Source: Sphingomonas psychrotolerans
GTDB taxonomy: Bacteria > Pseudomonadota > Alphaproteobacteria > Sphingomonadales > Sphingomonadaceae
Direction: 5' to 3'
Length of the DNA stretch: 64,000 nt
NCBI RefSeq assembly: GCF_002796605.1
Contig: NZ_CP024923.1
Span: forward strand, 2,046,001 to 2,110,000
Made by a program: the position numbers and the translations under genes. The notes under the pieces are model-generated. The model worked only from the letters and a program-made list of their open reading frames with translations. It was not told the origin of the DNA and did not search any database. Positions 1-64,000 of the stretch are shown here, piece after piece (within the stretch, counting starts at the first letter, position 1; the number at the start of each line of letters is the position of its first letter).

Positions 1-1737
1 GCGAACAGCTTCACGCTCTACGACGGCACCAACATCATGAAGACCCGGACGGTCGGCGCACCGTTCCAGTTCAACAGCGGCGACGCGACGAAGCAGCGTA
101 CCGACAGTTTCGTCTACGCGCTGAGCGGCAAGTGGAACATCGGCGAAAAATTCAAGCTCGCCGCCGACGCCGCGTATCAGAAGAGCGAATTCAACACCGC
201 CTTCCTCGCAATGCGCACCACGCGCGTGGCGAATTCGGTGTTCGTCGATTTCAACCAGGGCGGCGGCCTCACTGCCTTCCAGTTCGACAACAACCTGCTG
301 CTGCGCGATCCGGGGCAGTGGAACGTCGGTGAACTCTACGACAGCGCCAATCGCAACAAGGGCAATGCCTGGACCGCGACGATCGACGGCGACTATGATG
401 TCGGATCGTTCCTCAGGACGCTCAGCTTCGGCGCGCGCTATGACAAGCGCAATGCCAGCGAAGCCTCGCGCGCGCAGGACGCGCCAGGGCTGAACCGGCC
501 GTTTTCGTCGCTCGACCCGGGCTTTCGTTTCTACAACAAGCCGTTCTTCGACGGCCGGTCGAACGTGCCGCGAAGCTGGGTGGTGGCGAACGGCTATTAT
601 CTGTTCGATCATGCCGACGATGTCCGCGCGCTCTATCGCGGCACGGTCGACCCTGGCATCCAGACCAGCGACACGCTCGCGCTCAACGAGAATTTCAACA
701 TCGGCGAGACGACCTGGGCTGCGTATCTCCAGGGCGACTTCGAGCTCGGGCCGCTGAAGGTTCAGGCAGGCGTGCGCTACGTCAACGTCAAGACCGACAT
801 GAACTTCCTCGACTCGATCTCCGGCGACGCGACCTCGGCGTCGGCGAGCACCGACGAGTTCCTGCCGAGCGCGACGTTGCGCTATGACATCACCGACAAT
901 CTCCGGCTGCGCTTCAATTACGGCAAGACGCTGCGCCGCCCGAACTTCGTCGATCTCAACCCGAACCTGACGCTGACCGGCGATCTCACCAATGTCGGCT
1001 ATGGTTCGGGCACCGGCGGCAATCCCGCCCTCGCGCCGACGCGGGCGACCAACTACGATGCCGCGCTGGAATGGTATTTCGAGAATGACAGCGCGATCTA
1101 CGCCACGCTGTTCCGCCGCGAGATCGATGGGCTGGTCGTGCCGTTCCGCAGCATCGAGCAAGTCACCGGGACGGGGCTCAACACCACGACCTTCATCATC
1201 AACCGGCCGACCAACGCGTCGGAAGGCGTGCTGAAGGGCGCGGAAATCGGGCTGGTCTATTTCCCCACTTTGCCCGGCCTGCTCAACGGGCTGGGCGTGC
1301 AGGGCAGCGTGACCTTCCTCGATTCGAAGCAGAACATCCCGATCCAGGACGCGGCGGGCGCAGTGACCGGCGAAGTCGAGACGCCGTTCTTCGGCGTGTC
1401 GGATCTCTCTTACAACGTCACGCTGGCCTATGATAACGGTCCGGTCGGCGCGCGGCTCTCTTACGTCTGGCGCAAGGAGTTCCTCAACAACAACGAGGCG
1501 TCGCTGTTCGCCAATCCGATCGGCATCTGGCGGCGCCCCGAGAAGAGCCTCGACCTCCAGCTGACCGCCAAGGTCAACGACCGGCTGGCGGTCACGCTGG
1601 ATGCAGTGAACCTGACCGAGGAATTGAGCCAGTCTTATTATGCCTTCGGTGACGCGGGGGGGCCGGACACTCATAATTTCGGCTCGTCGGTCCTCGGGCG
1701 CACTTTCGCGCTCGGCCTGCGTTTCTCGTTCGACTGA
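1..1737 (+). CDS. TonB-dependent receptor, C-terminal part (5' end outside window)
   Basis: The frame is open from the first base, so the visible 578 codons are the C-terminal part of a larger outer-membrane receptor. The protein is a run of alternating amphipathic strands with aromatic girdles, for example YLQGDFELGPLKVQAGVRYV and LRLRFNYGKTLRRPN. It ends in a classical last barrel strand, RTFALGLRFSFD, recognised by the BAM machinery. The LRRPNFVDLNPNLTL segment, with N and P near the periplasmic turns, is typical of the large sphingomonad and Caulobacter TonB receptors that import oligosaccharides. The plug domain and TonB box are not in view. The GH43 arabinanase starts 20 bp downstream, then an MFS sugar symporter, so the likely substrate is arabinan oligosaccharide (inference from context). 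An ATG at 37 is internal and is not the true start. Confidence 0.9.
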   Translation, partial: ANSFTLYDGTNIMKTRTVGAPFQFNSGDATKQRTDSFVYALSGKWNIGEKFKLAADAAYQKSEFNTAFLAMRTTRVANSVFVDFNQGGGLTAFQFDNNLLLRDPGQWNVGELYDSANRNKGNAWTATIDGDYDVGSFLRTLSFGARYDKRNASEASRAQDAPGLNRPFSSLDPGFRFYNKPFFDGRSNVPRSWVVANGYYLFDHADDVRALYRGTVDPGIQTSDTLALNENFNIGETTWAAYLQGDFELGPLKVQAGVRYVNVKTDMNFLDSISGDATSASASTDEFLPSATLRYDITDNLRLRFNYGKTLRRPNFVDLNPNLTLTGDLTNVGYGSGTGGNPALAPTRATNYDAALEWYFENDSAIYATLFRREIDGLVVPFRSIEQVTGTGLNTTTFIINRPTNASEGVLKGAEIGLVYFPTLPGLLNGLGVQGSVTFLDSKQNIPIQDAAGAVTGEVETPFFGVSDLSYNVTLAYDNGPVGARLSYVWRKEFLNNNEASLFANPIGIWRRPEKSLDLQLTAKVNDRLAVTLDAVNLTEELSQSYYAFGDAGGPDTHNFGSSVLGRTFALGLRFSFD

Positions 1738-1757
1738 TCGGACAGGAGACAAGGACC

Positions 1758-2771
1758 ATCCGCATCTTCCGCCTCGGCTACCTGCTCCCGGCGTTGCTCG
1801 CCGGGGCATCGGCTCAGGCACCGGCGCAGACCAGCCCGTCTGCGCCGGCATCGCTCAACGCGCGCCTCGCCGGCGACATCGCGCAGGTGCACGATCCCGC
1901 GATCATCCGGCAGGGCGACAGCTGGTATTTGTTCACGACGAGCCAGGCAGGCGCAGGCAAGGGCCTGATCCATATCCGCACCTCAACGGATCTCGCCAAA
2001 TGGACGCGCGCCGCGCCCGTCTTCGCCGAGATGCCGGTATGGGTGAAGGACGCGGTTCCCGGTGCGGCCGGCATCTGGGCGCCCGATGTCCACTTCGCGG
2101 GCGGCGAATATCGCATTTATTATTCGGTCTCGACCTTCGGCAAGAACCGCTCCGCGATCGGGCTGGTGACCACGCCTTCGCTCGACAACCCGGTCTGGAC
2201 CGACAAGGGCCCGGTGCTCCGATCGAGCCAGAAAGACGATTTCAATGCGATCGACCCCAATGTGTTCGACGATGCGCAAGGGCGCCAATGGCTGGCGTTC
2301 GGCAGCTTCTGGTCGGGGCTCAAGCTGGTCCGGCTCGATCCGAAGACGGGGCTGCGTTCGGCCGAGGACACCAAGGTTCACGCGATCGCCCGCCGCCCCA
2401 GCCCGGGCGCGATCGAGGCGCCCTTCGTGATCCGGCGCGGCGATTTCTATTATCTGTTCGCGTCGTTCGACTTTTGCTGCCGGCGCGCGGCCAGCACCTA
2501 TTACACCATGGTCGGCCGTTCGAAGGATCCGACGGGTCCCTATCTGGATCTGAAGGGCAAGAGCATGATGGACGGCGGCGGGCTGCTCGTGCTCCACGCC
2601 GAGCTCGACCGGAGCAAGCGCTTCGTCGGGCCGGGACATGTCGCGATCCTGCGCGAGGCAAAGCAGGATTACATCGTATACCATGCTTATGATACGCAAC
2701 GCTCCGGCGTGCCGACGCTCCGCATCCAGCCGCTGGGCTGGACGGACGACGGCTGGCCGGTAGCACTCTGA
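1758..2771 (+). CDS. GH43 family endo-1,5-alpha-L-arabinanase-like glycoside hydrolase, exported
   Basis: Five-bladed beta-propeller hydrolase of family 43, predicted to cleave arabinan backbone after export. Numbered from the start proposed here, the catalytic base lies in VHDPAII (Asp46), the pKa modulator in AIDPNVFDD (Asp166), the acid in GAIEAPFV (Glu220), and the family His in GPGHVAI (His294). GIWAPDVHF is the usual blade-2 motif. The start is odd. The only conventional in-frame start is TTG at 1794, which has no ribosome site and removes the basic end of the signal peptide. Placing the start at ATC 1758, behind AGGAGACAAGG, gives the normal signal peptide IRIFRLGYLLPALLAGASAQA. Either a rare ATC start is used or an ATG was mutated or misread. 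The gene is 20 bp after the TonB receptor and 27 bp before the MFS gene, so it is probably co-transcribed with both. Confidence 0.88.
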   Translation: MRIFRLGYLLPALLAGASAQAPAQTSPSAPASLNARLAGDIAQVHDPAIIRQGDSWYLFTTSQAGAGKGLIHIRTSTDLAKWTRAAPVFAEMPVWVKDAVPGAAGIWAPDVHFAGGEYRIYYSVSTFGKNRSAIGLVTTPSLDNPVWTDKGPVLRSSQKDDFNAIDPNVFDDAQGRQWLAFGSFWSGLKLVRLDPKTGLRSAEDTKVHAIARRPSPGAIEAPFVIRRGDFYYLFASFDFCCRRAASTYYTMVGRSKDPTGPYLDLKGKSMMDGGGLLVLHAELDRSKRFVGPGHVAILREAKQDYIVYHAYDTQRSGVPTLRIQPLGWTDDGWPVAL

Positions 2772-2798
2772 ACAAGCCTTCAGGAGAAGAACAAGCCC

Positions 2799-4109
2799 AT
2801 GCCAGCCGTTCCCGTTCAACCCCGTGCCGGCGCCTCGGGCGCGGGCGCGCCCTATGGGGCCGCATTGTCGATGCTGGCCACATTGTTCTTCATGTGGGGG
2901 TTCATCACCGTCATCAACGGCACGCTGCTGCCGCATCTGCGCAGCGTAATGGTGCTCAGCTACGCGCAGACGACGTTGATCGAGAGCGTATGGTTCATCG
3001 CCTATTTCGTCGCCTCGATCCCCTCGGCCAAAATCATCGAGCGGATCGGCTACAAGAAATCGATGGTCACCGGGCTGATCGTGATGGCCGTGGGCGCATT
3101 GATCATGATTCCGGCGTCTATGCTGCTCTCTTATTACGTCGTGCTCACTGCGATGTTCATCATCGCATCGGGCATCGCCTTGCTCCAGGTCGCCGCCAAT
3201 CCCTATGTCGCAGTGATCGGCCCGGCCGATAGCGCGTCGTCGCGGCTGAACCTCGTCCAGGCGTTCAACTCGATGGGCACTACGCTCGCGCCCTTGTTCG
3301 GCGCCTATCTGATCCTCGGTCGCAGCGTCTCGGGCACCACCGAAGGCGGCGCGGCGGCGCTGACGATGGAGCAGCGTCTCGCCGACGCGCAGACGGTGCA
3401 GCTTCCCTATCTGATCGTCGCGGTGGTGCTGATCGTGCTTGCCGTCGTGATCGCGCGCTTCAAGCTCCCTGCGATGGGTGCCGCGGTCTCGCGCCACTCG
3501 CGCGAAGCCCGCAAGAACCACTCGCTGTGGCAGCACCGCAACCTCGTTTTCGGTGTGCCCGCGATCGCGATCTACCTGATCGCCGAGATCGGCGTCGGCA
3601 ATCTCTTCGTCAACTTCGTCTCACAGCCCGAGATCGGCAATCTGACCCACGAGCAGGCTGGTCACTATCTCTTCCTGCTGTGGGGCGGGATGATGGTCGG
3701 CCGCTTCCTCGGCGCCTTCCTGATGCGCTCGGTCAAGCCCGAGACGGTACTCGCCGTCGCCAGCGCGCTGGCCTTCGTGGTGATGATGATCACCACCTTC
3801 GCGCACGGCCCGATCGCGATGTGGTCGCTGATCTCGGTGGGTCTGTTCCACTCGATCATGTTCCCGACGATCTTCACGCTGGGCATCAAGGGCCTCGGCC
3901 CGCTGACCGAGGAGGGTTCGGGCCTGCTCATCATGGCGATCGCCGGCGGCGCTCTGGTCTATTTTCAGGGTGAGTTCGCCGACGCTTACGGTCTCCAGAC
4001 CTCGTTCATCATCTGCGCGATCTGCGAGCTCTACGTGCTGTTTTATGCATTGTGGGGATCGAGGGTCACCAATGCGCTCGCCGACGAGCCGGCGACAGCC
4101 GCCGAATAA
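2799..4109 (+). CDS. FucP-family sugar:proton symporter (MFS)
   Basis: A 436-residue inner-membrane carrier of the major facilitator superfamily, closest by eye to the FucP/GluP (L-fucose, glucose/galactose) branch. The first helix FFMWGFITVINGTLLPHL is the FucP signature. IERIGYKKSMVTGL is the cytoplasmic loop 2-3 motif, and QVAANPYVAVIGP followed by SRLNLVQAFNSMGTTLAPLFG is diagnostic of the family. About twelve hydrophobic helices span the whole length with no extra domain. It lies 27 bp behind the arabinanase gene and is the third member of the + strand polysaccharide operon. The likely cargo is L-arabinose or another monosaccharide released from pectic side chains (inference). It ends 6 bp from the convergent GntR gene. 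Confidence 0.9.
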   Translation: MPAVPVQPRAGASGAGAPYGAALSMLATLFFMWGFITVINGTLLPHLRSVMVLSYAQTTLIESVWFIAYFVASIPSAKIIERIGYKKSMVTGLIVMAVGALIMIPASMLLSYYVVLTAMFIIASGIALLQVAANPYVAVIGPADSASSRLNLVQAFNSMGTTLAPLFGAYLILGRSVSGTTEGGAAALTMEQRLADAQTVQLPYLIVAVVLIVLAVVIARFKLPAMGAAVSRHSREARKNHSLWQHRNLVFGVPAIAIYLIAEIGVGNLFVNFVSQPEIGNLTHEQAGHYLFLLWGGMMVGRFLGAFLMRSVKPETVLAVASALAFVVMMITTFAHGPIAMWSLISVGLFHSIMFPTIFTLGIKGLGPLTEEGSGLLIMAIAGGALVYFQGEFADAYGLQTSFIICAICELYVLFYALWGSRVTNALADEPATAAE

Positions 4110-4115
4110 GAGGGA

Positions 4116-4904
4116 CTATCCCGCCGCGGTCTCGCGGCGGGAACCTCTGGTGAGTTTGAGCTTGGGGGCTTTGCTGCGCGTCGTATCCAGAAACGCCATG
4201 TCGACCAAATGCGCCATCGCCGCGTGCGCACCCTCGGGGTCGCTCGCCGCGATCGCGTCGAACACGCGCTGGTGATCGGGGACCGGATCGCGGCGCAGCG
4301 GGCTGTTGCGCTGCTTGAAGATCGTCGTCCACGCCACCGCCGCGCTGACACTGGTGGTGAGCGAAGTGATGAACGGATTGGCCGAGGCTTCGAGCAAGGC
4401 GGCGTGGAAATCCTGATCGGCGATCCGCCCCTCCTCCACCGCGAGCGTATGCTTCTCCATGCCCGCCAGCGCTTCGGCCATGCGCTCCAGCTGCGCGTCG
4501 GACCGCCGGTCGGCGGCCAATGCCGCGGCTTCGGGCTCGAAGATCTTGCGCAGCTCGAACAGGCTGAACAGCAATTCGTCGTCGGGCTCGAATTCGAAGA
4601 TCCACGACAGCACGTCGGGATCGAGCAGATGCCATTTCTCGCGGTCGCTGACCCGGGTGCCGGTGCGCGGGCGGCTCTCGACCAGCCCCTTGGCGGCGAG
4701 GATGCGCAATGCCTCGCGATACGCGGTGCGCGAGACGTGGAGCCGGTCGCTCGCGGCCACTTCGTTGTTGAGTATCTCGCCGGGCTTGTAGCGCCCCGAG
4801 ACGATCAGGATGCCGAGATCGCGCGCGATCGTCCCGTGCAGGCGCAGCGATTTGCGCCGCGCCCGGACGTTCAGCGGTTTGGCAGTCTTGACCTTTGCAA
4901 CCAT
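4116..4904 (-). CDS. GntR/FadR-subfamily transcriptional regulator (FCD domain)
   Basis: A 262-residue repressor-type protein. An N-terminal winged helix-turn-helix (about residues 22-88) contains ASDRLHVSRTAYREALRIL and the wing GLVESRPRTGTRV. An all-helical FCD ligand domain follows (about 105-245). FCD metal/ligand residues are visible in DQDFHAALLEAS, DHQRVFDAI and AAMAHLVDMAFL. It is the last gene of the - strand importer/GH51 operon, 44 bp downstream of the arabinofuranosidase stop, so it probably controls this locus in response to arabinose or a derived sugar acid (inference). The 3' end of the coding sequence contains a strong GC hairpin at 4120-4141. Confidence 0.9.
   Translation of the reverse strand: MVAKVKTAKPLNVRARRKSLRLHGTIARDLGILIVSGRYKPGEILNNEVAASDRLHVSRTAYREALRILAAKGLVESRPRTGTRVSDREKWHLLDPDVLSWIFEFEPDDELLFSLFELRKIFEPEAAALAADRRSDAQLERMAEALAGMEKHTLAVEEGRIADQDFHAALLEASANPFITSLTTSVSAAVAWTTIFKQRNSPLRRDPVPDHQRVFDAIAASDPEGAHAAMAHLVDMAFLDTTRSKAPKLKLTRGSRRETAAG
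4120..4141. terminator. GC-rich hairpin between convergent operons
   Basis: CCCGCCGCG and CGCGGCGGG form a perfect 9-bp stem around the loop GTCT. It overlaps the last codons of the GntR gene and lies 11 bp past the symporter stop. There is no T-run on either side, so intrinsic termination is uncertain. Its position between two convergent transcripts fits a bidirectional attenuating hairpin. Confidence 0.35.
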
Positions 4905-4948
4905 CGCTCGATCCTAGCGCTGCGAAGGGGCCGGGTACAACATAAGGA

Positions 4949-6457
4949 TCATTGCGGCCACGTCACGAACACGTTCCACGAAAGCGGCTTGAGCACGGCG
5001 CGGAGAACACCTTCCTCGAACCCGGCGCGTGGATGTGCCGCCGGCGCCACTTCGTCGGGCTCCTCCTTGCTGTTGATCGCCTTCAAATCCTCATGATGCA
5101 GTTCGTGCGCCTCGCCGAGCATGCGCGCGCCCATGCCGCGAAGCTCGACGTCGAGCGTCATCTCCTCGTCGAGGCTGCGGTTGAGCGCGAACACCGTCAA
5201 GGCGCCGGTATCGGGATCGTGGAGGATCGAAGTCACCAGCATCGGCGCCGATGGATATTTGCCGGCGGAGAAGCTGTCGGTGACCACCTTGGCGCGCAGC
5301 ACTTCGCCGCGGCCCCAGCGGGCCGCTTGTGCAAAGGGATGGAAGATCGTCTGGCGCCACGCCGGCCCGCCGGTCTCGGTGAGGATCGGCGCGATCGCAT
5401 TGACCAGCTGGGCGAGGCACGCCGATTTCACTCGATCGGCATTGTTCATGATCGTGATCAGCGCGCCGCCGATCACCAGCGCGTCCTCGAAATTGTAGAT
5501 CTCGTCGAGCAGGTCCGGCGCCTGCGGCCAGCCGGGTTTGCGCAGATGCTCGCCGTGATGCGATTTGTACCAGACGTTCCACTCGTCGAGCGACAGCATG
5601 ATCCGCTTCGAGGACCGGCGCTTGGCGGCGATCGCATCGGCAATGGCAGTCACTTCGGTGATGAATGCCTGGAGATGATCGACCGCGGTCAGATATCGGG
5701 CGATGTCGTCATCGTCGTTGCGGAAATATTGATGGAGCGAGATGTAGTCGACCTGCTCGAAGCAGTGGTCGAGCACGGTATATTCCCACGCCGCGTAGGT
5801 GGGCATGTCGAGATGTGAGGAGCCGCAGGCGGCGAGCTCGAGCCCGTCGCAGGTCCAGCGCATCATCTTGGCGGTCTCGGCGGCGACCCGGCCATATTCC
5901 TGCGCCGTCTTGCTGCAGGTCTGCCACGGCCCGTCCATCTCGTTGCCGAGGCACCAGAATTTGATGTCGTGCGGCGCCTCATAGCCGTGGCTGCGGCGCA
6001 GGTCGGAATAGTGCGTGCCGCCCGGATGATTGCAATATTCTAGGAATTGCTGCGCCTCGGCCGGCCCGCGCGTCCCGAGATTGACTGCGAACATCGGTTC
6101 CAGCTCGGCGAGGCGGCACCAGTCGATGAACTCGTTGGTGCCGAACTGGTTGGTCTCGGTCGAACCCCAAGCGAGATCGAGGCGCACCGGCCGCTCCTCC
6201 TTCGGCCCCACTCCGTCTTCCCAATTATAGCCCGAGACGAAATTGCCGCCGGGATAGCGCACGATCGTGACTCCGAGCTCACGGGTGAGATCGAGCACGT
6301 CGCGGCGGAAGCCGTTCTCGTCCGCGGTCGGATGGCCGGGCTCGTAGATGCCGCCATAGACGCAGCGCCCGAGATGCTCAACGAAGGTGCCGAACACCCG
6401 CCGGTCGAGCGAAGCGACAGTGAAATCGGGATCGGCGATTACGCGGGACTTGAGCAT
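4949..6457 (-). CDS. abfA: Alpha-N-arabinofuranosidase, GH51
   Basis: A 502-residue intracellular-type exo-enzyme that releases L-arabinose from the non-reducing ends of arabino-oligosaccharides. It has a retaining mechanism: acid/base Glu173 in WCLGNEMDGPW and nucleophile Glu292 in LSLDEWNVWY. Other family landmarks are GTFVEHLGRCVYGGIYEP near the N terminus and VRYPGGNFVSGYNWEDG. No signal peptide is visible, so it should act in the cytoplasm on imported oligosaccharides. It starts 13 bp after the stop of the sugar-binding lipoprotein gene, in the same operon as the ABC importer. Length and motifs are normal for bacterial GH51. Confidence 0.95.
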   Translation of the reverse strand: MLKSRVIADPDFTVASLDRRVFGTFVEHLGRCVYGGIYEPGHPTADENGFRRDVLDLTRELGVTIVRYPGGNFVSGYNWEDGVGPKEERPVRLDLAWGSTETNQFGTNEFIDWCRLAELEPMFAVNLGTRGPAEAQQFLEYCNHPGGTHYSDLRRSHGYEAPHDIKFWCLGNEMDGPWQTCSKTAQEYGRVAAETAKMMRWTCDGLELAACGSSHLDMPTYAAWEYTVLDHCFEQVDYISLHQYFRNDDDDIARYLTAVDHLQAFITEVTAIADAIAAKRRSSKRIMLSLDEWNVWYKSHHGEHLRKPGWPQAPDLLDEIYNFEDALVIGGALITIMNNADRVKSACLAQLVNAIAPILTETGGPAWRQTIFHPFAQAARWGRGEVLRAKVVTDSFSAGKYPSAPMLVTSILHDPDTGALTVFALNRSLDEEMTLDVELRGMGARMLGEAHELHHEDLKAINSKEEPDEVAPAAHPRAGFEEGVLRAVLKPLSWNVFVTWPQ

Positions 6458-6470
6458 TCGGGGCTCCGCT

Positions 6471-7778
6471 TCAGAGGTTGTCGAGCACGGCGTTCACGCG
6501 GCGCTCCATATCGGAAAGGGTGCGATCGATCGGCTTGGCACCGGAGATCGCCGCCGCGGCCTCGGTGCCGACGATCGTCTCGATCGGGAACTGGCGACGC
6601 ACGTCCTTGGGCAAAGGCTGCGCGGTGGTGGCGAGGATCGCGAGATTGTCGCGGTGCGGCAATGCGCGCCATTCGGCACTCTGGATGATCGCCTGAAACG
6701 CGGGCAGATGGCCGGTCCGCGCCCAATGCTTTGCATGGGTTGCGAAGAATTTGAGGAAGCGTATGGCGGCGGCGCGCTGCGCAGGGCTGCGGCGGCTGTT
6801 GCGCGGCATCACCCAATTGTGCCCGTCGGCAAAGGTGGCTTCGCGCTGGAACAGCCGGGGATAGGGCATGACGGTGTAGCCGCCATTGGCGAGCGCACCG
6901 CTGGTCTTGCGCGATTCCGCGTCGAAGGTGCCGACCATCCAGGTGCCGACGAGAAACACGCCGCCGTCGCCACCCAGGAACCCCGACACCGCGGCGCTGT
7001 AATCCTGGTTCTTGGTGGTGAAGTCGCGATCGTAGATCGTCTTGAACAACTGGATCGCGTTGCGCGCCTCCGGCGTACGGAAATTGGCGCGTCCGCCGAC
7101 AAACGGCTGGCCGTTCTGCTGCATCACGAAGGTGTAGAAGTTGCGGGTGAAGCCGGCATATTCGTTGGCGGCGCCCTGGACGAGATAGGGTTTTCCGGTG
7201 CGCGCGCGGAACTGCTCTGCCTGCGCGAACAGTTCTTGCGGAGAGCGCGGCAGGATCGGCGTGCCGTGCCGCACCAGCCCCGCTTTGCGGAACAGGTTCA
7301 TGTTGATGTGCCACAGCGGCGCCCAGGTATCGATCGGCAGACCCCAGGCATGGCCGTCGACGGTAACGGCAGCGCGCGCGGCGCCGGTGAAACTGGCCGG
7401 CGGGGCGCCGATCGCGGCAAGCTCCGCATCGAGCGGCTCGAGCAGATTGCGTGCCTGATAGTCCGGGATCACCGAGCCATGCATCGTCACCAGATCGGGG
7501 GCGTCGTTGGCCGCGAGCTGCGCGGTCAGCTGGTCGTAGCCGGGCCAGAACACGATATTCTCGACCACATCGATATCAGGATTCTCGGCCTCGAAGCGAT
7601 TGATCATCGCGGTCATGATGCCGCATTCGCCCTCGGCCCTGGCGATGTCGGTGACCCGGCCATATTCGGCCTCGCATGCGCCGAAGAAGCGCTGGATCAC
7701 CAGCCGCGTCTTGTCCGGCTTCGCGTCCGTGCAACCGGCGAGCAAGGCCGCCAGCGCCAACAGCCACCCCAGTCTCAT
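6471..7778 (-). CDS. ABC sugar importer substrate-binding lipoprotein
   Basis: Periplasmic extracellular solute-binding protein of the family-1 (MalE/UgpB-like) type, 435 residues. The ATG at 7778 gives a short lipoprotein signal peptide MRLGWLLALAALLAGC with lipobox LAGC, so it should be anchored by a lipidated Cys16. An upstream in-frame extension to 7991 overlaps the permease gene and is not used. ATGA overlaps the permease stop by 4 bp, showing translational coupling. The body includes PDLVTMHGSVIPDY, HAWGLPIDTWAPLWHINMNL and GVFLVGTWMVG, typical of carbohydrate-binding clusters. Co-localisation with GH51 suggests arabinose or arabino-oligosaccharide as ligand. Confidence 0.9.
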   Translation of the reverse strand: MRLGWLLALAALLAGCTDAKPDKTRLVIQRFFGACEAEYGRVTDIARAEGECGIMTAMINRFEAENPDIDVVENIVFWPGYDQLTAQLAANDAPDLVTMHGSVIPDYQARNLLEPLDAELAAIGAPPASFTGAARAAVTVDGHAWGLPIDTWAPLWHINMNLFRKAGLVRHGTPILPRSPQELFAQAEQFRARTGKPYLVQGAANEYAGFTRNFYTFVMQQNGQPFVGGRANFRTPEARNAIQLFKTIYDRDFTTKNQDYSAAVSGFLGGDGGVFLVGTWMVGTFDAESRKTSGALANGGYTVMPYPRLFQREATFADGHNWVMPRNSRRSPAQRAAAIRFLKFFATHAKHWARTGHLPAFQAIIQSAEWRALPHRDNLAILATTAQPLPKDVRRQFPIETIVGTEAAAAISGAKPIDRTLSDMERRVNAVLDNL

Positions 7779-8590
7779 CGCCCCGCCGCCCCGGCCACGG
7801 CCTGGACGATGTATTTCTGGAAGAACAAATAGACGATCAGCATCGGCGCGCCGGCGAACACCGCCTGCGCCATCAGAAAGCCGAGCCCCTCGGTCTGCGC
7901 GAAGTTCATCTGCGTCGAGGCGACACCGACGGTGAGCGTGAACATGTCCTTGTTGGTCGCCGAGATCAGCGGCCACCAATAATCGTTCCACGCATGGAGG
8001 AAGGTGAAGATGCCCAGCGTGGCCTGCGCGGGGATCGTTAGCGGCAGCAGCAGCCTCCAGAAAATCGTGAAGCGCGACGCGCCATCGAGCAAGGCCGCCT
8101 CGTCGATGTCCTTGGGGATCGCGCGGAAATATTGAGTCATCAGGAACACGCCGAAGGGCGCGGAGAGGCCTGGCAGAATCAGCGCCGGATAACTGTTGTG
8201 CATGCTGAGCCAGCTGAACATCTGGTGCCGCGCGATGATCACTGCCTGTTCGGGCACCGCGAGCCCGAGCAGCACCACCACGAAAAGCACGTCGCGCCCG
8301 CGAAATTCCAGCCGAGCGAAGCCGTAGCCGGCAAGCGACGCCAGCACGAGCACGCCGGCGGTCATCCCCAGCGAGACGATCAGGCTGTTGAGGATCCAGC
8401 GGAACACCGCGCCGTTGCCGAACAGATTGCGATAATTATCGAGCGTGTAGCGCCCGTTGAACACCGAGGCGGTGTCCGCCATCAGTTCGCTATTGGCCTT
8501 GAGCGAGAGCGCGAACACCCAGAGCAAAGGCACGAGCATCAGCACCGCGGCAAGCGCCACCAGCGCGACGGCGAGGCGGCTCCGCCTCAC
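7775..8590 (-). CDS. ABC sugar importer permease, MalG type
   Basis: Inner-membrane permease of the carbohydrate uptake-1 class, 271 residues, about six hydrophobic helices. The EAA loop that docks on the ATPase is visible as DIDEAALLDGASRFTIFWRL. The start is GTG at 8590, which overlaps the preceding permease stop as GTGA. The longer open frame running to 9604 is antisense-like noise over the neighbour. The C terminus (LIVYLFFQKYIVQAVAGAAGR) is the usual MalG-type ending. It pairs with the MalF-type permease upstream. Confidence 0.92.
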   Translation of the reverse strand: MRRSRLAVALVALAAVLMLVPLLWVFALSLKANSELMADTASVFNGRYTLDNYRNLFGNGAVFRWILNSLIVSLGMTAGVLVLASLAGYGFARLEFRGRDVLFVVVLLGLAVPEQAVIIARHQMFSWLSMHNSYPALILPGLSAPFGVFLMTQYFRAIPKDIDEAALLDGASRFTIFWRLLLPLTIPAQATLGIFTFLHAWNDYWWPLISATNKDMFTLTVGVASTQMNFAQTEGLGFLMAQAVFAGAPMLIVYLFFQKYIVQAVAGAAGR

Positions 8591-9489
8591 GCGACTTCCC
8601 TCCGCGACGAGATGCGGTACTGGATCATCGCGGCGATCAGGATCATCGCGAACAGGACCTGTGCCGCCGCCGCGGCATAACCGAGCTCCCATTGCCGCCA
8701 GCCGGTCTCGTAGATGAACAATACGATCGGCCGCGTGGCATTGTTGGGCCCGCCGAGCGTCATCAACTGCGCCTGGCCGAACAGCTGGAACTGCAGGATC
8801 ACTTCGATGATGATGACGAGGAAGAAGGTCCGGCGGATCGCCGGCAGGGTGATCCGCGTGAGTGTCGTCCAGCGCGAGGCATTGTCGAGCGCGGCGGCCT
8901 CGTAAAGACCGCGTGGCACTTGCTGGAGCGCGGCGAGGAACAGCACCATCGGCAATCCGATGCACCACCAGATCGTCGTCACCGCGATCGCCGGCATTGC
9001 CAGCTTTTCGTCGTTGAGGAAGGCGATGGGGGTTTTGCCGAGCGCCTCCGCGGTCACGCCGAGCAGCCCGCCATCGGGCAGGAAGACCAGCCGCCACACC
9101 AAAGTGACGACGGTGACCGACAGCACGGTCGATGCGAAGAAGATCGTCCGCAGCACCGCCGCCCAGCGTTCCTGCCGGTTGAGCACCAGCGCCAGCCCGA
9201 GCCCGGCGAGCGTGAGGAAGGGGACGGTCAGCAGCACGAAAATGAAGGTGTTGGCCACCGTCTGGAGGAAGATCGCATCGCCGAACAGGCGGACGAAATT
9301 GGCGAGGCCGACCCAGCGTTCGGTTCCGAACAAGTCGCTTTTGGTGGTCGACAGCCACATTCCCATCGCCAGCGGGATCACCAACATCACCAGGAAGACG
9401 AACAGATAAGGCGCGACGAACAGCGCGTTGCGCCAGTCCCCGCTCCCGCGCAGCTTCGGAGCGGGCACGGACGCGACGATCGTGGCCAT
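8587..9489 (-). CDS. ABC sugar importer permease, MalF type
   Basis: Partner permease of 300 residues. It has a hydrophobic first helix after a short cytoplasmic tail (APYLFVFLVMLVIPLAMGMW) and the EAA motif YEAAALDNASRWTTLTRITLP, which contacts the nucleotide-binding subunit. The ATG at 9489 overlaps the ATPase stop by one base (TGATG) and its own stop overlaps the next start (GTGA). Expression of the three membrane and ATPase subunits is therefore translationally coupled. Substrate is inferred from the operon: arabinose or its oligomers. Confidence 0.92.
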   Translation of the reverse strand: MATIVASVPAPKLRGSGDWRNALFVAPYLFVFLVMLVIPLAMGMWLSTTKSDLFGTERWVGLANFVRLFGDAIFLQTVANTFIFVLLTVPFLTLAGLGLALVLNRQERWAAVLRTIFFASTVLSVTVVTLVWRLVFLPDGGLLGVTAEALGKTPIAFLNDEKLAMPAIAVTTIWWCIGLPMVLFLAALQQVPRGLYEAAALDNASRWTTLTRITLPAIRRTFFLVIIIEVILQFQLFGQAQLMTLGGPNNATRPIVLFIYETGWRQWELGYAAAAAQVLFAMILIAAMIQYRISSRREVA

Positions 9490-10583
9490 CAGCGCATCTC
9501 CGCGCGGTGGTGGCCAAGCCCGGCGGCGTCGAAGAGATGCGCGGCGGCCGCGTCGATCGTGAGGCCGATGCGATCGCCCGCGCGGACCGAGGACACGCCG
9601 GCATCCTCGGCGACCAGCCGCGAACCGTCGCTCAGCAGCGTGTGGACGAGCGTGCGCTCACCGAGCCGCTCGACGATTTCGACGATACCGTGAATCGCTG
9701 CGTCCTCGCCCGCGGTCACGCACACGGTCTCGGCACGCAGCCCGAGCGTCATCGGCCCTTGAGGCAGGCGCTCGAAAGGAATGGCGGTATCGATGATCGT
9801 GCCGTCGCCCAGCCGCACCTTCGCGGCGCCCGACACACCGGCTTTGACCGCGACGGGCAGAAGATTGATCCGGGGCGACCCCACGAAGGCCGCGACGAAC
9901 TGGGTCCGTGGCCGCAGATAGATCTCCATCGGAGTGCCGACCTGCTCGATCCCGCCGGAATTGAGCACGACGATCCGATCGGCGAGCGTCATCGCCTCGA
10001 CCTGATCATGCGTGACGAAGATCATCGTCGCGCCCAGCCGGCGGTGAAGCTGGGCAAGCTCGAGCCGGGTGCGGACGCGCAGCGCCGCGTCGAGGTTGGA
10101 GAGCGGCTCGTCGAGCAGGAACAGCTCGGGCTGTTTGACGATGGCCCGGGCGATCGCGACGCGCTGGCACTGGCCGCCCGAAAGCTGCCCCGGCTTGCGC
10201 TCGAGCAAAGCCTCGATCTCAAGGCTCGCCGCGGCGGCCGCGATTCGGCTGGCGATCTCGGGTGCAGGTACGCGGATATTGCGCAGCCCGAACGCCATGT
10301 TCTCGCGCACGCTGAGATGCGGATAAAGTGCGTAATGCTGGAACACCATCGCGACGCCGCGCGCGCCGGGCGGCAAGTGATCGACTCGCCGCTCGCCGAT
10401 ACGGATCTCGCCGCTGTCGACGGTCTCCAGCCCCGCGATCATCCGCAACAGCGTGGATTTGCCGCAGCCCGATGGGCCGAGAAACACCGCGAACTCGCCC
10501 GCAGGAATGTCGAGCGACAGCCGCTCGATCACCGTGACGGCACCATATGCCTTGCCGACCTCGGCCAGCTGTACGCCCGCCAA
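9489..10583 (-). CDS. ABC sugar importer ATPase (UgpC/MsmX type)
   Basis: A 364-residue nucleotide-binding subunit. Walker A is GPSGCGKST (residues 36-44), the Q-loop is in AMVFQHYALYPHLSVREN, the signature is LSGGQCQRVAIARA, Walker B is LFLLDEPLSNLD, and the H-loop is FVTHDQVEAMTLADRI. A C-terminal TOBE/MalK-like regulatory region (about 240-364) follows. The start is TTG at 10583, with AAGGAG 7 bases upstream; a nearby ATG at 10587 is out of frame. It is the first gene of the importer/GH51/GntR operon, directly behind a promoter-like region. The missing fifth importer component is none: binding protein, two permeases and ATPase are all present. Confidence 0.93.
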   Translation of the reverse strand: MAGVQLAEVGKAYGAVTVIERLSLDIPAGEFAVFLGPSGCGKSTLLRMIAGLETVDSGEIRIGERRVDHLPPGARGVAMVFQHYALYPHLSVRENMAFGLRNIRVPAPEIASRIAAAAASLEIEALLERKPGQLSGGQCQRVAIARAIVKQPELFLLDEPLSNLDAALRVRTRLELAQLHRRLGATMIFVTHDQVEAMTLADRIVVLNSGGIEQVGTPMEIYLRPRTQFVAAFVGSPRINLLPVAVKAGVSGAAKVRLGDGTIIDTAIPFERLPQGPMTLGLRAETVCVTAGEDAAIHGIVEIVERLGERTLVHTLLSDGSRLVAEDAGVSSVRAGDRIGLTIDAAAAHLFDAAGLGHHRAEMR

Positions 10584-10599
10584 GCATTCTCTCCTTATG

Positions 10600-10638
10600 A
10601 ATTGTCTGATGATTGTGGGGAAATCTGAGGCGTGTCAA
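10600..10638 (-). promoter_or_regulatory. Candidate promoter and operator of the ABC importer/GH51 operon
   Basis: On the - strand a perfect -35 TTGACA (10638-10633) is followed after 18 bp by AATCAT (10614-10609, four of six matches to the -10 consensus). The first transcribed bases run into AAGGAG and the TTG start of the ATPase gene. An imperfect palindrome, AATTGTCTGATGATT at 10600-10614, covers the -10. Its symmetric bases (AAT..TC.GA..ATT) make it a plausible GntR-family operator. Confidence 0.4.
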
Positions 10639-10731
10639 CGACCAATGCGAAGATGCCGCCGGCGCGATTGGAGCAGTTCGGCGTTGACCGGCAACGTGCG
10701 GCGACTAGGTTGCTCCCGAGGGGAGAATGAG

Positions 10732-11340
10732 ATGAACGAGATCGCAGCATTGCTAGCGGCGGGGGCGAGCTGGATGGCCGTGAATGCCGGGCAGATCCAG
10801 ACCGCGCCTGCGCAAGCCCCTGCCCCCTCCAAGGCGCTTGTGCAGCCCGCTGGACCGGCGTGGCAGCTGGTCTGCGCGCCCTCCGTAAGTCCCACGCCTT
10901 CGCCGGCTCCGGCTGCGAGCCAGCCGTGCAGCCTCGTGCAGAACCTGCTGGCCGGTGAACAGAAGCAGCGGCTGCTGACGGTTATCCTCCAGCGCACGCC
11001 GCAGGCCGGGCACAATATGACCGTCGCGCTGCCGCACGGCGTGTTGTTCCCTCCGGGCGTCAGCCTTCAGGTCGACGAGACGGCGGAGAAGCCGCTCGTG
11101 GTGCAGACCAGCGACCAGAACGGCGCCTATACCGGCACCGCGGTCGATGCGGCATTGCTGACCGCGCTGCGCGGCGGAAAGACGCTCAAGATCGGCTTCA
11201 CCGCCGGCAACGGCCAGCGGATCATCGTGCCGGTGACGCTCAAGGATTTCCCTGCGGGGCTCGCCGCGCTCGACAAGAGCCCCCTGCCCGCCGTGCCCAA
11301 GCCGGCCGCGCCCGAGCCCGCGCCGGCAAAACCGAAATAA
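10732..11340 (+). CDS. Invasion-associated locus B (IalB)-like exported protein
   Basis: A 202-residue protein with a weak N-terminal export signal (MNEIAALLAAGASWMAVNAG) and a Pro/Ala-rich linker. A central domain reads WQLVCAPS, SQPCSLVQNLL, LPHGVLFPPGVSLQVDE, GAYTGTAVDAALLTALRGGKTLKIGF. This arrangement of two cysteines, a 'LP.G....GV.L.ID' turn and a closing beta segment is characteristic of the IalB family, periplasmic or outer-membrane proteins of unclear role named from Bartonella. The start at 10732 has GGGGAGAATGAG in front; the longer open frame from 10453 overlaps the ATPase promoter and is rejected. The C-terminal tail is Pro/Ala/Lys-rich. It is divergent from the importer operon. 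Confidence 0.75.
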   Translation: MNEIAALLAAGASWMAVNAGQIQTAPAQAPAPSKALVQPAGPAWQLVCAPSVSPTPSPAPAASQPCSLVQNLLAGEQKQRLLTVILQRTPQAGHNMTVALPHGVLFPPGVSLQVDETAEKPLVVQTSDQNGAYTGTAVDAALLTALRGGKTLKIGFTAGNGQRIIVPVTLKDFPAGLAALDKSPLPAVPKPAAPEPAPAKPK

Positions 11341-11387
11341 CCAGATCCGCCTGGGTGTTCTCCAATTGTAGGGTCTAGATTCGCCGC

Positions 11388-11945
11388 ATGGGACTATTGA
11401 CCTTCAGCATCAACCTAACCCTGGACGGCTGCGTCGACCACGAGGAGGGAATTGCCGACGACGAGACGCACGCCTTCTTCACTCGCCTTATGGACGAGAG
11501 CGGGGCGATGCTGTGGGGTCGCGTCACCTACGAGATGATGGAGAGCTACTGGCCGGCAGTCGTCCGGGGCGACGAGGAGGCGCCGCCGGCGATACGCGAG
11601 TGGGCGGTCAAGCTGGAGGCCAAGCCGAAATACGTGGTGTCGTCGACGCGAAAGGCCTTCCCGTGGATCAACAGCCACCACATCGCCGGCGACCTGCGCA
11701 CGAGCGTGCAGAGGCTCAAGGACGCCAACCCCGCCGGCGTGCTCCTGGGTAGCGGCAAGCTCGCGACCGAGCTGGACCGGCTGGATCTGATCGACGAGTA
11801 TAATCTCCTCATCCACCCCAGGATCGCCGGCCACGGCCCAACCCTCTACCAGAGCGGGCTGACCGGCACGCGACGGCTCGAGCTGATCTCGGCCACCCCG
11901 TTCCGCAGCGGCGCCGTCGCCATGCATTACCGGCGCGCCCGCTAA
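11388..11945 (+). CDS. Dihydrofolate reductase-fold (RibD C-terminal) family protein
   Basis: A 185-residue cytoplasmic protein of the RibD_C/DHFR-like family (YyaP/YwjB type). Visible landmarks are MGLLTFSINLTLDGCVD at the N terminus, MLWGRVTYEMMESYWP, KYVVSSTRKAFPW, and GVLLGSGKLATELDRLDLIDEYNLLIHP near the C terminus. The family probably reduces a pteridine- or pyrimidine-like substrate with NADPH, but members are rarely characterised. It stands alone, 47 bp after the IalB-like gene and convergent with the giant adhesin gene. Confidence 0.88.
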   Translation: MGLLTFSINLTLDGCVDHEEGIADDETHAFFTRLMDESGAMLWGRVTYEMMESYWPAVVRGDEEAPPAIREWAVKLEAKPKYVVSSTRKAFPWINSHHIAGDLRTSVQRLKDANPAGVLLGSGKLATELDRLDLIDEYNLLIHPRIAGHGPTLYQSGLTGTRRLELISATPFRSGAVAMHYRRAR

Positions 11946-12074
11946 TCCATGCATCCCGTCATTTTGGGGCGAAAGCGGGGTGCAGGTACAATGATGTTCG
12001 AGAGATCCATCCTCACAGATCGACTCCGTCGAGCTTGGCCCCCGGCCTTCCCCAAGGGACAAAAATGAGTCCGG

Positions 12075-12094
12075 ACCCTGACTGCGGTCAGGGT
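12075..12094 (-). terminator. Possible terminator at the 3' end of the giant adhesin gene
   Basis: ACCCTGAC and GTCAGGGT form a perfect 8-bp stem around TGCG. The hairpin includes the stop codon of the giant gene. On the - strand a T5 run (ATTTTTG) follows about nine bases beyond the stem, farther than ideal for an intrinsic terminator. Confidence 0.35.
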
Positions 12095-13401
12095 AGCGGG
12101 TTGCTCGGCGTCTGGGCGGTCCCGGCACTCGGTCCGGTCGCGGTACCCGTCAGGCTTACGGCGATGTTGGCCGCACTGGCCCCCGGCGTGTTGCCGTTCG
12201 CGTTCCACGTGGCGACGGCATCGTCCTCGATTCCCGGGCCGCCGTCGAGGAAGCCCTGCAGGAAGATCCGCGGATCGTGGGTGTTGTCGAGCTCGGATAC
12301 GCGCAGGCGCAGCAGAGTGGGTGATGCGGTGGCGGTCAGGTTGTTGTTCGCGATGTTGGCGTAGATCTGGTTGGTCTCGATGGCCGTTCCCGACGACGAG
12401 CCGCTCTGGATGTTGATATCCGCAAGCGTGTTCACGTCGGTCGAGTCGATGACGTTGCCAGTCAGCGTCAGATCGAGGCGGGCGCTGCCCTCACGCGCGA
12501 TCGCGTCGACCGCCGCACTGTTGTTGCCGGCACCCTGGGTCAAGGTGTTGCCGGTGACCGCGACGGTGAGGTGCGAATTCTCCTGCGCCAGCAGGCGGAC
12601 GCTGCTGCCCGATGCACCGCTGCCGGCGGGAAGCTGGCTATAGACTTCCACATCGGCGTTGTTGGCGATCCGGCCCATCACGTTCGCGCTGATGAACGAA
12701 GTGATGTTGATCGCGGCGCCGCCGCTCGCGCGGATCGTCGGGTTGCCGATGATGTTGAACCGCACCGTCGCGGTGTCGTTGCCGTTGATGTCGATCCCGG
12801 CGCCGATATCGGTCTGGCTGTCGATGACGCTGTTGGTGATGTCGACGCTGACCACCGAATCGTCTTCGCCGATGATCTGGACCGCTTGGGTGCGCAGGCG
12901 CAGCAAGTCGCTGTCGACGATGTCGATATTGGTCGTCGGCGTGCCGCCGGCGACGCTGAAGCTGCGGAACTGGAGGCCACCCTCGCCGATACCGCTGCTC
13001 TGCGTGTCGCGGAAGATCACGTTGTTCAGCGTCAGGTTGAGGTTCACGTCGGTGTTGACGATGTCGAGGCTGTTGGTCTCCGACAGCGCGATCTCGGTAT
13101 TGGTCAGCGACGACGTGCCAGAGAGGTTGCTGAACTCGATCCCGCTTTCGTTTGCGCCGTCGCCGGCGCCAGTAATCAGGCTGTTGTTGAGCTGGAAGTT
13201 GCTCACGTTGATCCCGGTGATGCCGTTGTCGGCGATCGTGCCGGTGATGTTGATGTTGTTGAACACCGCGGTGGCGACCCCGCTCATATAGATCGCGCCA
13301 TTCGCCGTAGTGAGATCGAGATCCTGGCCCGCGGCCTGCCCGGTGGTGCTGGCATTGGTCAGGTTCAGATTGCTGATGTTGACCAAAGCGGTGTTGAGCA
13401 A
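12088..13401 (-). CDS. Giant adhesin, C-terminal piece (third frame)
   Basis: This frame carries the last part of the adhesin. The in-frame continuation begins at the frameshift near 13477-13482, where the - strand reads on as LTVTGTGTTDGSGGTIQNI; the ATG at 13401 is only the first methionine inside it. The content is a beta-helix-like ladder (VDITNSVIDSQTDIGAGIDI, LDLTLTGNVIDSTDVN). It differs from the rest in ending with a non-repetitive segment, RLRVSELDNTHDPRIFLQGF, then an Ala/Thr/Pro tail. This may be the distal tip or C-terminal cap of the passenger, the part most exposed on the cell surface in inverse autotransporters. It has no start of its own and should not be read as a separate gene. 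Confidence 0.7.
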   Translation of the reverse strand: MLNTALVNISNLNLTNASTTGQAAGQDLDLTTANGAIYMSGVATAVFNNINITGTIADNGITGINVSNFQLNNSLITGAGDGANESGIEFSNLSGTSSLTNTEIALSETNSLDIVNTDVNLNLTLNNVIFRDTQSSGIGEGGLQFRSFSVAGGTPTTNIDIVDSDLLRLRTQAVQIIGEDDSVVSVDITNSVIDSQTDIGAGIDINGNDTATVRFNIIGNPTIRASGGAAINITSFISANVMGRIANNADVEVYSQLPAGSGASGSSVRLLAQENSHLTVAVTGNTLTQGAGNNSAAVDAIAREGSARLDLTLTGNVIDSTDVNTLADINIQSGSSSGTAIETNQIYANIANNNLTATASPTLLRLRVSELDNTHDPRIFLQGFLDGGPGIEDDAVATWNANGNTPGASAANIAVSLTGTATGPSAGTAQTPSNPLP

Positions 13402-16400
13402 TTCGATCCCGCGCTGGGTGATGTTCTGGATCGTGCCGCCCGAGCCATCGGTGGTGCCGGTGCCGGTGACGGTGAGCCCCCCGCGCCGCCGGTGGTGTTG
13501 AGCACGATGCCGCGGGTGCCGCCATTCGCCGAGATCGACAGGAAGTCGAGCCCACCACCGGCGATGTTGGTGTTGACCAGGTTGAGCGCGATGCCGCCGG
13601 CCGAGGCGATCGTGTTGTTGGCGCCGGTGATCGTCAGCGAGCCCGCACCCGCATTGGTCGACGTGCCGGTAATGCCGCGTCCGCTCGTCGTATCCACATC
13701 GAGACCGCCGCCGGTGAACGACACCGCCGCGCCGGTGGCGGCATTGTTGTCGAACTGGAGTGCGTTGCTGGCGCCGGTGCTGAGCGTCTTGCTCGCGCCC
13801 GAGAAGACGATGCTCCCGCCGCTATTGTTGCTGAGCAAGATGCCGTTTGCCGCACCTCCGGTGGCCGAGATGGTGTTCGAGAAGGTGACCGTGCCGCCGG
13901 TATGGCCGCTCACCTCCACGACGTTGCCGGCATTGGTCTTGGCGATCGATGCCGCCACGGTGACGCTGCCGCTGCCGCCGGTGACATTGACTCCGTCGCC
14001 GGTGATGCTGCCCGCGCCGCCGGCGCCAATCGTGCCGCCGTTGATCGCGATCGCGCCGGTCGCCCCGGCCGCGCCGATGATCGAGACGCCATGCGCAGTG
14101 GTGTTGTCGATGTCGACGCTGGTGAAGGTCACGGTGCCGTTGCCGGAGCCATTGATCTCTATACCGTCGCCGCTGATCGTGCCCGTGCCGATCGTCGTCG
14201 CGCCGAAGCTGACATTGGCGGCCGAACCGTTGCCGATGAAGATCGCGTCGTTGCCGCCACCCGTGCCGGCAATCGAAGTGGTGCCGCCGATGAACGCGCC
14301 CCCGGCGCTGTCGAAATTGTTGAAGTTGATCGCGATCGTCGTGACCACGCCGGTGCTCTGCAGCGAAGCCCAGTTGATGCCGCTGGCGCCCGCGCTCACC
14401 CCGGTGAGGTCGATGACTTGCCCCGTGTCTGTCTGGATGCTGTTCCCGCCGCCCGCGACCGTGATCGTACCGCCGCCGGTCGCGTCGAAGCCGGTGCCGC
14501 TGGTGGTGACGATGTCGAGCCCGTTGCCGCCTGCCAGCGGCGCGAAGTTGACCGTCGCGCCGCTATTGTTGTTCAGCGTCACGGCGGCATTAACCCCGGT
14601 GTTGAGGCTGATCGTCTGGCCGGTAAAGGCGATCGTGCCGCCGGTGTTGTTGGCGATGCTGATGCCGAGGCTGGTATCGGTGAGGTTGCCCGAAAGGGTC
14701 GCGATGCCGCCGGTGCGGTTCGTCACCTCGACCGAACGCGACGCGCCGCCGCTGGTGGTCAGGGTGCCGCCATAAGTGAAGTTGAGCGCGTCGCCGTTGA
14801 GCGAGACGCCGCGGGTCGTGGCGGTGATCGCGCCGGCGGCGATGTTCACCGTGCCGGTGATCGTGCCCGCCCCGGTGCGCTGGACGAAGATGCCGTTGGC
14901 GCCGCTGGTATTGCTCGCCGAGGCGAAGGCGAGGTTGACCGCGGTCGTGGTGCCGCCGGTATCGGTGACGCTGAGCAGCGTTCCGCTCGTCGTCGTGATC
15001 GAATTGCCGCTGCCCTGGACGTTCACCGTTCCGCCTCCGGTGACAATCATCGCGGTGCTGGTCGTGCCAGTGATGTCGAGCCCGGTGCCGCCCGCATTGA
15101 AGGTGATCGTCGAGCCCGCGTTGCCCGACAGATTCACTGCCGTGCCAGTGCTGGAGATGGCCATCTGGCCGGTGAAGGTGACTACGCCGCCATTGCTGTT
15201 GGCGACCGAGATCACGTTGCTGGCATTGGCGATGCTGCTGCTGATCGCGCCGTTGAACGTGGCGGTGCCCGCGTCGTGCCCGTCGATCTCGACTGCAGTC
15301 CCGTCATTGTCGGTGATCGTGCCGTCGAAAGTGACGTTGGCGCTGCTGAGCAGCACGAAGGCATTGCCCGCGGCATTATGGGTTAGCGCCGTTGCCGAGC
15401 CGAAGGCGAAGGTTCCGGTCGCGCCGCCCAAGATGTCGATGCCGGCACCGCCGCCGTTGAGCGTCGTGATCCCGGTAAAGTTATAGGTGCCGTCGGCGTT
15501 GTTGAACTGCATGCCGGCGCCGTTGGTCGCATTGATCAGGCCGGCAAAGGCGAAGGTCCCGGCGGTGTGGTTGCCGGTGAAGTTCAGCGTCAGTCCGCCT
15601 GTCGCCTGAACGATCGAGCTCGCGCCGTCGAAACTGAAGCCGGCGGTGCCGCCGCTGACGGTCAGCGCGGAGGTCGTCGCGCCTGCGATGTCGACATTGG
15701 TAGCGTTGATCGTGCCGGCCGCATTGGTGAACGACAGGCCGGTCGCCGCGCCGGTGATGCTGACGTTGGTCAGCGTCGTCGTGCCGGTGGCATTGTCGAT
15801 GATGATCGAAGTGCCGGTCGCGCCGGAAGCGGTCACGTTGGTGATCGTGCTGCCGGCGGCGTTGAGGAACGCGTCGTTGGTGTTGCCGGTGAAGGTCACG
15901 TTGTCGATCGTGGTGTTGGTCGACGGCGTGATCTCGATGCCATAGCCGCCCACCGCGTCGAAATTGCGGATCGTCATGAAGTTGACGATCGTGCCGGTGG
16001 CGCCGCCATTGTCGACGATGCCGCGCAACGCGCCGGCAGGGTCGCCGTCGAGGATGAAGCCCGAAATGCGGTTGCCGCTCGCGCCCAGCGTGATCACATT
16101 GGCGCCAGCCGCCGAAGTGAGCGTCGCCGCGCCATTGCCGGTGGGATCGGCGATATTGATCGTGTTGCTCGATAGCTGGATCGTCGCGGGGACGACCAGT
16201 GTAAGCGCCAGCGGCCCTTGGCCGAAGCCGCGCACCTGGGTGTCGGCGAGCAAGGCAAGCGTATCGTTGCCGTTCGAGCCCGCGGCGCTGATCGCGTTGC
16301 CGTCGTTGACGAGCACGATCACGTCGGTGGCGGCCAGCACGAGCTCTGCCGCACCGAGCGTCATCGGATTGGCGCCGTCTGCCCCCGATCCGTTGCCGCC

Positions 16401-19400
16401 GCCGGTGGCACCGTTCGAATCGACGAACCACGTACGGCCGACGCCGAAGCCGAGGCCCGGGCTCGCGCCGAACGTGACGTCGGTGAAGTTGTAGGTGCCG
16501 GCGACGGGCGCCGCCGCGGCGTTGATCCCGGTCGCCGCGGAAATGGTCGAGGTGCCGTCGGTGGCCGATTCGCCGTCGCCATAGGTGAAGGTCGCGTTGG
16601 TCGCCGCATTGAGCCAGACGCCGGTGGCGACGCCCGAGATGGTCGACGCGGCGCCGCCGACGGCCGAGTCGCCGAGCCGGATCACCTGCCCGCCGGTGGT
16701 ACCGCGCAGGTCGACGGCAACCGATATCCCCGCCGCGGCCGCATTGGTCACGTCGAAATCGCCCGCGGTGATCGCCGCAGACAGCGTGGCGCCGTTCAGG
16801 TCAACCGCGATGGCAGCGTTATTGTTGAGGCCGATGTCGAGATCGCCGATCGTCAGTGCTGCGCCGAGCGTGCCGGTGACGTCGATACCGCGTGACAGCA
16901 CGCCCTGCAGATTGACCGTGCCCAGCGTGATCGCGCCGCCGCCTGACGAACCGACATTGGTGAGCGCGATGCCGGTGGCGATATTGGTGGTGTTCACGCT
17001 CGCGAAGTTGATGCCGCCGGCGCCGGCCGTCACGCCATCCAGCACGATGACCTGGTTGCCGGTGGCGCTGATCGTGTTGCCGCTGCCGGTGATGTTCAGC
17101 GTGCCGCCGCCCTGCGCGAAGAGGCCGCTGGCGCTGCTGGTGATCGCCATCCCGCCGCCGGTGAAGTTGATCGTCGCGCCGGTATTGTTGAGCAATTCGA
17201 CGCCGATCGTGGCGCCGCCGTTGATCGCGTTATTGGCGCCCGAGAAGGTGATCGTGCTGCCGCCGCTGTTGTTCATGATCGACCAGCCGCTGGCCGCGCC
17301 GCCCGAAGAGATGAAGCCGCCGAAGTCGATGCTGCCGCCGGTGCGATTCTGAATATCGATCGCGCGCGCCGCAGTGGTTTTGAGGATCCCCGCGTTGATC
17401 GTGATCGCGCCGCTGCCGCCATCGATGACCACGCCGCTGCCGGTCGGATCGTTGAGGTTGCCGATGTCGCCGCCGCCGACCGTCACCGTCCCGTCGGAAC
17501 CCGTGATCAGGACGCCGTCGCTGGCAGTGTTGTCGATGGTGACGCTGGTGAAGCTGATCGCGCCGTTGCCCGCGCCGTTGATTTCGATGCCCTCGTCGCC
17601 GGTGCCGGCGATCGTGGTGGCGCCGAAGCTGACCGCCGAGCTGGAACCGCCGCCGACGAAAATGCCGTCGCTCGTCGCGCCGCTGGTGCCCGCGACCGAT
17701 ACGGTGCCGCCGTTGAACGCGCCGCCATCGAGATTGTTGATCCGGATCGCGGTGTTGGCGACGGTGCCCGAATTGCCGAGCGAGGCGAAGGCGATGCCGC
17801 CGGCGCCCGCGGTCACCCCGTCGAGATTGACGATCGAGCCGGTCGTCGTGGCGATCGAATTGCCCGCCCCGGCGACGCTGATCGTGCCGCCGACCGAGGC
17901 GATCAGCCCCGCGCCACTGGTGGTGACCACATCGACACCGGCGCCGCCGCCTGCGAAACTGATCGTCGCGCCGGCATTGTTGGTGAACGACAGGCCGATG
18001 CCGCTGGTGTTGTTGATGGATACCGCGCCGTTGAACGTCGCGTCGAGCGCGTCGGTCTGGGCGGTATTGTCCTGGATCGCGATACCGGCGGTGGTGGCGC
18101 CGGTGACGGTGACTGCCCCGGTGACAGTGAAGCCGCCCTCGACCTGATCGAGCAAGATGCCATAGGCGCCGCCATTCGCGGTGACGCTCGCCAGCGTCAT
18201 GTTGACGGTCAGCGGATCGAGATTGACCGCGGTGCCCCCGGTGGTGTCGGTCGAGCCGTCGAGCGTGGTCAGCAGGAAGCTGTTCGCCTTGGAATTGGCG
18301 ACGAGCAGGCCGGTGCCGCCAGTGTTGGCGATGTCGAGATCGCTGAAGGTCAGCGCCCCCGAGACGTTAGTCAGGCTGAGGCCGCCGCCCTGCACACGCG
18401 CGCCGGTCGTGCCGATGGTCAACGCGCCGCCGTTGACGGCCTGGATCCCGCCGGTCGCGAGGTCGCTGTCGAAGGTCACGGTGTTGAACACCAGGCCCGC
18501 AGTCTCGCCGCCGGCGGTGCCGATGTTCAGGTTCGACATGCCGGTAACGGTCAGCGTGCCGCCGGTGCCGTCGAGGTTGAGCAACGCGCCGGCCTGGTTG
18601 CCGGCATTGGCGAGGCTCAGATTCTGCAGGTTGACGATGCGCGCGAATGCGCCGGAGCGCAGATCGATCGCCGCGCCGCCGCCCGAGATCGTGCTGTTGC
18701 GGAGCGTCGCGGTGCCGGCATTGGCGTTGGCGAAGATGCCCGCGCCAGTGCCGGTGTTCGACACCACGACGCCGTCGATCACGCTGGTGCCCCCAAGCTG
18801 AACGGTGCCGGTGGCGTCCGCCGATGTCAGCAGCGGCGCGCCCGAGCCGCTGTTTGGATTGGTGATGGTACCGGTGGTGACGTTGAAGACGAAGACGTTG
18901 GGCGGCGCACCGCCGCCGACATTGAAGCTGTCGGTGTCACGGAAGCTGAGCAGCGACTGATTGTTCGCCAGCGTGAGCGTGCCCGAGAGCGTGTCGAAGC
19001 TGCCCGCCCCCGCCTGCGTATCGAGCAGAACGATGTAGCTCGCACTCGACGCGTCGGCCGCGGCGAGGCTCCCCGGATCCGACCGGCTGCCGACGCCGCT
19101 CGCGCCGGCGCGGACGAAGAAGGCGCTGACCTCGAGCGGACTGGTGTCGCCGACGAGGGTAGCGTCGCGGAAATCATAGGTGCCGGTCGCGCCGTTGAGC
19201 CCGGCGATGACGATCGGCGTGGTGGCGTTGATCGTCGAGGCGGCCAGATCGAAGTCGATGTTCGAGCCGTCGCCATAGCGGAAGGGCCCGGTGCGTGACG
19301 CATTTGTGAGGTCGACGCCGATGCCGACCCCGGTGATCGTGCTGCTATCGCCGACGATGAAGCCGGTGCTGCTGGTATTGCCGGTGAGATCGATGCCGCG

Positions 19401-22400
19401 CGTACCCGTGGCCGTGGCACCGCTGATGTCGAGCGTCGTGAAATTGAGGTTCCCGCCCATTGATGCACGCGCATCGACACCGCGCGCCCCGGTCTGCAAG
19501 CCGGTGATGTCGACATTGGCGAAGCTGATCGCACCGGTATTGCCGGCGCCAAAGAGGATGCCAGCGACGGTGGCGCCGTCGATCACGGTGTTGCCGACGG
19601 TCAGCGTATTGGTGAGACCGGTGACCGCGATGCCGGTGGCGCTGGAGCTGATGTTCACCGTGCCGATGCCGACGGCGCCGCTGTTCGTCGTCAGCGCAAT
19701 GCCGGCGCCCACGGCGCCGGATATCGTGACGTTGCCGAGGTTCACCGGCGCGCTCGAATTGTGGAGCGAGACTCCCGAACCTGCCGCGCCGGCAACGGTG
19801 ATGCTGCCGAAGCCGAGCGTGCCGAAACCGCCGATCGTGCCGAGATCGATTCCCGCACCCGCTGTGGTCGCCGAGACCGTACCAAAGGTCAGATTGGCGC
19901 CGTCGATGACGATGTCGGCGAGCGTCAGCAGCGCGCCCGAACCGCTATGCGACATATTGATGCCCGACCCGGCCACCGTCAGCATGCCGGCACCCGCGCC
20001 GCTCAGCTCCAGCGCCGAATCGGCGCCCGAGGCGGCAAGGCTGAGATTGGTGAGCGTCGCCGTCGCAACGACGCCGCCATCGGTGAGGCGCAGCGCCGTG
20101 CCGGCTCCCGAAAGCGTCGCGTTCGACACCGTGACGCCGGTGAGGCCGGCACCACGGATCGCGGCAAAGCCGGCCACGCTCTGCACGAACACACCGTCGA
20201 CGAGACTGTTGCTGGCCAGCGTCACGGTGTTGGCCGCGCCGGTGGTGGTCACGACCGGAGCGCGGTCGGTAGCGGTGTCGCCGAGCACACCGTACGGGTT
20301 GACCACCTGCCCCGTCGTCACGCCGGTCAGGATGACGTTGGCCGGCGCGCCGCCGGGCAGGATAATCGTATTGTTGTCGCGGAAGCTGCGCAGCGCCTGA
20401 TTGGCGTCGAGCACCAGCGAATCGTTGCCGTTGGAGCCGAGTGCGTCGAGCACGTCCTGCCCGCCGGTGGGGTTGTTGAGCAGGATGATGAAGTCGGCGG
20501 TCGCCAGTTCGGCGCCGGCGAGGCTGCCTGGATCGCCGAGCGTGCCAGCGCCGGTCGCGCCGGCCAGGACGTAATAGACCGTCGCCGAAGTCGCGAGCCC
20601 GCTGGTGTCGCCGATCAGGCTCACATCGGCGAAATTATAGGTGCCCGCGCCGCCGTTGAGGCCTGTGATGACCAGCGGCGTGGTGGCGGCGATCGTCGAG
20701 GCAGTCGGCGCGCTGCCGTCGCCATATTGGAAGAGACTGGTGCGCGAGGCGTTAGTCAGGTCAACGCCCACGCCCACGCCGGTGATCGCGCTGCTGTTGG
20801 TGATGACGATGTTGCCGGTGCCAGTGTTGCCGGTGAGGTCGATGCCCTTGCTGCCGACGGCCGAGGTGCCGGCGATGTCGAGCGTGTCGAACGTGACAAT
20901 GCCCGTCGCGCCGGTCAGATTGACTGCGGTCTGGTTCGCGCCGAGGCCGGTGACGTCGACGTCACCAAAGGTGAAGGCGCCGCTCGATCCGTTGAAGATC
21001 GCGATCCGCGCGCCGCCCGACAGGGCCAGAGCGCCGAACGTGTAGGTCCCGTCGGCATTGTCGAAGCTGATGCCGAAGCCGTTGGTGACGTCGAAGGTCG
21101 CCGCGCTCAGGTTGATCGCGCTCTGATCGGATGTGGCGTGAACCACTTCGGACGCGGCAGGGGCGTTGGCCACGAGCGTGCCCGAATAGGTGATGTTCGC
21201 CTGTGAGGTGATGGCAATGAGTCCGACCATCATCGAAGTGACGCTCGTGGCGGTGCCGAAGCTGAAGGTGCCGGCCGAACCGTTGGCGACCCGGATGCCT
21301 GCCGAGGCCCAGCTCAGCGTGGTTGGGCCGGTGAAGTTGTAGGTACCGTCAGCGTTATCAAATCGCACGCCGGTGCCGTCGGTGGCGCTGATCATGCCCG
21401 TCTGGAAGGTAAGCGTGCCCACGCTGTGATTGATGACGTTCACCGCTGCCTGCCCGGAGGTCGCGAAGGTCAGGTCGCCGCTATAGGTCAGCCCGGCGGT
21501 CGAGTTCGCGATGTTGATCCCCGTGCCGCTCGGGCTGGTGATCGATGTCCCGGTGCCGAAGCTGAAGACGCCGGCCGAACCGTTGACGATGTCGATCCCG
21601 GCATCGCCGCCGTTCAGCGTCGTGGTGCCGGTGAAATTATAGCTGCCGTCGGCATTGTTGAACTGCAGGCCGGTGCCATTGGTGACGTTGAGCGTGCCGG
21701 TCTGGAAGAGAATCGTACCTACGCTGTGATTGACGACGTTCACCGCTGCCTGCCCGGCAGTAGCGAAGGTCAGATTGCCGCTATAGGTCACCCCGGCGGT
21801 CGAGTTGGCGATATTGATGCCTGCGCCAGTGGGGCTGGTGATCGACGTCCCCGTACCGAACGCAAAGGCGCCGCCCGAGCCGTTGACGATGTCGATCCCG
21901 GCATCGCCGCCGTTCAGCGTGGTGGTGCCGGTGAAATTATAGCTGCCGTCGGCATCGTCGAACTGCAGCCCGGTGCCGCCCGTCGCGCTCAGCGTGCCGC
22001 TGAAGGTCGCGGCATTGATGTTGCCGTTGCCGACCAGCACCAACGCGCCCGTGGTGATCCCGGTGATGTCGCCGGCATAGCTGAAGTTGCCCGCGCCCGT
22101 GTTGGACAGCTCGATGGCCGCGGTCGTGCTCCCGACGATCGACGAGCCGCTGCCGAAATTGAAATTGCCGCTGGTCGTGCCAGCCAGCACAACGCCGACG
22201 GCAGGGTTGCCAGTGACAGTCAGCGTGCCGATATCGAGCGCGCGCCCGCCCGCCCCCACACCGGTTACGTCGTTGGCGATTACGGCGATACCGGAACCTG
22301 CATAATCGACGCTGGTCAGTTGAATATCGGCCGAGAGATTGTCCAGCGCGATCGCATTGTAGTTGAGGGCGTTCATGCTATCGATGGTCCCGCCGGTGAT

Positions 22401-24347
22401 GGCGAGGGTGAAGCCGCCGGCGTCGCCACTGGCGAAGAGCCCGACTGCTCCTGTGTTGAAGATGGTCGTCGCGAGGCTGAGCGCGCCCGTCGCACGTTCC
22501 ATAATGAAGCCATAGCCCGCGACGCGATCGGCTGCGCTGCCGATGTCGACCGTGCCGGTCACCGTCTGGATCCCTGCCGCGGACAAATCCGCGTCGAAGA
22601 CGACATCCTGGCCGTACACGCCCCCGGTCAGGAACCCGCCAGCGGTGGTGCCAGCGATGGTGATGCCAGTAAGTTGGGTGACGGTGAGCTGGCCGCCGCC
22701 ATTGCCCATCAGAGAGAGCGTCGAAAGGCCGCCGAGGTTGCCGCCCGACAGAGCGAGGTTGCTCAGCGCAACATCGGCGGCGAGGCCGTTGTCGATGATC
22801 TCGATCGCGCTGATGCTGCCGAAGATCGCGCTGTTGCGGATGCTGACACCCGTCATGCCGGCGCCGTACACGCCCCGCGCATCGAGATTGCCGATCTGGA
22901 CGCCGTCGATCAGCGTGCCCGAGGCGAGCGTGACCGTATTGGCGCCCGCCTGGCTGGTGGTGAGCAAAGCCGCGCCCGAACCCGCATAGGGATTGGTGAC
23001 GGTGCCGCCAGCAAGACCGAAGAGCAACAGGTTCGCCGGCGCGCCGCCGCCGACGCTGAGCGTGTCGCCGTTGAGGAAGCTCAACAGGCTCTGGTTCGCG
23101 ATGAGATCGAGGCTACCACCGGCCGAGGCGGCGTCGAGGACGTCCTGGCCGGCGCCGACCTGCGTATCGAGCAGGATGATGACGTCGGCGCCCGAGGCCT
23201 CTGCCGCGGCAAGGCTGCCGGGATCGGCGCGCGTGCCGGCGCCGACTGCGCCCGATTGCACCCAGTAAACCGTCTTGTTGGTCTGCAGACCGCTGGTGTC
23301 GCCGCTGAGCGCGACATCGGCGAAGTCATAGGTCCCGACGCCCGGATTGAGCCCGCCGATCGCGATCGGGGTGATCGCGCTGATCGACGATGCAGCGCCG
23401 TCGGCATCGGTGCTCGAGCCGTCGCCATAACGGAAAGTGCCGGTGATCGCCGCGTTGGTGAGATCGACGCCCACATCGACGCCGGTGATGCTGCTGCTCT
23501 CGTTGACGTTGATGTTGGCTGCGGTGGTCGATCCGGTCAGGTCGATGCCAGTGCCGCCTGTGCCGGTAATGTCGAGCGTCTGGAACGTCACGTTGCCGGT
23601 CGCCCCAGTCAGGTCCACTGCGGTCTGGCCCGCGCCGAGCCCGGTGATGTCGACGTTGTCGAAGCTGATCGCGCCGGCCGAACCGCTGGTGATGCTGATG
23701 CCCGCGCCGCCGGAGAGCTGGACATCGCCCAATATGGTGTTGCCGTCGGCATCGGTGAAGGTCATCCCCGCGCCCGTGCTCGCGCTGATTGTCGCCTGCG
23801 AGAAGTCGAGCGTGCCGCCGGTCTGACCGATCACGCCGAAGTTGTCGCCAGCGGTGGTTTGACTGAGGCTGCCGAGATAGGTGACGTTGGCATCCGAATT
23901 ATGCAGGAAGAAATTGGAGATCGTGTTGTTTGTCGCGCTGGTCCCGGCGCCGAAGAACATGTTGCCCGATGAGCCGGACACGATGCTGATCCCGCCGTCG
24001 GCGTGCATCGTCGTCGTGCCGGTGAAGGAATAGCTTCCGTCGGCGTCGATGAAGAAAAGTCCTTCGCCGCCGGCTACGTCGATCGTGCCGTCGTGGAAGT
24101 TCGCCGTGCCGGTGTGGCTGAACGCCCACAATGTCGCGCCGGCGCCCGGAGTGCTGGTGATGTCGCCGGCAAAATCGAGATTGACGGTGCCACCCAGTTC
24201 GACGGCGTAATCGCTATCGTGCGTGATCGATGCGTTGGTGAACACATAGTCGCCGCTGCCGGCCAGGTGGAGCCCGCCGCCGGTAAGGCTCAGGCTGCCG
24301 ACGTTGAGCACGGGTTGGCCCGCATCGGCTGCAATGCCATCGACCAT
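13365..24347 (-). CDS. Giant adhesin, central repeat piece (second frame)
   Basis: About 3,690 residues of passenger repeats in one uninterrupted frame; the true in-frame segment extends from the first frameshift near 24445 to the second near 13480. It contains four of the recurrent module heads (near 23275, 20585, 19135 and 16435), each a variant of VxxGAxGxGTxxDPGSLAxA followed by IILL and a GGAPxNLLL strand. A block of 100-residue tandem repeats (21.0-22.0 kb) is built around DNADGTYNFTG and TAGxTYSGxLTFAT. Composition is dominated by Gly, Thr, Ala, Asn and Ile with almost no Cys or Lys, as expected of a stacked beta-solenoid. ATG 24347 is an internal methionine, not a translation start with a credible ribosome site. 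Confidence 0.75.
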   Translation of the reverse strand: MVDGIAADAGQPVLNVGSLSLTGGGLHLAGSGDYVFTNASITHDSDYAVELGGTVNLDFAGDITSTPGAGATLWAFSHTGTANFHDGTIDVAGGEGLFFIDADGSYSFTGTTTMHADGGISIVSGSSGNMFFGAGTSATNNTISNFFLHNSDANVTYLGSLSQTTAGDNFGVIGQTGGTLDFSQATISASTGAGMTFTDADGNTILGDVQLSGGAGISITSGSAGAISFDNVDITGLGAGQTAVDLTGATGNVTFQTLDITGTGGTGIDLTGSTTAANINVNESSSITGVDVGVDLTNAAITGTFRYGDGSSTDADGAASSISAITPIAIGGLNPGVGTYDFADVALSGDTSGLQTNKTVYWVQSGAVGAGTRADPGSLAAAEASGADVIILLDTQVGAGQDVLDAASAGGSLDLIANQSLLSFLNGDTLSVGGGAPANLLLFGLAGGTVTNPYAGSGAALLTTSQAGANTVTLASGTLIDGVQIGNLDARGVYGAGMTGVSIRNSAIFGSISAIEIIDNGLAADVALSNLALSGGNLGGLSTLSLMGNGGGQLTVTQLTGITIAGTTAGGFLTGGVYGQDVVFDADLSAAGIQTVTGTVDIGSAADRVAGYGFIMERATGALSLATTIFNTGAVGLFASGDAGGFTLAITGGTIDSMNALNYNAIALDNLSADIQLTSVDYAGSGIAVIANDVTGVGAGGRALDIGTLTVTGNPAVGVVLAGTTSGNFNFGSGSSIVGSTTAAIELSNTGAGNFSYAGDITGITTGALVLVGNGNINAATFSGTLSATGGTGLQFDDADGSYNFTGTTTLNGGDAGIDIVNGSGGAFAFGTGTSITSPTGAGINIANSTAGVTYSGNLTFATAGQAAVNVVNHSVGTILFQTGTLNVTNGTGLQFNNADGSYNFTGTTTLNGGDAGIDIVNGSAGVFSFGTGTSITSPSGTGINIANSTAGLTYSGDLTFATSGQAAVNVINHSVGTLTFQTGMISATDGTGVRFDNADGTYNFTGPTTLSWASAGIRVANGSAGTFSFGTATSVTSMMVGLIAITSQANITYSGTLVANAPAASEVVHATSDQSAINLSAATFDVTNGFGISFDNADGTYTFGALALSGGARIAIFNGSSGAFTFGDVDVTGLGANQTAVNLTGATGIVTFDTLDIAGTSAVGSKGIDLTGNTGTGNIVITNSSAITGVGVGVDLTNASRTSLFQYGDGSAPTASTIAATTPLVITGLNGGAGTYNFADVSLIGDTSGLATSATVYYVLAGATGAGTLGDPGSLAGAELATADFIILLNNPTGGQDVLDALGSNGNDSLVLDANQALRSFRDNNTIILPGGAPANVILTGVTTGQVVNPYGVLGDTATDRAPVVTTTGAANTVTLASNSLVDGVFVQSVAGFAAIRGAGLTGVTVSNATLSGAGTALRLTDGGVVATATLTNLSLAASGADSALELSGAGAGMLTVAGSGINMSHSGSGALLTLADIVIDGANLTFGTVSATTAGAGIDLGTIGGFGTLGFGSITVAGAAGSGVSLHNSSAPVNLGNVTISGAVGAGIALTTNSGAVGIGTVNISSSATGIAVTGLTNTLTVGNTVIDGATVAGILFGAGNTGAISFANVDITGLQTGARGVDARASMGGNLNFTTLDISGATATGTRGIDLTGNTSSTGFIVGDSSTITGVGIGVDLTNASRTGPFRYGDGSNIDFDLAASTINATTPIVIAGLNGATGTYDFRDATLVGDTSPLEVSAFFVRAGASGVGSRSDPGSLAAADASSASYIVLLDTQAGAGSFDTLSGTLTLANNQSLLSFRDTDSFNVGGGAPPNVFVFNVTTGTITNPNSGSGAPLLTSADATGTVQLGGTSVIDGVVVSNTGTGAGIFANANAGTATLRNSTISGGGAAIDLRSGAFARIVNLQNLSLANAGNQAGALLNLDGTGGTLTVTGMSNLNIGTAGGETAGLVFNTVTFDSDLATGGIQAVNGGALTIGTTGARVQGGGLSLTNVSGALTFSDLDIANTGGTGLLVANSKANSFLLTTLDGSTDTTGGTAVNLDPLTVNMTLASVTANGGAYGILLDQVEGGFTVTGAVTVTGATTAGIAIQDNTAQTDALDATFNGAVSINNTSGIGLSFTNNAGATISFAGGGAGVDVVTTSGAGLIASVGGTISVAGAGNSIATTTGSIVNLDGVTAGAGGIAFASLGNSGTVANTAIRINNLDGGAFNGGTVSVAGTSGATSDGIFVGGGSSSAVSFGATTIAGTGDEGIEINGAGNGAISFTSVTIDNTASDGVLITGSDGTVTVGGGDIGNLNDPTGSGVVIDGGSGAITINAGILKTTAARAIDIQNRTGGSIDFGGFISSGGAASGWSIMNNSGGSTITFSGANNAINGGATIGVELLNNTGATINFTGGGMAITSSASGLFAQGGGTLNITGSGNTISATGNQVIVLDGVTAGAGGINFASVNTTNIATGIALTNVGSSGGGAITLGTVNLQGVLSRGIDVTGTLGAALTIGDLDIGLNNNAAIAVDLNGATLSAAITAGDFDVTNAAAAGISVAVDLRGTTGGQVIRLGDSAVGGAASTISGVATGVWLNAATNATFTYGDGESATDGTSTISAATGINAAAAPVAGTYNFTDVTFGASPGLGFGVGRTWFVDSNGATGGGNGSGADGANPMTLGAAELVLAATDVIVLVNDGNAISAAGSNGNDTLALLADTQVRGFGQGPLALTLVVPATIQLSSNTINIADPTGNGAATLTSAAGANVITLGASGNRISGFILDGDPAGALRGIVDNGGATGTIVNFMTIRNFDAVGGYGIEITPSTNTTIDNVTFTGNTNDAFLNAAGSTITNVTASGATGTSIIIDNATGTTTLTNVSITGAATGLSFTNAAGTINATNVDIAGATTSALTVSGGTAGFSFDGASSIVQATGGLTLNFTGNHTAGTFAFAGLINATNGAGMQFNNADGTYNFTGITTLNGGGAGIDILGGATGTFAFGSATALTHNAAGNAFVLLSSANVTFDGTITDNDGTAVEIDGHDAGTATFNGAISSSIANASNVISVANSNGGVVTFTGQMAISSTGTAVNLSGNAGSTITFNAGGTGLDITGTTSTAMIVTGGGTVNVQGSGNSITTTSGTLLSVTDTGGTTTAVNLAFASASNTSGANGIFVQRTGAGTITGTVNIAAGAITATTRGVSLNGDALNFTYGGTLTTSGGASRSVEVTNRTGGIATLSGNLTDTSLGISIANNTGGTIAFTGQTISLNTGVNAAVTLNNNSGATVNFAPLAGGNGLDIVTTSGTGFDATGGGTITVAGGGNSIQTDTGQVIDLTGVSAGASGINWASLQSTGVVTTIAINFNNFDSAGGAFIGGTTSIAGTGGGNDAIFIGNGSAANVSFGATTIGTGTISGDGIEINGSGNGTVTFTSVDIDNTTAHGVSIIGAAGATGAIAINGGTIGAGGAGSITGDGVNVTGGSGSVTVAASIAKTNAGNVVEVSGHTGGTVTFSNTISATGGAANGILLSNNSGGSIVFSGASKTLSTGASNALQFDNNAATGAAVSFTGGGLDVDTTSGRGITGTSTNAGAGSLTITGANNTIASAGGIALNLVNTNIAGGGLDFLSISANGGTRGIVLNTTGGAGGSPSPAPAPPMARAARSRTSPSAGSNCSTPLWSTSAI
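21000..21995 (-). repeat. 300-bp tandem repeats inside the giant adhesin gene
   Basis: Units of 300 bp (100 residues) follow one another. The segments at 21421-21720 and 21721-21960 are almost identical (for example ACGCTGTGATTGATGACG versus ACGCTGTGATTGACGACG, 300 bp apart). A further unit edge lies near 21990 and a degenerate fourth unit runs to about 21000. Each unit encodes GLQFxxADGSYNFTGTTT, GGDAGIDIVNGS, FGTGTSITSP and TYSGxLTFAT. Such recent duplications are expected sites of recombination and assembly collapse. Confidence 0.75.
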
Positions 24348-27300
24348 GTCGATTCCGCCAGCGGTGGCGGTGATGCTGCCGAAATTGAGCGTGAGCGCGC
24401 CAGCCGCGGTGACCAGCGCGTCGTCGCCTGCAGTGTCGATCGAGCCCCGCGCACGGTGGTGGTCAATCCGCCGCCAGTGAGCTCCACACCGACGCCATTG
24501 GCGTTGAAAACGTTCAGGCTGGTCAGTTCGAGGCTGCCATCGCCCATGATGCCAAAGCCCGTGCCATCGACCCGCGCGCCCGCTGCGCCGATCGTCACCG
24601 CGCCGACGACGGTCTGCACGCCCGCAATCGCCAGATCGGCGTCGAAGGTCACGTCGGCAGCGGACAATCCACCCGTTTCGCCATTGCCCCCCCTGACGGT
24701 GATGCCGGTAAACGCCGTCAAGGTGAGCGTGCCGGTGCCGGAGCCGTTGAGCTCGAGCGCAGTGCCGCCGCTCGATGCGAGTTGCAGGTTACTCAGCGCC
24801 GCGCTGGACGCGGCGGGGCCGTCACCCAGATAGATGGCGCCCATATGCCCGGAGATGGTGCTGTTGCGAATGGTGACATTGGCCAGCCCGACGCCCAGCA
24901 CGCCATACCCGCCGCCGACCGGCGTCTGGATCGAGAGGCCGTCGATCGTGTTCGACCCGCCCAGTGAAACGGCGTGCGCGCCTGCCACGGTCGTCGTCAA
25001 CACCGGCGCGCCCGAGCCGGCATAGGGGTTGCCGATCTGCCCCTGTGGCATGCCGTAGAGCAGCAGGTTTGAAGGCGCCCCGCCGGGCAGCATCAGAGTG
25101 TCGCCATTGAGGAAGCTGAGCAGATCGCGCCCGGCCGCAAGATCGAATGATCCGCCTGCGCCCGCCGCGTCGAGCAGGTCCTGCCCGCCGGTCGGATCGT
25201 TGAGCAGGATGATCGTGCTCGCGGCGGAGGCCTCGGCGCCGGCGAGGCTGCCCGGATCGGCGAGCGTGCCGATCCCGGTCGCGCCCGCCTTGACGAAATA
25301 GAGCGTCGCCGAGGTGGTCAGCGTCGCGGTATCGCCGGTGAGCACCACGTCGAGGAAGTCATAGCGGCCCACCCCGGCGTTGACGCCGGTGATGACGATC
25401 GGCGTCACGGCATTGATCGTGGAGGCCGCACCGTCGGCATCGGTGCTCGAGCCGTCGCCATAGCGGAAGCTGCCGGTGATCGCGGCGTTGGTGAGATCGA
25501 CGCCCACGCCGACGCCGGTGATGCTGCTGCTCTCGGCGATGATGAGATCGGTCGCGAAGCTCGCGCCGGTCAGATCGATGCCGCGCGTGCCGGTGGTCGA
25601 GCTGCCGGTGATGTCGAGCGTGTTGAAGCTGATCGTGCCGGAGGCAGCGCGCGCATCGACGCCTCTCCGCCCGGCGCCGAGACCGGCGATGTCGACGTCG
25701 CCGAACGCGATCGCGCCGGTGCTGCCCGCGCCGAAGACGACGCCCGAAACGCCCACGCCGGAGATGCTGGTGGTCCCGGTGAACGCGACGCTGCCGTCGA
25801 TGTCGGCGAGCACGATCGCGTTGGCCGCGCCGTTGATCGAGAGGCTGCCGATGGACACGCTCGCGCCCGTCGCGACGCCGTTGATCGAAACGCCGGTGGC
25901 GGCGCCGCTGATCGCACCGCCGCCGACGGCGACGGTGCCGAGGCTGTTCTGAATCTCGAGGCCGGCGCCCGCGGCGCCGCTGACCGTGAGCCCGCCGATC
26001 GTGACCGCGCCGTTTCCGGCCAGCCCGACGCCGTTCGCGCCGCTGCCGCTCGCGGTGATCGTGCCGATCGTGATCGCGCCGCTGTTGTTCGCAAGCTGGA
26101 CGGCGTCGCCGGCACTGCCGCTCACGCCGATCGACTGGACGAGGACGGCGCTGCTGCTGCCGTTGACCGACACGCCGGCGCCCGCCGCCGTTCCCGCCAC
26201 TGCGATGCTGCCGAAGACGAGATTGCCGCCGGTGACGTTCTGCGCCGATACCGCGCCGGTCGCGGAGGTGCCGGCCGAGACGGAGCCGAAGCCGAGCCCG
26301 CCCGAAATGATGTCGGCAAGCGACAGCGCCGCGCTGGCGCCCGTGGCGGCGATGTCCACGTCGGCGCCCGACACGGTCAGCGTCCCCGCCCCGGCCCCGC
26401 TCAGCGCGAGCGTGGTGCCCGCGGCGGAAGCGAGGTCCAGATGGGTCAGCTGGACCGAGCTTGTCGTGCCGCCGTCGCTGATCGCGATCGCGCCGTTCGC
26501 GCCGCTGATGTTCGAATTCTGGATCCGGACGTTGCTGACGCCGCTGCCCTCGACGCCAACGTCGCCGCCGGCGTTGCGGATGATCAGCCCGTCGATCGTG
26601 CTGTTGCTGGCGAGGTTGACTGTCGCCGATCCGGCAATGCTGGTCGTCAGCACCGCGCCGCCCGACCCGGCATAGACGTTGGTGATCCCGCTCGGCCCGA
26701 TCCCGCTGACGATCAGGTTGGCCGGCATGCCGCCGCCGCTCGCCGCGAAGAAATCGCCGTTCAGGAAGCTGACCAGGGATTGTCCGGCGGCCAGATCGAA
26801 CGATCCGCCCGCGCTTGCCGCGTCGAACACGTCCTGCCCGCCCGCTGCATCGTTGAGCAGGACGATATATTGTGCGGTCGAGGCGTCGGCCCCGGCGAGG
26901 CTGCCCGGATCGTCGCGCGTGCCTGCGCCGGTCGCGCCGACCTGCGCGTAATACGCCGTGAAGCCGGCGCCGGTGAGATTGCTGGTGTCGCCCTGCAGCA
27001 CGACGTCGGCGAAATTATAGCTGCCATGGCCGGCGTTCATCAGTTCGATGATGATCGGAACATTGGCAGTGATGCGGCTGCCCATCGCAGTCGCATCGCC
27101 GTCGCCGAAGCGGAACTGGCCGGTCATATTGGCCTGAGTCAGATCGACCCCGATGTCGACGCCCTGGATTACGCTCCCGCCGAGGATCATCACGTTGCCG
27201 GCGTTGGTCGATCCGGTCAGATCGATACCCGTGCCGACGCCGGTGCCAGTGATGTCAAGCGTATTGAACAGCACGTTCCCTTGCGCGCCGCGCACGTCGA

Positions 27301-29869
27301 GTCCGGTGAAATCGCCTAGTCCGGTAATGTCGACATCGGCGAAGGTGACGCCGCCCGACACGTTGCCGATGACGATGCCGTTCGCACCCGGATTGGCGAT
27401 CGTCACCAGTCCATTGAACCGGATCGAGCCGGCGAGCCGGTTTAGCGTGATCGCATCGCCGACGGTGCCGGTGAGGGTGATCGCGCCGAAGCTGATCGCC
27501 GAACCCGCAAGGGTGTCCTCGACGAGGATGCGGCCGCTGCCGCTGATCGGCCCGGTGAAGCTGATCGTGCCCGTGCTGTTGAAGATCGCGACGATCGGCG
27601 AGGCCCCGGCCGGATCGGTGATCGATCCTGCGAAGATCAGGCCGACGCTGCCGCCGCTCCCGGCGACGCCCTGTTCGCCGATCCGGACCGAATTGCCGCC
27701 GCTGTTCGAAATCGCGCCGCCATTGACGCGCACCAGTCCGGTCGAGTTGAGGACGACCAGTCCGTCGCCGCCGCTGTTCGAAATCGTCAGCGTGCCGATG
27801 GTGAGCGCGTTGCCGCCGGTCCCGCCGCCCTGGACCGTGTTGAGGATCACACCCGGTCCGCCTGCGCCGACCGAGCTGACGCTGGCGAAATTGAGGTTGA
27901 TCACCAGCGGATCGAGGTCCGCCGCGGTGCCGCCGACCGTATCGATCGTGCCGTCGAGGGTGGCGAGGGTGAAGCTGTTGACCTTCGCGTTGACGACGCG
28001 GAGGCCCGTCGCCCCGCTGTTGGCGATGTCGAGATCGGCGAAACTCAGGCTGCCGGTGACGTCGGTGAGGAAGACGCCCTGGCCGTTCACTCGCGCGGCG
28101 GTGGTGCCGACTTCCATCCGCCCGGCATTGACCGCCTGGATGCCCGCCGTGGCAGTGCTAGCGTCGAAAGTCGCGGAGCGGACGCTGACGCCGCCGGTTT
28201 CGCCGGTGCCGCCGCGGATCGTGATCCCCGACATTCCCGTGACGGTGACCGTGCCGGCGCCCGATCCGTCCATGTCGAGCACATTGCCGCCGGTGGCGGA
28301 GAGCGTCAGGTTCGACAGCGAAACGGCAAGGTTCGCCCCGCCGTCGTTGATGTCGACTGCGCCCGCGCCGCCCGAGATCGTCGAGTTGGCGAGGCTCACG
28401 CTGCTGCCGCCGTTGATCAGCACGCCCGCACCCGCGCCGCCGCGGATGGTGAGCCCGGTGAGCGCGACAGCGCCCAAAGTGTTGGTGAGCGAAAGCCCCG
28501 CGCCGCCGGTATTCTCGATGATCACCCGGTCGAGCGCGAAGCCGCCGACTCCGTTTGCGGCGATCCCCGCGCCCGCGCCGCGCACCGTGACGTCGCGCAC
28601 CACCGAGCCTTGGCCGAGCGTCACTGCCGCCCCGCCCGCCGCGGTGCCGACGATGATGCCGTTGGTGCCGCCCAGCCCGTACGCGACCGTGCTGCCATTG
28701 CGCAGCCGCACATCGACTGCGCTTCCGCCGCCGAGCAGATATTGGTCGGTGGCCAGCGTCACGCCCGGCGTAGCGATGTTGCCTCCGCTGCCGAGGGCGA
28801 CGACGACGCCGTTGGTGCCCGCGCGCGTGACTGCATCGACGAGCGTGGTGGGCGTCGCGATCGTGCCTGCTGCGCCGGCGGCGCCCGTACCGCTGGCATA
28901 ATAGAAGCCGCCGAACTGGTTGCCCGTCCGGGCATCTACGGCGAAACGGGTGCTGGTCAGATCGGTGTACCGGCTGCCCGAGCGCGCGACATAATCGCGG
29001 CGCACCCGGTCGCCCATCTGGCGGTCGAGCCCGGTGGGCGCCGCGCCGCGATCGCCCCCGCGCCCGCCAAACGGGACCGACAACCGCACCGTCGCGCGCG
29101 CATCGGTGCCGAAGCGATTGTCGTGCTCCAGCGTGCCACCGAAGGTGAAGCGCGCGCCGCTGTCCTTGTCCTCGACGTCCATCTCGAGCCCGACGCGGTA
29201 GCCGCGGTAGTTCTCGTCGGCGTCCTTGTCCCAATAATCGAACCCACCGACCGAGCCGCGGATGCTGGCATTGTTGCCGATCGGCAGGCGCACGCCGGCC
29301 TCGCCGTTGAATCCCTGGAGCGGAATCGCCTCGAGCCGGAAGCCGCTATAGCGCTCGATCAGCCGATTATTCTCCAGCACCAGCGCACCCGCACCCGCGG
29401 CGGCGGGATCGATATAGCCGATCGTCCGGGTCTTGCTGAGCGGCAGGCGGTAATTGACTCGCACGTCGAACACCGAGGAGAAGCCCTCGAGCCCCATCGA
29501 CAGCGCCGCCTGATCGCGCGAGCCGATGTCCGAACGATAGAAATCGGCGCCGATATTGGCCCCGATCGCAATGTCCTCGCCGGCGCGAAAGCGTGCGCCG
29601 ACGGTGGCGGAACCGTTGCGGTCGAAGCGCGGGTCATAGCCGATGCGTCCGTCGACATAGACCAATGTCGAGTCGTTCTGCGCGATCGGCGCGAACAGCG
29701 AAGTCGAGACCCCGATATCCTTGCCGACCTGCGCATCGACTTCGGCCCGCGGCTTCCAGGTGGGCGCGTCGCTGGTCTGCCCCAGCGCGGGCGAAGCCGC
29801 GGCGAGGATCGCCCCGGTCAGGCACGTCGAAAAAAGGCGTGCCTTGCTGGACTTGCGCATCGATTTCAT
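24290..29869 (-). CDS. Giant adhesin, N-terminal piece: signal peptide, inverse-autotransporter barrel, first passenger modules
   Basis: This piece holds the true start, ATG 29869, and a Sec signal peptide (MKSMRKSSKARLFSTCLTGA then ILAAASPALG). Residues about 40-270 resemble the inverse-autotransporter (IAT/intimin-invasin) barrel: IAIGANIGADFYRSDIGSRD, MGLEGFSSVFDVRVNYRLPL, GFNGEAGVRLPI, FTFGGTLEHDNRFGTD, and a closing ATVRLSVPFG. A hydrophilic linker (about 270-315) is followed by beta-helix repeats with three module heads (near residue 320, then at 26959 and 25315 in the window). In-frame sequence stops making sense after TTTVRGA near 24447, where a missing G shifts the frame; the remaining about 50 residues to 24290 are out-of-frame. 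The first strand-rich repeats include GAGVLINGGSSVSLANSTIS. Confidence 0.85.
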   Translation of the reverse strand: MKSMRKSSKARLFSTCLTGAILAAASPALGQTSDAPTWKPRAEVDAQVGKDIGVSTSLFAPIAQNDSTLVYVDGRIGYDPRFDRNGSATVGARFRAGEDIAIGANIGADFYRSDIGSRDQAALSMGLEGFSSVFDVRVNYRLPLSKTRTIGYIDPAAAGAGALVLENNRLIERYSGFRLEAIPLQGFNGEAGVRLPIGNNASIRGSVGGFDYWDKDADENYRGYRVGLEMDVEDKDSGARFTFGGTLEHDNRFGTDARATVRLSVPFGGRGGDRGAAPTGLDRQMGDRVRRDYVARSGSRYTDLTSTRFAVDARTGNQFGGFYYASGTGAAGAAGTIATPTTLVDAVTRAGTNGVVVALGSGGNIATPGVTLATDQYLLGGGSAVDVRLRNGSTVAYGLGGTNGIIVGTAAGGAAVTLGQGSVVRDVTVRGAGAGIAANGVGGFALDRVIIENTGGAGLSLTNTLGAVALTGLTIRGGAGAGVLINGGSSVSLANSTISGGAGAVDINDGGANLAVSLSNLTLSATGGNVLDMDGSGAGTVTVTGMSGITIRGGTGETGGVSVRSATFDASTATAGIQAVNAGRMEVGTTAARVNGQGVFLTDVTGSLSFADLDIANSGATGLRVVNAKVNSFTLATLDGTIDTVGGTAADLDPLVINLNFASVSSVGAGGPGVILNTVQGGGTGGNALTIGTLTISNSGGDGLVVLNSTGLVRVNGGAISNSGGNSVRIGEQGVAGSGGSVGLIFAGSITDPAGASPIVAIFNSTGTISFTGPISGSGRILVEDTLAGSAISFGAITLTGTVGDAITLNRLAGSIRFNGLVTIANPGANGIVIGNVSGGVTFADVDITGLGDFTGLDVRGAQGNVLFNTLDITGTGVGTGIDLTGSTNAGNVMILGGSVIQGVDIGVDLTQANMTGQFRFGDGDATAMGSRITANVPIIIELMNAGHGSYNFADVVLQGDTSNLTGAGFTAYYAQVGATGAGTRDDPGSLAGADASTAQYIVLLNDAAGGQDVFDAASAGGSFDLAAGQSLVSFLNGDFFAASGGGMPANLIVSGIGPSGITNVYAGSGGAVLTTSIAGSATVNLASNSTIDGLIIRNAGGDVGVEGSGVSNVRIQNSNISGANGAIAISDGGTTSSVQLTHLDLASAAGTTLALSGAGAGTLTVSGADVDIAATGASAALSLADIISGGLGFGSVSAGTSATGAVSAQNVTGGNLVFGSIAVAGTAAGAGVSVNGSSSAVLVQSIGVSGSAGDAVQLANNSGAITIGTITASGSGANGVGLAGNGAVTIGGLTVSGAAGAGLEIQNSLGTVAVGGGAISGAATGVSINGVATGASVSIGSLSINGAANAIVLADIDGSVAFTGTTSISGVGVSGVVFGAGSTGAIAFGDVDIAGLGAGRRGVDARAASGTISFNTLDITGSSTTGTRGIDLTGASFATDLIIAESSSITGVGVGVDLTNAAITGSFRYGDGSSTDADGAASTINAVTPIVITGVNAGVGRYDFLDVVLTGDTATLTTSATLYFVKAGATGIGTLADPGSLAGAEASAASTIILLNDPTGGQDLLDAAGAGGSFDLAAGRDLLSFLNGDTLMLPGGAPSNLLLYGMPQGQIGNPYAGSGAPVLTTTVAGAHAVSLGGSNTIDGLSIQTPVGGGYGVLGVGLANVTIRNSTISGHMGAIYLGDGPAASSAALSNLQLASSGGTALELNGSGTGTLTLTAFTGITVRGGNGETGGLSAADVTFDADLAIAGVQTVVGAVTIGAAGARVDGTGFGIMGDGSLELTSLNVFNANGVGVELTGGGLTTTVRGARSTLQATTRWSPRLARSRSISAASPPPLAESTWSMALQPMRANPCSTSAA

Positions 29870-30176
29870 CCCCCGTCCGCCAGCCGCGATCAGCAGCCGA
29901 CGCCCCCATCAAGCGTGCGCGTTCCCAAGCCCGTCTACGCGGACATTATCGAACCCAAGGGCGACACCTCGGTCGAGGACTAGCACAGGGCGATATCTGC
30001 AACAAGCGAGAGCTAAGTAGATCTACCGACAGGTTTAAGATGTGATTGGTGATCTTCTATCCGTGCGAGAGTCAATCGATGTGAAGATTAATTCTTTTTT
30101 ATTATCACATTAGCAGTCTATTTTAACAAACTATCGCTGTCCAGAAGCGCGCAAGATCCCGCGCCGGACATCCTTC
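29870..30176. other. 307-bp gene-free region upstream of the giant adhesin
   Basis: This region is markedly AT-rich compared with its surroundings between 30030 and 30135. It holds the promoter listed separately and an implied leader of about 225 bases before the adhesin start. On the + strand a short open tail ending at 29983 (KPVYADIIEPKGDTSVED) runs out of antisense frame into the region; no gene was recognised there. No tRNA or clear small RNA was seen. Confidence 0.5.
30101..30129 (-). promoter_or_regulatory. Candidate sigma-70 promoter of the giant adhesin
   Basis: On the - strand TTGTTA (30129-30124) and GATAAT (30106-30101) are separated by exactly 17 bp. A TG one base before the -10 makes it an extended -10 element. 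It sits in an AT-rich island unlike the surrounding GC-rich DNA. Transcription would start near 30094, giving an unusually long leader of about 225 bases before ATG 29869. Confidence 0.45.
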
Positions 30177-31148
30177 TTAAGGGAGTAAGAGTGTCGATCC
30201 GGTCGTCTCTCCCGCTTCGAGCAATCGATGCGCCTCGGCAGCCTGTTCGAGCGGAAAACGCTGGCCGATCTCGGGGCGTATTGTTCCGTCGTCCAGCATT
30301 GCGAACAACCGTGCCGCGCCGGCCGCGCGTTCTTCGGGCGTGACATAATAGTCGAACAGCTTGGGCCGGGTGACGAACAGCGAGCCGTGCGTGTTGAGCG
30401 CGCCCAGCGCGACACCCTCGACCGGCCCGCTGGCATTGCCGTAGCTCACGATCAGCCCGCGACGTCTGGTCGCAGCGAGCGACGCAGCCCAGGTCGCCGC
30501 CCCCACGCCGTCGAATGCCACCGGCACCCCTTCGCCCTGCGTGATCTCGCGGACACGCGCGGCGATGTCTTCCGAGCGCGAGAGCAGCACATGGTCGGCG
30601 CCCGCCGCTTTTGCAGCCGCGATCTTGGCCTCGCTGCCGACGGTACCGATCACTTCGGCCCCGACCGCCTTGAGCCATTGAACGAGGATCTGCCCGACCC
30701 CACCGGCGGCGGCGTGGACCAGCGCCGTCCATCCACGCTGCACTTTCGCCGCGCGCTCGACCATGAACTCGGCCGTCAATCCCTTGAGCAGCACCGCGGC
30801 CGCGGTCTCGTGGTCGACGCTGTCGGGGAGCTTGAACAGGCTCGCGGCGGGCAGGTTGCGTTCGGTCGCATAGGCGCCGATCGGGCTGAAGGTCGCCACA
30901 CGGTCGCCGGGCGCGAAATCGGTGACGCCCTCCCCCGCCGCCTCGACCACGCCGGACGCCTCTAGGCCGAGTCCGCCGGGTAGCGGCACCGGATAGAGGC
31001 CGGAGCGGTGATAGGTGTCGATGAAATTGAGCCCCACCGCGGCGTTGCGCATGCGCACCTCGCCCGGACCCGGCGGCGGCAATTCCATATCTGCCCAACC
31101 GATCACTTCCGGACCGCCGGTCCGCTCGATCCTCGCCACGCGCGCCAT
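30177..31148 (-). CDS. Quinone oxidoreductase / zinc-independent MDR-family NADPH reductase
   Basis: A 323-residue medium-chain dehydrogenase/reductase of the QOR branch, catalysing NADPH-dependent reduction of quinones or enones in the cytoplasm. The dinucleotide motif is HAAAGGVGQILVQWLKAVGA. Family landmarks are GEVRMRNAAVGLNFIDTYHRSGLYP, PLPGGLGLEASGVVEAAGEGV, and YGNASGPVEGVALGAL near the C terminus. No structural-zinc cysteines are present. ATG 31148 is preceded by GGAGG; the extension to 31181 overlaps the permease gene and is not used. It lies 11 bp downstream of the SLC13-family gene and is probably co-transcribed with it. Confidence 0.92.
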   Translation of the reverse strand: MARVARIERTGGPEVIGWADMELPPPGPGEVRMRNAAVGLNFIDTYHRSGLYPVPLPGGLGLEASGVVEAAGEGVTDFAPGDRVATFSPIGAYATERNLPAASLFKLPDSVDHETAAAVLLKGLTAEFMVERAAKVQRGWTALVHAAAGGVGQILVQWLKAVGAEVIGTVGSEAKIAAAKAAGADHVLLSRSEDIAARVREITQGEGVPVAFDGVGAATWAASLAATRRRGLIVSYGNASGPVEGVALGALNTHGSLFVTRPKLFDYYVTPEERAAGAARLFAMLDDGTIRPEIGQRFPLEQAAEAHRLLEAGETTGSTLLLP

Positions 31149-31159
31149 ATTGCCTCCGC

Positions 31160-32932
31160 TCAATGCACCGGCCACGTCCATAGGATGAGCGGCGTACCCA
31201 CCACCAGCACGAGCAGCGACAGCGGTGCACCCAGCCGGGCATAATCGCCGAACTTATAGCCTCCCGGGCCCATCACCAGCGTGTTGCACTGGTGCCCGAT
31301 CGGGGTGAGGAAGTCGCACCCTGCGCCGACCGCGGTCGCCATCAGGAATGCCTCCGGCCGATAGCCGAGCCCGGTCGCGAAGGTCGCCGCGATCGGCGCC
31401 ATCACCAGCACGGTCGCGGCGTTGTTGAGGAACGGCGTCACTGCCATCGCAGCGGCGAGGATCAGCGCCACCGCACCCCAGGGCGGCAAGGTCGCGGCGA
31501 AATGCGAGAGTCCGTCGCCGATCAGCTCGGTGGTGCCGGTAGTTCGCAGCGTGTCGCTCACCGGGATCAGCGCGCCGAGCATGATCAGGATCGGCCATTC
31601 GATATGGTCATAGGCCTCGCGCACCGGCAGCGCGCCGCTGAGCACCGTCAGCCCCGCCGCGGCGAAGAAGGCCACGGCCACAGGCACATATCCGGTCGCG
31701 GTCGCGAACATCGCCACGGCCAGGATCGCGAGCGGCAGCAATCCCTTGCGCGCGCTGCCCAGCCGCAGGGTGCGCTCGGCGAGCGGGAGGCAGCCGAGCT
31801 CTCCCAGCCGTTCGAACAGCAATTCGAGCGGCCCCTGCAGCACGATCACGTCGCCGGCGCTGAGTTCGATGTCGCCGAGGCGTGTCGCCAGCCGCTCGCC
31901 CTGGCGCGATACGGCAATCAGATTGACGCCGAAGCGCTCGTGGAGCCCCAGCCGGCCCGCAGTCCGCCCGATCAGCGGGCTGTCGGTGCCGATCACTGCC
32001 TCGAGCACGCCGACGTCCCTGCCCGACCCTTCCGGCTTGTCGCGATGCTGCCCCTCGAGCTCGAGACCGTCCGCGGCGATGACACGCTCCAGCGCGTCAG
32101 GAGCGCCGGCGAGGATCAGCAGGTCTTCGGGCTTGAGCGTGGTGTCAGGAAAGGGCGTGCTGCGGATCCCCGCCCGCAGGATCGCAGTCACCGTCACTTC
32201 GTGATCGTGCCGTGCGCGGAACGCAGCGACCGTCTCGTCGATCGCCGGCGATCCGGCGGGAATTTCAGCCTCGGTCACATAATCCTGGATGTCCATCGCC
32301 TCGCCGAGCGTCGGCGTAGCGCGGCGGCCGCGCGGCAACAGCCGATAAGCGAACCGCAGGAAGATCAGCCCGACCAGGGTCAGCCCCAGCCCGACCGGGG
32401 CATAATCGAACATCTTGAACGGTTCGCCGGTCATCTCCTCGCGCACGCGACTGACGATGATGTTGGGCGAAGTGCCGATCAGCGTGATCAGCCCGCCGAG
32501 CAGCGAAGCGAACGCCATCGGCATCAGGAATACGGCAGGCGTGGCGTTGGAACGCTTGGCCATCTGGAACGCGACTGGCATCATCATCGCCAGCGCGCCG
32601 ATATTCTTGACCAGCGCCGAGGCGAAGCCCACCGAAGCGCAGAGCAATAGCAATTGCGAGCGGATCCGGCGCACCCGGCGCTGCAGCAGCAACATCACGC
32701 CTTCGATCACCCCCGAACGCTGCACCGCGCCCGAGAGCACCAGCGCCGAGCCGACGATGATCACGATATCGTCGGAAAAGCCGCTAAAGGCGTGTTTGGG
32801 ATCGACGATGCCCGTGGCAAGCGCCGCGAGCAGCGCCATGATCGCGACCAGATCGTAGCGGAAGCGTCCCCAGACGAAGAGCAACATCATGCCGGCGAGC
32901 ACTGCGACCGACAAAATCTGGGGAAGCGTCAT
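31160..32932 (-). CDS. SLC13/DASS-family anion permease with RCK-C (TrkA-C) domains
   Basis: A 590-residue inner-membrane transporter. The two hydrophobic halves carry the family's GTSPNIIVSRVREE and NNAATVLVMAPIA segments, near the substrate-binding hairpins. Between them (about residues 210-375) lie two cytoplasmic TrkA-C modules, ending LKPEDLLILAGAPDALERV and LSAGDVIVLQGPLELLFERL, that probably sense ligand. This architecture is common for sulfate, C4-dicarboxylate or other anion symporters; the substrate cannot be told from sequence. No ribosome site of usual strength precedes ATG 32932. Confidence 0.9.
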   Translation of the reverse strand: MTLPQILSVAVLAGMMLLFVWGRFRYDLVAIMALLAALATGIVDPKHAFSGFSDDIVIIVGSALVLSGAVQRSGVIEGVMLLLQRRVRRIRSQLLLLCASVGFASALVKNIGALAMMMPVAFQMAKRSNATPAVFLMPMAFASLLGGLITLIGTSPNIIVSRVREEMTGEPFKMFDYAPVGLGLTLVGLIFLRFAYRLLPRGRRATPTLGEAMDIQDYVTEAEIPAGSPAIDETVAAFRARHDHEVTVTAILRAGIRSTPFPDTTLKPEDLLILAGAPDALERVIAADGLELEGQHRDKPEGSGRDVGVLEAVIGTDSPLIGRTAGRLGLHERFGVNLIAVSRQGERLATRLGDIELSAGDVIVLQGPLELLFERLGELGCLPLAERTLRLGSARKGLLPLAILAVAMFATATGYVPVAVAFFAAAGLTVLSGALPVREAYDHIEWPILIMLGALIPVSDTLRTTGTTELIGDGLSHFAATLPPWGAVALILAAAMAVTPFLNNAATVLVMAPIAATFATGLGYRPEAFLMATAVGAGCDFLTPIGHQCNTLVMGPGGYKFGDYARLGAPLSLLVLVVGTPLILWTWPVH

Positions 32933-33027
32933 CGATGGCCCGGGGTTCCTGGAGGGACACCCTCAACCAACGAGCCTGCTTTAGGCTCCTCGGGAAACAT
33001 CCGATGCCGGCGCGCGGCCGGCCGGGC

Positions 33028-33249
33028 TCAGCTGGTCTGCGGTTCGGGCCGCAGGTCGGCCCGGGCCGCGGCGGCGGCGTTTTCGCGGACGGCGCGACCG
33101 CGATCGGTGCGCTCCTGGCGCTCGGCCATCTGCATCCATGCCTGGGCGGCGCGCTGGTTGCGCTCGCGCACATTCTCGAGCGTCGCCGCGTCGGCTTCCG
33201 CCTGGGCTCGCTCGGCATAGCCGCGATAAGTAACTGCGAGATCGGTCAT
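33028..33249 (-). CDS. Small conserved hypothetical protein, helical
   Basis: A 73-residue soluble protein starting at ATG 33249 behind GGAGAG. The sequence (MTDLAVTYRGYAERAQAEAD through RAVRENAAAAARADL) is almost entirely charged helix, rich in Ala, Arg and Glu with no Cys or membrane segment. Function unknown. It lies 66 bp downstream of the cold-shock gene on the same strand and might be co-expressed. The open frame extends upstream to 33297 but that extension has no ribosome site. Confidence 0.6.
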   Translation of the reverse strand: MTDLAVTYRGYAERAQAEADAATLENVRERNQRAAQAWMQMAERQERTDRGRAVRENAAAAARADLRPEPQTS

Positions 33250-33315
33250 GGGTCTCTCCGCGAGGGCAAGGTCAAGAGACGCGGCGCCCGCAGACACGCG
33301 GACGCCGCTTCAACC

Positions 33316-33525
33316 TTACTGCGCCTGGAGATTCACCGCGGCCATCTTGCCCTTCTTGTCGGGCTCGAGATCATAGGTCACGCGCTGGTTCTGTTCGAGC
33401 GAGCGCAGGCCGGCACGCTCGACGGCGGTGATGTGGACGAACGCGTCCGGGCCGCCATTGTCGCTGGCGATGAAGCCATAGCCCTTGTCGGCGTTGAAGA
33501 ATTTGACGGTGCCCTGCTGGCTCAT
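33316..33525 (-). CDS. Cold-shock domain protein (CspA family)
   Basis: A 69-residue single-stranded nucleic acid binding protein of the OB-fold cold-shock family. RNP1 is KGYGFIA and RNP2 is AFVHITA, inside the standard order GTVKFFNADKGYGFIASD. Length is normal. It probably acts as an RNA chaperone in the cytoplasm. GAAGGAAAAATACC precedes the ATG. The 190 bp upstream contains no gene and could hold the long leader common in csp genes, but no conserved cold box was recognised. Confidence 0.95.
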   Translation of the reverse strand: MSQQGTVKFFNADKGYGFIASDNGGPDAFVHITAVERAGLRSLEQNQRVTYDLEPDKKGKMAAVNLQAQ

Positions 33526-33704
33526 GGTATTTTTCCTTCATTGTCGGCGCGCCCCGTGTGGACGGACCTCGTGCTGCGGAGGCTAGGAGAAGGAAAAAAG
33601 GAGCCGCAAAGCGCCCAAAGACCGTTCAAATGCGACTGTAGCGCATATAAGATGGTCTCGCGCGGCTGCGAATACAAGGCAAGAGTGTCGAAAACGGCCG
33701 CCTG

Positions 33705-33730
33705 GTGCACCGTTCCTAGTGCACCGTTCC
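33705..33730. repeat. 12-bp direct repeat
   Basis: GTGCACCGTTCC occurs at 33705-33716 and again at 33719-33730, separated by two bases. It spans the stop codon of the small gene at 33716-33928, so it looks like a local duplication of the gene's last codons. Confidence 0.7.
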
Positions 33731-33928
33731 CACTGCGCGCGGGATCGACATCAGCACCACGAGTCGCTCGATCTGGCGCCAGCGGCAGAAATGGACATGG
33801 TTGCCGAGATCGCGGCTGCGATCGGCGCGCGCCGCGGCTTCGGAGCCCGCCTCCTCGCCGAATGCGCGGATCAGCTCGGCGGCGTCGGCGACTTCGCGCG
33901 TGTCGGCAAGATAGGGCAGATGTTGCAT
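33716..33928 (-). CDS. Small conserved hypothetical protein
   Basis: A 70-residue soluble protein. The C-terminal half DLGNHVHFCRWRQIERLVVLMS then GTVH has a conserved look and resembles small proteins that recur in sphingomonad genomes (recollection, not searched). The N-terminal half is a charged helix (REVADAAELIRAFGEEAGSE). It starts at ATG 33928 behind GGAGTC. Its last codons are duplicated just downstream as part of a 12-bp direct repeat. Function unknown. Confidence 0.65.
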   Translation of the reverse strand: MQHLPYLADTREVADAAELIRAFGEEAGSEAAARADRSRDLGNHVHFCRWRQIERLVVLMSIPRAVGTVH

Positions 33929-34061
33929 AGAGACTCCGGCTACGCGCGGTCCGGCAGACCGACAGCCGCTTTTCTCACAGGAATCTAAAGGTTTCGCGGC
34001 TCAGCAAGGTGAAGCGCCGGTAACCATGGCGCGCCGCTACGCGACAGGGTAAGGGCCGCGA

Positions 34062-34250
34062 ATGGCAAACTCCCCCTCCCGCACGCCGATGGCCGGCGGA
34101 TTCCTGCTCGCGATCAGCCTGCTCGCCGGCACCGTCCTCGGCGCGGGCCGGGGCCAGGCCTCGATCGGTTTCGTCGCGGGTCTCGGCGTGGGGCTGGCGC
34201 TGCTGCTGCTCGTCTGGCTGGTCGATCGGGCGCGGAGCCCCCGGAACTAG
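34062..34250 (+). CDS. Small two-helix membrane protein
   Basis: A 62-residue protein with two hydrophobic helices (FLLAISLLAGTVLGAGRG and VAGLGVGLALLLLVWLVDRA) and a basic C-terminal tail. It resembles small inner-membrane proteins frequent in sphingomonads; no function is known to me. The coding sequence ends 4 bases past the stop of the convergent lipoprotein gene, so the two transcripts overlap tail to tail. Confidence 0.7.
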   Translation: MANSPSRTPMAGGFLLAISLLAGTVLGAGRGQASIGFVAGLGVGLALLLLVWLVDRARSPRN

Positions 34251-34591
34251 CTTCGCTGCACCCGCGCCGCGCTTACCTTGCCCGCGGCGTCATACTCGAT
34301 CCGATAGCTCTCGAAACTCGGCCCGGTCGCGCTGCGGCCGAGGAAATAGATGTCCGCCGCCGGCCCGGTCGAATCGGGCTCGCCGAGCAGCGCACGCACC
34401 GTCTCGCGAGGTGCGCCGACGACGATCCCGGCATCGTCGAGCCGCGCCACCATCCCGCCGCGACGGCTCTCGCCATCGTAATTGCCGCGCTCGGCCGCCC
34501 AGCCCGCTTTGTCGAAGCTCATATGCCCCCCTCCACAACCGGCCAACGCCAGCGCCAATACCATCCCGGGCAGCATCGCGCGGCCTCTCAC
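34247..34591 (-). CDS. Small lipoprotein, translationally coupled to the preceding gene
   Basis: A 114-residue protein with lipoprotein signal LPGMVLALALAGCGGG, lipobox LAGC. The mature part reads GMVARLDDAGIVVGAPRETVRALLGEPD and YFLGRSATGPSFESYRIEYD. The pattern 'V.G.(T/S)...V...LG.PD' recalls the SmpA/OmlA (BamE-like) fold, but this is only a resemblance. It starts at GTG 34591, overlapping the stop of the upstream gene (GTGA), so the two are co-translated. An inner ATG at 34576 could also serve. Confidence 0.75.
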   Translation of the reverse strand: MRGRAMLPGMVLALALAGCGGGHMSFDKAGWAAERGNYDGESRRGGMVARLDDAGIVVGAPRETVRALLGEPDSTGPAADIYFLGRSATGPSFESYRIEYDAAGKVSAARVQRS

Positions 34592-35364
34592 GAACCGTTG
34601 GCGCTCGCATCGCCCTTGGGCGTGTTCATCACGCCGTTCGCCGGCGTCGGGTCGGCCATCCCGTGCTGCCCGCGCGCGACATCGTCGCTGGGTGCCAGAT
34701 GGCCGCTGCGGTCGACTACCATCAACTCGCCATGGTCCAGCGCCTTCTGGACGAGATCGGCCAGCTCCGCCGGAGAGGCATTCGGGTTCTCGACTGCGAT
34801 GCGGCGGCCGACTTCGTTATTGTACAAATCCATCGCCTCCCGCACTGCGCCGTTGCCCGGCAGCCCTTCATGCGCCGTGGTGAACTCCTTCGTCCAGTTC
34901 TCGCCGAACTCCGCGGTCAGGCGCGCGTTCCAGTAAGCGTGGCGGAACGCGTCGGTATGGCCGTCATTCTTGGGATAGGCCCGCGCCGCCAGCGCCTGAT
35001 CTTCGGGCGGCAGCGCGTCGATCTGGCGCTGCGCCTCGACGGGGATCCTCCCGGGCGCCGGTACGCGCTGTTCCGACACCGTGAACGCCTCATCGGCGAT
35101 ATTCTTGAAATCGTTGAGCCCGACAAGGCCGCGGTCGCGGGTCAGATTGTCGAGCAGCTTGCCCTCGGTCTGGGTGATCGTGCGCGTGCCGCCGAGGCCG
35201 CCTAGCGGAATGAAGCCGAACAGGCTCGGGCTCCACTCGATCACCTTGTCGTCGGGCACCTGATAATTACGCTCGACCTGCTTCGGGTCGGGTCCGCCGG
35301 TGACCGGCGCAGGTCCACGCGCGTAAGACGCGCCGACCGAGCCGCCGCCATCGATCGCGAGCAT
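34588..35364 (-). CDS. Uncharacterised protein with an RHxxWN-type helical domain (possibly DUF6973)
   Basis: A 258-residue protein without signal peptide. The core (about residues 130-195) has the strongly patterned block DGHTDAFRHAYWNARL, then TTAHEGLPG and MDLYNNEVGRRI. I associate this His/Asn-rich arrangement with a domain of unknown function (I believe DUF6973), but this was not verified. The N-terminal region is Gly/Pro-rich, with DDKVIEWSPSLFG and GLGGTRTITQTEGKLLDNL. ATG 35364 is preceded by GGGAGATC; the open frame continues to 35694 only as antisense to nothing useful. It lies 68 bp downstream of an S24 repressor gene and overlaps a lipoprotein gene. An effector/immunity pair is one hypothesis. 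Confidence 0.7.
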   Translation of the reverse strand: MLAIDGGGSVGASYARGPAPVTGGPDPKQVERNYQVPDDKVIEWSPSLFGFIPLGGLGGTRTITQTEGKLLDNLTRDRGLVGLNDFKNIADEAFTVSEQRVPAPGRIPVEAQRQIDALPPEDQALAARAYPKNDGHTDAFRHAYWNARLTAEFGENWTKEFTTAHEGLPGNGAVREAMDLYNNEVGRRIAVENPNASPAELADLVQKALDHGELMVVDRSGHLAPSDDVARGQHGMADPTPANGVMNTPKGDASANGS

Positions 35365-35432
35365 AGCTGATCTCCCATGATGTACCGCGGGGTTTTCGCC
35401 GAAGCCGTCGCCCCGCGCCATAAGCGCTTCGA

Positions 35433-36056
35433 CTAGAGCAGCGCCCGGCCCAGCCACGCGACGCGGCCGATCACTTCCACTTCCCCTCCCCGGCACAGGC
35501 GCGTCGGCCAGGCCGGGTTGTCGCTGACCACCTCGAGCCCGCCCAAAGCGACACGCAGCCGCTTGACCATCAGCGTGCCATCGAGCCGGATCACGAAGAT
35601 CCCTCCCTTGCCGCGCACTTCGCAGCGGTCGCGGTCGACGAGGATCTCGTCGCCGTCGGAGAGCGTTGGCTCCATCGACTCGCCTTCGACGCAAATCATC
35701 GAGGCCGCGGCGGGGCGGACCCCGAGCTCGCGCAGCAGCGCCTGCGACAAGGTGGCGGGCCGCCGCGCCGCCTCGTCCTCGGCCAGCCGCCCGGGGCCTG
35801 CCGACGCGCGCACGTCGAGCCGCGCAATCTCGGTTAGACCCTCAGCCTCGCGTCCGCCCAGCCGCGCCTCGGGCACTCCGAAGAAGCGCGCAAGCAATTC
35901 GCGGTCGTGCTCGCCCAGTTCGCGTGGCGACCCGCGGCGGACATATTGCTGGAGATAGGCGGGGTTGCGCCCGATCACGCGCGACAGCTCGGCGAAGCTC
36001 GCACCCTGCTCCGCCATCAGCGCTTCCAGCGCGGCTCGTTGCGCGGCCGGTTCCAT
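35433..36056 (-). CDS. LexA/CI-like repressor with S24 peptidase domain
   Basis: A 207-residue protein. An N-terminal XRE-type helix-turn-helix (FAELSRVIGRNPAYLQQYVR) is followed by a C-terminal S24 domain with Ser127 in VEGESMEPTL and Lys165 in GTLMVKRL, the Ser-Lys dyad of LexA and phage CI proteins. An Ala-Gly dipeptide at 86-87 (ASAGPGR) lies about 40 residues before the serine, roughly where self-cleavage occurs in LexA. It therefore could be inactivated by RecA-stimulated autocleavage (inference). It is divergent from a small HTH gene, with TAGGAA half-sites between them. Confidence 0.9.
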   Translation of the reverse strand: MEPAAQRAALEALMAEQGASFAELSRVIGRNPAYLQQYVRRGSPRELGEHDRELLARFFGVPEARLGGREAEGLTEIARLDVRASAGPGRLAEDEAARRPATLSQALLRELGVRPAAASMICVEGESMEPTLSDGDEILVDRDRCEVRGKGGIFVIRLDGTLMVKRLRVALGGLEVVSDNPAWPTRLCRGGEVEVIGRVAWLGRALL

Positions 36057-36072
36057 GCCTTGGCTATACGCA

Positions 36073-36098
36073 TAGGAATTTTCCTAGACAAGTAGGAA
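36073..36098. promoter_or_regulatory. TAGGAA half-site cluster, candidate S24 repressor operator
   Basis: TAGGAA (36073-36078) and its inverse TTCCTA (36081-36086) form a dyad with a 2-bp centre, and a third TAGGAA follows at 36093-36098. The cluster sits 16 bp before the repressor's start codon and 52 bp before the divergent small gene. It is AT-rich in a GC-rich region, a good position for autoregulation and control of both directions. Confidence 0.5.
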
Positions 36099-36149
36099 AT
36101 GAAGAACAAAACAGGATCATAGTCAGCGACTCGCGTTAGGAGAAGGTCC

Positions 36150-36332
36150 ATGTCGGTGCATCGCAAGATCGAGAAGTATCTGCGGCGGACGCAGATGCCC
36201 GCCACCAAATTCGGCCGGCTGGCGCTCGGCGATCCGCGGCTGGTGCTCGACCTGCGCAACGGGCGGGAATTGCGCCCGCCGACAGTGGCGCGGCTGGAGG
36301 CGTTCCTCGCGGCGCAGGATGCCGGGCAATGA
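36150..36332 (+). CDS. Small DNA-binding-like protein, conserved in sphingomonads
   Basis: A 60-residue basic protein. The order IEKYLRRTQMPATKFGRLAL then DPRLVLDLRNGRELRPPTVA resembles a minimal helix-turn-helix (helix 2 'PATKFGRLALGD', recognition helix 'PRLVLDLRNGR'). It starts behind AGGAGAAGG at ATG 36150 and its stop overlaps the next gene's start (ATGA). Its position divergent from an S24 repressor suggests it belongs to the same regulatory unit, as small Cro-like proteins do, though the pairing is also seen as a simple genomic neighbour. Confidence 0.65.
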   Translation: MSVHRKIEKYLRRTQMPATKFGRLALGDPRLVLDLRNGRELRPPTVARLEAFLAAQDAGQ

Positions 36333-36643
36333 GCCGGGGTCCCGACGCGGCGACTCAGCTCGAACGCGCATTGGTGGCCACCGCCGCGGCGGCCGGCTGC
36401 CCGGTCGCCATCGCCACCGCCGACTGGACGCGCTGGGCGAGCGCCACTTTCACCGGCGCACGGCATGCGCTGACGCTCACGGCGAGCCCCGGCCCGATGC
36501 TCGACCATTGGCTGGTCGGGCTGAGCGAGGTCGAGTTCGCGTTGCGCGGCTATCTGGTGGCCGACATCCACGTCACCCGGATGCGGCGAGAGGGAGAGCT
36601 GGTGACCGTAACGATCGAGGCGCTGACGGTGGAGGAGCGTTAG
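36329..36643 (+). CDS. Conserved hypothetical protein, 104 residues
   Basis: A soluble protein of alternating helix and strand: ATQLERALVATAAAAGCPVA, ATFTGARHALTLTASPGP, FALRGYLVADIHVTR, LVTVTIEALTVEE. It is translationally coupled to the small HTH-like gene by an ATGA overlap, so the two probably act together. No known domain was recognised. Its stop overlaps the convergent gene's stop by three bases (36640-36643). Confidence 0.65.
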   Translation: MSRGPDAATQLERALVATAAAAGCPVAIATADWTRWASATFTGARHALTLTASPGPMLDHWLVGLSEVEFALRGYLVADIHVTRMRREGELVTVTIEALTVEER

Positions 36644-37524
36644 GCGCGCTGCGCGAGGTTGCGCAGCGTGACCAAAGTATCCTCGATCCCGCGCGGCCTG
36701 GCGCGGCGTTCGACGCGCGGTGCGGACATGGACACCGGCGCGGACATCGGCACCGGCGCGGGCGTCGCGGCCGTCGCCTTGCGCACCACGCCGCGTTCGA
36801 GACGCTCGAGCAAGGCGTGGACCGTGGCTTCGGTCTCGGGCCGGGTGATCGCCTCCTCGCGCGGCGCGGGGGCAGATTCTTCCACTTCTTCCACGACGAG
36901 CGAGGGTTTCGCCCGCACCGACGGCGTGAGTTCGAATATTTCGAAACGCTCGGTCTCTTCGAACACGGGCGGCCGCGACGTGCGGCGCAGCGGCGGCGGC
37001 GCCACCGGCGCGGGCATCGGCTCGTCGGGCACTGCTTCGGGGTCGAAGGCCGAGAGCGGCTGATCGAGGTCGGTCGGCAAAGGCTGTTCGATGGGACGCG
37101 CAGGCACCGCGGCAGCTACCGGCTCGGGCTCAACGGCCGGCGGATCGCGGAACGGCGCGCCCAGATCGCGAGTCGCCAGCAGCGGCGGGCGCGGCGGTGC
37201 GTCGGGATGGGCGTCGGCGCGCCGGATCACCGGCGTCGCGACGGCATCGGATGCGGGGGCGGCCGTCTGCCCCACGGTCACCGACCGCGCGCCGACAAGC
37301 ACGGAAAGGCCGAACCAGCAGAACAGCGCGGCAAACCCGCCGGAACCCAGTGCGACGACGGCGCGCGCCGTGAAGCCGAGCGGCGGTTCGGCGGCGGCGA
37401 AGACGGCGGGAAGACCACTGCCCATCACCAGCGCTTCGAGCACCGGCATCGGCACCGCCAGCGCGGCAAGCGCAACCGCGCCGCCCAGCACGCCGGCGAT
37501 GACGGGCGCGATCGGCAGGTTCAC
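36640..37524 (-). CDS. Membrane-anchored protein with Pro/Ala-rich cytoplasmic region
   Basis: A 294-residue protein. Three hydrophobic segments fill the first 85 residues (IAPVIAGVLGGAVALAALAV, MGSGLPAVFAAA, FAALFCWFGLSVLVGA). A long Pro/Ala/Arg-rich, probably disordered, region follows. The end is a structured helical tail (ATVHALLERLERGVVR and GIEDTLVTLRNLAQRA). The GTG at 37524 overlaps the glycosyltransferase stop (GTGA), showing translational coupling; the longer frame to 37674 lies inside the glycosyltransferase. The gene is probably an accessory of the exosortase-A-associated polysaccharide system, but I do not recognise a family. Confidence 0.65.
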   Translation of the reverse strand: MNLPIAPVIAGVLGGAVALAALAVPMPVLEALVMGSGLPAVFAAAEPPLGFTARAVVALGSGGFAALFCWFGLSVLVGARSVTVGQTAAPASDAVATPVIRRADAHPDAPPRPPLLATRDLGAPFRDPPAVEPEPVAAAVPARPIEQPLPTDLDQPLSAFDPEAVPDEPMPAPVAPPPLRRTSRPPVFEETERFEIFELTPSVRAKPSLVVEEVEESAPAPREEAITRPETEATVHALLERLERGVVRKATAATPAPVPMSAPVSMSAPRVERRARPRGIEDTLVTLRNLAQRA

Positions 37525-38762
37525 AGGTTCACCGGAGATGCGTGCGGCCGCGAGTCCTTCATGGGAAGCGACTCTGTCAGATTCTGGTAAACAGATTGAT
37601 AGCGCGCGACGTTGACCGCCCAGTTGCGCTCTTCCTCGACAAACGCCCGCGCCCGCGCCCGCCGGGCGTCCCATTGGTCACGCTCGACAAAGACTCGCGC
37701 CACGGCACTTGCCAGCGCCGCCGGATCGTCGGGGGCGAACAAGGTACCGGTGTCGCCGTCGCGGATCAGTTCGCGGTGCCCGCCGACGTCCGACGCCGCC
37801 ACCAGCCGCATCTGCGCCATCGCCTCGAGCGGCTTGAGCGGCGTGACGAGATCGGTGAGCCGCATGTGCTTGCGCGGATATACGAGCAGGTCGATCACGC
37901 TGTAATAGCGCTCGACCTCCTGGTGCGGCACGCGACCTACGAAACGGATGCGATCCGCGGCGGGCGAGGCCTCGGCCTGCGCGCGCAACGCCGCGTCCAT
38001 CGGTCCGCCCCCCACCAGGATAAGGTGCATCAAGGGTCGCGCCGTGACCAGCGCCGGCATCGCGTCGATCAGGACGTCGAGTCCTTCATAATCGTAGAAG
38101 CTGCCGATGAATCCGATGGTCTCGGCGTCGCCGAGGCCGAGTTCTGCGGCGAGCCCCTGATCATAAGGCAAAGGTTCGCCGAACAGACTGAGGTCGACGC
38201 CGTTGGGCGAAAGGAAGATCTTGGCCGGATCGATCCCGCGTGCAACGAGGTCGCGCTTGAGCCCTTCGCATATCACTGCCACCGCATCGGCCTTGCGCAC
38301 TGCGCGGGTCTCGAGCGCGCGGGTGGCGCGGTATTTCAGGCTGCCCTCGCGCCCGGTGCCGTTGCCGACCGCGGCATCTTCCCAGAAGGCGCGGATCTCA
38401 TAAACCAAAGGCAGATCGAGCCGGTCGGCGACGCGCTGCGCGGCCATCGCGTCGAGCACCGGCGAATGGGCGTGAAGCACATCCGGCCGCCATTTGCGCG
38501 CCACTGCCGCGATTCGCCGCGCGAACGCCGCGACTTCGCGCAACTCGCCGATCACCGGCGGACCCGAATTGACTCGCGGCGTGCGATGGAAGCGAATCCC
38601 GTCGATCGTCTCTTCGTCGGCATCGAACTTGCCGTGCCGCGATCCGGTGACCGCGGCGACTTCCCAGCCACGCGCCATCTGCGCCTTGAGGATCGCCCGG
38701 GTACGGAAAGTGTAGCCGCTGTGCAAAGGCAGGCCGTGATCGAGGACATGGAGAATCCGCAT
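37521..38762 (-). CDS. Exosortase A-associated GT4 glycosyltransferase (Daro_2409-like)
   Basis: A 413-residue GT-B fold glycosyltransferase. The N terminus MRILHVLDHGLPLHSGYTFR is the signature I recall for the TIGR04063 family of exosortase A-associated transferases. The C-terminal GT4 domain has FLSPNGVDLSLF, IGFIGSFYDYEGLDVLIDAM and the nucleotide-sugar acid motif region PLKPLEAMAQMRLVAASDVGG. The start is ATG 38762; the ORF reading back to 38786 has no better site. It transfers a sugar from a nucleotide donor during exopolysaccharide or lipid-linked glycan synthesis. It is the first gene of a two-gene operon, followed by a membrane-anchored protein. The rest of an exosortase A locus is not adjacent. 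Confidence 0.88.
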   Translation of the reverse strand: MRILHVLDHGLPLHSGYTFRTRAILKAQMARGWEVAAVTGSRHGKFDADEETIDGIRFHRTPRVNSGPPVIGELREVAAFARRIAAVARKWRPDVLHAHSPVLDAMAAQRVADRLDLPLVYEIRAFWEDAAVGNGTGREGSLKYRATRALETRAVRKADAVAVICEGLKRDLVARGIDPAKIFLSPNGVDLSLFGEPLPYDQGLAAELGLGDAETIGFIGSFYDYEGLDVLIDAMPALVTARPLMHLILVGGGPMDAALRAQAEASPAADRIRFVGRVPHQEVERYYSVIDLLVYPRKHMRLTDLVTPLKPLEAMAQMRLVAASDVGGHRELIRDGDTGTLFAPDDPAALASAVARVFVERDQWDARRARARAFVEEERNWAVNVARYQSVYQNLTESLPMKDSRPHASPVNL

Positions 38763-38879
38763 CGCGCTTCCCTGCCACGCGAGCACTTAACGCCGCGTCA
38801 ACCGGAACCCGGCGCAAGGTCTCTCGCTGCTCGCCGCACAGGACGACAAATGCCCGGAGGCGCGGTAAGAGGCGTCTCG

Positions 38880-39479
38880 ATGGCCCAAGTCAAAGTCGAT
38901 CCCGGCAAAGTCCATGCGTTTGAGGATGCAGACGCTTTCTACGCGTGGCTCGGCGAGCACCACGACGTAGAGGACGAGGTGTGGATCAAAATCCACAAGA
39001 CCGCTTCCGGATTGAAATCGATCACGCCCGTCGAGGCAATCCATGTCGCCCTGTGCTGGGGCTGGATCGACGCCATCCGGAAAGGTTTCGACGAGAAGAG
39101 CTATCTCCAGCGCTACACGCCGCGTCGGCCAAAGAGCATCTGGAGCCGGATCAACGTCGACAATGTCGCGCGGCTGATCCGCGAAGGACGGATGACCGGG
39201 CATGGCCTGAAGCACGTCGAGGCCGCCAAGGCGGACGGCCGGTGGGACCGCGCCTATGGCAGCGGCAAGGAGCTGGCGATTCCGGACGACCTGCAAATCG
39301 CAATCGATGCGGAGCCGGAGGCGAAAGCAATGCTCGCAAGGCTAAGCGCGCAAAATCGTTTCGCGCTCGCCTTTCGTGTTCACAACCTGAAAACCGAGGC
39401 AGCGCGAAAGCGAAAGATCGACGGGTTCGTAGAGATGCTCAAACGCGGCGAGACGATCTATCCGCAACGCGGAAAATGA
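38880..39479 (+). CDS. YdeI/OmpD-associated family protein
   Basis: A 199-residue cytoplasmic protein. Typical landmarks of the YdeI/BVU family (bacteriocin-protection, OmdA-like) are AFYAWLGEHHDVEDEVWIKI, VEAIHVALCWGWIDAIRKGF, YTPRRPKSIWSRINVDNVAR and the C-terminal ARKRKIDGFVEMLKRGETIYP. Function is unproven in general; some relatives bind divalent cations or affect antimicrobial-peptide resistance. The open frame extends far upstream but only over the antisense of the glycosyltransferase gene, so ATG 38880 is taken as start. It is a single gene divergent from the glycosyltransferase. Confidence 0.88.
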   Translation: MAQVKVDPGKVHAFEDADAFYAWLGEHHDVEDEVWIKIHKTASGLKSITPVEAIHVALCWGWIDAIRKGFDEKSYLQRYTPRRPKSIWSRINVDNVARLIREGRMTGHGLKHVEAAKADGRWDRAYGSGKELAIPDDLQIAIDAEPEAKAMLARLSAQNRFALAFRVHNLKTEAARKRKIDGFVEMLKRGETIYPQRGK

Positions 39480-39536
39480 ACGGACAGTGTGATCGAAGCG
39501 GGCCCGCCACGTTCGGGACGCCCTGAGGCTAAACAG

Positions 39537-40343
39537 TCAAGCTCGGCCACGAGTGGCCCGGACAAAATCTTCCTCCTCTTCGGCGGCTGCCAGAGCGCCG
39601 CATCGCTCGAGTACGGCGAGCGATCGGGGATCGAGCGCCTCCTGCAGGCCGCGACCAAAAGACGGGAAACGACTGACATCATAGCCGCCGTCCCAGCCGG
39701 GGGAGAAGGTCGCCGCCGCATAGGCTTTCACGATCTCCTCTTCCTGAGGTGTTTCGGGAATTGCGACGTAATCCGCGCGCCATTGGCGGCGAATCGCTCC
39801 GCCAGCGCTCGCGTGTCTGGTGCGCTCGTTGAGCACGATGAGGTCGCCCGGCAGAGTGGACAGAATCTCTGCTTGCGACCTGTCGTCGATCGGCGGCCCC
39901 GCTTCGGATTCCCGGTGCGAGCCGGGCAAGACCCGCAGCGCGCCCGTTTCGGCATCCAGCGGATCGAGATATGCCAGCAGGCTCACGGCCGAGATGTCCA
40001 GATAGGTATCCCGATGCCACGAGGTTTCCTGTGAATACACGGTACCCTTGGCGCGAAACGGAATGACGGGACGCCCAAGCATCTGACCCGCCAGAGGCGC
40101 GCCGCTCAGCAGCAGTGCGAGGCTGGCGCGGGTTTCCGCCGTGGTCATGGGGACATAGGACGCGGTCACGGTGAGCCGCTCGCTTTCGAGACGAAAACCC
40201 GAGCCGCACCCCTTCTCGATCGCCCAATCGACTTCGGCTGTGATCGCAACCGGATCGAAGGCAGCCCGGACCAGCGCATAGCCCAGCCGATCGAGACGAG
40301 TCTGCGCCTCGTGAAGCGCGTTCGGGTCTAATGGCAGAAGCAT
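39537..40343 (-). CDS. Phytanoyl-CoA dioxygenase (PhyH) family Fe(II)/2-oxoglutarate oxygenase
   Basis: A 268-residue cytoplasmic oxygenase with the double-stranded beta-helix fold. Fe ligands are the HxD pair in TSWHRDTYLDISAV and the distal His in NERTRHASAGG, with the 2-oxoglutarate-binding Arg in IRRQWRADYVAIP. GALRVLPGSHRESEAG is the conserved turn of the family. It likely hydroxylates a small molecule or lipid; the substrate is not predictable. It is a monocistronic gene convergent with the YdeI-like gene, and no partner gene is visible. Confidence 0.88.
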   Translation of the reverse strand: MLLPLDPNALHEAQTRLDRLGYALVRAAFDPVAITAEVDWAIEKGCGSGFRLESERLTVTASYVPMTTAETRASLALLLSGAPLAGQMLGRPVIPFRAKGTVYSQETSWHRDTYLDISAVSLLAYLDPLDAETGALRVLPGSHRESEAGPPIDDRSQAEILSTLPGDLIVLNERTRHASAGGAIRRQWRADYVAIPETPQEEEIVKAYAAATFSPGWDGGYDVSRFPSFGRGLQEALDPRSLAVLERCGALAAAEEEEDFVRATRGRA

Positions 40344-40621
40344 GCTTTGTCCTCAATTTGCATCCGAGTGCTGGCTAACCCGCGCGGCGAAAGTCCGCAA
40401 AGGATCGAAGCCGGCGTGCCTTTGAACGGAGTCCCGGACGACTGCTTTTCTCCCCGCCGCCCGAAATGCGGCCTGTCCGCGAGCCGCCAAGCGGAGCCGT
40501 TCAGAGCGCCATTTGACGTCGATATCTGCCCGAAAACCGTCCGTCCGCTCTTATCGGGAAAATCCGCCTGTCGGCAGCTGCCCCAATTGCGGACAGCCGC
40601 GTTGCAGCCCATACTCCGGGA

Positions 40622-40972
40622 ATGAAGGCTTTTGCTCTCGCTGCGATGCTCGTTTCTGTACCCATCTCCGCGAACGCCACGCAAACGAGATGCCGGTCGC
40701 CATTAGGCGCTGCGGTGCCTGATCTGGCAACCGCGCGAGCCATTGCAGTGGCGATCATAGCGGCCCGCCAGTCGTCCAGAATCTCAAGGAAATATCGGCT
40801 CATTGTCCAGCCCGACACTGAGCGAGAAGGAAGTTGGACGGTTTCTCAGGCGCTACCGGAGCCTCGCATTCGCAATCTCAACAAAGTGACAGTGCGCGCT
40901 GGCGGTGGAGGCCTGCAAATGCATATCGACGGCTGCTCAGCGGAGATCAGCAACATGTATTACGCCCGCTAA
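40622..40972 (+). CDS. Small exported protein of unknown function
   Basis: A 116-residue protein. A clear signal peptide (MKAFALAAMLVSVPISANA, AxA cleavage) is followed by a compact domain: ATARAIAVAIIAARQSS, KYRLIVQPDTEREGSW, GGGGLQMHIDGCSAEISNMY. Two cysteines (CRS and DGC) could form a disulfide in the periplasm. The central 'W.V...LP' and C-terminal GGGL.M.ID pattern resembles NTF2-fold immunity proteins, but the similarity is weak. It is a single gene behind 280 bp without coding content. Confidence 0.65.
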   Translation: MKAFALAAMLVSVPISANATQTRCRSPLGAAVPDLATARAIAVAIIAARQSSRISRKYRLIVQPDTEREGSWTVSQALPEPRIRNLNKVTVRAGGGGLQMHIDGCSAEISNMYYAR

Positions 40973-41069
40973 CGAACGGCTGCTTTCCACCACTTCCCGC
41001 CATCCACGGCTCCTGCCTTTGTAGGGGCGCGGACGGGATGATCACTCCACTGACGAATCCTGCCCGCTA

Positions 41070-41088
41070 CTTGCAATGTAGGATTTCG
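41070..41088 (+). repeat. Dispersed 19-bp repeat, copy 1
   Basis: CTTGCAATGTAGGATTTCG is identical to the copy at 55882-55900, in the same orientation. Chance recurrence of 19 bases in 64 kb is negligible. Both copies are intergenic. Confidence 0.8.
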
Positions 41089-41182
41089 CCTGCTTCCATG
41101 ATCATGGTCTGGCCTGAACAGGCCCGCTCCTTGACATCGCAGGCTCGATTCCCCTCACAAGACGCAAAACCGTAGCGCGCCG

Positions 41183-41259
41183 GTGACCTTGGTGGCGCCA
41201 GACGGTCGCGCCAGTGTGCCCCTCGTGTCGCGCGATTGTGACCTTCGTGGCGCGAAACC
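41183..41259. repeat. Degenerate 22-bp tandem array
   Basis: GTGACCTTGGTGGCGC (41183-41198), GTGCCCCTCGTGTCGC (41216-41231) and GTGACCTTCGTGGCGC (41238-41253) are variants of one motif, spaced 33 and 22 bp, i.e. multiples of 11. Units are too divergent and spacers too regular for CRISPR. Confidence 0.6.
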
Positions 41260-41472
41260 GGCGCTTCGGTGTCGCCTGCCCGGCGCACAGCGCGTACCGA
41301 GTCAAGCGCTCTTCTGATTTTATTCCATAATATCAATTACCTGATGCATCCATCGGACGACAGAATCCCGTCCGCGAGTCAACCACGTCAACCGCATGCG
41401 CCGGTCTCCTAGTTTACGCCGCGTCAACCGAACCACGCTACACCGCCCTCATAAAGGAGCGCGCGGGCGGAC

Positions 41473-41625
41473 ATGATCGACAATCTATCGCTCGGGCTCT
41501 CGCATGGGCTGATGCTGCTCGCGGCCTTTTTGCTGCTGCGCCGGCCCGATCTCGATCACGAGCCCGGGCCGGACGATCGGCCGGCCAATCCGAAGAAGAG
41601 CCGCTGGGGAAAGCCCGGTGCGTGA
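41473..41625 (+). CDS. Small protein preceding the O-ligase gene (50 residues)
   Basis: ATG 41473 opens a 50-codon frame: MIDNLSLGLSHGLMLLAAFL, a short arginine-rich turn (LLRRPDLDHE), then a charged tail ending KKSRWGKPGA. It has one hydrophobic helix and so is probably a small inner-membrane protein. A ribosome site is suggested by AAAGGAGCGCGCGGGCGG about 15 bases upstream. Its stop overlaps the GTG start of the O-ligase gene by 8 bp, so the two are co-translated. The association with the exosortase-A-type ligase suggests an accessory role. Confidence 0.6.
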   Translation: MIDNLSLGLSHGLMLLAAFLLLRRPDLDHEPGPDDRPANPKKSRWGKPGA

Positions 41626-42970
41626 TCTCGCCTTCATCGCATTTCTGGCCGCATTGCTGGGAACGGGCTTTCGCCGGCCGTTCCTGTTCGTGCTGGCTTA
41701 TGCCTATATCGACATCGTCTCGCCGCAGCGGCTGACCTATCTGCTGCTCAATTCGGTGCCGATCTCGATGCTCGCGGTGGCGTTGGCGGTGCTCGGCTGG
41801 CTGGCGTTCGACGACAAGAAGGATGTCCGCGTCGCCCCGCGCCAATTCCTGATCGTGCTGCTGCTCGGCTATTGCTTCTACACCACCCTCCACGCCGACT
41901 TCCCCCTCGAGGCTAAGGACAAATGGGAATGGGTGTGGAAGGCGCTGGCCTTCGCCGCCTTCCTGCCGCTCACCCTGCGCACCCGGCTGCGGATCGAATC
42001 CCTGCTGCTGTTCATGGTGCTTTCGGCGGCGTCGATCATCATCGTCGGCGGGATCAAGACGGTGGGCTCGGGCGGCGGCTATGGCGAATTGAACCTGATG
42101 GTGACCAACAATTCGGGGCTGTACGAGGGCTCGACCATCTCCACCGTGGCGATCGCGATCATCCCGCTGATCGTCTGGTTCACCCGCTACGGCACGATCT
42201 TCGCGCCCGACTGGCGGGTGAAGGCCTTCTCCTACGCATTGATCTTCGCCTGTCTGCTGATCCCGGTCGGCACCTCCACCCGCACCGGGCTGCTGTGCAT
42301 CGGCCTGCTCGCTCTGCTGATGATCCGCGATGCGAAGCGCAAGCTCGTCTATCTCGGCGCACTCGGCTGTCTGGCGCTCGCAGCAATCCCCTTCCTCCCC
42401 TCGGCGTTCACCGAGCGGATGGAGACGATCAAGAGCTATCAGGCCGACGCCTCGGCCTCGACGCGGATCGCGGTATGGCAGTGGACGATGGACTATGTGA
42501 AGACCCACCCGCTGGGCGGCGGCTTCGAAGCCTATCGCCAGAACCAGATCCGCTACGAAAAGGTCGCGGTCCAGCAAGAGGACGGCAGCTCGGCCAGGAT
42601 CGATCGCAGCCTCGAGGTCGACAAGGCGCGGGCCTATCACAGCGCCTATTTCGAGATGCTCGGCGAGCAGGGCTATCCCGGCCTCGCCATCTGGCTGCTG
42701 ATCAACGTGGCCGGACTGTTCCGCATGGAAGTGCTGCGCCGGCGCTATCGCAAGCCCGAACCGGGGCAGGAATGGATCGCCCCGCTGGCCTCGGCGCTGC
42801 AGAGCGCGCATTTCATCTATCTGCTCGGGGCGGTGTTCATCGCCATCGCCTTCCAGCCTTTCGTCTACATGCTGATCGGCGCGCAGATCGGGCTCGACAC
42901 CTATTGTTCGCGGAAACGCGCCGAGAACGCATGGCGGCCCTTGCGCAAACCGCGGGCGGCGATTGCGTGA
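41618..42970 (+). CDS. Exosortase A-associated O-glycosylation/O-antigen ligase-like protein (PEP_O_lig)
   Basis: A 450-residue polytopic membrane protein. The N terminus VRDLAFIAFLAALLGTGFRR then PYAYIDIV-like and QRLTYLLLNSVPISML are the pattern I recall for TIGR03097, the ligase of exosortase A systems. A Wzy_C/WaaL-type periplasmic loop is visible: GTSTRTGLLCIGLLALL, MDYVKTHPLGGGFEAYRQNQ, AYHSAYFEMLGEQGYPGL with the conserved His. It starts at GTG 41618, overlapping the small upstream ORF. It probably transfers a polymeric glycan to protein or lipid acceptor (inference). Its stop overlaps the acyltransferase start (GTGA). Confidence 0.88.
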   Translation: MRDLAFIAFLAALLGTGFRRPFLFVLAYAYIDIVSPQRLTYLLLNSVPISMLAVALAVLGWLAFDDKKDVRVAPRQFLIVLLLGYCFYTTLHADFPLEAKDKWEWVWKALAFAAFLPLTLRTRLRIESLLLFMVLSAASIIIVGGIKTVGSGGGYGELNLMVTNNSGLYEGSTISTVAIAIIPLIVWFTRYGTIFAPDWRVKAFSYALIFACLLIPVGTSTRTGLLCIGLLALLMIRDAKRKLVYLGALGCLALAAIPFLPSAFTERMETIKSYQADASASTRIAVWQWTMDYVKTHPLGGGFEAYRQNQIRYEKVAVQQEDGSSARIDRSLEVDKARAYHSAYFEMLGEQGYPGLAIWLLINVAGLFRMEVLRRRYRKPEPGQEWIAPLASALQSAHFIYLLGAVFIAIAFQPFVYMLIGAQIGLDTYCSRKRAENAWRPLRKPRAAIA

Positions 42971-44052
42971 AGGCCGAGCTACGGGCGCTCACCTCGGCGC
43001 GCGGCATTGCGGCGTGGCTGGTGGTGCTCTTCCACATCCGCCTGTCGCTGCCGGCCCTGCCCGACACCGCCGAGGCTGTTCTCGCCAAGGGCTATCTGGC
43101 GGTCGACTTCTTCTTCCTGCTTTCCGGCTTCGTCATCTGGATGAGCTGGTCGGAGCGCCTGCGCGGTGGTGGCGCGGCGGCGATCCCGGCGTTTCTCAAG
43201 CGCCGCATCGCCCGGATCTGGCCGCTCCATCTGTTCGTCCTCGGTTTCGGCCTCGCTTTGGCGTTGCTCATGCGGGCGACCGGACGCGAGACGCCGCAAT
43301 TCCCCCTCGCCGAGCTGCCGCTCCACGTCGCCCTGCTCCAGAACTGGGGGTTCACGTCGGCGCTTTCGTGGAATGATCCCGCCTGGTCGATCTCGTGTGA
43401 GTTCGCCGCCTATCTGCTGTTCCCGCTGCTGGTCCTCACCATCGACTGGCGCAGGGTTCCGACCCCCGCGATCCTCGCCGCAATCGGTGCGTTGCTGATC
43501 CTGCTCCATGCCGTCTTCGCCTCGCAGGGTGTCAGCACGCTCGGCGTGCAGATTCCGCGGTTCGGGCTGATCCGCTGCATCCTCGAATTCGCGAGCGGAA
43601 CCGCGATCGGCGCGCTGTGGCTTCGCTGGCGGGACCAATGGCACGCGCCCGCCTTGCTCTCGCTCGCTGTGTCGGCGCTGCTGTTCGGCGGCTGGATCGC
43701 GGGTTTGCTGCCCGAAACGCTGGCGGTTCCCGCCGCATTTGCCGCATTGCTGCTCGCCCTCGCACTCACCGCAGGACGGCCGCACAACCCCCTGGAAATC
43801 GCGCCGCTCCCTTATCTGGGCGAGATCAGCTACGCGACATATCTCGCGCATTTCCTGCTGTGGTTCGCCTTCAAGCTCGTCCTGGTCCGCGACCCGCACG
43901 CCGTCGGCTGGCCGCTGATCGCGTTATATGTCGCGCTGGTGTTGGCGAGTTCGGCAGCGCTCTACCATGGGGTAGAGCGGCCGGCGCAGCGCTGGATTAA
44001 CGGGCTGGCGTTCAGGCGGGCACCGCCAGTTCCTTCGCCAGGCAGTCGATAA
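42967..44052 (+). CDS. Acyltransferase family 3 (OafA/YrhL-type) membrane protein
   Basis: A 361-residue protein with about ten hydrophobic helices. The acyltransferase-3 landmarks are LRALTSARGIAAWLVVLFHI (catalytic His in the first helix), GYLAVDFFFLLSGFVIWMSW, RIARIWPLHLFVL and LSWNDPAWSISCEFAAYLLF. It acylates a sugar of exopolysaccharide or lipopolysaccharide in the inner membrane. GTG 42967 overlaps the O-ligase stop by four bases (GTGA), so this is the third gene of the operon begun at 41473. The last 41 bp overlap the convergent DJ-1-family gene. Confidence 0.9.
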   Translation: MKAELRALTSARGIAAWLVVLFHIRLSLPALPDTAEAVLAKGYLAVDFFFLLSGFVIWMSWSERLRGGGAAAIPAFLKRRIARIWPLHLFVLGFGLALALLMRATGRETPQFPLAELPLHVALLQNWGFTSALSWNDPAWSISCEFAAYLLFPLLVLTIDWRRVPTPAILAAIGALLILLHAVFASQGVSTLGVQIPRFGLIRCILEFASGTAIGALWLRWRDQWHAPALLSLAVSALLFGGWIAGLLPETLAVPAAFAALLLALALTAGRPHNPLEIAPLPYLGEISYATYLAHFLLWFAFKLVLVRDPHAVGWPLIALYVALVLASSAALYHGVERPAQRWINGLAFRRAPPVPSPGSR

Positions 44053-44566
44053 TCGCCCGGTTGAACATCGGAATATCGTCGGGCTTGCGGCTGGTGATCA
44101 GTTTCCCGTCGACCACCACCGGCTCGTCGAGCACGCTCGCCCCGGCATTGGCGAGATCGGTCCGCACCGATGGCCAGCTCGTCGCGCGCCGGCCGTCGAC
44201 CACATCGGCCTCGATCAGCAGCCACGGCGCATGGCAGATCGCCGCGACGATCCGGTCGGTCTCGAAAAACTCGCGGACGATCTCCACCGCGCGCTTGTCC
44301 ATGCGGAGCTTATCGGGATTGGCGACGCCGCCCGGCAGCACCAGCGCGTCATAGCCCTGGGTCTCGATCTGCTCGATCGTCGTATCGGGCGTGATGCTCT
44401 CGCCTTTCCGGCCGGCCTTTTCGCCGGTAATCGGATCGGGTCTGAGCGAAGCCAGCGTCACTTCCGCCCCCGCATCGAGCAGCGCCTTTCGCGGCTCAAA
44501 CAGCTCGGATTCTTCGAAACCGTCGGTAGCCAGCATCAACACGCGCGCCCTGGACAAGTCGACCAT
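44012..44566 (-). CDS. DJ-1/PfpI-family protein (class I glutamine amidotransferase-like)
   Basis: A 184-residue cytoplasmic protein. The nucleophilic elbow is VAAICHAPWLL with Cys adjacent to His, and an acidic partner lies in GFEESELFEPRKAL. Other landmarks: YDALVLPGGVANPDKLRMD and ATSWPSVRTDLANAGA. The YhbO/PfpI branch acts as a deglycase, protease or chaperone for glyoxal stress; the exact activity is not predictable. ATG 44566 was chosen over ATG 44581 because GAGGAA lies about 7 bases in front of it. The C-terminal codons overlap the acyltransferase gene tail to tail by 41 bp. Confidence 0.9.
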   Translation of the reverse strand: MVDLSRARVLMLATDGFEESELFEPRKALLDAGAEVTLASLRPDPITGEKAGRKGESITPDTTIEQIETQGYDALVLPGGVANPDKLRMDKRAVEIVREFFETDRIVAAICHAPWLLIEADVVDGRRATSWPSVRTDLANAGASVLDEPVVVDGKLITSRKPDDIPMFNRAIIDCLAKELAVPA

Positions 44567-44679
44567 GGAGAGATTCCTCATATTTCCGAGAAGTTGGTCG
44601 TCAAACCTCTGCAACCCCGCGCAGGTTCCGGAACGAAGCGATGGGCTGCGCATTCAGTGCGACAAGCGAGGGAGGCCCG

Positions 44680-45693
44680 ATGACGCTCGACGCCATCGTC
44701 TATGTCGATGATCATGAACCGGGAATCACGCGGCGCAAGGTTCGCCACGGCTGGGGCTATTGGGATCCGCAAGGCAAGCGCATCGCCGATCGCGACGAGA
44801 TCGATCGGCTGAACAAGATCGGCCTGCCCCCTGCCTATAGCAACGCGTGGTTCTGCCCCGACCCGAACGGCCACATTCAGGCGGTCGGCTGGGACGACAA
44901 GGGCCGCAAGCAATATCGCTATCACACCGGCTTCCGCGAGGCGCAGGAGGCGGCGAAATACGATCGCTGCGCGGGCTTCGGTCATCGTCTCTCGAAGCTG
45001 CGCGAACGGGTCGAGACAGACCTCAAGCTACGCGGCCTGTGCAAGCAGAAGGCAATGGCAGCCGTCGTCCGCCTGCTCGATCTCGGCACGATCCGTGTCG
45101 GCAACGAAGCCTATGCCCAGGAAAATAAGAGCTTCGGCGCGACGACGCTGCGCAAGCGCCACGTCAAGGTGAAGGGCGAGACGCTCAAGCTCCAGTTCCG
45201 CGCCAAATCGGGCAAGCTGCGGATCATGACGATCACCGACCGGACGCTGTCGCGCTTCGTCAAGCGCTGCCAGGACCTGCCCGGCCAGCATCTGTTCCGC
45301 TGGGTCGATGAAGCGGGCGAGGCGCATCCGGTCACCTCGACCGACGTCAATTGCTACATCCGTGAGGCGATGGCGGACGATTTCACTGCCAAGAACTTCC
45401 GCACCTGGGGCGCCAGCGTGATCGCGTTCGAAGCGCTCGCCGACGCGAAATCTTATCTTGGCGTCAAGACGATGCTCGAGCCGGTCACCGATGCGCTCGG
45501 CAATACACCCTCGATCGCCCGCAAATCCTATGTCCATCCGCGGCTGATCGATCTGGCGAAGAGCCGCGAGGCACAGGCCGAGTTCCGCGAGCACTTGCGG
45601 CTGCCGCGCGCCACCCGCTACCTCAACCGTTACGAACGCGGTCTGATCACCTTCCTCGAAGAGGTCGCCGCTCCCCAAGCCAAGGCAGCCTGA
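44680..45693 (+). CDS. DNA topoisomerase IB
   Basis: A 337-residue type IB topoisomerase of the bacterial/poxvirus class. It nicks one DNA strand through a 3'-phosphotyrosyl bond. The nucleophile is Tyr284 in SIARKSYVHP. Other catalytic residues are in TIRVGNEAYAQ (Arg139) and NFRTWGASVIAFEAL (Arg241), with a basic patch near TLRKRHVKVKGE. The N-terminal domain (VYVDDHEPGITRRKVRHGWG) is that of the bacterial enzymes. ATG 44680 is preceded by GGGAGG; an extension to 44641 adds a non-conserved peptide. The MscS gene starts 7 bp after its stop. Confidence 0.95.
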   Translation: MTLDAIVYVDDHEPGITRRKVRHGWGYWDPQGKRIADRDEIDRLNKIGLPPAYSNAWFCPDPNGHIQAVGWDDKGRKQYRYHTGFREAQEAAKYDRCAGFGHRLSKLRERVETDLKLRGLCKQKAMAAVVRLLDLGTIRVGNEAYAQENKSFGATTLRKRHVKVKGETLKLQFRAKSGKLRIMTITDRTLSRFVKRCQDLPGQHLFRWVDEAGEAHPVTSTDVNCYIREAMADDFTAKNFRTWGASVIAFEALADAKSYLGVKTMLEPVTDALGNTPSIARKSYVHPRLIDLAKSREAQAEFREHLRLPRATRYLNRYERGLITFLEEVAAPQAKAA

Positions 45694-45700
45694 CGACTCG

Positions 45701-46882
45701 ATGACCAATAGCACGGCCAATAAACCGCTCATCCCCGCGGGTCCGGACATGGAGGCGCAGGCAAGGACGCTGTTCGACGATTCGCTGATCTGGATCGAAA
45801 GCCACTGGCTGAACATCGCGATCGCGGCGGGCGTCGCGGTGCTGATCGTCGCCTCGCTCCATGCCGTCCGTGCCTGGGCGATGCGCCTGTGCCAGCGCGG
45901 TGCCGGCACTGCGAACTGGTATTCGGTCATCGGCCGCGCGCTGTCGAAGACCGGCAACTTCTTCATCATCATGACGGCGCTGCGGCTGGTCGCAGGCTAT
46001 GCCAATCCGCCGCAGATGGTCGCGACCACGATCGGCTTCCTGTTCACCATCGCCGCGGTGTTCCAGGTCGCGATCTGGGTGCGCGAGCTGATCTTCGGCG
46101 CGATCGAGCACCGCACCACTTCCGAAAACTATAATGGCGAGGGGCTGGCGAGCGCGATCGGCATCATTCGGCTGCTCGTCTCGATCGTGTTGTTCGCGAT
46201 CGCCACGGTGATGGTGCTCAGCAATGTCGGCGTGAACGTGACGGGTCTGGTGGCCGGTCTCGGCATCGGCGGCATCGCGATCGGTCTGGCGGCGCAGGGC
46301 ATCTTCGGCGATCTCATCGCCGCGCTGTCGATCATCTTCGACCGCCCCTTTCGCGTCGGCCAGCACATCAAATATAACGGCACCGACGGGACGATCGAGC
46401 AGATCGGGCTCAAATCGACGCGGCTGCGCTCGGTGACGGGCGAATTGCGGATCATCTCCAATCGGCAGCTGCTCGACAAGGAGATCCAGAATTTCAGCGA
46501 CCGCCGCCTCATCCGGTTCAACTGGATGCTAGGCGTCGCCTATGAAACGCCGCCCGACCTGCTCGACCGGCTGCCGCAGATCCTTGTCGAGATTGCCGAG
46601 GCATGCGGTGCTCGCACGACCCGCAACGGTTTCGCCAATTTCGGCCCCAGTACGCTCGACTATGAATTCATCGTCGAGATCGACGGCACCGACTGGACGG
46701 CGGCGAACCGGATCCGCGACAAGCTCGCGACGACGATCCTGCGCCGCTTCGCGCAGGAAGGGATCGACATGCCCTACCCTGCCCAGGCCAGCTTCACGGC
46801 CGCGCCGGACGGAAAGCTGATCATGCCATATCCGGAGGTTCAGCCCGTGCGGCGCGTTGACAAGGAGCCCGACGAGACCTGA
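45701..46882 (+). CDS. Small-conductance mechanosensitive channel (MscS family)
   Basis: A 393-residue inner-membrane channel. Helices lie at about residues 45-65, 85-105 and 120-140. The MscS pore helix and beta-domain entry read GLGIGGIAIGLAAQGIFGDL and IIFDRPFRVGQHIKYNGTDG, followed by IEQIGLKSTRLRSVTGELRI. It is longer at the N terminus than E. coli MscS. The C-terminal cytoplasmic domain contains YEFIVEIDGTDWTAANRI. The channel releases solutes on membrane tension. It follows the topoisomerase gene by only 7 bp. Confidence 0.93.
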   Translation: MTNSTANKPLIPAGPDMEAQARTLFDDSLIWIESHWLNIAIAAGVAVLIVASLHAVRAWAMRLCQRGAGTANWYSVIGRALSKTGNFFIIMTALRLVAGYANPPQMVATTIGFLFTIAAVFQVAIWVRELIFGAIEHRTTSENYNGEGLASAIGIIRLLVSIVLFAIATVMVLSNVGVNVTGLVAGLGIGGIAIGLAAQGIFGDLIAALSIIFDRPFRVGQHIKYNGTDGTIEQIGLKSTRLRSVTGELRIISNRQLLDKEIQNFSDRRLIRFNWMLGVAYETPPDLLDRLPQILVEIAEACGARTTRNGFANFGPSTLDYEFIVEIDGTDWTAANRIRDKLATTILRRFAQEGIDMPYPAQASFTAAPDGKLIMPYPEVQPVRRVDKEPDET

Positions 46883-47094
46883 CACCCCGGCCGAGTCGGG
46901 GCCGTACACGGGCCTTTCGGAGCGCTTTTGAACATCGGGTTCGCTCGATCGACCGCCCTCCCCGCGCCGCCACGAGAGCCGGACGCTACGTCCATCGGCA
47001 TTTTCAAATTCTCGGTCGGGTGAGACTTGCGATAGCCCCCCTGACTTCCCTAGATGGTGCCTAGTCACGCTGAAAGTGGCGGGAGAAAGCCTCA

Positions 47095-47556
47095 GTGACC
47101 ACGGGACCGATCACCGTCGAGCAGATGACCGAGAGCATCGGCACCGAACGCGTGTCCGACTGGGTCGAAGTGACCCAGACGATGATCGACCAGTTCGCCG
47201 AGGCGACGGGCGACCATCAGTTCATCCATGTCGACCCCGAACGTGCGGCGCAGACTCCGTTCGGCGGCACGATCGCGCACGGCTTTCTGTCGCTCTCGCT
47301 GATGCCGATGCTCGCCGCCAAGACCGATGCGCCGAAGATCGCCGGCGTGAAGATGGGCGTCAATTATGGTGGCAACAAAGTCCGCTTTCTCACCCCGGTC
47401 CGCTCGGGCAAACGCGTCCGCGGCCGCTTCAAGCTGCTGCGATTCATCGAGCGCAAGCCCGGCGTATGGGAGCAGGTTCAGGAATATACCCTCGAAATCG
47501 AGGGTGAGGAAAAACCCGCGCTGATCGCCGAATGGATCGCGCTCATTTACGTCTGA
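47095..47556 (+). CDS. MaoC-family (R)-enoyl-CoA hydratase
   Basis: A 153-residue hotdog-fold hydratase. The catalytic Asp and His are in [15 protein letters not shown], and [14 protein letters not shown] is the conserved hotdog helix. It hydrates trans-2-enoyl-CoA to (R)-3-hydroxyacyl-CoA. It starts at GTG 47095 behind GGGAGAAAGCC and ends 11 bp before the thiolase, so the two form a two-gene fatty-acid or PHB-precursor module (inference). Confidence 0.9.
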
Positions 47557-47567
47557 GAGGAAAGAAA

Positions 47568-48743
<1,176 letters not shown>

Positions 48744-48754
48744 TCGATTGACGG

Positions 48755-48777
48755 GAGGGTGTCGCAACGGCACCCTC
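48755..48777 (+). terminator. Hairpin after the thiolase gene
   Basis: GAGGGTGTCG and CGGCACCCTC form a 10-bp stem with one G.U pair around the loop CAA, 12 bp past the thiolase stop and 7 bp before the next ATG. It lacks a T-run, so it may act as a processing or weak termination signal, or hinder ribosome loading on the next gene. Confidence 0.4.
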
Positions 48778-48784
48778 GACGTCA

Positions 48785-49261
48785 ATGACCGCGCGCAAAC
48801 CTTGGGAAGAGCTGAAGCTCGTCGGCAAACCTTTCTGCGACATCGCAGTATTCAGCGGCCGCTCGACACGCGCAGAGGCGCTGATCTTCGTCTGGCTGAC
48901 GTTCATGCTTCTCGGCTGGGGGGGCCGTGCGTTGGTTCCGACCGACTCACCCGCCGCCCTACCGCTGAATTGGCTGGTATTGGCCGCGCAGATATTGCCG
49001 CTTTTCGCGCTGATGGCGCGACGCGCACACGATTGCGATGCGCCGGGGTGGGTCGGCTGGGCCCCCGTGCTGGTCCTACTCGGAACGCTGTGGTGGGCCG
49101 GAGAACTGCCCGGGCAGCAAGAGATTGATATTCCTGGACTTTACGACCTGATCCGGCTTATTGCGATCCTCGCCTTCTGGGGACTTGCGCTCTGGACGCC
49201 CTCCGAAGGCTCCAATCGCTACGGCCCGGATCCCCGTCCGCTCACGGCGCCTGCGCAATAA
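48785..49261 (+). CDS. DUF805 family membrane protein
   Basis: A 158-residue inner-membrane protein. GRSTRAEALIFVWLTFMLLG, a polytopic middle (NWLVLAAQILPLFALMARRA then HDCDAPGWVGW) and the C-terminal EGSNRYGPDPRP are the DUF805 pattern. Function unknown. Two conserved cysteines (PFCD and HDCD) and RRAHD suggest a packed cytoplasmic face. It is separated from the thiolase by a strong hairpin, which could limit read-through. Confidence 0.85.
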   Translation: MTARKPWEELKLVGKPFCDIAVFSGRSTRAEALIFVWLTFMLLGWGGRALVPTDSPAALPLNWLVLAAQILPLFALMARRAHDCDAPGWVGWAPVLVLLGTLWWAGELPGQQEIDIPGLYDLIRLIAILAFWGLALWTPSEGSNRYGPDPRPLTAPAQ

Positions 49262-49410
49262 TCTGGCCTTTATTCGTTGCCGCTTGCATACAAAGCTGCA
49301 GCTTTAAGCTGATGACAACGCGCCATCTTTCTCATTGTTGTTTCCGTAAGTTATGTTAGCGATACCAACGCCGAGCTTCCGCCAAAGGAGGCCGTGAAGG
49401 AGGGGCCGCA

Positions 49411-50361
49411 ATGGCAGGAGACGTGGCATTGGTAGCCGATATCGGCCGCCAATCGGTTCGATTTGGGCTGACCGGCGGCGATGCGGGCCTGATCCCGCGC
49501 GACGTGCGCAAGTTCATGACTGCCGAGCACCCCACCTTCACCAGCGCATTGGTCGCCTATTTGAACGGTGTCGGGCTTCAGGAAGCACGGCTGCCAAGCG
49601 TGCTCGCCGTCGCGGGCGCCGTGCGCGGCGACTTGATCAACCTCACCGGCAGCCGCTGGTACATCTCGCTTTCTGGCGTGGAGGCCGTGTTGCGCGTCCG
49701 TCCCCGCGCGCTCAACGAATGCGCCGCCAACGCGCTCGCGCTCACGATGCTGCCGATCGCGGCCTTCACGCCCTTGCAGGGGCCACCGCCGCGGCTGGTG
49801 GAGGCCGGCGGAAACTATGTGGTGATCGGCACCGGCACGGGGCTCGGCGTCGCTGCACTGATCACCGCGGGCGGGAAACTCAGCGCGCTGCAGACCGAGG
49901 CCGGGCACATGTCCTTCTCGCCCGGCAGCACGGACGAACGCACCTTCGCGCAATATTGTACTTCGAAGGGCATCGTCTTCGACATCGAGACGCTGCTCGG
50001 CGCGCCCGGCCTGCTCCTCGCGTACGAGGCGCTGTCGGGCGGCAAGAAGCTCGAAAGACCCGAGGACGTCACCCGCAATGTCGGCCGCGATCCGGTGAGC
50101 ACCGCGGTGGTGCGCATGTTCGTCGAGCATCTCGGTGCCTTCGCGGGCGATCTCGCGCTCGCTTATGGCGCGTGGGACGGGGTGTTCCTCACCGGCGCGA
50201 TCGCCCGCGCGCTCCAGCCCCAATTGATGGATCCGGGCTTCCGCCGCCGCATGGAGGGCAAGGCCGCGTTCCGCCGCCAGCTTTCCGAAGTGCCGGTCGC
50301 CTTGGTCAATCGCACCGACCTCGAACTGCTCGGCGCCGCCGCCGCGCTCGGGAACGCCTGA
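49411..50361 (+). CDS. Glucokinase-family protein with altered catalytic residues
   Basis: A 316-residue member of the Glk (PF02685-type) fold. It keeps the GTGTGLGVA phosphate-binding turn and QTEAGHMSFSP. However, the usual DIGGTN is ADIGRQSV (residues 9-16), and the catalytic Asp of the NDF/NDW motif is Glu103 in ALNECAANALAL. The usual WxIS region appears as SRWYISLSG with TG in place of TN. Such changes might lower activity, alter substrate or make it a regulatory homologue. A strong ribosome site (GAAGGAGGGG) precedes ATG 49411. It is a separate transcription unit. Confidence 0.8.
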   Translation: MAGDVALVADIGRQSVRFGLTGGDAGLIPRDVRKFMTAEHPTFTSALVAYLNGVGLQEARLPSVLAVAGAVRGDLINLTGSRWYISLSGVEAVLRVRPRALNECAANALALTMLPIAAFTPLQGPPPRLVEAGGNYVVIGTGTGLGVAALITAGGKLSALQTEAGHMSFSPGSTDERTFAQYCTSKGIVFDIETLLGAPGLLLAYEALSGGKKLERPEDVTRNVGRDPVSTAVVRMFVEHLGAFAGDLALAYGAWDGVFLTGAIARALQPQLMDPGFRRRMEGKAAFRRQLSEVPVALVNRTDLELLGAAAALGNA

Positions 50362-50405
50362 ACCGGCACGTCGTTACTCTCCCGAACGCAATCCGGGAGT
50401 GAAAC

Positions 50406-50888
50406 ATGGCCGACACCGCCGAACTCAAGAAGGATCTCTGGTCGAAACTGGCCGCCAGCCCGTTCGTGATGGTCGGGCTGATGGACAGCCCCGAGCACCA
50501 TATCCCGCTCACCGCCCAGCTCGACGAGGATCAGGTCGACACCTTGTTCTTCTTCATCGGCAAGGACAATCGACTCGCCCCCGGCGGCCGCGCGATGGCG
50601 CATTTCGTTTCGAAGGGGCACGATTATTTCGCCTGTTTCGACGGCGCCGCGCGGATCGACAACGACTTCGCGATGATCGACAAACTGTGGAACAACCATG
50701 TCGAGGCGTGGTTTCCCGGCGGCAAGGATGACCCCAACCTCGCTTTGCTGCGCTTCGACATCGAGAGCGCGGAATTGTGGGAAACCGACATATCGGTGTC
50801 GGGCAAGCTCAAGATGCTGTTCGGCGGCAAGATCAAAAGCGGCGAGGAAGGCAGCCATGCGGTGGTGAGCACTACCGCTGAGGGCTAA
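50406..50888 (+). CDS. Pyridoxamine 5'-phosphate oxidase-like (general stress protein 26) flavoprotein
   Basis: A 160-residue split-barrel FMN-binding protein. Landmarks: LWSKLAASPFVMVGLMDSPE, DTLFFFIGKDNRLAPGGRAM, HDYFACFDGAARIDND, and NHVEAWFPGGKDDPNLALLR. The last is the conserved hydrophobic and PGGKDDP element of the GSP26/PPOX-like family. It may reduce F420- or FMN-dependent substrates or degrade heme; assignment is not possible. It follows the glucokinase homologue by 44 bp and could be co-transcribed. Confidence 0.85.
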   Translation: MADTAELKKDLWSKLAASPFVMVGLMDSPEHHIPLTAQLDEDQVDTLFFFIGKDNRLAPGGRAMAHFVSKGHDYFACFDGAARIDNDFAMIDKLWNNHVEAWFPGGKDDPNLALLRFDIESAELWETDISVSGKLKMLFGGKIKSGEEGSHAVVSTTAEG

Positions 50889-50931
50889 TGCGGAATTGAC
50901 CAGGCGGGCACGGCACGCGAGGTCCTGAGCC

Positions 50932-51300
50932 ATGGGACCCTCGCTCGCGCACCGCATCCGCACCGAAGCACATGCCGTGTACCTCGCGGTGCGCGACCCA
51001 CGCACGCCGATCTACGCGAAGCTGTTCGGCTTGCTGGTCGCGGCATACGCACTGTCGCCTATCGACCTGATCCCGGATTTCATTCCGGTCCTCGGGCTGG
51101 TCGACGACGCGATCCTGATTCCGGTCGGCGTATGGCTGTTCGAGAAGATGATCGCGCCCGAGCAATTCGCCGAGCATCGCGCCAAAGCGGAGATCGCCAC
51201 TCGCCGCCCGGTCAGCTGGGGCGGCGTGCTGATCGTCCTGACGATCTGGGGGCTGCTCGCGCTGCTGGCGTGGAGCGCGCTGGTGACTGCCTATGACTGA
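50932..51300 (+). CDS. DUF1232 (YkvA-type) membrane protein
   Basis: A 122-residue protein. KLFGLLVAAYALSPIDLIPD followed by FIPVLGLVDDAI is the DUF1232 signature, and the C terminus is a single membrane helix (LIVLTIWGLLALLAWSAL). Function unknown; relatives are small membrane proteins. It lies 43 bp after the flavoprotein and converges directly with phaZ. Confidence 0.88.
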   Translation: MGPSLAHRIRTEAHAVYLAVRDPRTPIYAKLFGLLVAAYALSPIDLIPDFIPVLGLVDDAILIPVGVWLFEKMIAPEQFAEHRAKAEIATRRPVSWGGVLIVLTIWGLLALLAWSALVTAYD

Positions 51301-52533
51301 TCAGTCGTGCGCGGCGATCCACTGCTCGAGCACCGGCGCGATCTTCGTGCGCCACTTGGAGCCGTTGAAGATGCCGTAATGGCCGACTTCGGGCGCCATG
51401 TAATATTGCTTGAGCTTCGCCGGCAATTTATCCGCGATGGTCAGCGCCGCCCTCGTCTGGCCCAGCCCCGAAATGTCGTCGCGCTCGCCTTCGATCGCGA
51501 GGATCGCGACGTCGGTGATCGCCGAAGGATCGACCCGGCGCCCGCGGTGCAGCATCTCGCCCTTGGGAAGCGCATGCGCCTGGAACACCACGTCGATCGT
51601 CTGAAGGTAGAATTCCTCGGTCATGTCGCAGACCGAGCGATATTCCTCGTAGAATTTCATCGTCGAATCGGCGCCCTCACCGTCGCCGTCGACCAGATGC
51701 CGGAACATCTCCCAATGGCTGACCATGTGGCTGCCGAGGTTCATCGTCATGAACCCGGCAAGCTGCAGGAAGCCGGGATAGACCCGCCGCCCTGCCCCCG
51801 GATAGGTCACCGGAATCGTCGCGATGACGTTCTTCTCGAACCAGCTGTGCGGCCGCTCGGTCGCCAGCGTGTTGACTGCGGTCGGCGCCTCGCGCGTGTC
51901 GATCGGGCCGCCCATCATCGTCAGCGTCTTCGGCCGGTTGGGATGCTTGTCCGCGCTCATCAGCGCCGCGGCGGCGAAGGCGGGGACCGAAGGCTGGCAC
52001 ACCGCCAGCATGTGCGGGCGTGCGTTACCCTCAGCCCCGACATGGGCGAGGAACTCGACCAGATAGTCGATATAATCGTCGAGGTCGAAGCGGCCTTCGC
52101 TCAGCGGCACCAGCTTCGCGTCGCGCCAGTCGGTGATATAGACATCCGCCACCGGGAGCATACGCTCGACCGTGCCGCGCAGCAGCGTGGCATAATGGCC
52201 CGACATCGGCGCGACGATCAGCAATTTGGGGCCGCCTTCGACGCCGTTCCGTACGAAGCGCTTCAATTGCCCGAACGGTTTGCGCAGCACGACCTCCTCG
52301 TGCACCTCGACCTGCTTTCCGTCGATCGTAGTGTGATCGAGCGCGAAATCCGGCTTGCCGCGCGGCGCGGAGGCGTGCGCGAACACCTCGAGCGCCGAGG
52401 CGAGCACCGGTCCGCCGCCGAAATAGGCGAACGGATTGGCGGGATTGTTGAGCAGCCCCGCGGAGAAATTGGCCCAGGCACTGGCGCCGGCGAGGAGTGA
52501 CCGTTGAATCTCGTACGCGTCGTAGAGCATCAA
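51301..52533 (-). CDS. phaZ: Intracellular poly(3-hydroxybutyrate) depolymerase
   Basis: A 410-residue PhaZ of the TIGR01849 type that degrades native PHB granules in the cytoplasm. The nucleophile is a cysteine, not serine: Cys179 in MLAVCQPSVPAFAAAALMS, as in Ralstonia PhaZa1. Asp and His partners are likely in IEGERDDISGLGQ and APEVGHYGIFNGSKW. KLLIVAPMSGHYATLLRGTV and YITDWRDAKLVP are family motifs. GGAAGGAATT precedes the ATG. Its stop directly abuts the DUF1232 gene's stop. A promoter and a TGC-N3-GCA element lie upstream. Confidence 0.95.
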   Translation of the reverse strand: MMLYDAYEIQRSLLAGASAWANFSAGLLNNPANPFAYFGGGPVLASALEVFAHASAPRGKPDFALDHTTIDGKQVEVHEEVVLRKPFGQLKRFVRNGVEGGPKLLIVAPMSGHYATLLRGTVERMLPVADVYITDWRDAKLVPLSEGRFDLDDYIDYLVEFLAHVGAEGNARPHMLAVCQPSVPAFAAAALMSADKHPNRPKTLTMMGGPIDTREAPTAVNTLATERPHSWFEKNVIATIPVTYPGAGRRVYPGFLQLAGFMTMNLGSHMVSHWEMFRHLVDGDGEGADSTMKFYEEYRSVCDMTEEFYLQTIDVVFQAHALPKGEMLHRGRRVDPSAITDVAILAIEGERDDISGLGQTRAALTIADKLPAKLKQYYMAPEVGHYGIFNGSKWRTKIAPVLEQWIAAHD

Positions 52534-52577
52534 ATTCCTTCCACCGTCACCCGTTGGAACGGCGGCGACTTATCATA

Positions 52578-52607
52578 CTAATATAGCGCGCCGTGTTGCG
52601 GTGCAAC
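52578..52607 (-). promoter_or_regulatory. phaZ promoter with a PhaR-like inverted repeat
   Basis: On the - strand, TTGCAC (52606-52601) and TATTAG (52583-52578) are 17 bp apart, a plausible promoter 45 bp before the phaZ ATG. The -35 lies within the palindrome GTTGC-GGT-GCAAC at 52595-52607. A TGC-N3-GCA core is the type of element bound by the PHB-responsive repressor PhaR in Paracoccus. The PhaR gene is not in the window. Confidence 0.45.
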
Positions 52608-52650
52608 GTTGTCATACCAAATGTTCCAAATTTGGGACGAGTTCCCATTT

Positions 52651-52785
52651 CTCCCTCTCCGTCGGGAGAGGGAGGGAGCCGACGCAGTCGGCGGAAGGGT
52701 GAGGGTGACGACCTTCTTCCGCAGTCACCCTCACCCTTCCCACCGCTGCGCGGCGGGCCCCTTCCCTCTCCCGCCCGGGAGAGAG
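52651..52785. repeat. Intergenic palindromic repeat cluster (REP/RIMER-like)
   Basis: Three palindromes lie in the 304-bp gap between phaZ and the ABC exporter. CTCCCTCTCC and GGAGAGGGAG flank 52661-52664. The 17-bp arms GGAAGGGTGAGGGTGAC (52693-52709) and its exact inverse (52724-52740) enclose a 14-base loop. CTCTCCCG and CGGGAGAG (52766-52783) enclose CC. This mosaic of GGGAGAGGG and GGGTGAGGG motifs is the type of dispersed palindromic element common in intergenic regions of many Proteobacteria. The rest of the gap holds the phaZ promoter; no gene is present. Confidence 0.7.
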
Positions 52786-52837
52786 CGGGAGCAAGAGAAG
52801 GTTCCCCTCTCCTTTCAATCACGCTAGTCCGCGCGCC

Positions 52838-54619
52838 ATGCCCGATCCCGTCCCTGCGCCCGCCCCACAGTCCCGGCGCAAGCTCAGCAATCTGCTCGTC
52901 GTCTGGAGCTTCACCCGCCGCTACCCGCTCCAGCTGGCAGTGGCGACGCTGTCGCTGGTCGCCTCTTCGGTGGCGACTTTGTGGATCCCGCGCACTTTCA
53001 AGCAGATCGTCGACAACGGCTTCGCCGCGGGCGCGGACACCAGCAAGATCGGCGTCTATTTCCAAGGGTTGCTGCTCGTCGTCGTAGCGCTCGCGGTGGC
53101 CACCGCGGTGCGCTTCTTCTTCGTCTCGTGGGTCGGCGAGCGCACCGTCGCCGACATGCGCATGGCAGTGCACCGCAATCTGCTGCGTCTGCCGCCCAAA
53201 TGGTTCGAGGAGAACCGCCCCTCCGAAATCGCCTCGCGCCTGACATCGGACACCGCGATCGTGGAGATGGTGGTCGGCAACACCGTCTCGACTGCGCTGC
53301 GCAACCTGCTCACCGGCATCGGCGGCATTATCTACCTGTTCACGCTCGCGCCCGCGATCGCGGCCTATCTGCTCGTCGGCATCCCGGTGATCGTGCTGCC
53401 GATCGTCTGGCTCGGCAGCCGGGTCCGCAATTTGTCGCGGTCGAGCCAGGACCGCGTCGCCGATATCGGCGCGATCGCTTCGGAGACGCTCGGCGCGATG
53501 CGCATCGTCCAGGCCTTCGGACAGGAGAAGCGCGAGGCCGAGCGCTTCGAGGGCGCCGTCACACGCAGCTTCGCCGCCGCCAAGCGCCGCTTCGCGCTCC
53601 GCGCCGTGATGACCGCGGCAGTGATCGGCCTGCTGTTCACTGCGATCACGCTGATCATGTGGGACGCCGTATATGGCGTCGCCGAAGGCCGCATCTCGGG
53701 AGGCTCGATCACTGCCTTCGTGATCACCGCCGGGCTCGTCACCGGCTCGTTCGGCGCGCTGACCGAAGTCTATGGCGAACTGCTCCGCGGTTCGGGCGCC
53801 GCCAGCCGCCTCGCCGAGCTGCTGCGCGAGGAGCCCGACATTGCCGCTCCCGCCAACCCGCTGCCCCTCCCACAGCCGCCGCGGGGTGCAGTTGCCTTCG
53901 AGCAGGTCACCTTCCGCTACCCCACTCGCCCCGAAGTCTCCGCGCTGGCCGATTTCTCGCTCGACGTGCGCCCCGGCGAAACCATCGCCGTGGTCGGTCC
54001 CTCAGGCGCGGGCAAGTCGACCTTGTTCCAGCTGCTCCAGCGCTTCTACGATCCCGAAACTGGGGTGGTTCGCGTCGACGGTGTGGATGTACGCCAGGCC
54101 GATCCGGCCGAAATCCGTGGCCGCATGGCGATCGTCCCGCAAGACACCGTGATCTTCGGCGCCTCGGCACGCGACAATCTGCGCTACGGCGCGTGGGATG
54201 CGGACGATTCCGCGATCTGGGCAGCGGCCGAGGCCGCCAATGCCGGCGATTTCCTCCGCGAGCTGCCGCAGGGCCTCGACACCTTCCTCGGCGAGGCCGG
54301 CGCCCGCCTGTCGGGCGGCCAGCGCCAGCGGATCGCGATCGGTCGCGCCTTGCTGCGCGACGCGCCGATCCTGTTGCTCGACGAAGCCACCTCCGCGCTC
54401 GACGCCGAGAGTGAGCGTCTCGTCCAGGACGCGCTCGAGCGGTTGATGGAGAATCGCACCACGCTGGTGATCGCCCACCGGCTGGCAACCGTGCGCGCTG
54501 CCGACAGGATCATCGTCATGGACGACGGCCGCATCGTCGAGACCGGCACGCATGCCGAGCTGGTCGGCGCAAGCGGTCTCTATGCGCGGCTCGCGGCGCT
54601 GCAGTTCAACGAAGCCTGA
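52838..54619 (+). CDS. ABC exporter, fused membrane and ATPase (ABCB/MsbA-like)
   Basis: A 593-residue half-transporter. Six helices fill residues 20-330 (FTRRYPLQLAVATLSLVASS, AYLLVGIPVIVLPIVWLGSR, GLLFTAITLIMWDAVYGV). The ATPase carries Walker A GPSGAGKSTLFQLLQRFYDP, Q-loop IVPQDTVIFGASARDNLRYG, signature LSGGQRQRIAIGRAL, Walker B ILLLDEATSALDAE and the H-loop VIAHRLAT. It acts as a homo- or heterodimer in the inner membrane and exports lipid, drug or peptide; the substrate is not predictable. A short hairpin at 54661-54680 follows its stop. Confidence 0.93.
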   Translation: MPDPVPAPAPQSRRKLSNLLVVWSFTRRYPLQLAVATLSLVASSVATLWIPRTFKQIVDNGFAAGADTSKIGVYFQGLLLVVVALAVATAVRFFFVSWVGERTVADMRMAVHRNLLRLPPKWFEENRPSEIASRLTSDTAIVEMVVGNTVSTALRNLLTGIGGIIYLFTLAPAIAAYLLVGIPVIVLPIVWLGSRVRNLSRSSQDRVADIGAIASETLGAMRIVQAFGQEKREAERFEGAVTRSFAAAKRRFALRAVMTAAVIGLLFTAITLIMWDAVYGVAEGRISGGSITAFVITAGLVTGSFGALTEVYGELLRGSGAASRLAELLREEPDIAAPANPLPLPQPPRGAVAFEQVTFRYPTRPEVSALADFSLDVRPGETIAVVGPSGAGKSTLFQLLQRFYDPETGVVRVDGVDVRQADPAEIRGRMAIVPQDTVIFGASARDNLRYGAWDADDSAIWAAAEAANAGDFLRELPQGLDTFLGEAGARLSGGQRQRIAIGRALLRDAPILLLDEATSALDAESERLVQDALERLMENRTTLVIAHRLATVRAADRIIVMDDGRIVETGTHAELVGASGLYARLAALQFNEA

Positions 54620-54714
54620 GCGCCCCAATCTCACCCCTGCCCCGCGGCACGCACCTGCTTCCCGATTTCAGAAGATCGGGTATGGTGAGTCGCAAAGCTT
54701 GGCAGGAGAGAAAA

Positions 54715-55878
54715 ATGGCTGATCGCGAGTTCGACATCATCGTCTATGGCGCCACCGGTTTCACCGGCCGCCTCGTCGCCGAATATCTCGCAGCCAGGCA
54801 TGCTGATGTGAAATGGGCGATGGCCGGCCGCTCGCTGACCAAGCTCGAACAGGTCCGCGGCGAGATCGGGGCGCCCGCCGACACGCCCTTGCTCACCGCC
54901 AACGCCGACGATCCCGCCGCGTTGAAAGCGATGACCGCCCGGGCGCAGGTGGTGATCACCACTGTCGGCCCCTATCAGCTCTATGGCGAGCCCCTGCTCG
55001 CAGCGTGCGTCGAAACCGGCACCGGCTATGTCGATCTGTGCGGCGAACCCAATTTCATGCACGAGATGATCGGCAAATATCACGACGCCGCCAAGGTCAG
55101 CGGGGCGCGGATCGTCTTCTCGTGCGGCTTCGATTCGATCCCGTTCGATCTCGGCGTATGGACCGTCGAGCAGGAAGCGATCCGCCGCTTCGGCAAGCCC
55201 GCGCCGCGGGTCAAGGGTCGCGTCCGCGCGATGAAGGGCACGTTCTCGGGCGGCACCTTCGCCAGCGGCAAGGCCACCGCGGCTGCCGCGATGAAAGACC
55301 CTGCGGTGTTTAAGGCCCTGATCGATCCGTTCGCGCTCACGCCCGGCTTCGAGGGACCGACCCAGCCCAAGGGCGTGCTGCCCGAATATGACGAGGCCGT
55401 GGGCGGCTGGGTCGCGCCGTTCATGATGGCGGTGATCAACACCAAGAACGTCCACCGCACCAACTTCCTCGCCGGGCATCCGTACGGTGCGGATTTCCAA
55501 TATGACGAGATGATGGTCGCGCCGGGTCTGGGCGATATCGGCAAGGCCGCGGCCGAGGCGATCGCCAGGATGAACCCGATGAACTCGGACAAGGGCCCCG
55601 CTCCCGGCGAAGGCCCTGGCAAGGAAGAGCGCGAGACCGGCTATTACGACATCGCCTTCGTCGCCGAGATGCCCTCGGGCGAGCGCCTCACCGCCACGGT
55701 CAAGGGCGATCGCGACCCCGGCTATGGCTCGACCAGCAAGATGATCGCCGAGAGCGCGCTCTGCCTGATCCGCGACGTTCAGGGCGAAGGCGGCATCTGG
55801 ACCGCAGGCGCGCTGATGGCCGAGCCGCTCAAGAAACGGCTCGAAGCGAATGCCGGGCTCAGCTTCACGATCGACTGA
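54715..55878 (+). CDS. Saccharopine dehydrogenase-like NAD(P)-binding protein (trans-enoyl-reductase type)
   Basis: A 387-residue protein with N-terminal Rossmann fold (IIVYGATGFTGRLVAEYLAA) and the segments TTVGPYQLYGEPLLAACVET, YVDLCGEPNFMHEMIGKYHD and CGFDSIPFDLGVWTVEQEA of the saccharopine-dehydrogenase/enoyl-reductase superfamily (mycobacterial Rv2449c-like). These are usually involved in lipid metabolism rather than lysine. ATG 54715 is preceded by AGGAGAG; the ORF to 54682 has a non-conserved leader. The C-terminal MIAESALCLIRDVQGEGGIW matches the family. Confidence 0.9.
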   Translation: MADREFDIIVYGATGFTGRLVAEYLAARHADVKWAMAGRSLTKLEQVRGEIGAPADTPLLTANADDPAALKAMTARAQVVITTVGPYQLYGEPLLAACVETGTGYVDLCGEPNFMHEMIGKYHDAAKVSGARIVFSCGFDSIPFDLGVWTVEQEAIRRFGKPAPRVKGRVRAMKGTFSGGTFASGKATAAAAMKDPAVFKALIDPFALTPGFEGPTQPKGVLPEYDEAVGGWVAPFMMAVINTKNVHRTNFLAGHPYGADFQYDEMMVAPGLGDIGKAAAEAIARMNPMNSDKGPAPGEGPGKEERETGYYDIAFVAEMPSGERLTATVKGDRDPGYGSTSKMIAESALCLIRDVQGEGGIWTAGALMAEPLKKRLEANAGLSFTID

Positions 55879-55881
55879 CCG

Positions 55882-55900
55882 CTTGCAATGTAGGATTTCG
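55882..55900 (+). repeat. Dispersed 19-bp repeat, copy 2
   Basis: Identical to 41070-41088. It begins 4 bp after the stop of the preceding gene. The sequence CGAGTCAACC follows 122 bp later, and a related CGAGTCAACC follows copy 1 by 286 bp, so the two intergenic regions may share an ancestor. Confidence 0.8.
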
Positions 55901-56038
55901 AGTGCTGGGATCGAGCGGCCGGCTCGCGCCGCCGCTCTTTCAAATTGTTGGAGAAATGGGATCGATTGCGCGAGACTGGCGCGCAAGAATGTTGCGAGAT
56001 GAATCGCATTTCCGCAAACCGAGTCAACCTAAGCCGCG

Positions 56039-56361
56039 TCAGCCTTGATAGCCGAGCAGGATCACGCCAGCCGCGACGACACAAAACACGATCACGATCG
56101 GCACCAGTACACGCCGCCGCGAGTCGATCTCGGCCTGATAGGCGGCGCGATGGAGCCAGTAGCGCCCCGCGCCCGCCTCGCGGATCACGCCTTGCGCTGC
56201 ATCCGTTCGAACTGGCGCTGCGCGACAGGGTTCTGGGGCACATAAGCGACGGCATCCTCTGCGCTGATCGCATGATGGACGAAGAAGTGCGCGGCGATCT
56301 TGCGCCGCGCGCGCATCGTCATCCCCGCGATGATCGACAGACCCGGTGACACTGCGGCCAT
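56039..56361 (-). pseudogene. Small single-helix membrane protein gene, interrupted by one frameshift
   Basis: One protein is split over two frames. The N-terminal part (MAAVSPGLSIIAGMTMRARR to RQFERMQRK) starts at ATG 56361 and runs into TGA at 56185. The C-terminal part continues in another frame as GVIREAGAGRYWLHRAAYQA, then a membrane helix VPIVIVFCVVAAGVILLGY. Adding one G at the plus-strand CC pair 56190-56191 joins them into a 107-residue protein with one C-terminal helix. The joined sequence reads smoothly, so a base has probably been lost from the sequence or the gene is newly broken. Function unknown. Confidence 0.8.
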
Positions 56362-56417
56362 GCTCGCCCCCCTGTGCAGCGCGGAGGCTGACACGGGAAA
56401 CGGGCGAGCTCAACTGC

Positions 56418-58700
56418 CTATCGCTTGCGCCCCTGGTGGCGGATGTTCGCCGGTCGGCCGCGATGCTTGATGACGCGCTTGGGTCCGCGTCCGCGCTCCT
56501 CGCGTCCGCCATTGCTCGATGCCGAGCCCTTGCCGTCGGGAAGCTCGAAGCGCAGCGCGCCGGAGATCGGATTGGCCTCGGCCAGCCGTAGCTTGAGCCG
56601 CTGGCCCATCGCGAAGAATTCGCCGGTATCCTCGCCGATCAGCCGCTGGCTCGCTTCGTCGTAGCGGAAATATTCGGTGCCGAGATCGCGCACCGGGACC
56701 AGCCCGTCGCCCCCGATGCCGTCGATCGTCGCGAAGAAGCCGAAATTCTGCACCCCGGTGATCCGCGCATCCATCACCTCGCCGACATGCGCGGAGAGAT
56801 AGGCGGCGACGTAGCGGTCGATCGTCTCGCGTTCGGCCTCCATCGCCCGGCGCTCGAGTGTCGAGATGCTTTCGCCGATCCGATCCATCGACCCGGCCTC
56901 TTCGGCGGTGAGACCGCCTGGCCCGAGCTTATAGGCATCGACCAGCGAGCGGTGGACGATCAGGTCGGCGTAACGGCGGATCGGTGAGGTGAAGTGTCCG
57001 TAGCTTCCCAGCGACAGCCCGAAATGCCCGGCATTCTGCGGCCCATAATAGGCCTGGGTCTGGGTCCGCAGCACCTGCTGCATCACTTCATCGCGGAAGT
57101 CCGCCTCGCCCACCAGTTCGAGGATGCGGTTGAAGGTCGCGGGCTTGATCACCTGCCCCAGCGCGAACTCCATGTCGTACGTCTTGAGATATTCCTTGAG
57201 CGCGACCAGCTTCTCGCGCGCCGGCGGCTCATGGACGCGGTACATCACCGGCGCCTTCTTCGCCTCCAGCGCCTTGGCCGCGGCGACGTTGGCTGCGATC
57301 ATATAATCCTCGATCAGCTTGTGCGCATCGAGGCGCTCACGCGGCGCGACCGAGAGGATCCGGCCCTTTTCATCGAGCACGATCCGCCGCTCGGGCAAAT
57401 CGAGGTCGAGCGGCTCGCGCTTCTCGCGCGCCTTGTTGAGTGCCCGCCAGCAGTCCCACAGCGGCCGCAGCGCAGCTTCGATCGTTGCGCGCTTCGCGGT
57501 GCCCGGCAGATACGCGTCGTCGAGCAGTGCCCGCGGCGAACCCGGCCCGTCGATGATCGTCTGCGCATCATCATAGGCGATATTCGCGGCGATGCTCACC
57601 ACAGCACGGCTGAAGCGCCACGACTTCAACTCACCCTGCTTGCCCACCTGTAGGTGGCAGACCAAGGCCGCACGGTCCTCGCCCTCCTTGAGCGAGCATA
57701 TTTCGGCCGAAAGGATTTCGGGCAGCATCGGCACGACCCGATCGGGGAAATAGACCGAATTGCCCCGCTTGCGCGCCTCGCGATCGAGTTCCGAGCCGGG
57801 ACGGACATAGAAGCTGACATCGGCGATCGCGACCACGGCCTTCCAGCCGCCTTCGTTTTTGGGATCGTCGTCGGGCGCCGCCCAGACCGCGTCGTCGTGA
57901 TCACGCGCATCGGCGGGATCGATCGCCACGATCGGCAAGTCGCGCAGATCCTCGCGCTCGCCCAGCGGCTGTTTCGAGACGCGCTCGGCCTCGGCGATCA
58001 GCTCGTCGGAGAAGACATTGGGGATGCCGTGGCGATGGATCGCGATCAACGAGAAGCTGCGCGGCGCGAAGGGATCGCCCAGCCGCTCGACGACATGGGC
58101 GAAGATCCGCGGTGGCTTGCCGGCCTTGTTGGCGAGCACGAGATCGCCCGGTTCGGCGCCGTTGCGCTCCGAGATCGGGTAGCTGTTGCGCTCCTTCTTG
58201 TCGACGCCGCGCAGATACAGGCGCCCACCCTCCTCGTGGACGACGCCGAGCATCTGCTCTTCGCCGCCTGCGAGCTTTTTCATCGGATGCGCAATCCAGC
58301 CTTTGCCAGCCTCTTCGGTGCGCGCGAGGATGCGATCGCCGACGCCCAACGCCGATCTTTTTCCGCGCTGCTCGCGCACGCGCAGCCGCGGCACCGGGAT
58401 GCCCTCGGCCTCCCAGCGCTCGGGCACTGCCCACACGGCATCGCCGTCGGCGTCGGTGATCCGCAGTACGGTCACCTTGGGAACGCCGCCCATCTTGTGG
58501 AAGGCCCGGCCAGGTGCGCTGTCGATCAGCCCCTCGTCGCCCATGTCCTTGAGCAGCGCCTTGAGCGCGATCTTGTCCTGTGCATGCAGCCCGAACGCCT
58601 TGGCGATCTCGCGCTTGCCCGCAGGGGTCGGGGATGTGGAAATGAAATCGAGGATCTGCTCCCTTGTGGGCAGACCCGTTCTTGTCTTTTGTCTTGTCAT
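56418..58700 (-). CDS. rnr: Ribonuclease R
   Basis: A 760-residue 3'-5' exoribonuclease. Order: N-terminal winged helix (REIAKAFGLHAQDKIALKAL), cold-shock-type domains, RNB catalytic domain with the metal site VAIDPADARDHDDAVWA and HFTSPIRRYADLIVHR, then an S1 domain (GEVMDARITGVQNFGFFATI) and a basic tail (RGRPANIRHQGRKR). It degrades structured RNA, tmRNA-tagged messages and rRNA fragments in the cytoplasm. ATG 58700 is 53 bp from the divergent glpD start, so both share one short promoter region. Confidence 0.95.
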   Translation of the reverse strand: MTRQKTRTGLPTREQILDFISTSPTPAGKREIAKAFGLHAQDKIALKALLKDMGDEGLIDSAPGRAFHKMGGVPKVTVLRITDADGDAVWAVPERWEAEGIPVPRLRVREQRGKRSALGVGDRILARTEEAGKGWIAHPMKKLAGGEEQMLGVVHEEGGRLYLRGVDKKERNSYPISERNGAEPGDLVLANKAGKPPRIFAHVVERLGDPFAPRSFSLIAIHRHGIPNVFSDELIAEAERVSKQPLGEREDLRDLPIVAIDPADARDHDDAVWAAPDDDPKNEGGWKAVVAIADVSFYVRPGSELDREARKRGNSVYFPDRVVPMLPEILSAEICSLKEGEDRAALVCHLQVGKQGELKSWRFSRAVVSIAANIAYDDAQTIIDGPGSPRALLDDAYLPGTAKRATIEAALRPLWDCWRALNKAREKREPLDLDLPERRIVLDEKGRILSVAPRERLDAHKLIEDYMIAANVAAAKALEAKKAPVMYRVHEPPAREKLVALKEYLKTYDMEFALGQVIKPATFNRILELVGEADFRDEVMQQVLRTQTQAYYGPQNAGHFGLSLGSYGHFTSPIRRYADLIVHRSLVDAYKLGPGGLTAEEAGSMDRIGESISTLERRAMEAERETIDRYVAAYLSAHVGEVMDARITGVQNFGFFATIDGIGGDGLVPVRDLGTEYFRYDEASQRLIGEDTGEFFAMGQRLKLRLAEANPISGALRFELPDGKGSASSNGGREERGRGPKRVIKHRGRPANIRHQGRKR

Positions 58701-58753
58701 TGATCCTGAAGATAGGGACTCGCGGCAACTTGTCCAACCACGTAACTGACCCC

Positions 58754-60211
58754 ATGCGCTACGACCTTCTCATCGTCGGCGGCGGGATCAACGGCTGCGC
58801 GATCGCCCGCGAAGCATCGCTGGCGGGGCTGAAGATATTGCTGGTCGAGAAAGACGACCTCGCCAGCCACACCAGCTCGGCTTCGACCAAGCTGATCCAT
58901 GGCGGCCTGCGCTATCTCGAGAGGTACGAATTCCGCCTGGTTCGCGAGGCCCTCCACGAGCGCGAGCGCCTGCTCGCCGCCGCGCCGCACTTGATTCGCC
59001 CGATGCTCTTCGTGCTGCCCCATGCGCATTCGGTCCGTCCCTGGTGGATGGTGCGTGCCGGGCTCTGGCTCTACGATCTGCTCGCCGGCCAATCTTCGCT
59101 GCCCCGCTCGCGTAGCCTTCACTCCACCGACACCCCCTTCACCGGTCCCCTGGCGGGCGAGCATCGCGGCTTCGTCTATTCGGACGCATGGGTGGACGAC
59201 GCCCGGCTCACGCTCGCCAATGCACTGGACGCCGCCGCGCACGAGGCCGAGATCGCCACCCGAACCGAGCTCCTCTCGGCAAGCCGCGAGGGCGACCATT
59301 GGCGGGCGACGCTCGCCGACGGGCGCACCGTCGAGGCTCGTGGCCTCGTCAACGCTGCCGGCCCTTGGGTGCGAACGCTACTCAATAGCCTGTCTGTTAC
59401 GAGTCATTCGCAGGTTCGCCTGGTCAAAGGCAGTCACATCGTCGTACCGCGGCTGTTCGAAGGCGACCACGCCTATATCCTCCAGCAGCCTGACCGGCGG
59501 ATCGTTTTCGCCATCCCCTATGAGGGCGGCTTCACCGAGATCGGTACCACCGACGTGCCCGTCGAGCAGCCTGAAGATGCGATCTGTTCGCAAGAGGAGA
59601 TCCAGTATCTCTGCGACGCGGTGAATCGCTATTTCACGCGGCAGGTCTCGCCCGACGATATTGCGTGGAACTGGTCCGGCGTCCGCCCGCTCCATGACGA
59701 CGGCGCCGCCCGGGCGCAGGCAGTGACGCGCGATTACGTGCTCGAACTCGACGCAGAGGCCGCGCCGCTGCTTTCGATCTTCGGCGGCAAGATCACCACC
59801 GCCCGCGCGCTTGCCGAAGAGGCGATGGAAAAGATCGGCCCCCTCCTCGGCATCGCACCGCGCTGCCGCACCCGAGCCCGTGCCTTTCCCGGTGGGATGA
59901 TCGCCGGGTTCGACTTGCATCTCGAACATGTTCGGAGCCGCTGGCCCTTCCTCGGCGCGGATCGCGCCCGGCGAATGGCGCATGCTTATGGGACGTTGAT
60001 CGGCGAGTTGCTCGGCGATGCCCGCGACGAGGCGGCGATGGGGCAGTCGTTCGGCGCCGGCCTGACCGAGATCGAGGCCCGCTGGATGCACGACCGCGAA
60101 TGGGCGCGCTCTGCCGATGACGCGCTCTTCCGCCGCTCGAAGCTGGGACTGCACCTGACGAGCGTCGAGCGCGACGCATTTACCCGGTGGTGGACTGCAA
60201 CATTCGCTTAA
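58754..60211 (+). CDS. glpD: FAD-dependent sn-glycerol-3-phosphate dehydrogenase
   Basis: A 485-residue flavoprotein. The FAD-binding motif is LLIVGGGINGCAIAREASLA, followed by HTSSASTKLIHGGLRYLERY. The central part has VKGSHIVVPRLFEGDHAYIL and ETGTTDVP-type residues (TEIGTTDVPVEQPEDA). The C-terminal cap contains LSIFGGKITTARALAEEAM. It oxidises glycerol-3-phosphate to DHAP with quinone as acceptor at the inner-membrane face. ATG 58754 fits the family; the open frame to 58664 crosses the rnr start. It is monocistronic and divergent from rnr. Confidence 0.95.
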   Translation: MRYDLLIVGGGINGCAIAREASLAGLKILLVEKDDLASHTSSASTKLIHGGLRYLERYEFRLVREALHERERLLAAAPHLIRPMLFVLPHAHSVRPWWMVRAGLWLYDLLAGQSSLPRSRSLHSTDTPFTGPLAGEHRGFVYSDAWVDDARLTLANALDAAAHEAEIATRTELLSASREGDHWRATLADGRTVEARGLVNAAGPWVRTLLNSLSVTSHSQVRLVKGSHIVVPRLFEGDHAYILQQPDRRIVFAIPYEGGFTEIGTTDVPVEQPEDAICSQEEIQYLCDAVNRYFTRQVSPDDIAWNWSGVRPLHDDGAARAQAVTRDYVLELDAEAAPLLSIFGGKITTARALAEEAMEKIGPLLGIAPRCRTRARAFPGGMIAGFDLHLEHVRSRWPFLGADRARRMAHAYGTLIGELLGDARDEAAMGQSFGAGLTEIEARWMHDREWARSADDALFRRSKLGLHLTSVERDAFTRWWTATFA

Positions 60212-60261
60212 CCACTTGTTGATAACTGCTCCCTAGCGTTTCCGCCGGGGGCAGGACGAAT

Positions 60262-60594
60262 ATGGCAACGAGGCTTTCGCAGTATCGGACGGTAAGCCCT
60301 GCGCTCGTCGAGCAGCGCAGCGCGCCGCGCCACCGCATCCTCGTCAGCCGCGCCACCGTCCGCAAGCAGGGGAATGCCGCGGTCGAAGCCACTCTCGGCG
60401 ATCTCTCGGTCTATGGCTGCCGCCTCGCCTGCGCGAGCGAACATCCCGAAGGCGAGCGTCTGTGGTTGCGTCTGCAGGGCGGCCTGCCGATCGCCGCGAC
60501 GGTGGTGTGGAACGACGGCGACAATATCGGCTGCCGCTTCGATGCGCCGATCGAACGCAGCCTGATGCGTTCGCTCACCCTGGTGATCTGCTGA
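60262..60594 (+). CDS. PilZ-domain protein
   Basis: A 110-residue protein. The c-di-GMP motif is APRHRILVSR (RxxxR-like) and DLSVYGCRL ((D/N)xSxxG). A short beta-barrel follows (LPIAATVVWNDGDNIGCRFD). It is likely a single-domain cyclic-di-GMP receptor that regulates a motility, polysaccharide or biofilm process; the partner is unknown. It is not close to any GGDEF or EAL gene in the window. It lies 50 bp after glpD. Confidence 0.88.
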   Translation: MATRLSQYRTVSPALVEQRSAPRHRILVSRATVRKQGNAAVEATLGDLSVYGCRLACASEHPEGERLWLRLQGGLPIAATVVWNDGDNIGCRFDAPIERSLMRSLTLVIC

Positions 60595-60597
60595 AGC

Positions 60598-61623
60598 TCA
60601 GCCGCCGAGCCCGTTCCAGTCGCCGAGTACGCTCGCGCGGGTGAACCGCGCCGCATCGGCCGCGTTCAACGTCCGCCGGGTAGCGGAGGCTGGCCCCGCT
60701 CCCGGCCCGCGGCTGGCACTTTCGAACAGCCGCGCTTCCTGCGGGGTCAGTCGGCGCTGGTCACCTTCCGGACCCTTATAGCCCATCCACGTCCAGCCCT
60801 CGCGCTTGATGTGCGCGTCCATCCAGCAGTTCAGGAACACCGATTGCCCGGTCAGCGCCATGTTGCCGCCCGCCCGCCACGGCCGCCCGAGCCAGGTCGA
60901 GCGGGCGGGCACGCCGGGCTCGCGCATCAGCCGGCAGCGCGAGAAGACGAGACCGAATTCCTGCACCGCCGGCGTGCTCGGCGCGGTCAGATACCCGAAC
61001 TCGGGTACATTCGGCACATAGCGCGTGACGATCTCGCAGCGCTCGAACCATACCGCTGCGCCGCCGAAGATGAAGTCGACTCCTCCGACGATCCGGCAAT
61101 CGGCGATCCGTGAGCGGCCCTGCACGTAGAGCGTGTCCTGATAGCCTTCGAGCCAGCAATGCTCGACCAGAGTTCGGTCTGCCTCGCGTCCGATTACCAG
61201 CGCTACTGCCTGCGCGCCGTTGCCGGTGCTGTCGCGCTTCGCGCCGATATAGTCGAAGCTGTTGCGGATGGTGAGGTTGCGCACGGTCGTCCCAGGCGCG
61301 GCGACGGTCAGCGTCCCCGTCCGCCCGGTCCCCCAATTGTTGCCGTCCGGGTGCTTGAGTCCGGCATAGGTGCCGAAACTGAGGACCGTGCCCCGTCCAC
61401 TCCCGACAATCGTCACGTTCGGAACAGTGATCGTCAACTTCTCGATCATCACGCCTTCACGCACGAGAATACGGAAGGGCCGTCCCCCCGCCGCGGCAGC
61501 CTGATCGAGCGCCTTTCCGAGCGTCCCGGTACGCGGATCGACGATCGCGTCCCATCGCTCCTCGGCCCGCGCCGCCAGCGGCAGCATCAGCGCGCCGGCC
61601 AGCGCCGTCCGTCGATCGATCAT
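60598..61623 (-). CDS. Pectinesterase (carbohydrate esterase family 8)
   Basis: A 341-residue enzyme of the right-handed beta-helix class. A possible twin-arginine-type signal (MIDRRTALAGALMLPLAARA) exports it. Catalytic residues sit in GAQAVALVIG, the first Asp in LEGYQDTLYVQGR, the second in VGGVDFIFGGAAVWF, and the Arg in WLGRPWRAGG. It de-esterifies methylated galacturonan, so it could prepare pectin for other enzymes. Together with the arabinanase region it suggests the organism meets pectic plant material (inference), although the two are 50 kb apart. It overlaps no neighbour and is followed by the 2OG oxygenase on the same strand. Confidence 0.92.
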   Translation of the reverse strand: MIDRRTALAGALMLPLAARAEERWDAIVDPRTGTLGKALDQAAAAGGRPFRILVREGVMIEKLTITVPNVTIVGSGRGTVLSFGTYAGLKHPDGNNWGTGRTGTLTVAAPGTTVRNLTIRNSFDYIGAKRDSTGNGAQAVALVIGREADRTLVEHCWLEGYQDTLYVQGRSRIADCRIVGGVDFIFGGAAVWFERCEIVTRYVPNVPEFGYLTAPSTPAVQEFGLVFSRCRLMREPGVPARSTWLGRPWRAGGNMALTGQSVFLNCWMDAHIKREGWTWMGYKGPEGDQRRLTPQEARLFESASRGPGAGPASATRRTLNAADAARFTRASVLGDWNGLGG

Positions 61624-61635
61624 GTCCCCTCCCCG

Positions 61636-62241
61636 CTACCAGCGATAATTGAAGCTCACGCTGATCCGCTTGCCCCTGCCCGATCCCGCCGCGACCTCGT
61701 GGCGCATCCAGCTTTCCCAAAGCAGCACGGTGCCCGGCTCGGGCACAATCTCGATAAAGCTGCGCAGCGCCTCGGCCACATCGGGCTGCCGCGGCGGAGC
61801 GGCCATCATCATCGCCAGCCGCGGATCCTCGAGCCGCAGCCCGCGCGACCCCGGCGGCAGCGTGATATAGACCGTCCCCGAGATCACGCTGTGCGGATGA
61901 ATATGCCAGCTATGCCCACCGCCGCCGTTCAGGACATTTGCCCAAATGCTGTCGAGCTTGAGCTTCTTTCCACCCAGATCGAAACCGCACGCGTCGGCGA
62001 ACGTGGCTACGTGCCGGTCGAGCAGCCGCTTGAGATCCGCGAACGCCGGATCACGGATCGGCAGATCGTTGAGCGAGGCATAGGAGGTATAGCCCTGATA
62101 GCCATGCTCCTTCGCCCAGCCGCGCCCCGCCCGATCGTCATGGGCGAGCTGGAGGCACGAGGCCTCGAGTTCCTCGATCAGCGCGTCGTTGCCCAATGCC
62201 GCCTGATAGAGCAGCGACGCGAAGAGCGACCGGACCGCCAC
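61636..62241 (-). CDS. TIGR02466-like Fe(II)/2-oxoglutarate oxygenase
   Basis: A 201-residue oxygenase. The iron site is in GGGHSWHIHPHSVISGTVYI (His-x-His-x-x-Ser pattern), the distal His in LLWESWMRHEVAAGSG, and the 2-oxoglutarate Arg in RISVSFNYRW. This pattern is what I recall for the TIGR02466 family. The start is uncertain. GTG 62241, 4 bp behind the proS stop, is chosen. An ATT at 62250 that overlaps the proS stop is an alternative, as the usual ATGA coupling seems to be replaced by ATTGA. It is translationally linked to proS. Substrate unknown. Confidence 0.75.
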   Translation of the reverse strand: MAVRSLFASLLYQAALGNDALIEELEASCLQLAHDDRAGRGWAKEHGYQGYTSYASLNDLPIRDPAFADLKRLLDRHVATFADACGFDLGGKKLKLDSIWANVLNGGGGHSWHIHPHSVISGTVYITLPPGSRGLRLEDPRLAMMMAAPPRQPDVAEALRSFIEIVPEPGTVLLWESWMRHEVAAGSGRGKRISVSFNYRW

Positions 62242-62245
62242 GGCC

Positions 62246-63772
62246 TCAATAGGCCCGCGCGACCACGATGCGCTCGACCGCAGGCGCGCCGGTGAAGATG
62301 CAGGTTCCGCCATCAGCCACGACATCGTTGGGCACATTGCGGAAGGTCAGCTTCAGCGCCTTGAGCCGCTCGACCACTTTGTCGAGTTCGGCACCGCCCG
62401 GCTTCGACCAGCTGACTTCGACCCAGCCCGGCTTCGCGCCGTCGAACGCCTTTTCAAGCGTGGCGAAGTCGGTGATGTCGCGACGGATGTTGGCATCCAT
62501 TCGCTCGCGCGCCTGCGTGTGCAGCCCCTGCTGGATGCTCTCCAGCATCTGCGTCGCCTCGTCGACGAGCTGACCCCGCGGCACCACTGCGCTGTCGAGC
62601 TTGCCGTCCTCGCGATACAGTCGGTCGCGCCGGATGACCGAGACGTTGCCGCCCGCGACATCGCGTCCGCCGACCTCGATCACGATCGGTGCGCCCTTCT
62701 TCACCCAGCCCCAGCGCTTGGTGGCCGCCTTGGCGGGACGCAAATCGAGCAGCGCGCGCACCGGCTCGCCGAACGCGCTCAGCGCCGCCAGTTCCTGCTG
62801 CAGCGTCTTGCAATAATCGACGATCGCCTGGTCCTCGGGCTGGTCGCGCAGCATCGGCACGATCACGATCTGCCACGGCGCGATCCGCGGCGGCACGCGC
62901 AGGCCGTCGTCGTCGCCGTGCACCATGATCACGCCGCCGATCATACGAGTCGAGACGCCCCAGCTCGTCGTCTGCGCCAGCTCGAGTTCGCCCTCGGCGT
63001 TCTGAAACTTGATGTTCTGCGCAGTCGAGAATGTGGTGCCGAGGAAGTGGCTGGTGCCCGCCTGCAGCGCCTTGCCGTCCTGCATCATCGCTTCGATGCT
63101 GTAGGTCGAGACGGCGCCCGGGAAGCGCTCATTCTCGGGCTTTTCGCCCGCGACCACCGGCATTGCGAGGCAATCCTCGGCAAACGACCGATAGACTTCG
63201 AGCATCTTGAGCGTCTCTTCGCGCGCCTCGGCCTCGCTGGCGTGCGCGGTATGTCCCTCCTGCCACAGGAACTCGCTGGTCCGCAGGAACATCCGCGTGC
63301 GCATCTCCCAGCGCACCACGTTCGCCCATTGATTGATCAGCACCGGCAAATCGCGCCACGACTGGATCCAGCGCGAAAAGGCAGCGCCGATCACTGTCTC
63401 CGAAGTCGGCCGCACGACCAGCGGCTCTTCCAGCTTCGCCTCCGGATCCGGGACGAGCCTGCCGTCCTTCTGGATCAGCCGGTGGTGGGTGACGACCGCC
63501 ATCTCCTTGGCGAAGCCGTCGACATGCTCGGCCTCCTTCTCGAAATACGAGAGCGGGATGAACAAGGGGAAATAGCAATTCTCATGGCCGGTCGCCTTGA
63601 TGCGATCGTCGAGCAGCCGCTGGATCCGCTCCCAGATGCCGTATCCCCATGGCCGGATGACCATGCATCCGCGTACGCCGCTCTCTTCGGCCAGATCGGC
63701 CTCGGAGATGACGGCTTGGTACCAGGCGGCGAAATCGGCTTCGCGGGTGACGTTGAGGGCGTGCTTGATCAT
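62246..63772 (-). CDS. proS: Prolyl-tRNA synthetase, archaeal/eukaryotic type
   Basis: A 508-residue class II synthetase that charges tRNA-Pro. Motif 1 region: GCMVIRPWGYGIWERIQRLL; motif 2: RWEMRTRMFLRTSEFLWQEG; motif 3: TRMIGGVIMVHGDDDGLRVP. VVRPTSETVIGAAFSRWI is the conserved proline-pocket strand. The form without the bacterial editing insertion and with a C-terminal anticodon-binding and zinc-like domain (WVEVSWSKPGGAELDKVVER) is the archaeal/eukaryotic type, normal in this lineage. ATG 63772 is the start. It precedes the oxygenase gene by 4 bp or less. Confidence 0.95.
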   Translation of the reverse strand: MIKHALNVTREADFAAWYQAVISEADLAEESGVRGCMVIRPWGYGIWERIQRLLDDRIKATGHENCYFPLFIPLSYFEKEAEHVDGFAKEMAVVTHHRLIQKDGRLVPDPEAKLEEPLVVRPTSETVIGAAFSRWIQSWRDLPVLINQWANVVRWEMRTRMFLRTSEFLWQEGHTAHASEAEAREETLKMLEVYRSFAEDCLAMPVVAGEKPENERFPGAVSTYSIEAMMQDGKALQAGTSHFLGTTFSTAQNIKFQNAEGELELAQTTSWGVSTRMIGGVIMVHGDDDGLRVPPRIAPWQIVIVPMLRDQPEDQAIVDYCKTLQQELAALSAFGEPVRALLDLRPAKAATKRWGWVKKGAPIVIEVGGRDVAGGNVSVIRRDRLYREDGKLDSAVVPRGQLVDEATQMLESIQQGLHTQARERMDANIRRDITDFATLEKAFDGAKPGWVEVSWSKPGGAELDKVVERLKALKLTFRNVPNDVVADGGTCIFTGAPAVERIVVARAY

Positions 63773-63856
63773 ATCAGCCGATTAGCGGGGGAATCGCTCG
63801 CTGGGTAGCATCTATACGGGCTTGTGCGGCGCAGCACCGCCGCTTAACCGGGCCGC

Positions 63857-64000
63857 GTGACGACCTCCCGAACCGACAGCGTCTTCAAGGGCTTGGGATT
63901 GCGTCTTATCGCGATTCTGTGTCTTTCCACGATGTCGGCGCTGATCAAGCTCGCCGAGACGCGCGGCGCGACTCTGGTCGAAACGATGTTCCACCGCCAG
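63857..64000 (+). CDS. DMT-family (EamA-type) transporter, N-terminal part (3' end outside window)
   Basis: GTG 63857 opens a frame to the end of the window with 48 codons. Residues LGLRLIAILCLSTMSALIKL and AETRGATLVETMFHRQ match the first helices of EamA/RhaT-like drug/metabolite transporters: helix 1 ends with the MSALIKLAE motif and the second begins with a TLVE(T/M)MFxRQ pattern. Only about 48 residues are visible. Start codon and ribosome site are weak (TTAACCGGGCCGC before GTG). It is divergent from proS. Confidence 0.65.
   Translation, partial: MTTSRTDSVFKGLGLRLIAILCLSTMSALIKLAETRGATLVETMFHRQ

Follow-up and report, generated by a model that had tools for sequence, protein, structure and literature searches.

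Passengers carried by inverse autotransporters of type Ve are typically Ig-like or lectin-like, a trait that does not define the class, and passages of the same review cite folding-driven export for intimin and treat as debated what powers type V export in general (PMC6555100). Classical type Va autotransporters are described there as exported from the C- to the N-terminus through a C-terminal barrel (PMC6555100). Ten invariant residues have been reported for Int/Inv barrels in an early survey, and its passages list alphaproteobacterial members as barrels only (PMC3008723). An inverse autotransporter has also been reported from a sponge alphaproteobacterium, in a passage that gives no description of its passenger (PMC10947273), and in the open-licence literature searched, including passages of PMC5911502 and PMC8286594, no inverse autotransporter was found to be described with a beta-helix passenger. 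Here, we compare with these systems a locus of Sphingomonas psychrotolerans lying in a window of 64,000 nucleotides, which is the whole stretch of DNA analysed.

Organization of the locus and integrity of its reading frame

The earlier note assigned a single ORF of 5.9 kilo-residues to the minus strand of positions 12088-29869, which is ruled out by the actual layout of three ORFs in three frames (1859, 3660 and 437 aa). ORF1 (24290-29869, this and all further features of the locus being on the minus strand) includes signal peptide, barrel, linker and the first ~1,500 residues of the passenger, its last 40-50 residues being out of frame; ORF2 (13365-24347) comprises the variable middle of the stalk, and ORF3 (12088-13401) the C-terminal tip. 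Similarity to intact relatives follows ORF1 to approximately residue 1807-1818, proceeds in ORF2 to approximately residue 3624-3632 and then in ORF3 to the end, and because it leaves one frame and re-enters the next, the frame changes are placed at ~24347-24450 and ~13401-13480, each to within the given stretch. The passenger lies C-terminally to the barrel and is continuous with it only in intact relatives. Positions 37-10583 of the window are occupied by what we take, by eye, to resemble an arabinose-polymer utilisation cluster (TonB receptor, GH43-like protein, sugar permease, GntR regulator, GH51-like protein and ABC sugar importer).

Searching for relatives with the single sequence returned the own genome only, with matches in none of 60 others. 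Scanning of contigs revealed 12 loci, all titled Sphingomonas, ten of which keep the frame open for 5060-7766 codons, the remaining two being a frame of 2800 codons cut by the end of its 13,244-base contig and a split one (1731 codons, and 1462 around the tip). Profile search over the genus, in a set overlapping with that scan, matched 19 of 295 congeners including the own genome (18 strong matches and a weak one). An uninterrupted frame of 5060-7766 codons accompanies 15 of the 18 strong barrel matches, so that the long open frame is more than chance; the remainder consists of the window copy, the split copy and the frame of 2800 codons cut by a contig end. At the protein level, 33 matches of 3636-7313 aa were collected at E<=0.01 (1049 long candidates scored), all named organisms among them being Sphingomonas; the source records label the proteins, for example, as right-handed parallel beta-helix, beta strand repeat, S-layer or autotransporter-domain protein. 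Synteny with the window extends upstream in four of nine loci compared (L002, L003, L005 and L006, as opposed to L009-L013), and downstream similarity is present in all six stretches compared. The nearest five relatives are 79-83% identical to ORF1 up to approximately residue 1810, while the middle of the stalk varies in length.

The frame changes of the window copy may be real or may be sequencing errors; since this copy is broken, the strain may not make the full-length protein. That it is a genuine decaying pseudogene, belonging to a real family whose full protein was lost in this strain, is quite possible given two frame changes within one gene, an estimated genome completeness of 100 (the assembly is thus not poor in general) and the fact that, own copy included, two strong matches out of 18 are split. 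At most a truncated product, barrel plus ~1,500-residue stalk lacking the tip, would then be displayed, in agreement with the explanation proposed below for the family. The other split copy (G067/G1008; L008, L031) comes from a one-contig genome of only 88% completeness and would fit sequencing errors there, a point against decay. Substitution rates also speak against decay: pairwise dN/dS versus three relatives (Nei-Gojobori, own script) amounts to 0.115, 0.116 and 0.122 in the barrel, 0.248, 0.291 and 0.268 in the stalk base and 0.394, 0.124 and 0.092 in the tip, being low in barrel and base and, for the tip, versus two of the three relatives. Barrel and tip are under constraint. Furthermore, cysteines outside the signal peptide occur only in the out-of-frame tails (residue 1854 of the 1859 of ORF1 and residue 3650 of the 3660 of ORF2), none being in frame after the signal peptide, and low dN/dS together with this absence therefore gives no sign of relaxed selection. 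Ten intact relatives contain no cysteine in 62,907 residues following the signal peptide, to be set beside 41 in 5,959 residues of 16 neighbouring genes picked by eye and 0-4 beyond residue 60 in nine other alphaproteobacterial IAT-type proteins (L033 and L092, the latter of 4457 residues, have none, and the remaining seven have 2-4 each).

N-terminal barrel and linker

ORF1 begins with a Sec-type signal peptide (residues 1-31, 29777-29869) recognised by eye, with a similar one in relatives. The following barrel of residues 36-266 (29072-29764) forms 12 strands in a predicted model, and its best solved matches are intimin (4e1s) and invasin (4e1t), so the fold expected by the earlier note is recovered at the level of a model. 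Another check proposed there, a match to PF11924, gave a borderline result: IAT_beta scores of 17.0, 20.9 and 19.0 bits, depending on the stretch given, fall below the gathering score of 22.3, the window genome has no PF11924 match at E<=0.001, and family membership on the Pfam score alone was rejected as under the cut-off, while many relatives found with the profile of the window protein exceed it. The barrel profile matches no PDB chain at E<=1, therefore the link to intimin rests on the fold and on intermediate relatives. Seven of the ten invariant Int/Inv residues are kept (R93, G103, N105, G126, E128, N139 and G186) and three are changed (A122, R141 and N188), according to our own mapping by spacing and alignment, in which R93 is the least certain. 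The linker (residues 267-315, 28925-29071) is modelled with a short helix; the fold match to intimin and invasin reaches into it, and its sequence can be aligned to the corresponding linkers in other inverse autotransporters. LysM, which is not universal among inverse autotransporters, has no Pfam match in the window ORFs.

Beta-helix stalk

The giant Gly/Thr/Asn-rich, beta-helix-like passenger anticipated from the letters was borne out: its two ends are modelled as right-handed parallel beta-helices, and the bulk is assigned by internal homology. The first of these helices spans residues 320-620 (28010-28912) and is followed by the remainder of the conserved stalk base (24440-28009) with N-cap motifs at ~26911 and ~25258; in ORF2 such motifs recur at ~23225, ~20534 and ~19079, with a looser one at ~16370. 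Between the modelled ends, the fold is probably beta-helical too, judging from sequence. Pfam scores ORF2 with Beta_helix at 23.2 (cut-off 25.9). A stretch of 2,000 residues from the middle of an intact relative has no Pfam family, and none of the three ORFs matches an Ig-like one at E<=1, beta-helix appearing instead. Autocorrelation along the stalk yields weak peaks only, near 24-26 residues among others, so no firm rung length is given.

Best structural matches of the modules are alginate epimerase/lyase and AlgE modules, which might suggest polysaccharide-acting enzymes in place of a structural stalk. We regard this as unlikely, as the same fold is common to pertactin, Vag8 and phage tailspikes, and as ORF2 has six lysines in 3,660 residues, at odds with a conserved lysine per module, although the latter is a weak point. 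For the first model, most VIA-align rows are beta-helix chains, and families missing from those rows may match as well.

C-terminal tip

The final 437 residues, ending in SNPLP, are modelled as beta-helix, and ORF3 matches no barrel family in Pfam or NCBIfam, which upholds the earlier claim that a C-terminal barrel is lacking; no other family reaches the cut-off of these collections either. Foldseek returned no match for the tip at E<=0.001 (best 8.4e-3), so the fold assignment is based on the model together with VIA-align. Among the ten intact relatives, five carry the tip with 68-92% identity; the other five have different ends, without a match to it at E<=1e-5. Besides the lack of upstream synteny to the window, L009-L013 (G068-G072) have a different C-terminal region, and four of the five (G069-G072) have a proline-rich end. 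Among the 33 giants from the protein search, 15 have the tip as their C-terminal end (>=60% identity).

The tip is not confined to this stalk. The own genome encodes a paralog (L028) that combines RTX repeats with Ig/cadherin domains and has the tip at 58% identity; this RTX plus Big_9/cadherin protein is encoded at G000:C1 ~4384910-4389802 (minus strand; L028:4911-9803) and continues for ~56 residues after the tip. A type I exporter was not found among the ten flanking ORFs scanned, which include amidohydrolase, N-formylglutamate amidohydrolase, urocanase and TonB receptor besides six without a family, some of which may not be genes. Search with the L028 tip gathered 64 proteins (7,986 candidates of ~900-2,850 aa scored), named Spirosoma, Dyadobacter, Nocardioides and Pyrinomonadaceae records among them, and all 64 (P0039-P0102) align to the window tip at 30-85% identity. 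Of them, 24 terminate exactly at the tip, the last four residues reading NP-any-P in 19 of the 24, and the C-terminal end of Ig/cadherin-type proteins is a recurrent location (for example, Spirosoma P0068 and Nocardioides P0085). Its occurrence on stalks of several kinds points to a surface domain for which Pfam and NCBIfam have no model above cut-off.

Proposed export and function

Taken together, we consider it probable, from sequence and predicted models, that the locus of the intact relatives encodes a divergent type Ve inverse autotransporter with a beta-helix stalk of about seven modules. Such a protein would be exported by Sec, its N-terminal 12-strand barrel would be inserted by the outer-membrane assembly machinery, and the linker would thread the pore as in intimin, so that the passenger would leave with its N-end first, in the N-to-C direction. 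Being a putative series of about seven modules of right-handed beta-helix, mostly with a recognisable N-cap, the passenger might fold module by module outside the cell and thereby ratchet the chain out, folding acting as the driving force. The conserved 437-residue tip would emerge last and could be shown perhaps 100 nm away from the cell. Long-range attachment or biofilm adhesion is the most likely job for it. It is very unlikely that the barrel is a mere membrane anchor or porin with the solenoid staying periplasmic: the presence of a barrel is by itself no proof of export and a 12-strand one has both ends on the periplasmic side, but the intimin/invasin fold match reaches the linker, the linker aligns with those of other inverse autotransporters, the periplasm would be too small for a solenoid as long as estimated, and proteins with Ig/cadherin-type domains bear the tip C-terminally as well. 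For the inverse autotransporter proposed here, a beta-helix on an inverse barrel could allow asking whether sequential folding drives export in the direction opposite to that of pertactin-like autotransporters.

Comparison with known secretion systems

Two-partner secretion (type Vb) is represented by no TPS domain in ORF1 at E<=1 in Pfam and NCBIfam, and the chain has its own barrel. Type Va proteins such as pertactin and Vag8 have the barrel at the C-terminus, whereas no C-terminal barrel is detected in the window family; assignment as a classical type Va autotransporter is ruled out by the beta-helix modelled for the C-terminal 437 residues, where no barrel was found. The tip-bearing RTX and Ig/cadherin proteins resemble the family in the tip (~58% identity in L028; 51, 52 and 52% in Spirosoma, Dyadobacter and Nocardioides), but differ in having an RTX and/or Big_9/cadherin stalk and no IAT barrel among their Pfam domains, and presumably use other export routes.

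The closest likeness is to type Ve (intimin, invasin; PF11924), with which the window protein shares the signal peptide, an N-terminal barrel with 12 strands and the same predicted fold, the linker and a passenger at the C-terminus. Unlike type Ve, the passenger is a beta-helix instead of Ig-like or lectin-like domains, and the barrel is divergent, staying below the Pfam cut-off, with three of ten invariant residues changed and no LysM match. Search of the phylum with PF11924 matched 20 of 398 genomes. Scanning of 25 IAT proteins (24 from 30 loci, several cut at the locus edge, and one more) at E<=0.01 gave IAT_beta in 24, Big_1 in nine and Beta_helix in one, the latter being L077, of the same class as the window. 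Seven short alphaproteobacterial proteins (L033, L034, L039, L040, L042, L057 and L077) share with the window protein the barrel family and a right-handed beta-helix passenger, and in them both score above Pfam cut-offs, but with 632-931 aa as read (L077 being cut at the locus edge) they are far from the 5,000-7,700 aa of the window family, and six of the seven contain 2-4 cysteines. A giant from another alphaproteobacterial family, G560 (L092:974-14344, minus strand; G560:C23; 4457 codons), has a beta-helix-like passenger by eye; with 31.6 bits in the genome search it exceeds the cut-off for IAT_beta, and its full-length protein gives no Pfam family at E<=0.01. The under-described architecture suspected at the outset is thus supported, but it is not unique because other alphaproteobacteria have short proteins that pair IAT with a beta-helix, and one further giant has a like plan by eye. 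With these counterparts in mind, we tentatively suggest that the family might be an undescribed alphaproteobacterial subclass of type Ve, in which a giant cysteine-free beta-helix would be secreted from the N- to the C-terminus as the mirror of type Va, with capped modules serving as a folding ratchet and with an exchangeable cross-phylum tip found also on proteins of other export routes.
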